Shown piece after piece: positions 1 to 64,000 of a stretch of 64,000 bases of DNA (position 1 is its first letter; each line of letters starts with the position of its first letter). A program made the translations under genes and the position numbers. A model generated the notes under the pieces. The model was not told where the DNA came from, made no database searches, and was given only the letters and a program-made list of their open reading frames with translations. The stretch spans positions 208,220,445 to 208,284,444 of the forward strand of contig CM054060.1 of NCBI GenBank assembly GCA_028641055.1, written 5' to 3'. Origin of the DNA: Alopecurus myosuroides. Its lineage: Eukaryota > Streptophyta > Magnoliopsida > Poales > Poaceae.

Positions 1-1253
1 CGTCCAAGAATAAGATGACACACGGTCATAGGCACAATGTCACATTCAACCGTGTCTTCATAAGGGACAATCTTGAATTGCACGGAAACCATATGTTGAA
101 TCTTGAAGGTGCTTGAGTCACTAAGCCATTGGATATGGTATGGATGCGGATGTTGCTTGTAAGGCAATTGGAGTTTGTCGCAAAGCTCTTTGCTAGCTAA
201 GTTGTGGCAACTACCGCTATTGATGATAACCTTGATTGATTTTCCATTGATGTCGGCTCTAGTTTGAAAGAGATTGCAACATTGGTCATGCTCATCTTGA
301 GGAGAACTAGTAAGGACTCTTGTCAACACTAGCGATGGATTCTTGTCCTCACTGCAATAGACACTTTCTTCATCATCATTGGGCACGTCCAAGGAGTTGA
401 GAGCAACTTGGTGCAAGGCATAGTATTCGCCTTCACTCATGGAATCACGTTCACCATCTTGGTTGAAAATCATTATCATCTTGTTGGAACACTCGAAGGA
501 CTTGTGTCCACTTCCACCACATTTGAAGCAAGTTATAGTTCTTGACTTGACTTGAGGAGTACTCGAAGAGGTGGTGGGAGACACTTGTTTCTTGAACGGT
601 TGTGGAGACTTGTTGGTAGAATTGGAAGCTCTAGAGGTGCTCTTGTTGTTGGTTAGTGTAGTCACTTGTGTCATTGGAGACGAAGAAGAAGAGGGCCTTA
701 AGGCAAAGAAAGCCTTTTTCTTGTTGTACTTGATGTCTTCCGCAATTTGGCAGTCGGCCTTGAGAGCTTGATGGACAAGGGAAACGATGTTGTCATATGA
801 TTGATACTCGACAATCTTCCTTATAGGATAGTTGAGGCGATTGAGGAAGTGGGCCATTGTTTGCTCTTGAGATTCCATCACACGAGCTTGATTCAAAGAT
901 GTCTCCATTTCCTTGTAGTACTCATCAACATATTTCAAACCTTGTCGAAGTTCTTGAAGCTTCTTGAAGAGGTCATGCTTGTAGTGTGCAGGAACGAAAC
1001 GAGCATGCATGAATTGCTTCATCTTATTCCAAGTGTCAATTGGAGCAATCTGGTTTCGAACTCTTTCCGCTTGGAGACGATCCCACCATAAGAGTGCGTA
1101 GCCTTCGAACTCCAAATATGCTATATCAACCATTTTCTTGTCACTAAAGTTGTGGATGACGAAGATCTTGTCTACCTTGAGAGCCCAAGCAAGATATTCT
1201 TCGGGATCATTCTCACCATTGAACTTTGGGACATTGAAACGAAGGGCACTCAT
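1..1253 (-). pseudogene. Ty3/gypsy (CRM-like chromovirus) gag core, zinc knuckle and start of protease, runs off left edge
   Basis: Translated on the minus strand from an ATG at 1253, the frame gives a retrotransposon gag core (FNVPKFNGENDPEEYLAW, then WWDRLQ, then KYVDEYYKEM), a Ser/Thr-rich linker, and a CX2CX4HX4C zinc knuckle (CFKCGGSGHKSFEC, about 482-535). A retropepsin-like segment follows with SGSCHNLASKELCDK and the later motif HLILG at the window edge. Gag would package the element RNA and the protease would cleave the polyprotein. The usual D-S/T/G-G active-site triad reads N-S-G here (about 215-235), so the catalytic Asp appears lost. I saw no stop in this frame to the edge. The gag style resembles centromeric CRM-type chromoviruses, but the clade is a judgement from memory. 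The upstream half of gag is in other frames, so the copy is probably defective. Confidence 0.75.
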
Positions 1254-2158
1254 GTTGTTGTCTTCATGTTGTCGATGGGGTCGCTCATGTGGGTCTTCAT
1301 CATAGATAGTAGGTGAAATCTCATATGGGTCATCCTCATTGTCTTGTGTTGGCGGTCATGATGGGGAGGATGACGCCGGTGGTCATTAGGAGGAGGTTTT
1401 TGGCGTTGACGTAGTCGTGCTTCTCGGTGTTCACTATCATCATTGCCATGTTGTTGTTGTTGAGGAGATTCTTGTTCTTGCTGAGGGCATCGCGGAAGCT
1501 CTTATTGAGGTAGTTGAGGGCGTTCTTGATCTTGGAGGTCATTGTGGTTGGGACACGCATTGCGCCTTGGTGGCCTTCGATGTTGACGAGCACCGTCCAC
1601 GAAGTCATTGTGACCATAGTCATGGGCGTGGCCTTGTGGAGGTGGTGGATGATGTTGTCGAAGTTCTGGGCATTGAGGTTGTTGTTGAAGAGGGTCACCA
1701 CAGCCTTGGCAATGTCAAGGTGGTGGTGATGGTGAGCTATCGTCATACCAATGTCGTCGAGGAGCTTGTGGCGAAGGAGGTGGTGGTGGTGGTTGGGGTT
1801 CAGGTCCTTGTTGAGGTTGACCACCATCCTCCATGTTGGGGTTGTGATCATGGCGATGAGCTTGGTGATGATCTTGAGTGTGGTGGTTTGAGCGTCGAGA
1901 CCTTGAGGAAGATGATGATCCACAACGGCTGGCAAGGTTTGCCAAGTTGATGTTGATGCGCGTCATTTGATCATTCAATCGAGCCTCTTGAGCTTGGAGT
2001 TGACGTTCATAGCGCTCCAATCCGTCCTTCACAAGTTGGCGGAGTTGGAAATGGTCATTGTGGGTGACGAAGTTGTGGTAGGCATTGTCGTTGTCGTTGA
2101 AGAATGAGTTTCCTTCATCTTCCGAGCTCGGACTTGTGAACACTCCTTCCCTAGCCAT
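1254..2158 (-). pseudogene. N-terminal part of the same gag ORF, frameshifted
   Basis: A minus-strand frame beginning with ATG at 2158 (MAREGVFTSPSSEDEGNSFF) gives an acidic N terminus, a short helical stretch rich in Gln, Leu and Arg (YERQLQAQEARLNDQM), then a Ser/Arg/His/Pro-rich low-complexity tail. That frame stops at 1715. An overlapping frame (1935-1336) continues with a His/Asn-rich composition and stops at 1336, and the gag core frame only opens after a TGA near 1350. At least two frameshifts are therefore needed to join this region to the core. I infer one gag gene broken by small indels. The His- and Pro-rich parts are CAC/CCA-type simple sequence and may be slippage-prone. Confidence 0.6.
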
Positions 2159-3375
2159 CTCAAAACACACAAGGGTGATATATAGAAATGGATGTCTCAC
2201 TTACCCAACGTTACCTTCTTTGGTCGTATTGAGGCTAGTGGACGAGCCTAGGTGTAGGGCGGTATGTCAAAAGTCAGTCCAAAAAGATCGAAAGAAAACC
2301 GCAAACGACAACACACACTATATGTGGAAGGAAAATGGGCGAGAAAAGTGGCAAGGAAAACAACAAATCCAAGGAAAAGTTTGTTGTAAAACGTTGGAGA
2401 AGAACCGAAAAGAAAAGTTAGCACCAAAACCAATCCAAGGTGATATGGTGGATGATATGGTGGAAACTAAAATGGAACAAACACACACACACACACACAC
2501 AAGGGATAAATGGGGTTAGTGCGGCCAATGGACGAGCGGAGACGAAATGTTCCTATCGAAGACTAAGCTCAATTCCACACCAACGCAAGGAGGACGGTAG
2601 CTCAAACCGCAAACTATAAGAGGCAACAACATTCGCACCGTGGCCACCGGTCACTCTCTTCTCTTTTGCGACACAAAGCTACACGTTCCTACAAGTGATA
2701 GCAATTGGCATCGATCTTGTGCTTCTTTTCGCTCTTTTTTCTCTTTCTCCTTTTTTTTTATTTTCTCTTTTTGATGATTCCAAAATGCCAATGCCTACTC
2801 GAAACTATTCTCTCACAAGCGCCAAACTCGCACTCTCGGTGCCACAAATACGATGCCAAGCGATGTAAAACAGCTAATCCGAATGGGCAAGGTACACGGA
2901 CAATGGGTTAGTTCAAGCGGAAGCAAGTTATACCTATGTTGTGGATGATCTCGGACTTGCGGCTGGTGGGTGTCGATGTCGTGTCGATCCATTGATGTAG
3001 TTGCGTAGATGATGTTGTGGGCTTTGCGTGGAAACTTAAATCACTCAAATTGGATCAACAACGACAAAGAAAAACAAGTTTCAAAATCTGTCCAAGAATC
3101 GAAGAGCAGGATTTTTCTGTGATTTTTGCTCAATTTCGAAATTCCTCCCAAATCAAGAAATTTTTTGGACAAATTCGAGGAAAGTGGCTGAATAGGAAGG
3201 TGAGGAATGGTCTCAAGCAACAAATCCACGGATCAAATCCACGAAAAACTCAACAAATCCACACATCGGTTGAAATCCCTTTTTGACTATTTTTGGTGAA
3301 ATTTTCGAATTTATGGTGGTAGAAGAAAAATTGAGTGGAAAGGAGGGTAGTGGGGGTCGAATTCGTGTCAATTTA
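2159..3375 (-). other. Untranslated leader between PBS and gag of the CRM-like element
   Basis: This 1.2-kb stretch lies between the primer-binding site (3376-3388) and the gag start (2158) on the minus strand. I see no supported coding sequence, only short frames. It contains a dinucleotide (AC)n microsatellite at about 2479-2501 and a T-rich tract at about 2735-2775. A long 5' leader is usual for plant Ty3/gypsy elements and would hold the packaging signal, but no specific signal can be recognised. Confidence 0.55.
2479..2501. repeat. (AC)n microsatellite
   Basis: About eleven AC dinucleotides in an uninterrupted run inside the leader of the CRM-like element. Confidence 0.95.
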
Positions 3376-3388
3376 GCTCTGGATACCA
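3376..3388 (-). promoter_or_regulatory. Primer-binding site of the CRM-like element
   Basis: Read on the minus strand the sequence is TGGTATCCAGAGC, two bases inside the LTR edge at 3391. The plant initiator-Met tRNA PBS is TGGTATCAGAGC. This copy has one extra C after TGGTATC, which would weaken primer pairing. Its position right next to the LTR fixes the element's direction as minus. Confidence 0.8.
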
Positions 3389-3896
3389 AATGATATGTAG
3401 GTTTAACTCCTAGGATGACCCGATCTTCACAAATTGACCAAGAACACGAAGAACAAATTATGAACACGAAGAACATGAAGGGAATCGAGGGGAAATCGGG
3501 GGAAGAATCAAGGGGGAAACTTGGGGAATCGAGGGGAGATAACTAGTAAGAACCAAAGAATCCCAAATCTCTTGTCAACTACACCCCGAGGGCCGCCTAC
3601 GGAACGATCGATCCAACTGAACTCACCTTAATTGAAACCGCTTCACACATGTGGCCGGTCCACCACGCCAATAGAACCTCAAAGATTAGTTGAGGAAGAT
3701 TGGGAAGTCCCTAACTAAATCCCAAGGGGAAAGGATAGGTAACTTGATGAATCTTGATACGGTCCTAGATACAAATCATAGGAATATCCTTGATACGGTC
3801 CTAGGTACAACCATAGGAGTAGCCTGTAAGAGGGATACAAGAGCAAAGCTCACACGTTCTTAATTCATGTCTAACCTAGATCTGACCATGCGGTAT

Positions 3897-3905
3897 CCTT
3901 ATATA
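3897..3905 (-). promoter_or_regulatory. TATA box of the CRM-like LTR
   Basis: TATATAAGG on the minus strand, within an LTR of matching orientation. It is the only good TATA motif in this LTR, about 450 bp from the U3 start, which suits a Pol II retrotransposon promoter. Confidence 0.65.
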
Positions 3906-3960
3906 GCCTAGGGGGTACGTGGGGGTGGAAAAAAGGGGTTTTCAGCCACTTTTGCGAGCT

Positions 3961-4130
3961 GGCAGGGAGGCCGGCCTAACCTAGCCCAGGCTTTAGGTCG
4001 GGCGGCTCAGACAGGTGGCCGGCCTGGGGCGCGCAGGGAGGCTAGCCTAGGCTGGGCTTCAGGCCGGGCGGCTCTGTTAGGGTGCCGGCGTGGAGGCCGT
4101 CCTGGCCGGGCTGGAGGCCAGCCATCCTGC
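3961..4130 (-). repeat. Imperfect GC-rich direct repeats in U3
   Basis: Two to three degenerate copies of a roughly 70-bp unit, each starting near GCAGGGAGGC and containing GGGCGGCTC, lie at about 3961, 4030 and 4083, immediately upstream of the TATA box on the minus strand. Such repeats in LTR U3 regions often act as enhancers, but that is inference here. Confidence 0.6.
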
Positions 4131-4357
4131 ACTCCTTCTTCTCCCTCTTCTCTCCTTCTTCCTTGAGAGCTTCTTCTTGGGCATCTTCCATGGCTTCTTG
4201 GGCAACTTCTTGAGCACGTTCTTGGGCATCTTGAGCATCGTATTGGGGGTGCATGGTGGGGTCAAACCTGAGCACACAAAGGGCATTTCCATGAGGTAAC
4301 GCACCATTTACCAAGTCATCGAAAGCATGTATAGAGAGGAGTTAATTCACCTTATCA

Positions 4358-4902
4358 TGGATTGCTTTGGCTCATGATCTTGTCATTGGTCTACTTGGTC
4401 CATGGAGCCGATATCTCTTGGGTGGAAGGAAGAAAGAATAGAGAGAGGAAGGTGGTGGCGGCTGGGAGGGAAGAGATAGAGAGACTAGGGTTTGGGGAGA
4501 GCCTGGGAGCGTCTTTATGGAGGGGAAGGAGCAGGTGGGGATCGATGCGGTGGTTGTGGCGGAAAGCGTGGTCACACACGCTGCGTGACTCTCCCTAGAG
4601 AAGACGACAAGAGGAGTGTTCCTCCTTTGAGCGCAAGGAGATGTGCCGCATGTGGTGGGATGGGTTAGATGGGCTTCTCTTTCTCTCTTCTCTCAAAACA
4701 ATTTTTTATTATTTTGTTTATTCATTTTTTTCAGAAGAAAAAAAGAGAACCGGTTTAGGGATTTAGAAAAAACAGATTTTTAACCATTTGAAATATTATA
4801 TAAAATAATTTTATTTTATGCCATGTGATATGATGCATGAAGTATGATGATGCACAAAATAAAAACAAACAAAACCAATTGGGGAAAATCCCCGGGTGTT
4901 AC
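4358..4902 (-). mobile_element. Start of the 3' LTR of a long-LTR element, cut by the CRM-like insertion
   Basis: Read on the minus strand it begins TGTAACACCCGGGG at 4902 and matches the first part of the LTR at 5379-9038 (which begins TGTAACAACCGGGG at 9038). Homology continues to 4358, where the CRM-like element begins. The missing remainder should lie left of the window. By eye it differs from the 5' LTR at roughly one base in ten over 230 bp, so the two LTRs are old or of different origin. Confidence 0.75.
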
Positions 4903-5378
4903 AGACGACACCACTAACAAGGGATTGCGCCCTCGCAATCCGCTCCAAGCCGGTAAGAGAGAAGAGGTCAGAGCTATCAAGTCTTCGTTCTTCGTGTTGA
5001 TCTCTTCGACACCACTAACAAGAGATTCTTACTCACGTTGATGACAATGTCGTTTCGTCGAGAATCTTCCGAAGATCGAATCTATTAGGTTAAAAGGCTT
5101 AGAGAGTGTACGCCCACGCAGGAACCTAACACTTTGAAAGGTAGATAAGAGAGGAGACTCCAAAACAAGTAATGTAAAAGGAGAAGTAGAATAGAGGAAA
5201 GGAATAAACAAGATTCCAATTGAGATGTTTCCAAAAATAGTTTTTGCACAAATACTTTTGACACTCTAGATACACGACCGTTAGCGAGGTTATCCTACAG
5301 GCTTTGTGGACCCGTTGCTTCGATAACCATTCGTATCAAGACAACATTGGGAAATCGGAACCATGCGTTGATACCATC
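4903..5378 (-). mobile_element. 476-bp internal region of the long-LTR element
   Basis: This segment lies between the 3' LTR (ending 4902) and the 5' LTR (starting 5379). It has no coding frame. It contains a PBS (5361-5376) beside the 5' LTR, but no purine-rich tract next to the 3' LTR. A near-exact 15-bp direct repeat, GACACCACTAACAAG, occurs at about 4907 and 5010. The element is therefore non-autonomous, and over 90 percent of it is LTR. A larger internal region may have been deleted. Confidence 0.65.
5361..5376 (-). promoter_or_regulatory. PBS of the long-LTR element
   Basis: The minus-strand sequence is TGGTATCAACGCATGG, two bases inside the LTR edge. Its first eight bases match the 3' end of initiator-Met tRNA (TGGTATCA), and the rest does not. 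The position fixes the element as minus strand with 5379-9038 as its 5' LTR. Confidence 0.65.
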
Positions 5379-7689
5379 TGTGACGCCCCTGGATCGGGTA
5401 CTATGAGGATTTGAGCGTTCCCGCCATAATCCGCATAATACCGATCCCGGATTGTCAACTTTCGGTACTCATTAGAAGAGTTCACGAATAATCCACAACA
5501 ACAATAGAGGAGAAATATATCACACGACTCTAATGAGTCAAGAATACAACTTATACAATACAAAGATCCAAATAACAGCGGAAAATGAAATAGTATCCGA
5601 CTACGGACAAGATACAAATTGGACTAAGGGTCCTGAAGATAACAGATGGTGTCCAATCCCTTCCTAGGCCAAGCCGGAGGGATTCCCAAGCTAACATCAC
5701 CAACTTCAAACCTGCTGACTGTATTGTCAATACAACCCCGAATCATGGGGTCAGTACTTTGAATGTACCAACAAGCGGCAAGCAATACTCACAAGATACC
5801 AGTGCAACCAGACATCACAAGATACAAATACTCTGGGTACAAAGGAGGAAGTTGTTGTAATGAAGCGGCAGAGGGAAGCATTAGGCAATCTACATAGACA
5901 CGCTATAACTCTCGTCTATTAGAAAGGGATGAGAGAGCGCGACAAAACCAACTACAACTACTCACTAGAAATAATACCCATCCAGGGTTAACCCCCCTCA
6001 CAAAGTGCCAGGAAGTAACCCGAGGAAAAACTCACACATGTTGATTAAGATGACATACATTTTTATGGTGGAGGTAGTCTATATTACTAGTCAAGTTATT
6101 ATCGTTAAATGTAAGTTGTCTGAGTACTTGTTAGCCAGCACATTCACCAAGTCGTCACATATCCGCGAACAACACGGCTTCTCGAGAAGATTTATCCCTG
6201 CAGGGTGCGCTACAGTACCCGAACACACTCGAGCCACCAACTAAAACTCAGGTTAGCTCGACACGACCCTTTCCGTCTGCACTGCCAATCCAGAAACCAC
6301 GGGAGCTATCGCGTGCATGGCTACTCAACCCCCGGAAGAAAACGGGACCCTTGTAGCACTCTAAGACCATGCCGCACCTAGCCGCAACGACTACATCATG
6401 TCACCGTAGCACCATGAGCTCGTACCTGCAAGTTATCATGCCAAATGAAAAACCCGAACTAGGTGTGGTACCTGGACGAACATCAAATTCAGTCAAAGCC
6501 GGGGAGGGTCCCATACTACCTCTCGGATGCGGTTAGCGCGCTCATCATGGATCAGTGGACATGACTCTTTTCCTAAGTTCGACATTAGCAGGCTCCAAAA
6601 CCACGCCGGCCTCCTGCTGATGCCTTATCATCAAATAATTATTACCCCAAACATTAACATGATGTTGATTAAGTTGAACCCAGCTATCAAACTAAACATG
6701 TGATAAGACGGATAACAAGACGCGAGCATCGACAACACTAAGCAAGCAACTACGACACGAGGGCCAACAATGGTAAACAAACAACAGCTAATAGGAAGTG
6801 GAGGGAAGGCTATAACATGGCTGCAAGGTAAACATATGATAGGATCGAGACACACGCATCGAATCATAAGGCTAGAATAAAGACAACGGAAAGAATCAGT
6901 AACAAGTGAGGAACGACAGCCATAGGTAGCAAGTGAGTAAAGCTTGCCTAGAATCCAGCTGTAGAGGAAGCATAACTTGTCGTTGCTCACATCATCTCAA
7001 CGTCCTATCCGCGAAGAAGCAACGTACTAAAAGAAACAACGGAATGCAACACTTACAACTACGACAGAAGATCCAGCATGATCAAGATATGGATGCATGA
7101 CATGCGGGGATGCAACTTAACCAGTTTAAGTGGAATTGGAATCCCAACAATTAATCATAGGTTTAAGTTATTTAGCTAGACATCAAATTAAATGTTGTTT
7201 AGCATGGGTAACAATTAATAGGTGAACTACACAAGATTAAATGGAATAGGGCATAATTGAATTAAATACCCAACTCATTCCATGTTTTGTTATTTAGGTG
7301 CACATACATAACCCTACTAAAATTCAAGATAAAAGGTGCAAACATGAGCATGAATGACATATTAATATTCCTTGCATTTTTCTGATGAAAATAGACATGA
7401 AGTTTGCATTATTTGGATTAGTAAAACAAAAGTTATGAGCATTTGAAGTTTGAGGTGTTTTCTGGAAAAGGCAGGGACTGTTCGTGCTGGAAACAGAGTG
7501 TGGAAGGGCTCCGGTGCAAAATTATGAATGCCAGGGGCCTAGATGCACAACGCCGGATCCGGATCTGGGGATAAATCGACCAACGTGTGCTCTAGCTAGA
7601 GAGGGTGACGAGCGGGGCCAGCGCCAGCGTGGGGTTGACGACGCGGACGGGCACCGACAGGTGGGGACAGCCACGATGAATTAATCACC

Positions 7690-7919
7690 AAAAAGTTGGC
7701 CGCCGGCAGGATTCGAACCTGGGTCTCCCTTAGGGGTGTAAGTGGGCACGTCCACTTAGCCCACTTATGTCCACTTAAGTATAATTAGTTCAATTTTGGA
7801 TGAATTGATGTCAAAATTGAACTATTTATATTTAAGTGGACATAAGTGGGCTAAATGGGTTTGTCCACTTACACCCCTAGTCTCACTGGGTGCAGACCGG
7901 GGTCTTAGCCACTGGGATG
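7690..7919 (-). ncRNA. tRNA-like Pol III module in LTR, split by the MITE
   Basis: On the minus strand there is an A-box-like CATCCCAGTGG (7909-7919), a perfect B box GGTTCGAATCC (7709-7719) and a T5 run (7690-7694). With the MITE and one target duplication removed, the distance from TGG to TTCG equals that in the other LTRs and in a class I tRNA gene. A GGTCT/AGACC stem lies in the anticodon-arm region. Transcription is not shown. The MITE now adds about 157 bp between the boxes, which should impair TFIIIC binding. Confidence 0.5.
7731..7879. mobile_element. 149-bp hAT-like MITE
   Basis: The terminal inverted repeats are TAGGGGTGTAAGTGG and CCACTTACACCCCTA. The two halves pair along most of their length, making a foldback. 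It is flanked by an 8-bp duplication with one mismatch (GTCTCCCT at 7723-7730, GTCTCACT at 7880-7887), the size expected for hAT superfamily insertions. The homologous site in the solo LTR (about 11917-11925) lacks it, so it inserted after the two LTRs diverged. It has no coding capacity. Confidence 0.85.
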
Positions 7920-9038
7920 TATACGTGGTTGTGATGAGTTATGTGCGTGTCTGTTAAAGAAGTGAACCTCCGACGTTTAACTGGCGAAAGTGAAACCCAA
8001 ATCTGTAGGTTGCAGATCGGATAACCATGGACGGAAAAACGTGGATGACGACGTACACGAATTGGTGGCGTCCCAATGTCTCTGATGTGCAGGTGGGTAT
8101 GTGCGTGCGTGCCAGCGGGTGGTTGCTGCACCGCGGAAGTGTGTGCCGTACACCTGGAGGCACAAGGGCGTGCAGCAGAAGCGCACGGGCACGAGCGTGT
8201 GCTCGGCCGGGATGGCCAATGGATGCCGACGACGGTGGTGCTACGGTGCATGATAGGAGATGGAGAAAGAGGGGAATAGAACGGTGGTGGTACCCAAAGC
8301 TGCTGGCGAAGCGGGGAGGATGGAGAAGGTCGACGGTGACGGAGATCGTGTCAGGGAGGCGGATACAGTCACGGTGGCCGCCAGGAAGAAGCTCTTGGCG
8401 TGGCAGCATCCATGAGTCCCAGGTCCGGCTCCGGCCTCCCAGAGCGTGTGGAAGATGACGTTGTTCTCCTGGCGCGCTCGTGGCTCTTGTGGTGGTACAA
8501 ATCAACCGAACCGCGAAGCTCCGTTGTCTCCGTCCATGGTGCCGGTATCTCTCGGGTCGAAGGAAGAAAGAAGAGAGAGAGGAGGGTGGCGGCGGCTGGG
8601 AGGGAAGATAAAGAGATACTAGGGTTTGGGGCGAGCCTGGGAGCTGCTTTATGGAGGGGAAGAAGCAGGTGGGGATCGGTACGGTGGTGGTGGCGGAAAG
8701 CATGGTCACGCACGCTGCGTGACTCTCCCTGGAGAAGGCGACAAGAGGAGCATGCCTCCTTCGAGCGCAAGGAGATGTGCCGCATGTGGTGGGCTGGGTT
8801 AGATGGGCCGCTATCTCTCTCTTCTCTCAAAACAATTTTTTTGTTCTTTTGTTTATTCAATTTTTTCAGAAGAAAAAAAAGAGAACTGGTTTAGGGATTT
8901 AGAAAAACAGATTTTTAACCATTTGAAATATTGTAGAAAATAATTTTATTCTATTCCATGTGATATGATGCATGAAGTATGATGATGCACAAAATAAAAA
9001 CAAACAAAACCAATTGGGGAAAATCCCCGGTTGTTACA

Positions 9039-9527
9039 CCTTCCCGCATGCGCTCTGGCGCTCCTCACGAGCTCTACTCGGAAAGAGCCTTGCACCAGAT
9101 CGCCAGAGATGTTGTGGATGCGCTCCGGTTTTAGGCGAGGGCTCACTCCCAGCTCCTCATCAAGGAGAGTGAACTCCTAGAGAACCTTGGCGCCTGGTTT
9201 TGTCAAGCAGTAATTTCGTACCGCGAGAGGGAGAACGCGGCGTGGGCTATGCGCTGCCAGAAATTCAGCGAAGCCACACGGAAGTGCGAGGCCTTCACCC
9301 ATGAGGTGGACACACTTCATGAGGAGGCCAAGCGCGCGTTGGACACCGCCCGGGATATTTAGGACCGACTCCGCTCGGAGCAGGAGGAGCACCACTTGGC
9401 GGTGGACAAGTGGACTCTTGATGGCGAGGAGTGAGAGAAGGCCCTCGCCCTTCGTGAGGAGGCCTTGGTTCTTCGGGAGGCAGACGTCTCCACCCATGAG
9501 TCGGGCGTCTCCCTTAGGGAGGACAAG
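9039..9527 (+). pseudogene. Coiled-coil ORF of a Tat-type element, part 1
   Basis: The plus-strand frame gives a helical, Glu/Arg/Ala-rich protein (ELLENLGAWF, then YRERENAAWAMR, then FTHEVDTLHEEAKRALD, then EKALALREEALVLREADV), with several in-frame stops (for example TAG after TARDI and TGA after LDGEE). It resembles the coiled-coil ORFs found with grass Tat-lineage retrotransposons. Its exact function is unknown to me. The frame is cut at 9527 by the solo LTR and resumes at 12915 without loss of phase if one target duplication is removed. The start of the ORF is lost at 9038, where the neighbouring element begins. Confidence 0.55.
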
Positions 9528-12500
9528 TGTGACGCCCCTAGATCGGGTACTATGAGGATTTCAACGTTCCCGCCATAATCCGCATAATACCGATCCCGGG
9601 TTGTCAAATTTTGGTAATGATTACAAGAGTTCACGAATAATCCACAACAACAACAGAAGAGATATATACAACACGACTCTAACGAGTCAAGAATACAACT
9701 TATACAATACAAAGATCCAAATAACAGCGGAAAACAAAATAGTATCCGACTACGAACAAGATACAAATTGGATTAAGAATCCTAAAGATAACAGATGGCG
9801 TCCAATCCCTGCCCAGGCCAGGCCGGAGGGATTCCCAAGCTAACGTCGTCAAACTTCAAACCTGCTGACTGCATTGTGAATACATCCCCGAATCATGGGG
9901 TCAGTACTTTGAAAGTACCAACAAGCGGCAAGCAATACTCACAAGATACCAGTGCAACCAGACATCACAAGATAGAAATACTTTAGGTACAAAGGAGGAA
10001 GTTGTTGTAATGAAGCGGCAGTGGGAAGCACTAAGCAATCTACAGAGACGCGCTACAACTCTCGTCTATTAGAAAGGGATGAGAGAGCGCGACAACCCCA
10101 ACTACAACTACTCACCAGAAACAATACCCATCCAGGATTCACCCCCCTCAACAAGGTGACAGGTAGTAACCCAAGGAAAACTCACACATGTTGATTAAGA
10201 TGATATTTATAATATGGTGAAGGTATATCTATCTTACTATTCAAGTTATCATCATTATGTGTAAGTTGTCTGAGTACTTGCTAGCCAGCACTTTCACCAA
10301 GTGGCCACATAACCACGGACAACACGACTTCTCGAGAAGATTTATCCCTGCATGGTGCGCTACAGTACCCGTACACGTTCGATCAATCCACAACCACAAA
10401 GGAAGGATATCTCAACTCGACCTTTCCTATCACCACTGCACATCCAAGGCACCACGGGAAAATTTGAGCGCACGGTTATTCCAACCCGAAATACGGACCT
10501 TCATAACACTCAAAGAACGTGTCTCCCTAACCGCAACGACTACGTCAGGTCACCGTAGCACCATGGGCTCGTACCTACAAGTTATCGTGCCAAATGGAAA
10601 GCCCGAACTAAGTGTGGCCCCTAGATGAACAGCAGCTCTAGTACTAAATCAAGGGGAGTGCCCATACTCACCACCCACATGCGGTTAGCGCGCTCATCAT
10701 GGATCAGAGGACAAGACCCTTTTCCTTAGTTCGATAGTAGCAGGCTCCAAAACCACGCCGGGCCTCTTGCCGGTGCCTTATCATCAGATTACTATTACCC
10801 AAAACATTAACATGAGGTTGATTAAGTTGAAACCCAACTATCATACTAAACAGGTGACAGAACAAAGAACAACAAGACGTGAGCGCAACTAACACTAAGC
10901 ATGCAACTACGACACGAGGGACAACAAGTAAACAAGCAACAGTTAATAGGTAGTGGAGGGAAGGCTATACCATGGCGGCAAGGTAAACATAAGATAGGAT
11001 TGAGACACAAGCACCGAATCATAAGGCTAGAATAAAGACAATGGAAAATATCGGTAGCAAGTGAGGAACGACAGCCATAGGTAGCAAGTGAGTAAAGCTT
11101 GCCTGAGATTCCAGTTGTAGAGGAAGAAGAACTTGTCGGTGCTCACATCATCTCAACGTCCTATCCGCGATGAAATGAAGCACTTGAAGAAACAACGGAT
11201 GCAACATTTACTACTACGACAAAAGATCCAGCATGACCAAGTTATGGATGCATGACATGCAAGAATGCAACTAAACCAATTAAAGCGGAATCGAAGTCCG
11301 AGCAATTTATTTATGGGTTCAAGTTATTTATCTAACCATCAAGTTAAATGTTGGTTAGCATGGATAACAATTACTAGGTGACCTAACCCAAATTAAATGG
11401 AATAAGGCACGAATTAAATTAAGCACTTAAACATATTCCATGTTTAATTATTTAGGTGGACATGCATAACACTACTTAAAATGCAAGATGAAAGATGCAA
11501 ACATGAGCATGGATGGCATATTAATGGTCCTTGCATTTTTCTGATGAAAATAGACAGAAATTTTGGGTTATTTGGATTTGTAAAACAAAAGATATGAGCA
11601 TATGAAGTTTAGGGTTGTTTCTGAAAAGTGCAGAGATGTGCTAGTGATAAAAATAGAAGAAGGGAGGGCTCTGGTATAAAAACAGAGGACACCAGGGGCC
11701 TGAACAGAAAAAATCCAGATCCGATCTGGATCAGGGGAATGGTCACCGAGATTTCGGCTAGCCCGAGAGGCTGACCTGCGGGCCCTGATGCCACACGGGC
11801 GCTGACAAGGCGGGTGGATTGCCACGATGGCCACCAGAGTCCACGACAGGCGGGGCCGGTTTCACGCGGATAAAATCACAAAAGGGAGGCTTCTGCCTCC
11901 GGAGGGATTCGAACTCGGGTCTCCCGGGACGACGACGAGGGAGAGAGCCACTGGGCCGTGCTGCGTTTTGTGGTACATTACGGATCCGGCCCTAGATTAG
12001 GTGCGCTCCTCGTGGAAAACTGAAACTGAACGAGTTTAGTTTTCTGAACTTTGTTGACGGCAACACAAATGACGATGCCGCTCGAAGGCAGACATCTAGA
12101 GCAAGTAGAGGAGAGGGGGAAGGGGTCTCTGAGGTGCAACTCACCTTGGGGAGCTTGATGGCACAGCGGGACGGCTCGAAGATGATTGAGCAACCGGGAA
12201 GTAGAGGAACCAGAAGACATCGTTGACGACGATGTGCTCGTGGACGGAGGGGAAGACGACCATGGCGGGGACGATCTGGGCGGCCTCGGATCCTGATCTG
12301 CAGAGTAGAGGAAGAGGGCGGCTAGGTGGTTCCATTCCCCACACCGGATGTCCTTCTCGGCGACCACAATCTCGGCTCCGGGAGCTCCCATCTTCGGCCA
12401 TGGAGGTGGAGGTTGATGGAAGGAGAAACAGATGAGGGAGGAGAGGAGGAGAGATGGCGGCGGCTGGGAGAAAGAGAGGAGGGGAGGGGCTAGGGTTCCT

Positions 12501-12914
12501 CTCTCTCTCTCTCTCACTGGTAGATAAGGAGGAGGGTGGAGGGGACCATGGAGGTGTGGTGGTGGTGGTTTTGTGGTGGAGGGGGAAAGGGACATAGGAG
12601 GTTCACGCTATCCTCGTGCTCGGTACGGACAGAGAAGAAAGGGAGTTGGGCTGATTCGACTGGACTTGTGCCGGTGTACCCCCTCCAACACCTTAAAACA
12701 TTTTTTGGTTTCCTTTTATTTATTTATTTTCTCAAATAGTTTGGGCACAATTAAAACAGATTTTATGCATCAAGTGAATTCCAAAAATTGTTAGAAATAA
12801 GATTTGATGAGTTGCAAACAATTGCAAGTTTTAAATGCATGATGATGCATTATGCAACGCGATGCAAAACAAAAACCACAAGCAATTCTAATTGGGGAAA
12901 CCCCGGGTGTTACA
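9528..12914 (-). mobile_element. Solo LTR (3387 bp) of the long-LTR family
   Basis: It begins TGTGACGCCCC at 9528 and ends GGTGTTACA at 12914. It is homologous along its length to the LTR at 5379-9038 and lacks any PBS or internal sequence. Flanks ACAAG (9523-9527) and ACAAT (12915-12919) are a 5-bp target duplication with one mismatch, and the coiled-coil reading frame continues across it. It is most simply a product of LTR-LTR recombination. On the minus strand it keeps the tRNA-like module (11880-11958) and the shared palindrome CTTCTCGAGAAG (10328-10339). It lacks the MITE of its sister LTR. Confidence 0.85.
11880..11958 (-). ncRNA. tRNA-like Pol III module in the solo LTR
   Basis: On the minus strand the A-box-like CGGCCCAGTGG (11948-11958) matches the consensus TRGYNNARYGG at all positions but the first. 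The B-box-like AGTTCGAATCC lies at 11905-11915, with the same TGG-to-TTCG spacing as a tRNA gene, and a T4 run follows at 11880-11883. The arms are not well enough paired to call a functional tRNA, so I treat it as a tRNA-like promoter module. Confidence 0.5.
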
Positions 12915-13755
12915 ACAATGCCCGCGCTCTTGAACAAGACGTCAAGAAACGCGAGGCAGAAACTAACCGCCTCGTGGGTGAAGTGAGCGAGGAGCGCGAG
13001 CGCCTCGAGAAGCTGGAGAATGACCTGAAAGAGGAAAAAGAGAAATAACAGCGGCATGTGGAGCAAGGGATCCATGCAGGTCGTGAGGCGTACCGCAAAG
13101 AGCTCGAGGTAGGCCTGGGCGGTAAGCATCCGCTGGAGGCGGCATTGAGGAAGCAAGCGCTACCCTTGGAGGTCGAGATGCTTTCGGCAGAGCTTGGTCG
13201 GCTCTGCGCGCAGCTTGCCGAAGAGCATGGCACAAAGGAGCGGGCCATATCCGCATCCAAGGAGTTCCAGTTGGACTTGTTCGCCCTACAAGAGCGGCTG
13301 GCTCCTCTCGCGGAGGGGGTGTCTGAGCGGGAAGAGTTGGCTGGGCCAGCGCGGGAGCTTCAGCGCCAGCTGGAGGAGTCGTTCCAACACGCCGTCCAGG
13401 CCACTCACGTTGTGAGCGACTGGACCTCGAGCTTCCTTCTCCCCCCTGCCAGGTATGACGCCATATGCGGCCTTCACTTCTTTGCAGGAAGATGCCCACA
13501 GCATGGACACGATTCTTGACGTGGAGTATCGTAAGCTCCTGTCGGAGGCCGCAACGCACCTGTTCTCCATGCTCTTGACGGTGCAACCAGACTTCCAGTT
13601 GAGCACTCTGGCAAGGAAGGTCCCCCGAGCATGCCGCCTCTCTCTCTGCTCGCGTGAAGGATGCCATTGCTGCCTTTGTGAAGGCTTTCAATCCGACCCC
13701 TCCTACTGACACGACCCCAACTCCTGGTGCTGGAAACAAGGATCCTCCTGCCTAG
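12915..13755 (+). pseudogene. Coiled-coil ORF of a Tat-type element, part 2 with stop codon
   Basis: The frame continues with NARALEQDVKKREAETNR and a long Glu/Arg/Leu heptad-like region to about 13450, broken by a TAA at about 13046. A short segment beginning GTATGACGCC and ending TTTGCAG (about 13453-13487) looks like a small intron. The following frame (EDAHSMDTILDVEYRKLLSE) needs one frameshift near 13620 to reach an Ala/Thr/Pro-rich tail and a TAG at 13753-13755. It would form a rod-like, probably oligomeric protein. Its role in the element is unknown and the copy is dead. Confidence 0.55.
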
Positions 13756-14698
13756 TGCTTTTCTGTGTATCTTCAAGCTTTTCTTGAGGTCCTAGTGAAC
13801 TTTTAAATTTCTTGTAAGGAAATATTCTGCACTCTGCCGCCTATTGTAACCCTATCTTTTATTCTGCTTTTGGGTGATTTTGGGTGAGAATACTTAGCTT
13901 TTAGTGATGGTGTCCTTCGAGACACCTTGCTTGTGTCCTTTGTGGTGGGCCTTCAGCCGCTCCTTGTGGAGGACTCTTCTGGACTCCGTGTGGGGAGTTG
14001 GACGCTGCGTGCTTGCTCCATGGAAGTGAGTCCACCGCCGTTACCTGTAGTTTGTGCCCCTGGAGAGGTGCACGCCTGGTTGTTCCTTCGTGAGCATCTC
14101 GCGAGGAGAAACACACCAAGGAACTTGGCGAAGTGTTTGTGTGCGGTAGCGACCCGCTCACATACACTGTTCCCACCCCCGGTCGTGAGATGCTCTCGAG
14201 AGGAAAAAGACCCCCGCGTGCCTCTATGAGGAGGAAAATATGCATGCTAAGATGGATGCGTATGATCTTGTTGGATGCAAAATGCAGGCATGCCAGCATG
14301 CAAGGAGAGATGGGATTGCTTTGTGAAAGCAACAAGATTTTACTGCTAGGGTGAGATATTGTTCTCTGACAAAACGCTTGGGGATGTCGTGACCTTGTGG
14401 TCCCCCAAGGAGCACTTGACATCACCGTGCGGATACGGGACTCCCATCGTTATGGGGCTGATACTCGCGCGAGTTCAGGTGCATAGCTCGAGGATGTAGT
14501 GGCCTTGTGGCTCCCTTGAGTAACAAAGGTTTTCCCCGCCGGAGCGGGGCTCCCACTTGTGTGGGTAGAAGCTCCCGTGACCTTGTGGCCCACCCGGCGA
14601 GACCTCTATGAGACCCTTACGGAGAGAGGTCCTGGCGTCATTTTTATTGTGGCGTCACGGGGTCCCTTCGAGGGTATGTCTCCATGGACTTGTGGGGG
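13756..14698. other. Non-coding part of the Tat-type remnant with degenerate repeats
   Basis: No supported gene. An AT-rich stretch (13756-13905), like a 3' UTR, follows the coiled-coil ORF. Beyond it is GC-rich sequence in which CCTTGTGG recurs in a similar context at about 14392, 14502 and 14580, with GGCTCCC or GGTCCCC following. This suggests a degenerate tandem repeat of about 80-110 bp. Confidence 0.5.
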
Positions 14699-15576
14699 CT
14701 ATGGAGCGAGCATGTGGTCAGTGCTCCTCCCTAGTAAGGAGGCGCGCTCGCATGGAGAACAATGGCAGCCCCCGAACCTCCAGCGCTCTGTGGGTTCTTC
14801 TGGGCGGCAACCCCCGAGCTTCCAGTGCTCTAGGGGGGGGGTCTTATGGGTGGCTGCTATCTCTTGAGAGGTTAACAACCTCTTCTTGGGAGCCTCGTCG
14901 AGGTGTCCCACGTTGTCTTCGTCGGCCGGGTGGGAGGTCGCCACCTCCTTGTAGGCTCGCTCCACGGAACGCGTCGCGTCCTCCACCTCCCCATGGATGG
15001 TAATGGTGCCAGCAGGCCCGGGCAGCTTGGCGAGGTTGTACGCGTGGTGCGTCACAACCATGAACTTCGCAAGAGCTGGATACCTGAGGATGGCATTGTA
15101 GGGAAGGTTGATGTGCGCTACGTCTAAGTCGAGGGTCTCGGTGCGGTAGTTGTGGTAGGTGCCGATCATGACGGAGAGGCGCTCCTGTCCCAGAGGGACC
15201 GTGGTGCCTTCGGTGACGCCGGTGAACTGCCTCGTGGGGGCTAGACGCTCGTATGGCACATGGAGTCGCTCGAACATGGGCACCGAGATAACGTTGAGGC
15301 CTGCACCCCCGTCGAGCAGGGTCTTGTTGACGACGATGTTGTTGATGGTGGGGGTGCAGACCAGAGGCAGGATTCCCACGGTCCTTGTGGACTTGGGATG
15401 GTCGCTGATGTCGAAGGAGACCTTGTGGTCTGACCACTTGAGTAGTTTTGCTGCGGCTGTGCCTGAGTGGACAGCATTGATCTCGCGCGAGATCTTCTTG
15501 AAGTAGAGGTTGGAGATGGGAGCTTGTGCTCCGCCAAGGATGAAGGCCATGTAGCCCGTAGGCTCTTGGTACCCTC
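14699..15576 (-). pseudogene. Tat-lineage retrotransposon protease (gag-pro) fragment
   Basis: On the minus strand the frame from 15576 runs through YMAFILGGAQAPISNLYFKK, then LKWSDHKVSFDISDHPKS, then the protease core KTLLDGGAGLNVIS (D-G-G in place of D-T/S-G), then FTGVTEGTTVPLGQ, then LDVAHINLPYNAILRYPALA and HHAYNLAKLPGPAGTI. This arrangement is typical of grass Tat-type gag-pro polyproteins, in which the protease releases gag from its precursor. The upstream part is cut at 15576 by the insertion of T1. The first residues of the long open frame (15601-15577) come from that LTR, so they are not part of the gene. Downstream (below about 14850) the frame is low-complexity and not recognisable, with no reverse transcriptase. 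Confidence 0.75.
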
Positions 15577-16931
15577 TGTAACATCCCAAGTATGAAAACA
15601 ACCCCTAGAATGTTTGTTTTCTTGTTTTATTTATGTTTTGCATCATGACATCATCATTGCATTTGTTTTGCTTTGTTTTCCATCTGTTTTTCTTTGTTTT
15701 CCATCTGTTTTCCCTTGTTTTCCATTGGAATTTTCAAATCAAATTTCAAATATTTGTTCATACTTGTGCTGTTACAATTTTCAAATAAAAATATTCAAAT
15801 AAAAACAACCATTTGTTTCCATCAAAATAGAAAGCTCAAACTATTAACTTGTTCTTTTTAATAATTCACTTAATTCAAATTTCATTCAAATACAATTAAA
15901 ATTCCAAACAACAACCATTTGAAATTTATGAAAAATACAAAACACTTCCAATCATTTGTTTCAAATAAACTTTAATTTAAAAACTGTTAAGTTGCTTAAG
16001 TTCAATTATTCAATTAATATTAAATTCAATCAAATTCAAACAAAATTGCAAACAGCAACATAGTTTCAAATTTTTGGAAAACAAAAGTTTGTATTATGGT
16101 GCTGTTACAAAATTTAATCAATACAAATTTTTTCCCTAATTTTCTAACCCTAAAAACTAACCTTTTCTTTCCTTTTTCAAATCTGCAAAAAAAAACCAGA
16201 AAGAACAAAAAAAAATAAAACAAAACGCACAGCGAGGGAGGCAGCAGGCCCAGCCCAACTAAACCCACGGCCCGCTACCCCCTCCCCTTTCTCCCTCCTG
16301 TACGGCAGCTCATCCGCCGTGTCCACGTCGCCGTACGGCGGATGGGACGGCCGGGAGGCGCTCCCCTCCTCCTTAAAAACTGCCCCGAGTGCTCCTCCCG
16401 TGCCCTAGACCTCCCTCCTTCCTTCCACCTCGCCGCGCCGCCATTTTTCTTCTCCCTCTGCGCCACCTCCTCTCTCTGAACCTCACCACCCCGAGCGCCA
16501 CCGTCTGAAACCTCGATGATCGCCGCCGTGCTGCCTCTCCTCCCCTCGGGCTAACCACGGGAATCAAGCCCCCTCCGTTCCCTCTACTTCCTCGACACCA
16601 CCGCGGGCACGGAGACCCTCTGCAACGCCGCCGCCATCCTCTTCCCCTCGCCGGCGTCCACCTCCTCCCCGAGCCTCTGCTTCACCTGCAAACGGCGGTG
16701 AGCTCGACCTCTTTTCCTCCCTCTTCCTCTCTGCACGTGCGCACGCACCACCACGCAGCACCACATGCATCCCTGCACTCCCCCACGAGCACAGCAGCAG
16801 CAGCCGCGACGATCGCCGCCGGCGACTGCCTCTGTCAGTTTCAGAAACTGAAACTTGTTCAGTTTCAGTTAGCTGCGCGCTAACTGAACCTCAACCTTCC
16901 CCGTGCACCTTACCTGACAAGAATCGAATCA

Positions 16932-17015
16932 CAGCGCAGTGGCACTGCACTGCGAGCGCGCACACGGGGTCGAGGGTTCGATCCCTGCCTCCCGGGATTA
17001 AATCCCACCTTTTTT
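16932..17015 (+). ncRNA. tRNA-like Pol III module in T1 LTR
   Basis: The A box CAGCGCAGTGG (16932-16942) matches TRGYNNARYGG except the first base. A perfect B box GGTTCGATCC lies at 16975-16984. The spacing from TGG to TTCG is the same as in tRNA-Asp. A short GGGATT/AATCCC hairpin and a T6 run (17010-17015), suitable as a Pol III terminator, follow. Acceptor pairing is poor, so a functional tRNA is unlikely. Transcription is not shown. Confidence 0.55.
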
Positions 17016-17026
17016 CGCGAGGAGCA

Positions 17027-17050
17027 CTGACAGGAGGGGCCCCCTGTCAG
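17027..17050 (+). other. Hairpin downstream of the tRNA-like module (T1)
   Basis: The arms CTGACAGG (17027-17034) and CCTGTCAG (17043-17050) pair fully. The same position in T2 has GCTGACGGG/CCCGTCAGC, a compensated change. T3 has GCTGACAGGG/CCCTGTCAGC in both LTRs. Confidence 0.6.
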
Positions 17051-18177
17051 CGGCTGTGCACGCACACACGCCACCGTGGCCCCAGGGCCCCCTCGTCAGT
17101 GGCCCAGGCTAGGCCACTGCGAGGTAGAAAATGTTTTCTGCCTTTATCTTTTTAATTTAAGTCCAAAGTATTTACAGATTAGTCCCTAAAATCAAAATGC
17201 AAATAACTTTTGATTTTCAAATCCAAATAATACAAATGAAATATGTATTCTGCACCAAATTAAATTCTCTACATGATTAAAGCAATTGTTTTCTGTTTTG
17301 AACATTTCAAATTGTTTCAAAATTCAAATTCAAACAACTCCTTTTAAATTTGGTTAATTCCATAACTAATTCAAACTTAATTCAAATGGCCCATATAAAA
17401 TATGTTTTCCATGTCAAATTGAACAACCTTTTCAAATATAAACTTTGTTTTATGTTTTGAATAATTAAAATTGGTTAAATAATTTAAACCTTGTTTAAAT
17501 CATTTTAAAATTGCTAAATTCATAACTTGGTCAAATTAAATTCTTTTTGAACAAATAAAATATGTTTTCAAACCAGAAAAGTATAATCTTTTCAACTATG
17601 AATTTTATTAAATGTTTTGAACAAATAAAAATTCAAATAAATTCAAACTTGAATTAAATTCATTTAAATCTTGTTTAAACTTGTTTAATTCATAATTAAT
17701 TCATCTTAAATCCTTTTTCAACAAATGAAACATGTATTCCACCTAAAATTTTGTGTTCTTTCTAAATATGAATTTTGTTATCTATTTTGAACAATTAAAA
17801 TTGGTGAAAACAACAAATGCTTGTGTAACTCCTTTAAGAAGCAAATTTTCATAACTTAATAAATAAAATTCCAAACTTGGTAAACTTCATTTCAAATTGA
17901 TGCTATTGTTGTTTTCTTTCTGTTTTCCTCATCCATGCATCATGCTAATCCACTTTCACCTATTGGTTAGTTGTAGAACAATTATCTCAACCTTAACTCA
18001 TGGGCTTTCCATATGCAATCCAAATTGCATATGGGTCCATTTAATTATTGTTACCATGTCAACTAGTTTATTTTGATGCATCAGTTAAATTGTCATGCAT
18101 CATCCCATGATTGTGCATTATGCCATGTTATTGATTGTTTGTCTCTCTGCGTTGTTTGTTCGCTTCTTCCCGAATAG

Positions 18178-18255
18178 ACGACGACGTTGAGACAGACGAG
18201 GTTTACGACACTACTTCTGAGGAGTTAGCTCAGTACCAGACTGCTGAGTTTGCAG
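18178..18255 (+). other. Exon-like acidic segment 1 in T1 LTR
   Basis: 78 bp between AATAG/ and /GCAAGT. In one frame it encodes a 25-residue acidic peptide beginning DDVETDEVYDTTSEE. It leaves one base that joins two bases of the segment at 19472 to make a GAC codon, so the frame stays open. The intron boundary would be of the GC-AG type. No start codon is visible in this segment. Confidence 0.45.
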
Positions 18256-19471
18256 GCAAGTATTCACTCACATGAACCATTGTGTTCCTTTCCACACTGG
18301 ATACCGATACTTTCCGTTGTCTATCCTGCTAGCCTTATGAATCGTTGCTTGTGTTCGATCCTATCACATGCTATCCTTTAACCCTGATATAGCCTCACCT
18401 CCACACCTATAACTCCGTTGCTTGATGCCCGTGTCTTACTAGCATGCTTAGGGTTGTTTATGCTCGAGTCTGCTGTACGTTATTTATGTTACCATATTTA
18501 TTATGTTCTGGGGCTCGATGTTTAAACAATTAACCTGTTAATGTTTGAGGTAATGCTAATTTGATGATAAGGCACCGGCAGGAGGCCCGGCGTGGTTTTG
18601 AGGCCTGCTAGTGTCGACCCTAATTAGGAAAAGGGTCTTGTCTACTGATCCATGATGAGCGCACTATCCGCATGTGGGAAGCGTGTATGGGCGCCCCCTC
18701 AATTTGATTCGATTCGCATCTCGTCCAAATCGCCACACTTAGTTCGGGCTTTCCATTTGATGCACGCATATGCAGGTACGAACCCGAGGCCAGGGTGGAA
18801 CTTTTGTAGTCGGCATTTAGGGCGGCGTGATCTTCCAGTGCTATGAGGGCCCCCCTTTTCTTCGTGGGGGCTCGATTAGCCGCGCACGCACATCACGTGG
18901 TTCTTTGGGCTTTATGCGAAGAAGAGTTGAGTTGTGTTGAGTGCCTCGCTTGGTGGGTTTGATTCCCGTCTGGCGGGATATTCTTACGTGTACGGCCAAA
19001 TTGGTGCACCCCTGCAGGGTTAAATCTTCTCGAGAAGCCGTGTTTTCCGCGGTTATGGTGGACTTGGTGAAAGTACTGGCTAACAAGTACTCAGAACAAC
19101 TTACACCTAACTAATGATAACTTGACTAGTAATAGTCTTATTGACACAATAACTTGAACCATCATTAATCCAACTGTGTGAGTTATCCTCGGATTGCTTC
19201 TTTGGATAAGGGGCGAGATCCAGGATGGGTTTGTTTGAGGTTAGTTATAGTTGGTTAAGATACGCTATCTTATCTCTTTCTGTTAGCCGGAAGTTGTAGC
19301 ATGTTTCAGTAGTTGGTTAGAGCAGCCTGCTGCCGCATTTTTGTATCACCTATTCTTCCGTTGAACCCAAAGCATCTGTACTTGGTGTTGTCGGGTACAC
19401 TATGGTATCTTGTGAGTCTTGCTTGCCAGTACTTGTCTGTACTGACCCCTTTGGGGCTGTAGTTTCCGCAG

Positions 19472-19536
19472 ACTACGTTTCCGAGGATCCCCATGGTGGC
19501 TACTACGTGGAGTATGACGAGGCTGCTGACGAGTAG
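19472..19536 (+). other. Exon-like acidic segment 2 with stop codon in T1 LTR
   Basis: It is preceded by GTTTCCGCAG, a good 3' splice site, and encodes YVSEDPHGGYYVEYDEAADE followed by TAG (19534-19536). The corresponding segment is open with the same stop in T2, T3 and T4. A CCCCTTTGGGG hairpin lies about 15 bp upstream of the splice site. Confidence 0.45.
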
Positions 19537-19788
19537 ATAGCGGACCCGGGCAGGATCCGAGACATCGTGGATGGGCTCCGTCTTTTCGTTTCCGGCCTCT
19601 TAGGCCTATTTGGATCTTGTCTGTACTCAGACACTTTGGATGCTTCCGCTGTGATGTAATGATGAATTGTTGGGACATGTCTCCTCTGGATGATTGTATT
19701 TGCTATCTCTGCTCTAGTGAGAGCTATTTGCAACTTACTTCAATCTTTTCTGTCTTAGAGATATGTTGTGATATCAGTTGTTCTAATG

Positions 19789-19831
19789 CCGTTGACGTAC
19801 CATGTGTGTATGTTATGAAGTACGTCAACGG
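19789..19831 (+). other. Stem-loop with TGACGTAC arms near the T1 LTR end
   Basis: The perfect 12-bp arms are CCGTTGACGTAC (19789-19800) and GTACGTCAACGG (19820-19831), with a 19-bp loop. It lies 175 bp before the LTR end. Each arm contains the TGACG core bound by plant TGA/bZIP factors. Equivalents occur in T2, T3 and all T4 LTRs. Confidence 0.75.
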
Positions 19832-20008
19832 AAGTGTCCTGATTTCTATGGGATGGTTTACGCAGACGATGGATAGTAGAGAATGGTTGTCACACGTTTA
19901 CGTGTTGGCCTGCTGATATTGAGATGCGGGTGCCGGTATGCCCCGTCAGCCATTTGTTCTACTGTTTAGCGGACTGTGAGTATCCTCTAGAAGTCCGGGT
20001 GCGACAAA

Positions 20009-20025
20009 TGGTATCACAGCCTGTC
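20009..20025 (+). promoter_or_regulatory. T1 primer-binding site
   Basis: TGGTATCACAGCCTGTC, two bases after the LTR end. It matches the initiator-Met PBS TGGTATCAGAGCC with one substitution (G to C). Confidence 0.85.
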
Positions 20026-20548
20026 TGCTTGTAGGATCCCTTTTACTGGTCGCAGTTGAGTCTAGAAACTATTTTGTACCTATATAGGAAAAAATGAAAC
20101 GTGAGAGTAGGAATTCTGTTCTTTTATTTCTTTCCCCACCCACCCTCCCTTTTCTGGTAAGGAAGTGCAACGTTATTTTCTCTCCTCACCTAAACTTTCA
20201 AGTTAGGATTTCACGTATCCTGGTTTCTCTAGGATAGTTATATCTACTAGACCATAGGAATGGAGGTGGTTGTGACATGATTTATCATGTTGCCTACTCA
20301 CGATTGAGAACGGAGGCGTGTAAGCCCCGGAAGCAGATCCTCTATTCCTTAAGAAGTAGATATTTATCCTTTAGAAGCCCGGATGGGTTTTTCCGTAGTA
20401 CCTCAGGAGTGTTTGGTCTCGTGTTTCCCGATGTTGCTTCGATATCCTGTTCTTCTCAACATCCTTATCGTCCGTTGAAACCTTGTTGTTGCTTGCCACT
20501 TCAGTTCTTCTACCGGCGTCTAATCAAACATTCCCCGATCATCTGTAG
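20026..20548 (+). other. T1 untranslated leader
   Basis: About 520 bp between PBS and ORF0 with no supported gene. The corresponding T3 stretch (40851-41371) is clearly homologous. Confidence 0.6.
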
Positions 20549-21364
20549 ATGGATCTCAGGTTCTACCCGCAGGTGGTTCGTATGACTCGTTCCGAGAGCA
20601 CTGCCGGTTATCCGGAGATGCTGAGAGACATGGTCACTTTTCTGGGGTTCCGTTGGGCACCAGAGTACCAGGTCTACGAGCAGCAACGAGAGTTTGACCA
20701 GACCTACTACCAGGCTATCGTCTACATTCTGTCAGATGATGGCATGAGCGTTGTCCACCGCTACGAGGCAGTAGGTTCCACAGTGGATATGGCTGTGCAG
20801 CAGGCAGCTTATGTGAGTCTCACCGTCCTTCGTGCTGACTACTGGGGATTTGACGATTCTATCTATCGCCACATCCCCCGTGGTTACATCACTTCGGAGG
20901 GAGCTCACTTCACTCTCTACGACAACTTGGATGTCTACGAGCATGATAACTCCAGGATGCACACCACCGCTCAGTTTGTGAGGCACAGTGACGCAGTTGC
21001 CAGCACACTATCTCAGGAGTTGGCTTCAGTCAGAGAGCAGATCTACCTTGCTTTGACTCGTCTGGCGACGTACACCACAGACTTTGTTGGAGATGAGCGC
21101 TTTGCACGTTTCGATCAGCCAGTTGGTCGTCGTCTGCCAGATGCTGGAGGTTACGAGCCGATCAGAGGTCCACTCCTTAACCTCGGTGCTGGTTACACTG
21201 GGATTCCACGCTTTGGAGCACTGGGAGTCGACGCTATGTACTTCACCACACATAGAGTCGCTCTCAGACCACGTCAGATCTATGTGGATCGTCGTTCTAC
21301 CTACTTTCGTGGGCGTGCTCCTCACCGTACCTCTCGCCGTACTCCTAGTCGCCGTCCTGCGTGA
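20549..21364 (+). CDS. ORF0: 271-aa protein upstream of gag in T1
   Basis: An intact frame with ATG at 20549 and stop at 21362-21364. The T3 copy (40035-40850) has the same 271-aa length with about 90 percent identity by eye, so the frame has been kept. Residues about 20-95 have the pattern of a double-stranded-RNA-binding fold: an N-terminal helix (YPEMLRDMVTFLGF), then APEYQVYE, a strand (YQAIVYILSDD), a strand around HRYEAVGST, and an Ala-rich helix (DMAVQQAAYVSLTVLR). The C terminus is Arg-rich (HRTSRRTPSRRPA). I do not recognise a named family. An accessory RNA-binding role is inference. It stands alone ahead of gag and would be translated from a genomic or subgenomic transcript. Confidence 0.75.
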   Translation: MDLRFYPQVVRMTRSESTAGYPEMLRDMVTFLGFRWAPEYQVYEQQREFDQTYYQAIVYILSDDGMSVVHRYEAVGSTVDMAVQQAAYVSLTVLRADYWGFDDSIYRHIPRGYITSEGAHFTLYDNLDVYEHDNSRMHTTAQFVRHSDAVASTLSQELASVREQIYLALTRLATYTTDFVGDERFARFDQPVGRRLPDAGGYEPIRGPLLNLGAGYTGIPRFGALGVDAMYFTTHRVALRPRQIYVDRRSTYFRGRAPHRTSRRTPSRRPA

Positions 21365-21573
21365 TGAGCATGGGAGTACTGATGTATCCATTCTTAGCTA
21401 TGTTTAGTTATCCTTTGACATTCGAACCATTTGTGGTGTGTTGGATATTCTGATGTATTTGAACATGTGATTATGTACCTGTTGGTTATCTATTCATGCG
21501 TCGGAATAATCTCTCTTTCAGTTTCCAAGTCTATCCTTTTCTATTATTGTGCTAAAATGCATTTCCATTCAGG

Positions 21574-22512
21574 ATGCCGCCAACAAGGAACAACCCGCCT
21601 GAGCCACCGCCAATCACGGAGCTGTTGACTCAGATGACCCAAGTCATGGCACAGATGGCCCAGTTTCAGACTAACCAGCACAACAACCAGAATGCTCCAC
21701 GGGTCAGCATCAAGGAGTTCCTCAGTCTGGGCCCGAGAGCTTTCGTGGCAACACGCGAGCCTCTGGATGCTGATGACTGGATCCGTGAGATAGCCAAGGC
21801 TCTGGACATTGCTCACGTTGCTGAGGAAGACAAGGTCAAGTATGCCTCCTATCTGCTGAAGGGTCAGGCAGCTACTTGGTGGGAAAACTACCAGACCATG
21901 AGAGCTGGCTATCCAATCACCTGGGGTTGTTTCAAGGAAGCCTTCCTGAAGCACCACATTCCAGATGGTCTCATGGAAAGGATGCGTGAAGAGTTTTGCT
22001 CACTCAAGCAGGGCAAGTTGGACGTCATCGGCTATCAGAGTGAGTTCAATCGCCTCGCTTGTTACGCTGGTGATGAGGTGTCCACTGAGGCTAAGAAGAT
22101 GGCAAGGTTCCGCAGAGGTTTTAACCCGGAACTCAAGTATGCCCTCACCAACATCAAGGCCAACAACTTCGAGGAGCTCGTTAACACCGCGCTCAATGAA
22201 GAAAATGGGCGCAAGGCGTTCGAGGAGTCTCGCAAGCACTCGCGTAAGGGTGGTTCCTCCTCCAACATGACCACCCCTCCGCAGAAGCGCCGCATCTGGG
22301 TGCCAAATGGTGCTGTCACTCGGGCTCCATACGCCCAAGCTTCTCCAGGCTTCGCTCCCCGCCCACCCAACCCTGCTCAGATGCATGATCAGAGGGCTTC
22401 GATGGGGCAGCCAAGGCCAGGGCCTCCTCGTGTCGTCACTTGCTACAAGTGCAAGCAGACGGGGCACTACGTTGACAAGTGCACGCAGAGGCAGCTACCT
22501 CCACCACCACCT
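21574..22512 (+). pseudogene. T1 gag, truncated by insertion of T2
   Basis: The frame begins MPPTRNNPPEPPPITELL and has the retrotransposon gag core ([20 protein letters not shown], then [12 protein letters not shown], then [19 protein letters not shown]) and a CX2CX4HX4C zinc knuckle at residues 290-303 ([14 protein letters not shown]). Gag forms the particle and binds RNA. After the following PPPPPP the sequence passes directly into an LTR start at 22513. Protease, RT and integrase of T1 must lie beyond the right edge. The open frame to 23037 past 22512 reads through the T2 LTR and a Helitron and is not gag. The T3 gag is very similar. Confidence 0.85.
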
Positions 22513-22692
22513 TTTAACATCCCAAGTATGAAAACTCCCCTTAGAATGTTTGTTTCATGTTTATTAAAGTATTGCATCATGTCATCATTTTGTTTCCATT
22601 TGTTTCATTTAGTTTGCATCTGTTTTTTCCTGTTTTCACAATTCAAATTTAAACTTTATTCAAATGATTATTTCATACTTGCTCTGTTACAA
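22513..22692 (+). mobile_element. T2 5' LTR, first 180 bp
   Basis: It starts TTTAACATCCCAAG, one base different from the TGTAACATCCC start of T1, after CACCT of the T1 gag (22508-22512, presumed target duplication). It continues at 27181 after the Helitron. Together the two parts make about 4.48 kb, close to the T1 LTR length. Confidence 0.8.
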
Positions 22693-22943
22693 TCTTTTCT
22701 CTACTACCTAAAAGACCAATTTCGTTCCGTCTTCGCCCCCGTCCGCGATACGTCGCCCGCCTTCGTCCAACTCGCCCATCTGTCTTCGTTAACTTCGTGC
22801 ATCCTCACGGTTTGTTTCCCATGCCATAGTTTTGCCCCTAAATTTCGGCATCAATTAACGCGGCCCTGGACGGGACTGCCCCTCCCGCACTCCACATCTC
22901 CACCACAGGATCCCGCTCTCCCTGTCGACCTCCGCCTCCGTCC

Positions 22944-23340
22944 ATGGCGACCATCTCCGCAGCTCTCTCTGTCTCCTTCCTTCCGCCCGCGACTCGCCGC
23001 GCCAGCTCCACCATCTCCTCCCCGCGCGTCAAGGTAAGCCACATCATCTGCACATCCGACGGCCGCGGCCATACCCCTCTGATTCCGTGGTTCCCGCAGA
23101 GAGCCGCGCGGTTCAGGTGATGCGCCCAGCCGCCCCCTTCCCCGGAGGAGGAGACCCCGACGTCGCCTTCGTCACTGTGGGGCGTCTCCATGAGCGCCTC
23201 GACCGCGGGCGTCGCGGGGCTGGGGCTACTGGAGACCGGCTACCTCAGCTACCTCAAGCTCACCGGCTCCGAGGCCTTCTGCCCCGTCAGCGGCGGAGGC
23301 TGCGGCGACGTGATCGACAGCGACTACTCGGTCGTCTTCG
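22944..23340 (+). pseudogene. LTO1: Captured fragment of LTO1 / plastid VKOR-like gene (exons 1-2)
   Basis: Exon 1 (22944-23033) starts ATG and encodes a Ser/Ala/Arg-rich plastid-transit-like peptide ending at AAG/GTAAGC. The intron runs 23034-23099 and ends CCCGCAG. Exon 2 (23100-23340) encodes TAGVAGLGLLETGYLSYLKL, then EAFCPVSGGGCGDV, then DSDYSVVFG, and ends at a GTAATC donor. This matches the N-terminal VKOR domain of lumen thiol oxidoreductase 1, which oxidises thiols in the thylakoid lumen; the two Cys are its loop pair. Only the first part of the domain is present. The CXXC site and thioredoxin domain are missing, and a TGA near the start of exon 2 (frame RAARFR then stop) breaks the frame. 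Family assignment is from memory of the motif. Confidence 0.7.
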
Positions 23341-24668
23341 GTAATCTCTCCCGTCCACTGCGCCCCTCCCCGGCCAGATCGCCCCCGCAATTTTCCTCTC
23401 CACCCCACACACGTCAGATCTCGCGCTGCCTTAGTCCAAGCTCCGTCCCTCCTCCAAGACTTCACCCCACGCCGCGGCACGCCGGTTGCCGCCCGCTGAT
23501 CCCCCGACCTCGCCGCGACCGCACCACCTCGGCATGAGCATACATCTCCTGCCCTCTCTCTCTGTGTAGCCTCCCACCTCTCCATGGAAACCAGCGCGGT
23601 CTCTTCCATCTCCCCTGGTGAAGAGCGGTAAAGGGGATGGGAATTGAGCGGTGACTAGGGTTAGCAGGACGTCCGACTTCTTTTCCGCCGGTCGCTCCCT
23701 CCTCTGCTCCTGGACAAAAGACGACGGCAGGTTGGTTGGGTTTCTAGGACTACGCCGCGGCTCCGTCTGCTTGCCTCGGCCATCCCGACGTACGGTCCTC
23801 GCCTCCTTCCCCTTGCCGTGGTGAGCTTTTTTCCACCCTGCAATGTTCTGAACTTAACTATAGATTATGGCTTTGACTCCTATTGCTCGCGTTCTGCATT
23901 TTGTGCAGTAAACCATTAGATTTTGTGCAGTAAACCTATAGCTGCAGTAACTCTCATGCTATAACATTCATATCTGAATCTAATGGAGAAAATGGACAGT
24001 GGAATGAAGTAATTTGATTTTCCTTTACAGTCATCATATATACGACATGGATTTTCTTATTGAAAAATTTAAGATGCAATTGGACGATTTGTGGACTGAA
24101 GAAATAAGAGATGCCAACATTGAGCGTCTTATGAAGGCCATATATTCTTTGTTGAGTTCAATCGGTACATGAATCAAATTAAAAACGAATCTGATAAGGT
24201 TGCCGAAATTTTAAGATCAAACCCATGCGGCATAGTCAGTAGTCATGCAATATTTAAATCCCAATTTTCTATTGAATGCAATCTCATGGAGATGATCTGA
24301 ACTGGATGAGGTATTAACAACCGCAGCTATATTTGTTTGATGCACTGCCCTTTGCTACTTTCTTTGTTCTTCACAACCTCGCATTGTGTATTTAGGTGTG
24401 TCAGAGTGGTAATCATGATTCCATTTTAGGATAAGCGAAGAGCTCTTCGGGAGGATGAAAACTCCGAAACGCATTTCTGATTAGTAATGACTAGCTTCAG
24501 TTATGTTTTATCTGTTCAGAAGTATAAATGGAGTAGCATGAAAATAAATACCTTTTTTTTGCCTCTATATCACTTTATCAATTGAAGTTATGTTGATAGT
24601 GTTTATAATCAAGCGGCCCGGAAAAAAGTTGTAGAATAATTCCTTCATCCATTGAAACATGCACAGGA

Positions 24669-24948
24669 GGTGATGATGAGGATGGGGAGAAGAAGAGCAA
24701 CAAGGAGCAAAGAGGTGGACTAGAGGTTGAGCGAGGAGTTCAAGAAGTTCATGGGAAACCCATCTATCGAGGCCGCCATCAAGCGCGAGAGGAATTGCGC
24801 TGACCAGAAGTTTCGGGAGCTCGACCGCGAGCCCGATGCCAACCAGGTTACAGATATACTCCGGGTGTTTATCAAGGAGACCCTGGAACGGGCGAAGCAG
24901 AGGCTGCAAGACGTCGACCAGAGACTCAAGGCAATCGACCTCGACAAG
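24669..24948 (+). pseudogene. Captured fragment resembling EGY3-type plastid protease gene
   Basis: The plus frame reads SEEFKKFMGNPSIEAAIK, then DQKFRELDREPDANQV, then ETLERAKQRLQDVDQRLKAI, ending DLDK. The order and spacing resemble the conserved N-terminal region of EGY3 (an EGY metalloprotease-like plastid membrane protein), which I recall as a Glu/Lys-rich helix before the protease domain. One TAG at 24721 interrupts the frame upstream. The donor after the final AAG is AT rather than GT, so it may be mutated. The assignment is from memory and moderate. Confidence 0.45.
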
Positions 24949-27827
24949 ATAACATTTTCATTGTTTCTTCTGCTAACTGAATGGAAATCTCATTTGAATC
25001 AAGTACGATTTCATGACGATTTTCGGATGTTTGGGCTAATTAATGGTGCACCGCAGAGATCAATCACACGACGAAGAAGGCGGCCGTGGAGCATGACATG
25101 TCTCATATAAGGAAGCATCGTCCGTGGTGCGCCTGTCTGTCTGCGTGCGTTGTCTATGTGGTTTCAGTGCTCGCCGTTGGATACAAAGGTCATTTAATGA
25201 ATACAACTTTTGATCTTTCTTATCCATATGCAGCTGCATGACCTAACTCTCTAATTTCACAGATACAGATTTTAAATGTCCCTGATTTCTTAGGACGCCA
25301 TAAATTGTGAATCTTGTACTTAGTTATCTTGGTTGTTTATTCTTTACACTCAACTTTGGTGTCCATATAAATTCAAGGTCATCTTCCCAGACCCTGGAGT
25401 GTCTGCCCTTCTGAAGTACCAGTGGAAAGATGCGCAGTTCAAATGTGCTACATATTGTCTTATTTTCAGTAGTCCACCTACACAGGTAGATGATTTACTT
25501 ATTGAACTGTTCGCGACACCTACTATTCTATTCATGCTACATGCCAGCAGTATTTACACTCCAGATGTTAATTTTGCTGTTAAGATCTGTCTGATAAGCT
25601 CTTCTAAAATGTCTAATAGTAAACACCATATTTAACTAGATATGATAGGCACACGATACAGACTAATAAAATAATTGGTGTTCTTATAGAGCAGTAAATC
25701 TTAACAGCTGCTTATAGCTTTAAGACATTCGGACATTAAAGATGATTGCCATGCGAGTTTTAGCGATCACATTTTTTAGGATCTAAAATACTTCTATCCT
25801 TTTATCTTGTAATTGCAGTTTTAGCGACCAAAAGCCAGTCAATACTTATGATGGAGTTGTTGTTATAATTATCTAGGATGATGAGATGCTTGAATATGTT
25901 GAATCCACTCGTTGATGACCTTATATGTAACTTATGATGCTAGATAATTTTTTTGATTCTTAGAAACATGGATTAGTTTATATCAAGGAAAATGAAGTGT
26001 CTAAAGAAAACGTTGGTACGATAGGTTCAACATGCACATTTACACAGCATTCGGGCATGCACGTCTCAGCCCGCTGTTCCAATTGCCCTCCTGATGCTGT
26101 TTCACAATTGATCGTGTTTTTTATACCAACAGAAATGCAAATCTATATAAGTAAATAATTATTTTTCATTGTGTACATCGAATTGCTTTATTTTGGATTT
26201 ATGTTTTCTCTTGAGAACCCGAATGAATAATTGAATATGCTAGGTAGGGCGCGCCGGCGGACGTGTCCACAGCGGTGGGGCATGGATTCTGGGAAGACGA
26301 ACAGTCAGGTTCTCGGCCATTGCGTGCAAGGTGAGTTCGGACTTCTATTTTTGTTTGGTTCAATGGCAGTCAGCTGAGCGAAATTTATCAAACGCAATTT
26401 ACCAGTCGGGAAATAGTTGTATATTGCATCGATACACTCCTGTTTATTGATAATTAAATAGCTTCAAGGAAATCTTGTTCTAGCTGCTCTTTTATTTCCG
26501 TAGTCGTCACAACATCAACTCAATGTTCGTTCAGCCTTTCCGATTATAGATCTTCAAACTGTCAAAAAAATGCTGCAGGCTGACTGACAGGTATTTGATT
26601 ACTGGCAATAGTGTAGAGCATATCATCTAGGCATGAAGTACCATCTATCCTTCTAGATTACTTCATATCCTTCTAGATTATCCAATGAACTTTTTTGTTA
26701 AGCAAGATGAGCTCTTCCGCCACTCTTTATGCAATATCCAGCGCCAACCTTGCTTCTTGCAGGTTTGGTCCTACATACGAAATCTCCCTAGCCATTCTGA
26801 TGAAACGGAAGAATTAAAATATCAAAGTGAATTGATCTTGGTAGCAACCTGGAAAAACGTTGAGTTGTAGTTCTATGGAAGAACTGGGGTAGCGGCAACG
26901 GGCAAGTACGAATCATGACAGGGGAAGAGTATGTTTGGTTGGGAAAATTGCTTATCTCACTTGGGTCACTAGCTTCCTTAAGTGTATAAGTGAATTACTC
27001 TAATTTAATAAGAGGCAATTACTTTTGTCCATTCTTTTTATGTATACTATCGTTCACATTACATTTTGTATCGACATTTTAAATGGAGTGGATAAATGAA
27101 TATTCACAGGAATTATTATGTGTACATGCATCGAGTTAAAAAGCTTTAGTGGCCGTAGCATCGCACGGGCATTCAACTAGTTCAAATTATAATGTCAAAT
27201 CAAACCCTCATTTGTTTCCATTTTATTCCATAAGGGTCACTTATTAAATTGATGGTTTTAATCAATCATTTGATTCCAAATTGCATTCAAAAGTTCAAAT
27301 ACAAATCTCAAACAGCACTCAATTGGAATTATGCAATTGCCCAAAACAATTTAACCCCTTTGTTCTAAATTAACATAGGGGTCACCCTATTTAGAAGTTT
27401 GTTTTTATTAATGACCATTTAATATTAAAATTCATCTAAATTTGGTTTAAATACAAACAACAAGCAAATTTCAAAATTTCTGAAAACAAACTTAGCATTT
27501 ATTTGCTAATGGCCTAATTAACTCCCCCTAATTTTTCCAAAATTTTTACTAACCTAAAAACCATCTTTTTCTTCCAATTTATTTTTCAGCAAAAAAAAAC
27601 AGGAGAAAGAAATTTTTAAAATTAAAATCTGGCGCCAAAAGGGGAGTGGGCTGCGCCCAGCCCACCTCTTTCCTTCCGCGCGCAGCCCAGCCCAATCACT
27701 TATTCAGCGTAACGATTCGTTTTTTTTTCTTTCTATCTAATCCATCGTCGCCTTCATGTACGGCATCGCATCCGTGAAGCCACGGCAACATCCGCGCCTT
27801 CCGACGACCAGGAGGCGATCCCGAGGG

Positions 27828-27836
27828 CTATAAAGC
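27828..27836 (+). promoter_or_regulatory. TATA box of T2 LTR
   Basis: CTATAAAGC after the AT-rich U3, followed by a GC-rich leader with repeated CCCTAG. The equivalents are 16373-16378 in T1, 34546-34552 and 45181-45187 (minus) in T3, and around 51218 (minus) in T4. Confidence 0.65.
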
Positions 27837-28393
27837 TGCCCTAGGGCCGCGCGCTGTGCCCTGAGCCCTAGTTCCCCTCTCCCTCGAGCTCCCGCCGCCG
27901 TCTACCCCTCTCGCGGCCACCTCCCACTCTCTGTCCCCCTCTCCGGAGAAGAACACGACTGAATCCATGTCAACCGCCGCCGCTCCCGTTCACCACTCAC
28001 CCACCTAGCCCCTGGAATCGAACGACCACTTCTTCCTCTTCCGATTGCACACCGGAGCCGCCCCGGAGAGCATCTGTAGCCGCGCCGCCGTCCACGACCA
28101 CGTCACCGCCGTCTGCCCCGAGCTGCTGCAACGCCTGCAATCGCCGGTGAGCCTCCACGGTGCCTCCTCCCTCTCTGTTGTTCGCCATCACCACCGCACC
28201 CGTGCACATCATCACTGCATCGTCCAGCACACGTTTCCCCGCGGGCAGCACGAGCACGGCCGCGTTGATCCCCGCCGGCGAGCAGAGTTTCGTTCTCTGA
28301 CAGAGTACAGCGCGCGCACGTTCAAAAATTCAGTTAACGCGTTGTGGAATAATAACCTCACTGCATCGCTGTTCCTATCAAACGACTGAAACT

Positions 28394-28477
28394 CACCGTA
28401 CTGGTTCAGAGCTAGCGATGCGCACGGGCAGGTCGCGGGTTCGAGCCGCGACTCCGTGGAATAAAAACCCACGTTTT
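28394..28477 (+). ncRNA. tRNA-like Pol III module in T2 LTR
   Basis: The A-box-like CACCGTACTGG is at 28394-28404, the B box GGTTCGAGCC at 28438-28447 (one base nearer than in T1) and a T4 run at 28474-28477. The T-arm-like stem TCGCGG/CCGCGA brackets the B box and is fully paired, although its bases differ from the other LTRs. Confidence 0.5.
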
Positions 28478-29652
28478 GCGCGCAGTGCTGACGGGCAGAC
28501 CCCACCCGTCAGCGACCCTCACTGCCACGCGCGCGCGCGCACGCCACGCTGGCCCCAGGCCCACGGGCAGTGGCTGTGGGTAGTTTGCTGCACGGTAACA
28601 AAAGTTTTGCCAGCATGTTTCTTTCAAAACTAGTCCTTTAAAATTACAGATTAGTCCTCTGTTTTAAATTGATAATAACTTTCAAAATATAACTCTAAAT
28701 AACAAAAGTAAAATATGTTTATTGTTCTAAATTAAATTGTCTATCCATTTATGCCATTTGTGTACTGTTTTGAATTTTCCAAATGCAATTCAAATTTGAA
28801 TTCAAATAATTCAATTGTAATTTGCTAAATTGCATAACTAAATCATAATTAATCCAAATAATGCAAATAAAATATGTTTTCCATACCATTTTGAACCACC
28901 TATTCAAATATAAATTTTGTTTCATGGTTTGAATAATTTAAATTGCTTAAATAATTTAAACCTTGGTTAAATCATTTAAATTTGATAAAATCATAACTTG
29001 CTCAATTTAAATTATTTTTGAACATGCAAAATATGTTTTCCAACTAGAAAAACATAACCTTTTCAAATATGAGTTTGAATTTATGGTTTGAACAAATAAA
29101 ATTCAAATAAAATTCATGCTTGTTTTAAATTCATTTAAAACTTGTTTAATTTTGTTTAAGTCATAATAAATTCATCCTAATTCCTTTTTCAATATCTGAA
29201 ACATGTAATCCACCCAAAATTTTATGATCTTTTCAAATATGAATTTTGTTATTTATTTTGCACAAGTTAAGTGGCTGAAAACAACAATTACTTGTGTGTC
29301 ACCTTTAAGGAACCAAAAATTCCTTAACTTAATAAATAAAATTCTAAATTGGTAAACCCTATTTTAAATTGGTTCTATTGTTGTTATTTTGTTGTTTTCC
29401 TCATACATGCATCATACTAATCCACCTTCACCTGTTGATTAGTTGGAAAACAAATAATCTAACCAAAATCTATGGGCTTTTCATATGCAACTCAAAATTG
29501 CATATGTGTCCATTTAAATTGTGTTACCATGTCAATTAGTTTATTTTGGTGCATCCATTAAACTTGACATGCATCATCCCATGATTGTGCACTATGCCAT
29601 GATATTGATTGTTTATTTTTCCTGTATTGTTTGTTTGCTTCTTCTCGGATAG

Positions 29653-29730
29653 ACGACGACGTTGAGACCGACGATCTTTACGACACCCCTTCTGAGGATC
29701 TAGCCCAGTACCCGGCTACTGAGTTTGCAG
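29653..29730 (+). other. Exon-like acidic segment 1 in T2 LTR
   Basis: 78 bp between GGATAG/ and /GCAAGT, encoding 25 residues beginning DDVETDDLYDTPSED. Length, phase and borders equal those in T1. Confidence 0.45.
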
Positions 29731-30942
29731 GCAAGTTATCACTCACATGAACCATTGTGTTCCTTTCAACATTGGTTACCGATACTTTCCGTTGTCTATT
29801 TCTGCTAGCCATATGTATCGTTGCTTCTGTTACGAACCTATCACCTGATCCCCTAAACCCTGATATTGCCTCACATCCAGTCCTATAACCCCGTTGGTTG
29901 AGCCCGTGTCTTACTAGCATGCTTAGGGTTGTTTTGCTCGAGTCTGTTATCAGTTACTTTCTGTTACTATATTCTATTATGTTCTGGGGCTCGATGTTAA
30001 ACAACAACCTGTTAATTTGAGGTAATAATAAATTGCTGATAAGGCACCGACAGGAGGCTCGGCGTGGTTTTGAGGCCTGCTAGTGTCGACCCTAATAGGA
30101 AAAGGGTCTTGTCTACTGATCCATGATGAGCGCACTATCCGCATGTGGGAAGCGTGTATGGGCGCCCCCTCAATTTGATTCGATTCGCATCTCGTCAAAA
30201 TCACCACACTTAGTTCGGGCTTTCCATTTGATGCACGCATATGCAGGTACGAACCCGAGGCCAGGGTGGAACTTTTGTAGTCGGCATTTAGGGCGGCGTG
30301 GTCTTCCAGTGCTATGAGGGTCCCCTTTTCTTCGTGGGGCTCGATTAGCCGCGCATGCACAACACGTGGTGCTTTGGGCTTGATGCGAAGAAGAGTTGAG
30401 TTGTGTTGAGTGCCCCGCTTGGTGGGAAAGGCCTTCCCATATGGCGGGTTATTCTTACGTGTACGGCCAAATTGGTGACCCCTGCAGGGATAAATCTTCT
30501 CGAGAAGCCGTGTTTTCCGCGGTTATGGTTGACTTGGTGAAAGTACTAGCTAACAAGTACTCAGAACAACTTACACCTAACTAATGATAACTTGACTAGT
30601 AATAGGCTTATGGACACAACAATTTGATCCATCATTAATCCAACTGTGTGAGTTATCCTCGGATTGCTTCTTTGGATAAGGGGAGAGATCCAGGATGGGT
30701 TTGTGTGGTGGTTAGCTATAGTTGGTTACGATACGCTATCTTATCCCCTTTCTGATAGCTGGAAGTTGTAGTTTGTTCTGTAGTTGGTTAGTGCAGCCAG
30801 TTGCAGCATCTTTTATATCCCTTCTTTCCGTTGAACCCAAGGCATATGTGCTTGGTGTTGACGGGCTACACTTTGGTGAATTGTGAGTCTTGCTTGCCAG
30901 TACGTTTATGTACTGACCCCTTTGGGGCTGTGGTTTCCGCAG

Positions 30943-31007
30943 ACTACGCTTACGAGGATCCCCGTGACGGCTACTACGTGGAGTTTGACGAGACTGCTGA
31001 CGAGTAG
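30943..31007 (+). other. Exon-like acidic segment 2 with stop in T2 LTR
   Basis: 65 bp after GTTTCCGCAG, encoding YAYEDPRDGYYVEFDETADE and TAG. The codon formed across the junction with 29653-29730 is GAC, so the frame is open through the putative GC-AG intron. Confidence 0.45.
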
Positions 31008-31262
31008 GTAGCGGACCCGGGCAGGATCCGAGACATCGTGGATGGGCTCCGTTTTCTTTTCATTCCCGGCTTCTTAAGCCTATTTGGATTTGTTTGTACT
31101 CAGACCCTTTGAATGCTTCCGCTGAGTTGTAATGATGTTATGTTGGGACATGTGTCCTCTGGATGATTGTATTTGCTATTCTCTGCCCTAGTGAGGGCCA
31201 GTTGCAACCTATTTCCATCTTTTGTGTCTTAGAGATTTGTTGTGTTATCATCTTGTTCAAAG

Positions 31263-31305
31263 CCGTTGACGTACCATGTGTGTATGGTATGAAGTACGTC
31301 AATGG
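31263..31305 (+). other. TGACGTAC stem-loop near T2 LTR end
   Basis: The arms are CCGTTGACGTAC (31263-31274) and GTACGTCAATGG (31294-31305), with one mismatch (G-T wobble in RNA) and a 19-bp loop, as in T1. Confidence 0.7.
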
Positions 31306-31481
31306 TAGTGTCCTGATTTCTACGGGATAGTTTACATCGACGGTGAATAGTAAAGATTGGTTGTCACACATAAGTGTTGGCCTACTCGTAAGAGATGCGG
31401 GTGCCGGTAAGCCCCGTAATCCAATCAAAATACTGTTCAGTTCGTACGGTGAGTATCCTCTAGAAGTCCGGGTGCGACAAA

Positions 31482-31510
31482 TGGTATCAGAACCTGTCTC
31501 GACAAATGGT
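31482..31510 (+). other. T2 PBS remnant and deletion junction
   Basis: TGGTATCAGAACCTGTC (31482-31498) is the PBS of T2. At 31500-31510 the sequence CGACAAATGGT repeats 31475-31485 exactly. From 31508 on it is the T3 LTR in the opposite direction. The T2 internal region (ORF0, gag, protease, RT) and the first 720 bp of the T3 left LTR are missing, so a single deletion with a templated filler repeat explains the join. Confidence 0.75.
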
Positions 31511-34500
31511 CTAACAGAAAGGGGATAAGATAACGTATCGTAACCAACTACAACTAGCCACCAAACAAACCCATCCTGGACCTCGCCCCTTATCCAAAGA
31601 AGCAATCCGAGGATAACTCACACAGTTGGATTAATGATGGATCAAATTGTTGTGTCAATAAGCCTATTACTAGTCAAGTTATCATTAGTTAGGTGTAAGT
31701 TGTTCTGAGTACTTGTTAGCCAGTACTTTCACCAAGTAATCCATAACCGCGGAAAACACGACTTCTCGAGATGATTTATCCCTGCAGGGGTGCACAAATT
31801 TGGTCGTACACGTAAGAATAACCCGCCAGATGGGAAGGCCTTTCCCACCAAGCGGGGCACTCAACACAACTCAAATCTTCTTCGCATCAAGCCCAAAGCA
31901 CCACGTGCTGTGCGTGCGCGGCTAATCGAGCCCCACGAAGAAAAGGGAACCCTCATAGCACTGGAAGACCACGCCGCCCTAAATGCCGACTACAAAAGTT
32001 CCACCCTGGCCTCGGGTTCGTACCTGCATATGCGTGCATCAAATGGAAAGCCCGAACTAAGTGTGGTGAATTGGACGAGATGCGAATCGAATCAAATTGA
32101 GTGGGGCGCCCATACACGCTTCCCACATGCGGATAGTGCGCTCATCATGGATCAGTAGACAAGACCCTTTTCCTATTAGGGTCGACACTGGCAGGCCTCA
32201 AAACCACGCCGGGCCTCCTGCCGGTGCCTTATCATCAAATTATTATTACCTCAAATAAACAGGTTGTTGTTTAACATCGAGCCCCTCAACATAATAGAAT
32301 ATGATAACAGAAAGTAACTGACGACAGACTCAAGCAAAACAACCCTAAGCATGCTAGTAAAACACAGGCTCAACCAAGGGGTGATGGGAGTGGAGGTGAG
32401 GCAATATCAGGGTTCAGGGTATCATGTGATAGGTTCGTAACAGAAGCAACGATACATAGGTCTAGCAAATATAGACAACGGAAAGTATCGGTAACCAATG
32501 TTGAAAGGAACACAATGTTTCATGTGAGTGATAACTTGCCTGCAAACCCAGCAGCCGGGTACTGAGCTAGATCCTCAGAAGGGGTGTCGTAAGGATCGTC
32601 GGTCTCAACGTCGTCGTCTATCCGAGAAGAAGTAAACAAACAATACAGAAAGATAAACAATCAATATCATGGCATGGTGCACAATCATGGAATGATGCAT
32701 GTCAAGTTAATAGATGCATCAAAGTAAACTAACTGACATGGTAACACAATTTAAATGGGCACATATGCAATTTTGAGTTGCATATGAAAAACCCATGGAT
32801 TTTGGTTAGATTATTTGTTTTCCAACTAATCAACAGGTTCCAGGGGTTTAGTATGATGCATGCATGAGGAAAACAACAAAATAACAACGATAGAACCAAT
32901 TTAAAATGAGGTGTAGCAATTTAGAATTTTATTTATTAAGTTAAAGAATTTTTGGTTCCTTAAGGTGACACACACAAGTAGTTGTTGTTTTCACCAATTT
33001 AAATTGTGCAAAATAAATAACAAATTTCATATTTGAAAAGATCATAAAATTTTGGGTGGATTACATGTTTCAAACATTGAAAAAGGAATTTGGATGAATT
33101 TATTATGACCTAAACAAAATTAAACAAGTTTTAAAATGAATTTAAAACAAGCATGAATTTTATTTGAATTTTATTTGCTCAAAACATAATTTCAAATTCA
33201 CATTTGAGAAGTTTATACTTTGGTGGTTTGAAAACATATTTTGCATGTTCAAAAATAATTTAAATTGAGCAAGTTATGATTTTAGGAATTTTAATTGATT
33301 TAAATAAGATTTAAATTATTTGAGCAATTTAAATTATTCAAACCATGAAACAAAATTTATATTTGAATAGGTGGTTCAAAATGGTATGGAAAACATATTT
33401 TATTTGCATTATTTGGATTAAAGATGAATTAGTTATGGAATTTAGAATATTGCATTTGAATTATTTGAATTCAAATTTGAATTGCATTTTGAAAATTCAA
33501 AACAGGAAACAAATGATACCAATAGATAGGGAATTAAATTTAGACCAGTGCACCTATTTTATTTTCATCATTTGGAGTTATAAAACTAAAGTTATTATCA
33601 AATTACTTACAGGGACCAATCTGCAATTTTATTGGACCTGGATTTAAAAACAGAAACCGTTAAAAACGTTTTATACGCACAGAACCCTACCCCAGTCGCT
33701 GCCAGGGGGCCCTTGGTCACTGCACGCTTACGTGGCTTCAGAGTGGCTGACAGGGGTCCCTCCCTGTCAGCACTGCTGGCAAAAAGTTGGGATTTTTATC
33801 CCGCGAGCCCAAGGCTCGAACTCGCGATCTCTCCCGAGCGTGCAAAGACTGAAACCAGTTGCGCTGCGCTGCGTTCCTTGTCAGTAGTACACGCGCTAAC
33901 TGAAATTACTGACGAACGAAACCTTCTGCTCTTCGTCAGAGAAGAGGTCACCGGCGGCGAACGGTGGTGCCGTGCGTGTGCTGAACGCGATCTGGTGGTG
34001 CAAGACGTGTGCAGATGTGTGCGCGCAGAGGGTGACAGAGAGGAGGAGGAGACGGTGGCGCTCACCACCGTTGTTGTGGTTGCAGCGGCTCGGTGACGAA
34101 TCGACGGCGTCAGCTCCGTGGACGGCGGCGACGGTGGGGCGAGTCTCCGTGGCGGCTGCAGTGTCCAATCGGAGGAGGAGGTGGTGGCGAGTCGATCCCA
34201 GCGATCAGATCGCGACGAGGGGCCCTGCAATGATGACGACGACCACGGGTTCAGGGATGGCGCCACGGTGGCCGGAGATGTCGATGACCGCGGTGTCAAA
34301 ACAGAGGCTTACCGAGGCTGAGAAAGTGTTGACGAGGGAGAGGAGGGAACCGTGGTTCGTTTCCCGTAGCTCGGAAGGACGGTGGCGGGCCATAGCGTAT
34401 GTGGTGGTCGGAGGTTCAGAACGGACGACTCCGGCGAGGTGGTGGCAGAGGGGGAAACGCGGCGAGAGAGAGAAAAAATGTGGCGGCGCCTCGAGGGGAG

Positions 34501-35395
34501 AGAGACCTAGGGTTAGTCTAGGGCTGCGTGCTGTGCCCTAGGGTTCTTATAGGGTGCACGGGCACCGGATCGGCCGTCGCTGCGGCACGGCTGCCGCCGT
34601 GGCACCGCGCGATGCGCGCCGTACACAATGATGACGACGGAACAGAACAGAAAAAAAAACGAATCGTTTTTCTGCGTTAAGTATCGGGCTGGGCTGCCGC
34701 GGAAAGAAGACGAGGTGGGCTGGGCGCAACCCACTCCCTGTTGGCGCCAAAACTTTGTTTTTAAATTTGTTCTTTTGTTTTTTTTTGCTGAAAAGGAAAT
34801 TGGAAGGAAGAGATGGTTTTTAGGTTAGTAAAAAATTTGGAAAAATTAGGGGAAGTTCCTTAGGTCAAAAGCAAACAGATGCTAAGCTTTGTTTTCAGAA
34901 TTTTTGAAATTTGCTTGCTGTTTGAATTTAAACCAAAATTGAATGAATTTCTTTATTAGATGAACATTAATAAAAACACACTTTTAAATAGGGTGACCCT
35001 ATGTTAATTATAAACAAAATGAGTTAATTTGTGTTGAAAACATTCATAATTTCAAAGTGGTTCTGTTTGATGCATTTGGTTTGAATTTTAAATGTGATTT
35101 GGAATTTAATTGTTTGATTAAAACCATCATTTAAATAAGTGATCATTATGGAATAATATGAAACAAATTGGTTGTTTTTATTTGTGATTTTTATTTCAAA
35201 TGTTGTAACAGAGCAAGTATGAAACTATCATTTGAATAAGGTTTGAATTTGAATTGTGAAAATAGGGAAAAACAGATGTAACAATTAAGAAACAAATGCA
35301 AACAACATGAAAACAATATGATGACATGATGCAATACTTTAATAAACATGAAACAAACATTTTAAGGGGTGATTTTTCATACTTGGGATGTTACA
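31508..35395 (-). mobile_element. T3 3' LTR, truncated (3888 bp kept)
   Basis: It matches 42111-46035 of the T3 5' LTR almost base for base, and ends GGGATGTTACA at 35395. The segment equivalent to 41391-42110 is absent, removed with the deletion junction. It contains the exon-like segment (32540-32617), hairpin (33746-33771), tRNA-like module (33781-33866) and TATA (34546-34552), all on the minus strand. The downstream CTTCTCGAGAAG palindrome is mutated here (CTTCTCGAGATG, about 31752). GC-rich open frames at 33600-34550 are LTR leader, not genes. Confidence 0.9.
33781..33866 (-). ncRNA. tRNA-like Pol III module in T3 3' LTR
   Basis: On the minus strand the A box is CAGCGCAACTGG (33855-33866; 12-nt type TRGYNNARYNGG, first base differs), the B box GAGTTCGAGCC (33813-33823) is at tRNA spacing, and a T5 run follows (33781-33785) after a GGGAT/ATCCC hairpin. 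The same array is in the 5' LTR at 44383-44468. Confidence 0.5.
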
Positions 35396-35410
35396 AAACG
35401 CCCCCCCTTG
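35396..35410 (-). promoter_or_regulatory. T3 polypurine tract
   Basis: A purine-rich AAGGGGGGG-type tract on the minus strand directly upstream of the 3' LTR, as needed for plus-strand priming. The same site is present in T4 internal 1, while internal 2 has a C-to-A change on the plus strand (57881). Confidence 0.7.
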
Positions 35411-35432
35411 AAGGAATCGCGCCCCGAGATTC

Positions 35433-36389
35433 CTACTGAGAAATGAAAAGGTCCGGATACTTCTTGCGAAGATCCTCTTTGGTCTCCCACGTTGCCTCTT
35501 TATCGGAATGATGCGACCACTGCACTTTCAAGAACTTGGTGCTCTTGTTGCGAGTCTTACGCTCGGTCTCATCGAGAATACGAACAGGGTGCTCCTCATA
35601 AGAGAGATCATTTTGCAGTTCAATGGAATCATGATCAACTGCACGATCTGGATCTTTGAAACACTTCTTGAGCTGTGACACCTGAAACACATCGTGCACC
35701 TTGGATAGTTTTTCTGGAAGTTCAAGACGATAAGCATTTTCTTCCCGCCTTGAGAGAATGTTGAAAGGACCAATGTATCTTGGTGCAAGCTTTCCTTTCA
35801 CACCGAAACGATGAGTGCCCCTGAGGGGAGTTACACGGAGATATGCCTTGTCACCAGGTGCATAGATCATATCCCTGTGCTTGCTGTCATAGTAGCTTTT
35901 CTGACGAGACTGAGCAATCTTGAGATTGTCACGAATGATACGAACTTTCGCCTCGGCTTCCTTAACAATGTCAGGGCCTAAGAGTGAACGTTCACCAGCT
36001 CCAGACCAATTGATTGGACTCCTGCATCTGCGGCCATAGAGTGCTTCAAATGGTGCCATGCCTAGGCTTGCCTGGTAGCTGTTGTTGTAGGAGAATTCAG
36101 CATGTGGAAGGCAATCCTCCCATTTCATGCCAAAGGAGATACCACATGCTCTGAGCATATCCTCGATAATCTGATTGACTCTTTCGACTTGCCCCTGAGA
36201 CTGAGGGTGATAAGCTGTGCTGAACAGAAGTTTGGTGCCTAATGCTTCTTGAAAGCTTTTCCAGAAATGAGAAGTGAATATGCTTCCACGGTCTGAGCTT
36301 ATTTCCAATGAAACACCATGAAGAGGAACAATCTTTGCTGTGTAGAGTTCTGCTAACTGGCTAGCTGAGATTGTTTCTTTTGACAGCAA
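35433..36389 (-). pseudogene. T3 integrase C-terminal part and chromodomain (after frameshift)
   Basis: The frame holds the rest of the integrase core: Asp33 in [11 protein letters not shown] and Glu69 in [13 protein letters not shown], giving D-35-E, then the tail KSYYDSKHRDMIYAPGDKAYL, VTPLRGTHRFGVKGKLAPRY and VHDVFQVSQLKKCF. It ends with a chromodomain (HPVRILDETERKTRNK, then FLKVQWSHHSDKEATWE, then YPDLF). The chromodomain is the signature of chromoviruses and is typical of the Tekay/Del clade; it would steer integration to marked chromatin. The frame overlaps the upstream one at 36361-36389, and one extra A separates them (36378-36381). The rest is intact. Confidence 0.9.
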
Positions 36390-39300
36390 AGAAGTGAGCT
36401 ACTTTAGTGAGACGATCAATAACAACGAAGATTGCATCGTTGCCCTTCTTGGACTTTGGAAAACCAGTGACGAAGTCCATTTCAATCATGTTCCACTTCC
36501 ACTCAGGAATTTTCAGAGGTTGGAGTAGACCGGCTGTTTTCTGATGGACTGCCTTAACACGTTGACAAACGTCGCATTCAGAAACGTATTGAGCAATTTC
36601 ACGTTTCATGCCAGGCCACCAATACAGAGTCTTGAGATCCTGGTACATCTTTGTACTTCCAGGGTGGATGGAAAGAGGAGTTTCATGAGCCTCCTTGAGA
36701 ATAACATCTTTGAGGCTTTGAACTTGAGGAACTGCAATGCGTCCTTCAAAGAACACAGTTCCTTTGTCATCAATTGAGAAGGACTTGAATTTATCCTTGC
36801 CTTCCTTGATGTGATCAACCATCTTCTTGATTTCAGTATCACGACGTTGTTCAGAACGAATCTTGTCCTCGAGAGTTGGACTGGCTGTCAAGCTAGCAAG
36901 ATAGCCTTGAGGAACAAGACCAAGGTTCAGCTTCTGGAATTCTTCATGAAGTGGAGGTTGGCTTTCCACGATCATGAAATTATTGCAATATGACTTGCGA
37001 CTGAGAGCATCGGCCATAACATTAGCCTTGCCTGGAGTGTAAGAAATGGTGAGATCAAAGTCTTTAATCTTTTCAATCCATCTCCTTTGCCTGAGGTTTA
37101 GATCTGGCTGAGTGAAGATGTATTTCAGACTCTTATGATCGGAAAAGATTTCAGTTTTGTTACCCAACAAGTATTGTCTCCATTTCTTGAGGGCAAACAC
37201 AACTGCTGCAAGTTCAAGATCATGAGTGGGATAGTTTTGCTCATGTGCATTCAACTGACGTGAAGCATAAGCCACAACTTGACGTTCTTGCATAAGAACT
37301 GCACCTAGACCTTGGAGAGATGCATCGCAAAATATCTGGAAAGGTTTGGTAGTATCTGGGCCAACCAGAACTGGTGTAGAAGTGAGTTTAGTCTTCAGGA
37401 GATTGAAACTTTCATCACATTGTGGAGACCAAACGAACTTCTTGTCCTTCTTTGTGAGATCAGTGAGAGGTTTGGCAATCTTGGAAAAGTTTTGAACGAA
37501 ACGACGGCAATAGCTAGCCAAGCCTAGAAAGCTTCTAACTTGTTTTACCGTCTTAGGAGGTTTCCAATCAACAATTGCTTTAACCTTTTCTGGATCAATG
37601 GCTATGCCCTTGGCAGAGATGACATGACCAAGGTAAGCAACTTCTGGAATCCAGAACTCACATTTGGAGAACTTGGCATATAGACGATGCTCGCGAAGTT
37701 TCATGAGAGTGAGACGAAGGTGTTCTCCATGCTCTTCCTCAGATTTTGAGTAGACCAGAATATCATCGAGATATACCACAACGAACTTGTCGAGGTATTC
37801 ATGGAAGACAGAATTCATGAGTCTTGAGAATGTCGCCGGTGCATTGGTGAGACCAAAGGACATGACGGTGTATTCATATAGACCGTACCGAGTGGTGAAA
37901 GCTTTTTTTGGAATATCTTCCTTTCTGATCTTTATTTGACGGTAACCCATCCTCAAGTCCAACTTTGAGAATATTGAGGCTCCAGCAAGTTGATCAAAAA
38001 GATCATCGATACGAGGAATTGGATACTTGTTTTTGATGGTTTTCTCGTTGAGAGGACGATAGTCAACCACGAGTCTCTTTGTTTGATCCTTCTTAGCAAC
38101 AAACAGAGTTGGGCAACCCCAAGCGGAGGAACTAGGTTGAATGTAACCTTTCTCCCTGTACATATCGATTTGCTCCTTTAACAATTTCAGTTCAGGAGGA
38201 GCTATCTTATATGGATGCTTATAGATTGGAGCAGTACCTGGTTCAATCTCGATCACGAACTCAACTGCTCTGTCCGGAGGCATCCCTGGCAACTCTTCTG
38301 GAAAGACGTCAGGGAATTCACAAACCACCGGAACATATTCAAGCAGAGGTAGAGGTTTAGCATCCAGGGTGTACAGCTGAACAGAACTTGATTCATTTGG
38401 AGAATAGACTATCTGGCCGGAAGGGTGGAACAGAGTTATCGACTTCTTAGCACAATCAATCGTAGCTTTATTGGCCTTCAACCAATCCATGCCAAGAATG
38501 ACATCAATGTCAGAATTGCCAAGCAGAATGAGGGAAGCAAGGAATATGTGACCTCCAATTAGAATCTGATTCTCATGACTGATCTTGGAAGTTTGCATAG
38601 TTGCTCCAGGGGAGTTTACTACTAGCAGGGAACCCAAACCAACAAAAGGTAGTTTAACTGCTGTCGCAAAGATCTTTGACACGAAAGAATGCGATGCTCC
38701 GGTATGAAACAACACTTTAGCTGGGTTAGAGTTTATGGGGAATGTACCGAGAACGACGTCAGCAGCTTCCTCAGCTTTGTCGGCCTTGATATGATTCACC
38801 CTCGCGGTCCTCCCGACATGCCTGTTGTTGGAGTTGAAGGCTTTAGCCGGAGGAGCACGCACCATTGCCTGGTTGGTGTTGGGGCGAGGAGGTGGTGGAG
38901 GTAGCTGCCTCTGAGTGCACTTGTCAACATAGTGTCCAGTCTGCTTGCATTTGTAGCAAGTGACGACACGAGGTGCATCTGGCCTTGGCTGCCCCATTGA
39001 GAACCTCTGAGCCTGCATCTGAGCTGGGTTGGGTGGGCGGGAAGCGAAGCCTTGAGAAGCTTGGGCATATGGAGCCCTAGTGACAGCACCATTTGGCACC
39101 CAGATGCGGCGCTTCTGCGGAGGGGTGGTCATGTTGGAGGAGGAACCACCCTCACGCGAGTTCTTGCGGGACTCTTCGAACGCCTTGCGCCCATTCTCCT
39201 CATTGAGCGCGGTGTTCACGAGCTCCTCGAAGTCCTTGCACTTGATGTTGGTGAGAGCGTACTTCAGTTCCGGGTTAAAACCTCGGCGGAACCTTGCCAT

Positions 39301-39825
39301 CTTCTTGATCTCAGTGGACACCTCATCACCATCATAACGAGCGAGGCGATTGAACTCGTTCTGGTAGCCAATGACGTCCAGCTTGCCCTGCTTAAGAGAG
39401 CAGAACTCTTCACGCATCCTTTCCATGAGACCATCTTGGATGTGGTGCTTCAGGAAGGCATCCTTGAAACAACCCCAGGTGATTGGGTATCCAGCTTTCA
39501 TGGTCTGGTAGTTCTCCCACCAAGTGGCTGCCTGACCCTTCAGTAGGTAGGTGGCATACTTGACTTTGTCCTCCTCAGCAACGTGAGCAATGTCCAGAGC
39601 CCTGGCCATCTCCCGGATCCAGTCATCAGCATCCAGAGGCTCACGTGTTGCCATGAAAGCTCTCGGACCCATACTGAGGAACTCCTTGATGCTGACCCGT
39701 GGAGCATTCTGGTTGTTGTGCTGGTTAGCCTGGATCTGGGCCATCTGAGCCACGACCTGAGTCATCTGAGTCAACAGCTCCGTGAGCGGAGGTGGTTCAG
39801 GCGGGTTGCTCCTTGTTGGCGGCAT
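36361..39825 (-). pseudogene. T3 gag-pol polyprotein (gag, protease, RT, RNase H, start of integrase)
   Basis: 1154 residues from [13 protein letters not shown]. In order: gag core ([12 protein letters not shown]), zinc knuckle C290-C303, protease at about residue 374 ([12 protein letters not shown]), RT with YLDD at 685-688, RNase H ([14 protein letters not shown], then [12 protein letters not shown]), H2C2 zinc region ([11 protein letters not shown], then CDVC) and the first integrase Asp at about 1117 ([11 protein letters not shown]). The frame ends after AHFFAVK because of one extra A (36378-36381), where the T2 copy reads [13 protein letters not shown]. The protease catalytic Asp is His. 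The element is otherwise complete and recent. It is a Tekay-like chromovirus by its chromodomain. Confidence 0.92.
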
Positions 39826-40034
39826 CCTGAATAGACATGCATTTTAGCACAACAACAGAAAAGGATAGACTTGGTAACCGAAAGATAGATTATTCCGACG
39901 CATGAATAGATAACCAACAGGTACATCATCACATGTTCAAATACATCAGAATATCCAACAGACCAATACATGGTTCGAATGCCAAGGATAACTAAGCATA
40001 GCTAGGAACGGATACATCGGTACTCCCATGCTCA

Positions 40035-40850
40035 TCACGCAGGACGGCGGTGAGTAGTACAACGAGAGATACGGTGAGGAGGAATCCCACAAAAGTAAGT
40101 AGATCGACGATCCACATACATCGGGACTGCTCTGAGAGCGACTCTCGGTGTGGTGAAGTAGAAAGCGTCGTCTCCCTGTGCTCCAAAGCGTGGAATCCCA
40201 GTGTAACCAGCTCCGAGGTTGAGGAGTGGACCTCTGATCGGCTCGTAACCTCCAGCATCTGGCAAACTACGTCCAACTTTCTGATGGAAACGTGCAAAGC
40301 GCTCATCTCCAACAAAGTATGTGGTGTACGTCGCCAGACGAGTCAAAGCAAGGTAGAGCTGCTCTCTGACTGAAGCCAACTCCTGAGAAAGTGTGGTGGC
40401 AACGGCGTCACTGTGCCTCACAAACTGAGCGGTGGTGTGCAGCCTGGTGTTATCATGCTCGTAGACATCCAGGTTGTCGTAGAGGGTGAAGTGAGCTCCC
40501 GCTGAAGTGATGTAACCACGGGGGATGTGGCGATAGATAGAATCGTCAAACCCCCAGTAGTCAGCACGGAGGACGGTGAGACTCACGTAAGCTGCCTGCT
40601 GCACGGCCATATCCATTGTGGAACCTACTGCCTCGTAGCGGTGGACAACGCTCATGCCATCATCTGACAGAATGTAGACGATAGCCTGGTAGTAGGTCTG
40701 GTCAAACTCTCGCTGCTGCTCGTAGACCTGGTACTCTGGTGCCCAACGGAACCCCAGATAAGTGACCATGTCTCTCAGCATCTCCGGATAACCGGCGGTG
40801 CTCTCACAACGAGTCATCCAAACCACCTGCGGGAAGAACCTGAGATCCAT
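40035..40850 (-). CDS. ORF0: 271-aa protein upstream of gag in T3
   Basis: Intact frame, ATG at 40850. The same length and pattern as the T1 copy, including the dsRBM-like order of helix (YPEMLRDMVTYLGF), strands (PEYQVYE, YQAIVYILSDD), GST-type turn and the helix DMAVQQAAYVSLTVLR, with an Arg-rich end. No known family is recognised. It lies about 520 bp downstream of the PBS and about 200 bp upstream of gag. Confidence 0.75.
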   Translation of the reverse strand: MDLRFFPQVVWMTRCESTAGYPEMLRDMVTYLGFRWAPEYQVYEQQREFDQTYYQAIVYILSDDGMSVVHRYEAVGSTMDMAVQQAAYVSLTVLRADYWGFDDSIYRHIPRGYITSAGAHFTLYDNLDVYEHDNTRLHTTAQFVRHSDAVATTLSQELASVREQLYLALTRLATYTTYFVGDERFARFHQKVGRSLPDAGGYEPIRGPLLNLGAGYTGIPRFGAQGDDAFYFTTPRVALRAVPMYVDRRSTYFCGIPPHRISRCTTHRRPA

Positions 40851-41371
40851 CTGCAGATGATCGGGGAAGTTTTCATTAGACGCCGGTAGAGAACTGAAGT
40901 GGAAAGTAACAACAAGGTTTCAACGGACGATAAGGATGTTGAGAAAAACAGGATATCGACGCAACATCGGGAAACACTGGACCAAAACTCGTGAGGTACA
41001 ACGGAAAACCCATCCGGGCTTCTAAAGGATCAATATCTACTGCTTAAGGGATAGAGGATTTGCTTCCAGGGCTTACACGCCTCCGTTCTCAATCATGAGT
41101 AGGCAACATGATAATTCATGTCACTACCACCTCCATTCCTATGGTCTAGTAGATATAACTATCCCAGAGAAACCAGGATTCGTGAAATCCTAACTTGAAA
41201 GTTTAGGTGAGAACAGAAAACAACGTTGCACTTCCTTACCAGAAAAGGGTGGGTGGGTGGGGAAAGAAGAAAAATGGCAGAATTCCTACTCTCACGTTTC
41301 ATTTTTCCTATATAGCTACAAAAATAGTTTCTAGACTCAACTGCGACCAGTAAAAAGGGATCCTACAGGCA
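40851..41371 (-). other. T3 untranslated leader
   Basis: About 520 bp between PBS and ORF0 with no supported frame, homologous to 20026-20548 of T1. Pieces of it also survive in the T4 internal segments. Confidence 0.6.
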
Positions 41372-41388
41372 GACAGGCTCTGATACCA
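41372..41388 (-). promoter_or_regulatory. T3 primer-binding site
   Basis: TGGTATCAGAGCCTGTC on the minus strand. The first 13 bases match the plant initiator-Met PBS TGGTATCAGAGCC. Two bases separate it from the LTR. Confidence 0.9.
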
Positions 41389-41565
41389 TTTGTCGCACCC
41401 GGACTTCTAGAGGATACTCACCGTACGAACTGAACAGTATTTTTGATTGCATTACGGGGCTTACCGGCACCCGCATCTCTTACGAGTAGGCCAACACTTA
41501 TGTGTGACAACCAATCTTTACTATTCACCGTCGATGTAAACTATCCCGTAGAAATCAGGACACTA

Positions 41566-41608
41566 CCATTGACGTACTTCATAACATACACACATGGTAC
41601 GTCAACGG
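41566..41608 (-). other. TGACGTAC stem-loop near T3 LTR end
   Basis: In plus coordinates the arms are CCATTGACGTAC (41566-41577) and GTACGTCAACGG (41597-41608), with one mismatch and a 19-bp loop. Confidence 0.7.
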
Positions 41609-41863
41609 CTTTGATCAAGATGATAACATAACATATCTCTAAGACACAAAAGATAGAAACAAGTTGCAACTGGCCCTCACTAGGGCAGAGAATAGCAAAT
41701 ACAATCATCCAGAGGACACATGTCCCAACATAACATCATTACAACTCAGCGGAAGCATTCAAGGGGTCTGAGTACAGACAAATCCAAATAGGCTTAAGAA
41801 GCCGGAACTGAAAAGAAAATGGAGCCCATCCACGATGTCTCGAATCCTGCCCGGGTCCGCTAA

Positions 41864-41928
41864 CTACTCGTCAGCAGCCTCGTCAAACTCCACGTAGTAG
41901 CCGTCACGGGGATCCTCGTAAGCGTAGT
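41864..41928 (-). other. Exon-like acidic segment 2 with stop in T3 LTR
   Basis: Encodes YAYEDPRDGYYVEFDEAADE and TAG on the minus strand after a TTTCCTCAG acceptor, in the same phase as in T1 and T2. Confidence 0.45.
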
Positions 41929-43141
41929 CTGAGGAAACCACAGCCCCAAAGGGGTCAGTACATAAACATACTGGCAAGCAAGACTCACAGTTCACCAAAG
42001 TGTAACCCGTCAACACCAAGCACAGATGCCTTGGGTTCAACGGAAGAAAGGGGATATAAAAGATGCTGCAACTGGCTGCGCTAACCAACTACAGAGATTC
42101 TACCACTTCCGGTCTAACAGAAAGGGATAAGATAACGTATCGTAACCAACTACAACTAGCCACCAAACAAACCCATCCTGGACCTCGCCCCTTATCCAAA
42201 GAAGCAATCCGAGGATAACTCACACAGTTGGATTAATGATGGATCAAATTGTTGTGTCAATAAGCCTATTACTAGTCAAGTTATCATTAGTTAGGTGTAA
42301 GTTGTTCTGAGTACTTGTTAGCCAGTACTTTCACCAAGTAATCCATAACCGCGGAAAACATGACTTCTCGAGAAGATTTATCCCTGCAGGGGTGCACCAA
42401 TTTGGCCGTACACGTAAGAATAACCCGCCATATGGGAAGGCCTTTCCCACCAAGCGGGGCACTCAACACAACTCAACTCTTCTTCGCATCAAGCCCAAAG
42501 CACCACGTGCTGTGCGTGCGCGGCTAATCGAGCCCCACGAAGAAAAGGGGACCCTCATAGCACTGGAAGACCACGCCGCCCTAAATGCCGACTACAAAAG
42601 TTCCACCCTGGCCTCGGGTTCGTACCTGCATATGCGTGCATCAAATGGAAAGCCCGAACTAAGTGTGGTGATTTGGACGAGATGCGAATCGAATCAAATT
42701 GAGGGGGGCGCCCATACACGCTTCCCACATGCGGATAGTGCGCTCATTATGGATCAGTAGACAAGACCCTTTTCCTATTAGGGTCGACACTGGCAGGCCT
42801 CAAAACCACGCCGGGCCTCCTGTCGGTGCCTTATCATCAAATTATTATTACCTCAAATAAACAGGTTGTTGTTTAACATCGAGCCCCAGAACATAATAGA
42901 ATATGATAACAGAAAGTAACTGATGACAGACTCGAGCAAAACAACCCTAAGCATGCTAGTAAAGCACAGGCTCAACCAAGGGGTGATGGGAGTGGAGGTG
43001 AGGCAATATCAGGGTTCAGGGTATCATGTGATAGGTTCGTAACAGAAGCAACGATACATAGGTCTAGCAAATATAGACAACTGAAAGTATCGGTAACCAA
43101 TGTTGAAAGGAACACAATGGTTCATGTGAGTGATAACTTGC

Positions 43142-43219
43142 CTGCAAACCCAGCAGCCGGGTACTGAGCTAGATCCTCAGAAGGGGTGTCATAAGGATCG
43201 TCGGTCTCAACGTCGTCGT
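43142..43219 (-). other. Exon-like acidic segment 1 in T3 5' LTR
   Basis: 78 bp, minus strand, between GGATAG/ and /GCAAG, encoding DDVETDDPYDTPSEDLAQYP and five further residues. The same segment is in the 3' LTR at 32540-32617. Confidence 0.45.
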
Positions 43220-44382
43220 CTATCCGAGAAGAAGCAAACAAACAATACAGAAAGATAAACAATCAATATCATGGCATGGTGCACAATCATGGAATGATGC
43301 ATGTCAAGTTAATAGATGCATCAAAGTAAACTAACTGACATGGTAACACAATTTAAATGGGCACATATGCAATTTTGAGTTGCATATGAAAAACCCATGG
43401 ATTGTGGTTAGATTATTTGTTTTCCAACTAATCAACAGGTTCCAGGGGTTTAGTATGATGCATGCATGAGGAAAACAACAAATAACAATGATAGAACCAA
43501 TTTAAAATGAGGTGTAGCAATTTAGAATTTTATTTATTAAGTTAAAGAATTCTTGGTTCCTTAAGGTGACACACACAAGTAGTTGTTGTTTTCACCAATT
43601 TAAATTGTGCAAAATAAATAACAAATTTCATATTTGAAAAGATCATAAAATTTTGGGTGCATTACATGTTTCAAATATTGAAAAAGGAATTTGGATGAAT
43701 TTATTATGACCTAAACAAAATTAAACAAGTTTTAAAATGAATTTAAAACAAGCATGAATTTTATTTGAATTTTATTTTCTCAAAACATAATTTCAAATTC
43801 ACATTTGAGAAGTTTATACTTTGGTGGTTTGAAAACATATTTTGCATGTTCAAAAATAATTTAAATTGAGCAAGTTATGATTTTAGCAATTTTAATTGAT
43901 TTAAATAAGATTTAAATTATTTGAGCAATTTAAATTATTCAAACCATGAAACAAAATTTATATTTGAATAGGTGGTTCAAAATGGTATGGAAAACATATT
44001 TTATTTGCATTATTTGGTCTAAAGATGAATTAGTTATGGAATTTAGAAAATTGCATTTGAATTATTTGAATTCAAATTTGAATTGCATTTTGAAAATTCA
44101 AAACAAGAAACAAATGATACCAATAGATAGGGAATTAAATTTAGACCAGTGCACCTATTTTATTTTCATCATTTGGAGTTATAAAACTAAAGTTATTATC
44201 AAATTACTTACAGGGACCAATCTGCAATTTTATTGGACCTGGATTTAAAAACAGAAACTGTTAAAAACGTTTTATACGCACAGAACCCTACCCGAGTCGC
44301 TGCCAGGGGGGCCCTTGGTCACTGCGCGCTTACGTGGCTTCAGAGTGGCTGACAGGGGGCCCTCCCTGTCAGCACTGCTGGC

Positions 44383-44468
44383 AAAAAGTTGGGATTTTTA
44401 TCCCGCGAGCCCAAGGCTCGAACTCGCGATCTCTCCCGAGCGCGCAAAGACTGAAACCAGTTGCGCTG
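44383..44468 (-). ncRNA. tRNA-like Pol III module in T3 5' LTR
   Basis: A box CAGCGCAACTGG (44457-44468), B box GAGTTCGAGCC (44415-44425), T5 (44383-44387). Identical in layout to the 3' LTR copy. Confidence 0.5.
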
Positions 44469-46035
44469 CGCTGCGTTCCTTGTCAGTAGTACACGCGCGG
44501 GGAGGATAACGTTACAACGCGCTAACTGAAATTACTGACGAACGAAACCTTCTGCTCTTCGTCAGAGAAGAGGTCACCGGCGGCGAGCGGTGGTGCCGTG
44601 CGTGTGCTGGACGCGATCTGGTGGTGCAAGACGTGTGCAGATGCGTGCGCGCAGAGGGTGACAGAGAGGAGGAGGATACGGTGGCGCTCACCACCGTTGT
44701 TGTGGTTGCAGCGGCTCGGTGACGAATCGACGGCGTCAGCAGCGACAGCTCCGTGGACGGCGGCGACGGTGGGGCGAGTCTCCGTGGCGGCTGCAGTGTC
44801 CAATCGGAGGAGCAGGTGGTGGCGAGTCGATCCCAGCGATCAGATCGCGACGAGGGGCCCTGCAACGATGACGACGACCACGGGTTCAGGGATGGCGCCA
44901 CGGTGGCCGGAGATGTCGATGACCGCGGCGTCAAAACAGAGGCTTACCGAGGCTGAGAAAGTGTTGACGAGGGAGAGGAGGGAACCGTGGTTCGTTTCCC
45001 GTAGCTAGGAAGGACGGTGGCGGGCCATGGCGTATGTGGTGGTCGGAGGTTCAGAACGGACGACTCTGGCGAGGTGGTGGCGGAGGGGGAAACGCGGCGA
45101 GAGAGAGAAAAAATGTGGCGGCGCCTCGAGGAGAGAGAGACCTAGGGTTAGTCTAGGGCTGCGCGCTGTGCCCTAGGGTTCTTATAGGGTGCACGAGCAC
45201 CGGATCGGCCGTCGCTGCGGCACGGCTGCCGCCGTGGCACCGCGCGATGCGCGCCGTACACGATGATGACGACGGAACAGAACAGAAAAAAAAACGAATC
45301 GTTTTTCTGAGTTAAGTATCGGGCTGGGCTGCGCGCGGAAAGAAGACGAGGTGGGCTGGGCGCAGCCCACTCCCTGTTGGCGCCAAAACTTTGTTTTTAA
45401 ATTTGTTCTTTTGTTTTTTTTTTTTGCTGAAAAGGAAATTGGAAGGAAGAGATGATTTTTAGGTTAGTAAAAAATTTGGAAAAATTAGGGGAAGTTCCTT
45501 AGGTCAAAAGCAAACAGATGCTAAGCTTTGTTTTCAGAATTTTTGAAATTTGCTTGCTGTTTGAATTTAAACCAAAATTGAATGAATTTCTTTATTAGGT
45601 GAACATTAATAAAAACACACTTTTAAATAGGGTGACCCCTATGTTAATTATAAACAAAATGAGTTAATTTGTGTTGAAAACATTCATAATTTCAAAGTGG
45701 TTCTGTTTGTTGCATTTGGTTTGAATTTTAAATGTGATTTGGAATTTAATTGTTTGATTAAAACCATCATTTAAATAAGTGATCATTATGGAATAATATG
45801 AAACAAATTGGTTGTTTTTATTTGTGATTTTTATGTCAAATGTTGTAACAGAGCAAGTATGAAACAATCATTTGAATAAGGTTTGAATTTGAATTGTGAA
45901 AACAGGGAAAAACAGATGTAACAATTAAGAAACAAATGCAAACAACATGAAAACAATATGATGACATGATGCAATACTTTAATAAACATGAAACAAACAT
46001 TCTAAGGGGTGATTTTTCATACTTGGGATGTTACA

Positions 46036-47428
46036 CCAGATACTACCAAACCTTTCCAGATATTCTGCGATGCATCTCTCCAGGGTCTAGGTGCAGTTCT
46101 TATGCAAGAACGTCAAGTTGTGGCTTATGCTTCACGTCAGTTGAATCCACATGAGCAAAACTATCCCACACATGACCTAGAACTTGCAGCAGTTGTGTTT
46201 GCCCTCAAGAAATGGAGGCAATACTTGTTGGGTAACCGCACTGAAATCTTTTCCGATCACAAGAGTCTGAAATACATCTTCACTCAACCAGATCTAAACC
46301 TCAGGCAAAGGAGATGGATTGAAAAGATTAAAGACTTTGATCTCACCATTTCTTACACTCCAGGCAAGGCTAATGTTATGGCCGATGCTCTCAGTCGCAA
46401 GTCATATTGCAATAATCTCATGATCATGGAAAGCCAACCTCCACTTCATGAAGAATTCCAGAAGCTGAACCTTGGTCTTGTTCCTCAAGGTTATCTTGCT
46501 AGCTTGACAGCCAGTCCAACTCTCGAGGACAAGATTCGTTCTGAACAACTTCGTGATGCTGAAATCAAGAAGATGGTTGAGCACATCAAAGAAGGCAAGG
46601 AAAAATTCAAGTCCTTCTCAATTGATGACAAAGGAACTGTGTTCTTTGAAGGACGCATTGCAGTTCCTCAAGTTCAAAGTCTCAAAGATATCATTCTCAA
46701 GGAGGCTCATGAAACTCCTCTCTCCATCCACCCTGGAAGTACAAAGATGTACCAGGATCTTAAGACACTGTATTGGTGGCCTGGCATGAAACGTGAAATT
46801 GCTCAATACGTTTCTGAATGCGACGTTTGTCAACGTGTTAAGGCAGTCCATCCGAAAACAGCCGGTCTACTCCAACCTCTGAAAATTCCTGAGTGGAAGT
46901 GGGACATGATTGAAATGGACTTCGTCACTGGTTTTCCAAAGTCCAAAAAGGGCAACGATGCAATCTTCGTTGTTATTGATCGTCTCACTAAAGTAGCTCA
47001 CTTCTTTGCTGTCAAAGAAACAATCTCAGCTAGCCAGTTAGCAGAACTCTACACAGCAAAGATTGTTCCTCTTCATGGTGTTCCATTGGAAATAAGCTCA
47101 GACCGTGGAAGTATCTTCACTTCTCATTTCTGGAAAAGCTTTCAAGAAGCATTGGGCACCAAACTTCTGTTCAGCACAGCTTATCACCCTCAGTCTCAGG
47201 GGCAAGTCGAAAGAGTCAATCAGATTCACGAGGATATGCTCAGAGCATGTGGTATCTCCTTTGGCATGAAATGGGAGGATTTCCTTCCATATGCTGAATT
47301 CTCCTACAACAACAGCTACCAGGCAAGCCTAGGAATGGCACCATTTGAAGCACTCTATGGCCGCAGATGCAGGAGTCCAATCAATTGGTCTGGATCTGGT
47401 GAACGTTCACTCTTAGGCCCTGACATTG
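46036..47428 (+). pseudogene. T2 pol fragment: RNase H, zinc region and integrase core
   Basis: It starts mid-codon in [20 protein letters not shown] (RNase H), continues with [12 protein letters not shown] and [10 protein letters not shown], the H2C2 region ([22 protein letters not shown]) and the integrase D-D-E core ([34 protein letters not shown]), and stops at GPDIV where T4 has inserted. Here [13 protein letters not shown] is in frame, so T2 lacks the T3 frameshift. The 27 bases before 46036 in the long open frame are T3 LTR, so its apparent start is an artefact. The upstream RT is missing. Confidence 0.88.
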
Positions 47429-50400
47429 TGTCGCACCCTGATTTCTAGGGGATACTCACCGTACGAACTGGATAGCAGATGCTTGGATTATGGGGCATAA
47501 CTGCTCCCACGTCCCAGCTTCCTGGTAGGCCTGCGCTTATGCGCGACAACACAAGCCCTGCTATTCCATCGTCGATGTAAACTATCCACTAGAGATCAAA
47601 GGCACTTCCGTCGACGTACTTCAAACCATACACACATGGTACGTCAACGGCGTTTAACAAGTGATATCATAACAGATCTCTACGACACAAAAGATTGAAA
47701 TAAGTTGCAAATGGCTCTCATTAGAGCAGAGATAGCAAATACAATCATTCAGAGGGCACACGCCCCAACAATACATCATTACAATACAGCGGAAGCATTC
47801 AACATGTCTGAGTACAGACAAGAACCAAATAGGCCTAAGAGGCCGGAAACAAACAGACGGAGCCCATCCACGAAGTCTCGGATCCTGCCCGGGTCCGCTA
47901 TCTACTCGTCAGCAGTCTCGTCATACTCCACGTAATAGCCACCATGTAGATCCTCGGAAACGTCGTCTGCGTAAAACCACAGCCCCAAAGGGGTCAGTAC
48001 ATAAATGTACTGGCAAGCAAGACTCACAGTTCACCAAAGTGTAACCCGTCAACACCAAGCACAGATGCCTTGGGTTCAACGGAAGAGAGGGGATATAAAA
48101 GATGCTGCAACTGGCTGCGCTAACCAACTACAGAGATTCTACCACTTCCGGCTAACAGAAAGGAGATAAGATCGAGGATTGTAACCAACTGAAAGATAAC
48201 TTCAAACAAACCCATCCTGGATCTCGCCCCTTATCCAAAGAAGCAATCCGAGGATAACTCACACAGTTGAAATAATGATGGTTCAAATTATTGTGTCAAT
48301 AAGCCTATTACTAGTCAAGTTATTAATCATTGGGTGTAAAGTTGTTGATCATTAGTTTTAAGTTGTCCTGAGTACTTGTTAGCTAGTACTTTCACCAAGT
48401 AATCCATAACCGCGGAAAACACGGCTTCTCGAGAAGATTATCCCTGCAGGGTTGCACCAATTTGGCCGTACACTCATGAATATCCCGCCAGATGGGATGC
48501 CTCCCACCAAGCGGGGCACTCAACACAACCAACCATTCTTCGCATCAAGCCCAAAGAACCTTGGGCGCACGGCTAATCAAGCCCCGAAGAAAAGGGACCC
48601 TCATAGCACTCTAAGACCGTGTCCCCCTATATGCCGACTACAAAAGTTCCACCCTGGCCTGGGCTCGCAAAAACATGCATGCGGCAAATGGAAAACACGA
48701 ACTAAATGAGGCGATTTGGACGAGATGCGAATCAGGTCAAGTTGAGGGGGGCGCCCATACTCGCTTCCCAAATGCGGGTAGTGCGCTCATCATGGATCAG
48801 TAGACAAGACCCTTTTCCTATTAGGGTCGACACTAGCAGGCTTCAAAACCTCTCATGGGCCTCCTGCCGGTGCCTTATCATCAAATTTATTATTAATAGT
48901 AACATTAGCATGATTGATTGATTAAACATCGAGCCCCCAGAACATAATAGAGATAGTAACAGAAAGTAACGGGTAACAGACTCGAGCAAAACAACCTAAG
49001 CATGCTAGTAAGACACGGGCTCAACCAAAGGGGTGATAGGATTGGAGGTGAGGCAATATCATGGTTCAGGGTATCATGTGATAGGTTCGTAACAGAAACA
49101 ACTACCACTAAGGCTAGCAGAAAAGATTCAACGGAAAGTATCGGTAACCAATGTTGAAAGGAACACAGTGGTTCATGTGAGTGATAACTTGCCTGCAAAA
49201 CCCAGTAGCCTGGTACTGAGCTAAATCCTTAGAAGGGGTGTCGTAAGTATCGTCGGTCTCAACGTCGTCGTGTATCCGAGAAGAAGCAAACAAACAAGGC
49301 AGAAATATAAACAATCAATATCATGGCATTGTGCACAATCAAGATGATGCATGACAGTTTAATTGATGCATCCAAAGGAAATAGTTGACAAGATAGAAAC
49401 AGGATTAAATGGACCCATATGCAATGGGATTGCATATGGAAAGCCCATGAATTATGGTTGAATTAATTGCTTTACAACTAATCATCATATGAAAGTGGAT
49501 TAGCATGATGCATGGATGAGGAAAACAACAAAATAACAACAATAGAACCAAATGGAAATAAGGCTTAACAAGTTTAGAAATTCATTTATTAAGTTATGGA
49601 ATTTTGGTTTCTTAGAGGTGTCACACAAGCATTTGTTGTTTTCACCACTTTTAATTGTTCAAAATAGATAACAAAGTTTATATTTGAAAAGAAAACAAGA
49701 TTTTAGTTGGAATACATGTTTCACTTGTTGAAAAAGGATTTCAAATAAATTATTTATGAATTAAACAAGTTAAACAAGAATTAAATGAATTTAATTCAAA
49801 CATGAACTTATTTGAATTTTTATTTGTTCAAAACATTAAACCAAATTCATATTTCAAAAGTTTATACTTTTAGGGCTTGAAAACATATTTTATATGTCCC
49901 AAAAGAATTTGTTTTGATCAAGTTATGAATTTAGCAATATTAAATGATTTAAACAAGGTTTAAATCATTTAACCAATTTTAATTATTCAAAACATGAAAC
50001 AAATTTTATATTTGGAAAGAGGGTTTAATTTTGCATGGAAAACATATTTCATTTGTGGAAATTGGATTTAAAATGAGCAAGTTATTATTTTGGCAATTTT
50101 AAATGCAATAAACAAGAAACAATTGTTTTCAGCAATTTAAATTATTCAAAACAGCAAACAAAATTTATATTTGGAAAGTACATGAAAAATTGATTGGAAA
50201 ACATATTTGGTTTGTGAAATTTGGAATTTTTATGAACAAGTTATGAATTTTGCAAGTTTAAGTGAATTTGACAAGTTTTCAAATATTGCACCAATTTAAA
50301 ATATTCAAAACAGTAAATAAATTTTATATTTGGATAGAACATTTAATTTGGGACAGAAAACATATTTAAAAAGTTAAAATTGGGGTTAAAATGAATTTGT

Positions 50401-52202
50401 TATGCATTTTAGAATTATAGGGTGCAAATCTGCCATTTTTAAACCATTAGGGACTTAGAAATAAATATTACAGGGGCTAGAATAACTTGCAAGGGCCTAA
50501 TGGTGATTATCAGGAAGTTTCTGTACCAATCCATTGGGAAAAAAATGTTTGTTTTAATTGTGGGAGGGGGGATTCGATCCCCCCACCTCCTGGTGGCGCA
50601 AGGGAACCTGAACCAGATGGGCTATGCGATGTGTGTTGACAGAGAACGGGCTCGGGGGTGTATGTGTTTCTGTTTTCGGGGTTAACTGAATCTCTAACTG
50701 AACCAGGTACCGCACCTGTTAACTGAACCTGTCGCGGTTTTTGGTTTCTGTAACAGATATCGCAGCGAGCAGCAGGGCGATGATCGCCGGTGGCCTGCTT
50801 GCAGCGAGCGCGGGAGGGCGGCGCCGTGCTTGCGGGCCGTGGCCGGGGCAGGCCGCCGTGCGAGACGCAGAGAGGAGGAGGGAAACTAGGAAGGGGCGAC
50901 TCACCTCGGGAGGAAACGGAGGAGGGGGTCGGTGGTGATGGAGGTCGAGGAAGCGACGATGGCCGGCGACTCGGGCACTCTCCCACCTCCAAGCCTTCAC
51001 CAAACATGACGAGAACGAGGGGATGGTTCCATTCCCCTCGTCGGTTGCTCCTCGAGGTGGCCGGAGATGGAAAAGTGGCGGTGGTCTGACGGCGGTGTGG
51101 TGTTGCAGGGTTCAGACAACGAAAAGAAATAGCAGAGAGGTGATCGGGGGAAGAGGAAGAAGGGATGGCGGATGGGGGAGAAGGGTTAGGGTTAGCTGCG
51201 ATCGGAGGAGGAGGGGGATATATGGAGGGAGTAGTTCCCGTACGGCAAGCCATCGGGAGGGCATGGAGTGATCGGAGGGTTCTCCTGCAGTCGTACAGGT
51301 GACATCAGCCAGAGGAGGAAGAAAACAGAGCGAAAGGGGTAATGGGCCAACTGGAAAAAAAAAACGGGCTGGGCTGGCTTTCTCTCTCTCCCTCTAACAG
51401 CTTTCTTTTTATTCTTTCTGTTTGTTTTATTTTATTTTTTTTGCAGAAAACAATTGGAAGAAAAAGAAGGAATTTTGAGGGAGAAAAATTATGGAAAATT
51501 TTGGGTGGCTTAATTATTATATTAGCAACCATTTGACCACTTTTATTTTTCCATGAATTCAAAAATTGAGTGTTGTTTGGAATTGTTTCAAATGTGGATG
51601 ATTTGAGTATTAAAATTATTATTGAAACCAAAATTTTAAATAGGGTGACCCAAATTGCTTTAATTGGAAAATAACAGGGTAAACAAAATGTTTTGGTTAT
51701 TCTTTTCATACTTTCAATTTTGGTTCTGTTTGAAATGCATTCGGTTTGAATTGGAATATTTGCAAATTAATTGGTTAATGATTGAAAACAACAAGTTTAA
51801 TAGGGTGAGCCCTATTATTAAATGGATAAAACATTAGAATGGTTTGGTAATTTCCATGTCTTGGAATTTGGTGATGTTTGGTGATTGCTTGAATTTGAAA
51901 CCAAATTGGAATTGATTAATGGAAATAAAAGCACCATTTTATTAGTTGATCAACATGGAATAAAATGAGAACAATTTGGTTGTTTTCACTTGTTATTTTT
52001 ATTCCAAAAGTTGTAACAGAACAAGTATGAAAACATTGTTTGAGTAAGGTTTGAATTTGAGTTGTGAAAACAGTGGAAAACAAATGCAACAATTTAGAAA
52101 CAAAAGCAAACCACATGGAAACAATATGATGACATGATGCAATACTTAAATAACAAGAAATCAAACATTCTAAAGGGTAGTTTTCATACTTGGGCTGTTA
52201 CA
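47429..52202 (-). mobile_element. T4 LTR 1 of 3 (4774 bp)
   Basis: It runs from TGTCGCACCCTGAT to TTGGGCTGTTACA. The other two LTRs are at 53100-57873 and 58771-63541. Reading by eye I see about 8 differences from LTR 2 over the length. It contains a stem-loop (47608-47650), an open exon-like segment 2 (47902-47966), the palindrome (48425-48436), the tRNA-like module (50539-50624) and an ATATAT TATA-like site (51218-51223) on the minus strand. The 247-aa Pro/Ser/Arg-rich frame at 50510-51253 is GC-rich LTR leader starting upstream of the TATA and is not supported as a gene. Confidence 0.92.
50539..50624 (-). ncRNA. tRNA-like Pol III module in T4 LTR 1
   Basis: On the minus strand the A box TAGCCCATCTGG (50613-50624) fits TRGYNNARYNGG except one position. 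The B box GGATCGAATCC (50570-50580) lies 44 nt from A-box start to B-box start as in tRNA genes, inside a GGGGG/CCCCC T-arm-like stem. T7 follows (50539-50545). The acceptor stem is not paired. Confidence 0.55.
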
Positions 52203-53099
52203 AAACGCCCCCCCTTGAAGGAATCGCGCCCCGAGATTCCTACTGAGAAAAGAAAAGGTCCGGATACTTGTTGGGAAGATCCACTTGAGCTGTGACACGT
52301 GAAACACATCGTGCACATTGGATAGACGTCAGGGAATTTGCAAACCACCGGAACATTTTCAATTGAAGGAAGAGGTTTTTGTATCGAGGGTGTATAGCTG
52401 GATAGAATTTGATTCATTTGGAGAATAGATTATCTGGCTAGAATGGTGGAACAAAGTTATTGACATCAATGCAACACCAAGAATAATCATCAATGTCAGA
52501 ATCAGCAACATGAGAGTAACGAGGAAATATGTGGCCTCCCATTAGAATTGGATTGTTCTTACTTATGTTGGAAGTCAACATTTGAGATCCCGAAGAGTGA
52601 ACGGTGTTTTGATTGCTTAGTGGAACCAGAAATAGGTTGTGTGTTATGGAAAAGATTGTTGACACAAAGGAATGTGATTCTCCGGTATGAAATAACACTT
52701 TAGCTGGAATAGAGTTTAGCAGATGAACGGGGAAACTTTGATTAGACGCCGGTAGAAGAATTGGAATGGAAAACAACAACAAGATTTCAACGGACGAAAA
52801 GGAAATGTTTAGAAGAACATGATATTGAAGCAACACCGGGGAAAACGAGAACAAAACTCCTGAGGTACTACGGAAAACACAAAACACGTGAAATCCTAAC
52901 TTGAAAGTTTAGATGAGAAGGGAAAAATCAATGTTGCACTTCCTTACCAGAAAAAGGGAGGGTGGGTGGGGAAAGAAGGAAAATGACAGAATTCCTACTC
53001 TCACGTTTCATTTTTCCTGTATAGCTACAAAATAGTTTTCTAGACTAACCTGCGACCAGTAAAAAGGGATCCTACAGGCAGACAGGCTCTGATACCATT
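52203..53099 (-). mobile_element. T4 internal segment 1 (897 bp)
   Basis: Non-coding mosaic. It starts with a polypurine tract equal to 35396-35410 and continues with pieces matching T3 at about 35672-35713, 38307-38340, 38359-38450, 38496-38600, 38697-38740 and 40858-41000. It ends with the PBS GACAGGCTCTGATACCA (53081-53097, reverse of TGGTATCAGAGCCTGTC). Protease-like sequence LFHTGESHSFVS remains at about 52680. No ORF makes a full protein, so the element is non-autonomous and would depend on a T3-like partner. Confidence 0.85.
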
Positions 53100-56000
53100 T
53101 GTCGCACCCTGATTTCTAGGGGATACTCACCGTACGAACTGGATAGCAGATGCTTGGATTATGGGGCATAACTGCTCCCACGTCCCAGCTTCCTGGTAGG
53201 CCTGCGCTTATGCGCGACAACACAAGCCCTGCTATTCCATCGTCGATGTAAACTATCCACTAGAGATCAAAGGCACTTCCGTCGACGTACTTCAAACCAT
53301 ACACACATGGTACGTCAACGGCGTTTAACAAGTGATATCATAACAGATCTCTACGACACAAAAGATTGAAATAAGTTGCAAATGGCTCTCATTAGAGCAG
53401 AGATAGCAAATACAATCATTCAGAGGGCACACGCCCCAACAATACATCATTACAATACAGCGGAAGCATTCAACATGTCTGAGTACAGACAAGAACCAAA
53501 TAGGCCTAAGAGGCCGGAAACAAACAGACGGAGCCCATCCACGAAGTCTCGGATCATGCCCGGGTCCGCTATCTACTCGTCAGCAGTCTCGTCATACTCC
53601 ACGTAATAGCCACCATGTAGATCCTCGGAAACGTCGTCTGCGTAAAACCACAGCCCCAAAGGGGTCAGTACATAAACGTACTGGCAAGCAAGACTCACAG
53701 TTCACCAAAGTGTAACCCGTCAACACCAAGCACAGATGCCTTGGGTTCAACGGAAGAGAGGGGATATAAAAGATGCTGCAACTGGCTGCGCTAACCAACT
53801 ACAGAGATTCTACCACTTCCGGCTAACAGAAAGGAGATAAGATCGAGGATTGTAACCAACTGAAAGATAACTTCAAACAAACCCATCCTGGATCTCGCCC
53901 CTTATCCAAAGAAGCAATCCGAGGATAACTCACACAGTTGAAATAATGATGGTTCAAATTATTGTGTCAATAAGCCTATTACTAGTCAAGTTATTAATCA
54001 TTGGGTGTAAAGTTGTTGATCATTAGTTTTAAGTTGTCCTGAGTACTTGTTAGCCAGTACTTTCACCAAGTAATCCATAACCGCGGAAAACACGGCTTCT
54101 CGAGAAGATTATCCCTGCAGGGTTGCACCAATTTGGCCGTACACTCATGAATATCCCGCCAGATGGGATGCCTCCCACCAAGCGGGGCACTCAACACAAC
54201 CAACCATTCTTCGCATCAAGCCCAAAGAACCTTGGGCGCACGGCTAATCAAGCCCCGAAGAAAAGGGACCCTCATAGCACTCTAAGACCGTGTCCCCCTA
54301 TATGCCGACTACAAAAGTTCCACCCTGGCCTGGGCTCGCAAAAACATGCATGCGGCAAATGGAAAACACGAACTAAATGAGGCGATTTGGACGAGATGCG
54401 AATCAGGTCAAGTTGAGGGGGGCGCCCATACTCGCTTCCCAAATGCGGGTAGTGCGCTCATCATGGATCAGTAGACAAGACCCTTTTCCTATTAGGGTCG
54501 ACACTAGCAGGCTTCAAAACCTCTCATGGGCCTCCTGCCGGTGCCTTATCATCAAATTTATTATTAATAGTAACATTAGCATGATTGATTGATTAAACAT
54601 CGAGCCCCCAGAACATAATAGAGATAGTAACAGAAAGTAACGGGTAACAGACTCGAGCAAAACAACCTAAGCATGCTAGTAAGACACGGGCTCAACCAAA
54701 GGGGTGATAGGATTGGAGGTGAGGCAATATCATGGTTCAGGGTATCATGTGATAGGTTTGTAACAGAAACAACTACCACTAAGGCTAGCAGAAAAGATTC
54801 AACGGAAAGTATCGGTAACCAATGTTGAAAGGAACACAGTGGTTCATGTGAGTGATAACTTGCCTGCAAAACCCAGTAGCCTGGTACTGAGCTAAATCCT
54901 TAGAAGGGGTGTCGTAAGTATCGTCGGTCTCAACGTCGTCGTGTATCCGAGAAGAAGCAAACAAACAAGGCAGAAATATAAACAATCAATATCATGGCAT
55001 TGTGCACAATCAAGATGATGCATGACAGTTTAATTGATGCATCCAAAGGAAATAGTTGACAAGATAGAAACAGGATTAAATGGACCCATATGCAATGGGA
55101 TTGCATATGGAAAGCCCATGAATTATGGTTGAATTAATTGCTTTACAACTAATCATCATATGAAAGTGGATTAGCATGATGCATGGATGAGGAAAACAAC
55201 AAAATAACAACAATAGAACCAAATGGAAATAAGGCTTAACAAGTTTAGAAATTCATTTATTAAGTTATGGAATTTTGGTTTCTTAGAGGTGTCACACAAG
55301 CATTTGTTGTTTTCACCACTTTTAATTGTTCAAAATAGATAACAAAGTTTATATTTGAAAAGAAAACAAGATTTTAGTTGGAATACATGTTTCACTTGTT
55401 GAAAAAGGATTTCAAATAAATTATTTATGAATTAAACAAGTTAAACAAGAATTAAATGAATTTAATTCAAACATGAACTTATTTGAATTTTTATTTGTTC
55501 AAAACATTAAACCAAATTCATATTTCAAAAGTTTATACTTTTAGGGCTTGAAAACATATTTTATATGTCCCAAAAGAATTTGTTTTGATCAAGTTATGAA
55601 TTTAGCAATATTAAATGATTTAAACAAGGTTTAAATCATTTAACCAATTTTAATTATTCAAAACATGAAACAAATTTTATATTTGGAAAGAGGGTTTAAT
55701 TTTGCATGGAAAACATATTTCATTTGTGGAAATTGGATTTAAAATGAGCAAGTTATTATTTTGGCAATTTTAAATGCAATAAACAAGAAACAATTGTTTT
55801 CAGCAATTTAAATTATTCAAAACAGCAAACAAAATTTATATTTGGAAAGTACATGAAAAATTGATTGGAAAACATATTTGGTTTGTGAAATTTGGAATTT
55901 TTATGAACAAGTTATGAATTTTGCAAGTTTAAGTGAATTTGACAAGTTTTCAAATATTGCACCAATTTAAAATATTCAAAACAGTAAATAAATTTTATAT

Positions 56001-57873
56001 TTGGATAGAACATTTAATTTGGGACAGAAAACATATTTAAAAAGTTCAAATTGGGGTTAAAATGAATTTGTTATGCATTTTAGAATTATAGGGTGCAAAT
56101 CTGCCATTTTTAAACCATTAGGGACTTAGAAATAAATATTACAGGGGCTAGAATAACTTGCAAGGGCCTAATGGTGATTATCAGGAAGTTTCTGTACCAA
56201 TCCATTGGGAAAAAAATGTTTGTTTTAATTGTGGGAGGGGGGATTCGATCCCCCCACCTCCTGGTGGCGCAAGGGAACCTGAACCAGATGGGCTATGCGA
56301 TGTGTGTTGACAGAGAACGGGCTCGGGGGTGTATGTGTTTCTGTTTTCGGGGTTAACTGAATCTCTAACTGAACCAGGTACCGCACCTGTTAACTGAACC
56401 TGTCGCGGTTTTTGGTTTCTGTAACAGATATCGCAGCGAGCAGCAGGGCGATGATCGCCGGTGGCCTGCTTGCAGCGAGCGCGGGAGGGCGGCGCCGTGC
56501 TTGCGGGCCGTGGCCGGGGCAGGCCGCCGTGCGAGACGCAGAGAGGAGGAGGGAAACTAGGAAGGGGCGACTCACCTCGGGAGGAAACGGAGGAGGGGGT
56601 CGGTGGTGATGGAGGTCGAGGAAGCGACGATGGCCGGCGACTCGGACACTCTCCCACCTCCAAGCCTTCACCAAACATGACGAGAACGAGGGGATGGTTC
56701 CATTCCCCTCGTCGGTTGCTCCTCGAGGTGGCCGGAGATGGAAAAGTGGCGGTGGTCTGACGGCGGTGTGGTGTTGCAGGGTTCAGACAACGAAAATAAA
56801 TAGCAGAGAGGTGATCGGGGGAAGAGGAAGAAGGGATGGCGGATGGGGGAGAAGGGTTAGGGTTAGCTGCGATCGGAGGAGGAGGGGGATATATGGAGGG
56901 AGTAGTTCCCGTACGGCAAGCCATCGGGAGGGCATGGAGTGATCGGAGGGTTCTCCTGCAGTCGTACAGGTGACATCAGCCAGAGGAGGAAGAAAACAGA
57001 GCGAAAGGGGTAATGGGCCAACTGGAAAAAAAAAACGGGCTGGGCTGGCTTTCTCTCTCTCCCTCTAACAGCTTTCTTTTTATTCTTTCTGTTTGTTTTA
57101 TTTTATTTTTTTTGCAGAAAACAATTGGAAGAAAAAGAAGGAATTTTGAGGGAGAAAAATTATGGAAAATTTTGGGTGGCTTAATTATTATATTAGCAAC
57201 CATTTGACCACTTTTATTTTTCCATGAATTCAAAAATTGAGTGTTGTTTGGAATTGTTTCAAATGTGGATGATTTGAGTATTAAAATTATTATTGAAACC
57301 AAAATTTTAAATAGGGTGACCCAAATTGCTTTAATTGGAAAATAACAGGGTAAACAAAATGTTTTGGTTATTCTTTTCATACTTTCAATTTGGGTTCTGT
57401 TTGAAATGCATTCGGTTTGAATTGGAATATTTGCAAATTAATTGGTTAATGATTGAAAACAACAAGTTTAATAGGGTGAGCCCTATTATTAAATGGATAA
57501 AACATTAGAATGGTTTGGTAATTTCCATGTCTTGGAATTTGGTGATGTTTGGTGATTGCTTGAATTTGAAACCAAATTGGAATTGATTAATGGAAATAAA
57601 AGCACCATTTTATTAGTTGATCAACATGGAATAAAATGAGAACAATTTGGTTGTTTTCACTTGTTATTTTTATTCCAAAAGTTGTAACAGAACAAGTATG
57701 AAAACATTGTTTGAGTAAGGTTTGAATTTGAGTTGTGAAAACAGTGGAAAACAAATGCAACAATTTAGAAACAAAAGCAAACCACATGGAAACAATATGA
57801 TGACATGATGCAATACTTAAATAACAAGAAATCAAACATTCTAAAGGGTAGTTTTCATACTTGGGCTGTTACA
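53100..57873 (-). mobile_element. T4 LTR 2 of 3 (4774 bp)
   Basis: The same length as LTR 1 and near-identical, bounded by internal 1 and internal 2. Holds the tRNA-like module at 56210-56295, the stem-loop at 53279-53321 and exon-like segment 2 at 53573-53637. Confidence 0.92.
56210..56295 (-). ncRNA. tRNA-like Pol III module in T4 LTR 2
   Basis: B box at 56241-56251, A box at 56284-56295, T7 at 56210-56216. Same sequence as in LTR 1. Confidence 0.55.
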
Positions 57874-58770
57874 AAACGCCACCCCTTGAAGGAATCGCGC
57901 CCCGAGATTCCTACTGAGAAAACAAAAGGTCCGGATACTTCTTGGGAAGATCCACTTGAGCTGTGACACGTGAAACACATCGTGCACATTGGATAGACGT
58001 CAGGGAATTTGCAAACCACCGGAACATTTTCAATTGAAGGAAGAGGTTTTTGTATCGAGGGTGTATAGCTGGATAGAATTTGATTCATTTGGAGAATAGA
58101 TTATCTGGCTAGAATGGTGGAACAGAGTTATTGACATCAATGCAACACCAAGAATAATCATCAATGTCAGAATCAGCAACATGAGAGTAACGAGGAAATA
58201 TGTGGCCTCCCATTAGAATTGGATTGTTCTTACTTATGTTGGAAGTCAACATTTGAGATCCCGAAGAGTGAACGGTGTTTTGATTGCTTAGTGGAACCAG
58301 AAATAGGTTGTGTGTTATGGAAAAGATTGTTGACACAAAGGAATGTGATTCTCCGGTATGAAATAACACTTTAGCTGGAATAGAGTTTAGCAGATGAACG
58401 GGGAAACTTTGATTAGACGCCGGTAGAAGAATTGGAATGGAAAACAACAACAAGATTTCAACGGACGAAAAGGAAATGTTTAGAAGAACATGATATTGAA
58501 GCAACACCGGGGAAAACGAGAACAAAACTCCTGAGGTACTACGGAAAACACAAAACACGTGAAATCCTAACTTGAAAGTTTAGATGAGAAGGGAAAAATC
58601 AACGTTGCACTTCCTTACCAGAAAAAGGGAGGGTGGGTGGGGAAAGAAGAAAAATGACAGAATTCCTACTCTCACGTTTCATTTTTCCTGTATAGCTACA
58701 AAATAGTTTTCTAGACTAACCTGCGACCAGTAAAAAGGGATCCTACAGGCAGACAGGCTCTGATACCATT
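57874..58770 (-). mobile_element. T4 internal segment 2 (897 bp)
   Basis: The same mosaic as internal 1, differing at about six bases that I can see, one of them in the polypurine tract (57881). PBS at 58752-58768. Confidence 0.85.
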
Positions 58771-61700
58771 TGTCGCACCCTGATTTCTAGGGGATACTCA
58801 CCGTACGAACTGGATAGCAGATGCTTGGATTATGGGGCATAACTGCTCCCACGTCCCAGCTTCCTGGTAGGCCTGCGCTTATGCGCGACAACACAAGCCC
58901 TGCTATTCCATCGTCGATGTAAACTATCCACTAGAGATCAAAGGCACTTCCGTCGACGTACTTCAAACCATACACACATGGTACGTCAACGGCGTTTAAC
59001 AAGTGATATCATAACAGATCTCTACGACACAAAAGATTGAAATAAGTTGCAAATGGCTCTCATTAGAGCAGAGATAGCAAATACAATCATTCAGAGGGCA
59101 CACGCCCCAACAATACATCATTACAATACAGCGGAAGCATTCAACATGTCTGAGTACAGACAAGAACCAAATAGGCCTAAGAGGCCGGAAACAAACAGAC
59201 GGAGCCCATCCACGAAGTCTCGGATCCTGCCCGGGTCCGCTATCTACTCGTCAGCAGTCTCGTCATACTCCACGTAATAGCCACCATGTGGATCCTCGGA
59301 AACGTCGTCTGCGTAAAACCACAGCCCCAAAGGGGTCAGTACATAAACGTACTGGCAAGCAAGACTCACAGTTCACCAAAGTGTAACCCGTCAACACCAA
59401 GCACAGATGCCTTGGGTTCAACGGAAGAGAGGGGATATAAAAGATGCTGCAACTGGCTGCGCTAACCAACTACAGAGATTCTACCACTTCCGGCTAACAG
59501 AAAGGAGATAAGATCGAGGATTGTAACCAACTGAAAGATAACTTCAAACAAACCCATCCTGGATCTCGCCCCTTATCCAAAGAAGCAATCCGAGGATAAC
59601 TCACACAGTTGAAATAATGATGGTTCAAATTATTGTGTCAATAAGCCTATTACTAGTCAAGTTATTAATCATTGGGTGTAAAGTTGTTGATCATTAGTTT
59701 TAAGTTGTCCTGAGTACTTGTTAGCCAGTACTTTCACCAAGTAATCCATAACCGCGGAAAACACGACTTCTCGAGAAGATTATCCCTGCAGGGTTGCACC
59801 AATTTGGCCGTACACTCATGAATATCCCGCCAGATGGGATGCCTCCCACCAAGCGGGGCACTCAACACAACCAACCATTCTTCGCATCAAGCCCAAAGAA
59901 CCTTGGGCGCACGGCTAATCAAGCCCCGAAGAAAAGGGACCCTCATAGCACTCTAAGACCGTGTCCCCCTATATGCCGACTACAAAAGTTCCACCCTGGC
60001 CTGGGCTCGCAAAAACATGCATGCGGCAAATGGAAAACACGAACTAAATGAGGCGATTTGGACGAGATGCGAATCAGGTCAAGTTGAGGGGGGCGCCCAT
60101 ACTCGCTTCCCAAATGCGGGTAGTGCGCTCATCATGGATCAGTAGACAAGACCCTTTTCCTATTAGGGTCGACACTAGCAGGCTTCAAAACCTCTCATGG
60201 GCCTCCTGCCGGTGCCTTATCATCAAATTTATTATTAATAGTAACATTAGCATGATTGATTGATTAAACATCGAGCCCCCAGAACATAATAGAGATAGTA
60301 ACAGAAAGTAACGGGTAACAGACTCGAGCAAAACAACCTAAGCATGCTAGTAAGACACGGGCTCAACCAAAGGGGTGATAGGATTGGAGGTGAGGCAATA
60401 TCATGGTTCAGGGTATCATGTGATAGGTTCGTAACAGAAACAACTACCACTAAGGCTAGCAGAAAAGATTCAACGGAAAGTATCGGTAACCAATGTTGAA
60501 AGGAACACAGTGGTTCATGTGAGTGATAACTTGCCTGCAAAACCCAGTAGCCTGGTACTGAGCTAAATCCTTAGAAGGGGTGTCGTAAGTATCGTCGGTC
60601 TCAACGTCGTCGTGTATCCGAGAAGAAGCAAACAAACAAGGCAGAAATATAAACAATCAATATCATGGCATTGTGCACAATCAAGATGATGCATGACAGT
60701 TTAATTGATGCATCCAAAGGAAATAGTTGACAAGATAGAAACAGGATTAAATGGACCCATATGCAATGGGATTGCATATGGAAAGCCCATGAATTATGGT
60801 TGAATTAATTGCTTTACAACTAATCATCATATGAAAGTGGATTAGCATGATGCATGGATGAGGAAAACAACAAAATAACAACAATAGAACCAAATGGAAA
60901 TAAGGCTTAACAAGTTTAGAAATTCATTTATTAAGTTATGGAATTTTGGTTTCTTAGAGGTGTCACACAAGCATTTGTTGTTTTCACCACTTTTAATTGT
61001 TCAAAATAGATAACAAAGTTTATATTTGAAAAGAAAACAAGATTTTAGTTGGAATACATGTTTCACTTGTTGAAAAAGGATTTCAAATAAATTATTTATG
61101 AATTAAACAAGTTAAACAAGAATTAAATGAATTTAATTCAAACATGAACTTATTTGAATTTTTATTTGTTCAAAACATTAAACCAAATTCATATTTCAAA
61201 AGTTTATACTTTTAGGGCTTGAAAACATATTTTATATGTCCCAAAAGAATTTGTTTTGATCAAGTTATGAATTTAGCAATATTAAATGATTTAAACAAGG
61301 TTTAAATCATTTAACCAATTTTAATTATTCAAAACATGAAACAAATTTTATATTTGGAAAGAGGGTTTAATTTTGCATGGAAAACATATTTCATTTGTGG
61401 AAATTGGATTTAAAATGAGCAAGTTATTATTTTGGCAATTTTAAATGCAATAAACAAGAAACAATTGTTTTCAGCAATTTAAATTATTCAAAACAGCAAA
61501 CAAAATTTATATTTGGAAAGTACATGAAAAATTGATTGGAAAACATATTTGGTTTGTGAAATTTGGAATTTTTATGAACAAGTTATGAATTTTGCAAGTT
61601 TAAGTGAATTTGACAAGTTTTCAAATATTGCACCAATTTAAAATATTCAAAACAGTAAACAAATTTTATATTTGGATAGAACATTTAATTTGGGACAGAA

Positions 61701-63541
61701 AACATATTTAAAAAGTTAAAATTGGGGTTAAAATGAATTTGTTATGCATTTTAGAATTATAGGGTGCAAATCTGCCATTTTTAAACCATTAGGGACTTAG
61801 AAATAAATATTACAGGGGCTAGAATAAGTTGCAAGGGCCTAATGGTGATTATCAGGAAGTTTCTGTACCAATCCATTGGGAAAAAAAATGTTTGTTTTAA
61901 TTGTGGGAGGGGGGATTCGATCCCCCCACCTCCTGGTGGCGCAAGGGAACCTGAACCAGATGGGCTATGCGATGTGTGTTGACAGAGAACGGGCTCGGGG
62001 GTGTATGTGTTTCTGTTTTCGGGGTTAACTGAATCTCTAACTGAACCAGGTACCGCACCTGTTAACTGAACCTGTCGCGGTTTTTGGTTTCTGTAACAGA
62101 TATCGCAGCGAGCAGCAGGGCGATGATCGCCGGTGGCCTGCTTGCAGCGAGCGCGGGAGGGCGGCGCCGTGCTTGCGGGCCGTGGCCGGGGCAGGCCGCC
62201 GTGCGAGACGCATAGAGGAGGAGGGAAACTAGGAAGGGGCGACTCACCTCGGGAGGAAACGGAGGAGGGGGTCGGTGGTGATGGAGGTCGAGGAAGCGAC
62301 GATGGCCGGCGACTCGGGCACTCTCCCACCTCCAAGCCTTCACCAAACATGACGAGAACGAGGGGATGGTTCCATTCCCCTCGTCGGTTGCTCCTCGAGG
62401 TGGCCGGAGATGGAAAAGTGGCGGTGGTCTGACGGCGGTGTGGTGTTGCAGGGTTCAGACAACGAAAAGAAATAGCAGAGAGGTGATCGGGGGAAGAGGA
62501 AGAAGGGATGGCGGCTGGGGGAGAAGGGTTAGGGTTAGCTGCGATCGGAGGAGGAGGGGGATATATGGAGGGAGTAGTTCCCGTACGGCAAGCCATCGGG
62601 AGGGCATGGAGTGATCGGAGGGTTCTCCTGCAGTCGTACAGGTGACATCAGCCAGAGGAGGAAGAAAACAGAGCGAAAGGGGTAATGGGCCAACTGGAAA
62701 AAAAAACGGGCTGGGCTGGCTTTCTCTCTCTCCCTCTAACAGCTTTCTTTTTATTCTTTCTGTTTGTTTTTTTTTTTTTTTGCAGAAAACAATTGGAAGA
62801 AAAAGAAGGAATTTTGAGGGAGAAAAATTATGGAAAATTTTGGGTGGCTTAATTATTATATTAGCAACCATTTGACCACTTTTATTTTTCCATGAATTCA
62901 AAAATTGAGTGTTGTTTGGAATTGTTTCAAATGTGGATGATTTGAGTATTAAAATTATTATTGAAACCAAAATTTTAAATAGGGTGACCCAAATTGCTTT
63001 AATTGGAAAATAACAGGGTAAACAAAATGTTTTGGTTATTCTTTTCATACTTTCAATTTGGGTTCTGTTTGAAATGCATTCGGTTTGAATTGGAATATTT
63101 GCAAATTAATTGGTTAATGATTGAAAACAACAAGTTTAATAGGGTGAGCCCTATTATTAAATGGATAAAACATTAGAATGGTTTGGTAATTTCCATGTCT
63201 TGGAATTTGGTGATGTTTGGTGATTGCTTGAATTTGAAACCAAATTGGAATTGATTAATGGAAATAAAAGCACCATTTTATTAGTTGATCAACATGGAAT
63301 AAAATGAGAACAATTTGGTTGTTTTCACTTGTTATTTTTATTCCAAAAGTTGTAACAGAACAAGTATGAAAACATTGTTTGAGTAAGGTTTGAATTTGAG
63401 TTGTGAAAACAGTGGAAAACAAATGCAACAATTTAGAAACAAAAGCAAACCACATGGAAACAATATGATGACATGATGCAATACTTAAATAACAAGAAAT
63501 CAAACATTCTAAAGGGTAGTTTTCATACTTGGGCTGTTACA
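58771..63541 (-). mobile_element. T4 LTR 3 of 3 (5' LTR, 4771 bp)
   Basis: Near-identical to the other two, with a few single-base changes and a short T-tract length change near 62765. It ends TTGGGCTGTTACA at 63541. The next bases CATTG equal those before LTR 1. Contains the tRNA-like module at 61881-61967 with T8. Confidence 0.92.
61881..61967 (-). ncRNA. tRNA-like Pol III module in T4 LTR 3
   Basis: B box at 61913-61923, A box at 61956-61967, T8 at 61881-61888. Same as in LTR 1 with one extra T. Confidence 0.55.
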
Positions 63542-64000
63542 CATTGTTAAGGAAGCCGAGGAGAAAGTTCGTATCATTCGTGACAATCTCAAGATTGCTC
63601 AGTCTCGTCAGAAAAGCTACTATGACAGCAAGCACAGGGATATGATCTATGCACCTGGTGACAAGGCATATCTCCGTGTAACTCCCCTCAGAGGCACTCA
63701 TCGTTTCGGTGTGAAAGGAAAGCTTGCACCAAGATACATTGGTCCTTTCAACATTCTCTCAAGGCATGCGGAAAATGCCTATCGTCTTGAACTTCCAGAA
63801 AAGCTATCCAAGGTGCACGATGTGTTCCACGTGTCACAGCTCAAGAAGTGTTTCAAAGATCCAGATCGTGCAGTTGATCATGATTCCATTGAACTGCAAG
63901 ATGATCTATCTTATGAGGAGCACCCTGTTCGTATTCTCGATGAGACCGAGCGTAAGACTCGCAACAAGAGCACCAAGTTCTTGAAAGTGTAGTGGTCGCA
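63542..64000 (+). pseudogene. T2 pol continued: integrase tail and chromodomain start
   Basis: It resumes KEAEEKVRIIRDNLKIAQSR after the duplicated CATTG, followed by KSYYDSKHRDMIYAPGDKAYL, RFGVKGKLAPRYIGPF, VHDVFHVSQLKKCF and HPVRILDETERKTRNK. The chromodomain stops at a TAG (63990-63992) where T3 has Gln in FLKVQWS, so T2 pol carries a nonsense change. The window ends shortly after. Confidence 0.85.

What the first reader, a model, noticed from the sequence alone, without database searches (positions are those of the whole stretch)
16932..17015. tRNA-like Pol III promoter module embedded in long LTRs of two retrotransposon families
Downstream of the TATA box, every complete long LTR I examined carries on its sense strand an A-box-like motif, a GGTTCGA-type B box and a T4-T8 run. 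The sites are 16932-17015 (T1), 28394-28477 (T2), 33781-33866 and 44383-44468 (T3), 50539-50624, 56210-56295 and 61881-61967 (T4), 7690-7919 (long-LTR family, MITE removed) and 11880-11958 (solo LTR). The TGG-to-TTCG distance equals tRNA spacing in all but T2, which is one base shorter. The sequences themselves differ widely, yet the boxes, their spacing and a following T-run persist. Cassandra elements are known to carry a 5S rRNA-type Pol III promoter in their LTRs. I know of no tRNA-like equivalent in chromovirus LTRs but cannot search for one.
Basis: partly seen in the sequence, partly recalled or inferred. Interest (0 to 1): 0.82.

Follow-up and report, generated by a model that had tools for sequence, protein, structure and literature searches.

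The report
Pol III promoter inside retrotransposon LTRs
Large plant retrotransposons carry, inside the long repeats at their ends, what looks like a complete tRNA-gene-type RNA polymerase III promoter that has been kept while the sequence around it changed almost beyond recognition.

Summary
It lies in an LTR block 46-63% identical between four elements, against 85-94% in the 3' LTR part; across the module the only invariant runs of three or more are CAA, TGG, TCGA and TTT.

Seventy LTRs (two are the window's own) were then taken from the window's genome using anchors over 1 kb away. The complete unit is in 46 of 70 in sense, 0 of 70 antisense, about 0.45 of 70 in shuffles. In 41 clusters the boxes stand out but the tRNA cloverleaf is not kept.

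Best reading: a selected type 2 Pol III promoter of tRNA ancestry in chromovirus LTRs, predicted to make a ~95-nt sense RNA. Transcription is untested. Cassandra (5S) and Helenus (tRNA) are the nearest known cases, but those are miniature; here carriers include full-size gag-pol elements. New variant of a known kind.

The parts
16918..17015 (+). T1 Pol III-like unit: CAA 16918, A box 16932-16942, B box 16975-16985 (GGTTCGATCCC), T6 17010-17015
28379..28477 (+). T2 unit: CAA 28379, weak A box 28394-28404, B box 28438-28448, T4 28474-28477; spacing 34
33781..33880 (-). T3 first LTR unit: CAA 33880, A box ending 33855, B box from 33822, T5 33785-33781
44383..44482 (-). T3 second LTR unit: CAA 44482, A box ending 44457, B box from 44424, T5 44387-44383
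50539..50638 (-). T4 LTR unit a: CAA 50638, A box ending 50613 (TAGCCCATCTGG), B box from 50580 (GGATCGAATCC), T7
56210..56309 (-). T4 LTR unit b, same as a
61881..61981 (-). T4 LTR unit c, same as a with T8
11880..11970 (-). solo-LTR unit: CAA 11970, A box ending 11948 (CGGCCCAGTGG), B box from 11915 (AGTTCGAATCC), T4
7690..7931 (-). unit of the LL element, split by a MITE: CAA 7931, A box ending 7909, B box from 7719 (GGTTCGAATCC), T5
7731..7879 (-). MITE with TA-flanked inverted ends inside the LL unit (147 bp plus one more TA)
   Evidence: Rfam MIR2863/MIR5565 matches below gathering score
15577..20006 (+). T1 LTR (TGTAAC...GCGACA), followed by a TGGTATCA primer-binding site
41391..46035 (-). 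T3 LTR (complete copy)
35433..39825 (-). T3 gag, protease, RT, RNaseH and integrase zinc-binding domain (36361-39825) and weak integrase core plus chromodomain (35433-36389), split over two overlapping frames in this copy

Best explanation
The module is a gene-internal (type 2) RNA polymerase III promoter of tRNA ancestry, kept by selection in the long LTRs of a chromovirus lineage. SHOWN: a CAA initiation triplet, A box, B box and T-run in fixed order, close to fixed spacing and one orientation, retained across highly diverged LTRs of one genome, while tRNA cloverleaf pairing is not kept. INFERRED: TFIIIC binds the A and B boxes, TFIIIB places Pol III at the CAA, and Pol III makes a ~91-101-nt sense RNA that ends in the T-run. 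In T2 and T3 this lies about 565 and 718 nt downstream of a TATA word that would start the Pol II genomic RNA, so the LTR would be a dual Pol II/Pol III promoter. SPECULATIVE (about 0.35): the benefit is mainly local, with TFIIIC/Pol III occupancy keeping the LTR promoter region open in heterochromatin, rather than the small RNA itself.
For: Composite unit (A>=7) at 7 of 9 window sites and nowhere else in 64 kb; shuffles mean 0.65, max 3. CAA at -8 to -5 in all nine sites; chance per LTR 0.064-0.131; published plant tRNA genes have CAA within 10 bases upstream in about 36-45% (PMC11700998, section 3.2 read). Four-way LTR alignment: block identity 46-63%, 3' part 85-94%; the only invariant runs of 3 or more between columns 1800 and 1910 are CAA, TGG, TCGA and TTT. 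A box given B: Fisher 5.6e-8 at spacing 33, 1.4e-5 for 31-36, 0.002 for 25-60. Genome: 46 of 70 anchor-picked LTRs carry the unit in sense, 0 of 70 antisense, shuffle means 0.40 of 40 and 0.05 of 30; at strong B boxes A>=7 occurs in 56 of 72 sites against 3 of 102 in ten shuffle rounds. 41 clusters at 80% identity: A>=7 in 35 (null 0.171), 28 different A boxes, 21 different B boxes; of the 35, spacing 33 in 20, 34 in 8, 32 in 3 and 35-38 in 4. Anchored on the B box, information content is 1.03 at G18, 0.93 at G46 and 1.25 at C48 against a background of mean 0.136, max 0.70. tRNA stems are not paired above shuffles, so DNA signals rather than an RNA fold are kept.
Against: No transcript, ChIP or small-RNA data. 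ARAGORN and Rfam call no tRNA (short stretches around T4a and T1). Position 8 of the A box is C rather than T in 26 of 41 representatives, and position 10 is C rather than G in 13 of 23 T-type ones (counted). The upstream 50 bases are not A/T-rich (AT 0.46-0.54), unlike plant tRNA genes in general. T2 has a weak A box. In one search, 9 of 35 A-positive representatives lack CAA at -10..-1 and 6 of 41 have A below 7. Ten of 70 LTRs showed no module that I recognize. When the box columns are slid along the block, 16 of 603 placements rank above the observed one. CAA and T-run also occur at 22 and 39 of 102 chance B sites. The LTRs are related and include pairs from one element, so they are not independent trials.
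Confidence: 0.76

Rival explanations
1. TFIIIC-only site: the boxes are kept as a docking or boundary element (like extra-TFIIIC sites) without productive Pol III transcription.
For: Boxes are conserved while the RNA fold is not; a boundary element suits an LTR in heterochromatin (inference).
Against: An initiation triplet and a T-run are kept too; a pure docking site needs neither.
Confidence: 0.13
2. An RNA element of the Pol II leader: a tRNA-like or hairpin structure in the genomic RNA (packaging, dimerization through the TCGA loop, or a poly(A) hairpin at the R/U5 border).
For: T4 folds a strong hairpin over the B box and T1 a related one; T2, T3 and solo do not in the minimum-energy fold. 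A second hairpin before the T-run is seen in T1, T2, T3 and solo, per-LTR P 0.008-0.063. In T1, T2 and T4 that stretch holds ATTAAA or AATAAA.
Against: Stems not paired above shuffles: acceptor 0.31 vs 0.34, anticodon 0.30 vs 0.38, D 0.51 vs 0.46, T 0.69 vs 0.67; T-stem covariation not significant in six window sequences; second hairpin absent in T4 and weak in LL. It does not explain A-box spacing of 33 or the upstream CAA.
Confidence: 0.06
3. Passive relic: an old tRNA or SINE insertion carried along by descent with no present function.
For: tRNA-like ancestry: G46 and C48 stand out besides the boxes. Poly(T)-ended tRNA SINEs exist in grasses (PMC2774510, passages). T4 has an 8-base repeat on both sides (P 0.02).
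Against: Flanks have diverged strongly while the four signals persist; 28 A-box and 21 B-box variants stay near the consensus; no significant flanking repeat in the other five of six LTRs.
Confidence: 0.04
4. Chance matches in GC-rich LTR leader DNA.
For: Loose motifs occur by chance: without CAA, at A>=6, the window shuffles give a mean of 12 hits against 14 observed.
Against: (with CAA).
Confidence: 0.01

Closest known systems
Helenus (TRIMp3; Kojima 2024, PMC10886601)
   Same: LTR retrotransposon whose LTR holds a tRNA-derived stretch with A and B boxes; mostly predicted not to encode a functional tRNA.
   Different: Helenus elements are 311-1263 bp, non-autonomous, LTRs up to 323 bp; the only plant case characterized there is Selaginella. 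Here LTRs are 3.4-4.8 kb and carriers include gag-pol chromoviruses. The paper's screen kept only TRIMs under 1000 bp, noted that 'not a few LTRs' in Repbase resemble part of a tRNA, and argued that autonomous partners must use a Pol II promoter.
Cassandra
   Same: Pol III promoter inside plant LTRs.
   Different: 5S rRNA-type promoter, 565-860 bp TRIM (both from PMC10886601); here tRNA-type boxes in large LTRs.
Poly(T)-ended tRNA SINEs (pSINE, TS, ZmAU, ZmSINE1/2; PMC2774510, passages)
   Same: A box, B box, T-run; possible source of the module.
   Different: Here the module lies in an LTR, shows no significant flanking repeat in five of six cases, and spreads by LTR retrotransposition.
Tekay-type plant chromoviruses (Del, Bagy-1, Legolas, Peabody, Retrosat-2; PMC6317226, passages)
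   Same: Chromodomain integrase (tested). Initiator-Met-type primer-binding site, long LTRs and an extra ORF before gag fit what I recall of the clade.
   Different: A Pol III unit in their LTRs did not appear in the paper searches listed in the report. The Tekay assignment itself rests on recall, not on a tree.

Membership tests
Type 2 (tRNA-type) Pol III promoter, plant form | A box and B box at tRNA spacing, sense strand | tested here: met
   Spacing 33 in 7 of 9 window sites; 56 of 72 strong B sites have A>=7 against 3 of 102 in shuffles. Not met at normal spacing in LL (43).
Type 2 (tRNA-type) Pol III promoter, plant form | CAA initiation triplet within 10 bases upstream | tested here: met
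   9 of 9 window sites; 26 of 35 A-positive representatives.
Type 2 (tRNA-type) Pol III promoter, plant form | T-run terminator shortly after the B box, none inside | tested here: met
   14-26 nt after the B box; no internal TTTT in 8 of 9 sites, the exception being the MITE-split LL.
Type 2 (tRNA-type) Pol III promoter, plant form | A/T-rich upstream 50 bases | tested here: not met
   AT 0.46-0.54 in six LTRs; a common feature of plant tRNA genes but in my judgement not an essential one.
Type 2 (tRNA-type) Pol III promoter, plant form | Transcription by Pol III | not testable with these tools
   No expression or ChIP data on hand.
tRNA gene | Cloverleaf fold | tested here: not met
   Acceptor 0.31 vs shuffled 0.34, anticodon 0.30 vs 0.38; ARAGORN 0 genes; no Rfam tRNA match.
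Helenus / TRIMp3 | tRNA-derived A and B boxes in the LTR | tested here: met
Helenus / TRIMp3 | Miniature element (about 1 kb or less), no coding capacity | tested here: not met
   LTRs of 3.4-4.8 kb; T3 encodes gag, protease, RT, RNaseH, integrase pieces and a chromodomain, though split over two frames in this copy.
Cassandra | 5S rRNA-type promoter in the LTR | tested here: not met
   No Rfam 5S match in the window; the boxes are tRNA-type.
tRNA-derived SINE | Target-site duplications around the module | tested here: not met
   No significant flanking repeat in five of six; T4 has an 8-mer at P 0.02.
[quoted passage not shown]
   PF00385 E 6.5e-7 in window:35433-36389:-.
Chromovirus | Autonomy of the carrier (intact gag-pol) | tested here: inconclusive
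   T3 pol is split over two frames; T4 and LL have only short internal regions. That intact relatives exist was not examined.
Tekay clade | Placement in an RT/RH/INT tree | not tested
   Named from memory of structure only; no tree built.

The most novel reading that the evidence does not exclude
A whole lineage of large, gag-pol-type chromoviruses runs a dual-polymerase LTR: a Pol II promoter for the genomic RNA and, some 500-700 nt inside the leader, a tRNA-derived Pol III gene kept as a promoter rather than as an RNA. This contradicts the expectation that Pol III promoters are confined to miniature elements, and suggests that elements recruit Pol III/TFIIIC to hold their promoters open.
Probability: 0.6. 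Interest if true: 0.86.

Novelty: new variant of a known kind. Interest (0 to 1): 0.78.

Why it matters
The Pol III promoters in LTRs that I found in print are in miniature elements, and the usual argument is that a full-size element cannot depend on Pol III. The first look of the genome searches listed 981 and 2436 candidate LTR places (only 40 of each were scored), so if the sampled copies are typical, a plant genome is seeded with very many TFIIIC/Pol III sites. That bears on how LTR promoters escape silencing, on small-RNA annotation (Pol III RNAs from LTRs), and on where TRIMs such as Helenus and Cassandra came from. It is directly testable with existing RNA and chromatin assays.

Tried and rejected
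Cloverleaf or tRNA gene: rejected. T-stem covariation as evidence for an RNA element: not significant in six window sequences or in the 20 genome representatives with spacing 33. A second hairpin before the T-run looked promising in T1, T2, T3 and solo (per-LTR P 0.008-0.063) but is absent in T4 and weak in LL. SINE-type duplications: not significant in five of six. Column conservation by itself is moderate: box columns 0.72 against 0.52 (permutation P 0.004), but 16 of 603 slid placements rank higher, so I rely on the joint features and the genome set. LTR ORFs near the module have no Pfam match and are probably open by composition. Relatives outside the genome: none in viral contigs or genome contigs by the patterns used (the tool says that near relatives of the window's genome may be left out). 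A non-chromovirus LTR family as negative control and the T4 anchor set were planned but not obtained.

Rows dropped: for the information profile 52 of 70 LTRs were used. Of the other 18, seven have the module too near the end of the stretch held (L032, L033, L039, L049, L051, L054, L058), one has A and B boxes but no T-run (L085), and ten show no module that I recognize (L059, L060, L061, L078, L081, L091, L093, L094, L101, L104). Some of those ten reach looser limits: A>=6, B>=8 and spacing alone are met somewhere in 64 of 70. At A>=6 the full unit is in 49 of 70 sense and 3 of 70 antisense. One search scored 40 of 981 candidates and one search scored 40 of 2436. The 70 LTRs are all 40 T hits and 30 of the 40 solo hits; they include the window's own T1 and solo LTRs and pairs of LTRs from one element, and are the closest relatives of two window LTRs, not a random sample.

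Full report
WHAT IS THERE. The window is a nest of LTR retrotransposons. T1 and T2 lie on the plus strand, T3 and T4 on the minus strand; a second related family lies at about 4.4-12.9 kb on the minus strand. LTRs start TGTAAC and end GCGACA (T type) or GTCACA; T1, T2, T3b, two T4 LTRs and LL are followed by a TGGTATCA primer-binding site of initiator-Met type (the tRNA name is recalled). T3 encodes gag, protease, RT, RNaseH and the integrase zinc-binding domain in one frame, and a weak integrase core match (E 0.0047) plus a chromodomain (E 6.5e-7) in an overlapping second frame. So it is a chromovirus, but this copy's pol is split, and autonomy of the lineage is inferred. T4 and LL have only short internal regions. 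Tekay placement is recalled, not tested. The 3' parts of the two families' LTRs are about 68-71% identical, so they are one lineage.

THE OBSERVATION. At all nine sites the stated stretch is present in LTR-sense orientation. Last G of the A box to first base of the B box is 33 in T1, T3a, T3b, T4a-c and solo, and 34 in T2. Against dinucleotide shuffles of a ~1.1-kb leader, the module is the best sense site in 6 of 6 LTRs tested (T1, T2, T3a, T3b, T4a, solo); shuffles reach it in 0, 38, 6, 4, 0 and 1 of 1000.

A PREDICTION THAT HELD. Plant tRNA genes often start at a CAA triplet just upstream: about 36-45% have CAA in the ten bases upstream (PMC11700998, section 3.2 read in full, other places as passages). 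If the module is a Pol III unit, a CAA should lie 8-17 bases before the A box. It does at all nine sites, at tRNA positions -8 to -5; the chance of CAA in a ten-base window of the same leaders is 0.064-0.131 per LTR. From CAA to the end of the T-run the unit is 91-101 nt in the eight sites without the MITE, with no internal TTTT. With A>=7/9, B>=8/10, spacing 31-36, CAA and T4 required, the window gives 7 hits, all module sites, against mean 0.65 and maximum 3 in 40 shuffles; at A>=6 it gives 11, of which 8 are modules and 3 are one other site in the three T4 copies, against mean 1.88. Without CAA at A>=6 it gives 14 against a shuffle mean of 12, so A, B and T-run alone at that laxness are no evidence. 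T2 (A 6/9) and LL are the two sites not reached at A>=7.

CONSERVATION AGAINST FLANKS. In an alignment of T1, T2, T3b and T4a LTRs, the block holding the module (columns 800-2150) is 46-63% identical pairwise, while columns 2400-5000 are 85-94%. There are 18 runs of at least three invariant columns in the block; between columns 1800 and 1910 there are exactly four: CAA, TGG, TCGA and TTT. The CAA is the only invariant CAA in the block. Box columns average 0.72 pairwise identity against 0.52 (permutation P 0.004), but 16 of 603 slid placements of the same pattern rank higher, so this test alone is moderate. Given the B box, the A box at spacing 33 has combined P 5.6e-8 over T1, T2, T3b, T4a and solo; 1.4e-5 if spacing 31-36 is allowed; 0.002 for 25-60.

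THE WIDER FAMILY. The window's genome (G000, 3.57 Gb, unnamed) was searched with 401-base anchors in the conserved LTR part more than 1 kb from the module: T1 18300-18700 (40 of 981 candidates scored) and solo 10400-10800 (40 of 2436 scored). I read upstream of the anchor in 70 LTRs: all 40 T hits (one search fetched DNA for 18 of them) and 30 of 40 solo hits; two of the 70 are the window's own T1 and solo LTRs. The complete unit (A>=7, B>=8, spacing 32-35, CAA, T4) is in 27 of 40 and 19 of 30 in sense, in 0 of 70 antisense, and in means of 0.40 of 40 and 0.05 of 30 over 20 shuffle rounds. Choosing on the B box alone (>=9), 56 of 72 sense sites have A>=7, 65 a T-run and 52 a CAA; ten shuffle rounds give 3, 39 and 22 of 102; antisense gives 7, 0 and 2 of 47. 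At A>=6 the unit is in 49 of 70 sense and 3 of 70 antisense. Ten of 70 LTRs show no module that I recognize. The T4 module pattern has 30 places in the genome, 3 of them in the window. Of the other 27, I looked at 22 (25 loci, three fetched twice): all keep a CAA and a T-run, although the bases around the CAA change. They were picked by the A-to-B stretch, so only CAA and T-run count as evidence.

WHAT IS CONSERVED: PROMOTER, NOT tRNA. 52 LTRs with B box and T-run fall into 41 greedy clusters at 80% identity over 250 bp. Anchored on the B box only, information content in the flanks is 0.136 on average with a maximum of 0.70; it is 1.03 and 0.64 at G18 and G19 (not corrected for spacing), 0.93 at G46 and 1.25 at C48. 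Peaks in the B box itself (up to 1.95) and in the T-run (1.09) are partly due to the selection. Positions 46 and 48 are tRNA variable-loop positions (numbering recalled), which points to tRNA ancestry. Among the 41, A>=7 at spacing 30-45 occurs in 35 (null 0.171); of these, spacing is 33 in 20, 34 in 8, 32 in 3 and 35-38 in 4; CAA in 26 of 35; there are 28 different A boxes and 21 different B boxes among the 41. The cloverleaf is not kept: acceptor 0.31 paired against 0.34 shuffled, anticodon 0.30 against 0.38, D 0.51 against 0.46 (P 0.11), T 0.69 against 0.67 (P 0.25), in 20 representatives with A>=7 and spacing 33. In the window sequences T-stem covariation is likewise not significant. ARAGORN and Rfam report no tRNA.

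POSITION IN THE LTR. A TATA word lies 565 nt upstream of the module in T2 and 718 nt in T3b; T1 and T4 have weaker words at the aligned place; none near it was seen in LL or solo. A GGTGAG word at -187 to -281 and a TTCAGTT word at about -38 to -103 occur in T1, T2, T3, T4 and solo, not in LL, and could be a short leader intron just upstream. So the unit would lie inside the Pol II leader, near the border between fast- and slow-evolving LTR parts.

MECHANISM. Shown: order, near-constant spacing, orientation and retention of the four Pol III signals. Inferred from established Pol III biology: TFIIIC on A and B boxes, TFIIIB and Pol III start at the CAA, stop at the T-run, a ~95-nt sense RNA. 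The retention of start and stop signals favours real transcription over a TFIIIC docking site; the lack of kept stems argues against a role for a tRNA-like fold. What the element gains is open; I favour local chromatin opening of the LTR at about 0.35.

COMPARISON. Kojima 2024 (PMC10886601; abstract, Methods, Discussion and part 1 of 2 of the Results read, plus passages) described Helenus, TRIMs of 311-1263 bp with tRNA-like LTRs in fungi, animals and one lycophyte, screened only TRIMs under 1000 bp, mentioned that 'not a few LTRs' in Repbase resemble part of a tRNA, and argued that autonomous partners must use Pol II promoters. Cassandra has a 5S-type promoter (same paper). The present elements fail the size and coding criteria of TRIMp3 but share the promoter idea. 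Maize work (PMC2774510, passages) defines plant SINE boxes as RRYNNRRYGG and GGTTCGANNCC. T1 and solo fit the A box fully (8 of 8), T3 at 7, T2 and T4 at 6; T1 fits the B box fully (9 of 9), T2, T4 and solo at 8, T3 at 7. Nine listings on Pol III, tRNA and LTRs and one on rice gypsy elements, in an open-access library, showed no title or abstract start reporting a tRNA-type Pol III unit in chromovirus or other full-size plant LTRs. Most of those papers were seen as listings only; PMC8664484, PMC6317226 and PMC8825457 as passages. Subscription journals were not searched, so this is weak evidence of novelty.

LIMITS.

Noticed in passing
window:20549-21364 (+) and window:40035-40850 (-): A 271-aa ORF between the LTR and gag in both T1 and T3, no Pfam match; extra ORFs before gag are known in some rice gypsy elements (recalled).
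   Followed up: partly
window:7731-7879: MITE with TA-flanked inverted ends splits the LL unit; it matches Rfam MIR2863/MIR5565 below gathering score and brings in a new A-box-like word exactly 33 nt from the B box, without a CAA.
   Followed up: partly
window:47415-63541: T4 is a tandem of three ~4.77-kb LTRs and two ~0.9-kb internal stretches, copies about 99.6% identical: a recently made tandem of an element with little or no coding sequence.
   Followed up: partly
window:4880-9038: LL element: long LTR, about 475-bp internal region with TGGTATCA primer-binding site, then the start of another LTR at 4903: a non-autonomous long-LTR element.
   Followed up: partly
window:49551-50419 (and T1 17187-17878): Tandem repeats of about 159 bp just downstream of the module in the LTRs.
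   Followed up: no
T1, T2, T3, T4 and solo leaders, -187 to -281 and -38 to -103 from the module: Conserved GGTGAG and TTCAGTT words that look like the ends of a short leader intron.
   Followed up: partly
LTR alignment columns 800-2150 against 2400-5000: Sharp change in divergence inside one LTR: 46-63% against 85-94% identity. Recombination between LTR parts or very fast leader evolution; unexplained.
   Followed up: no
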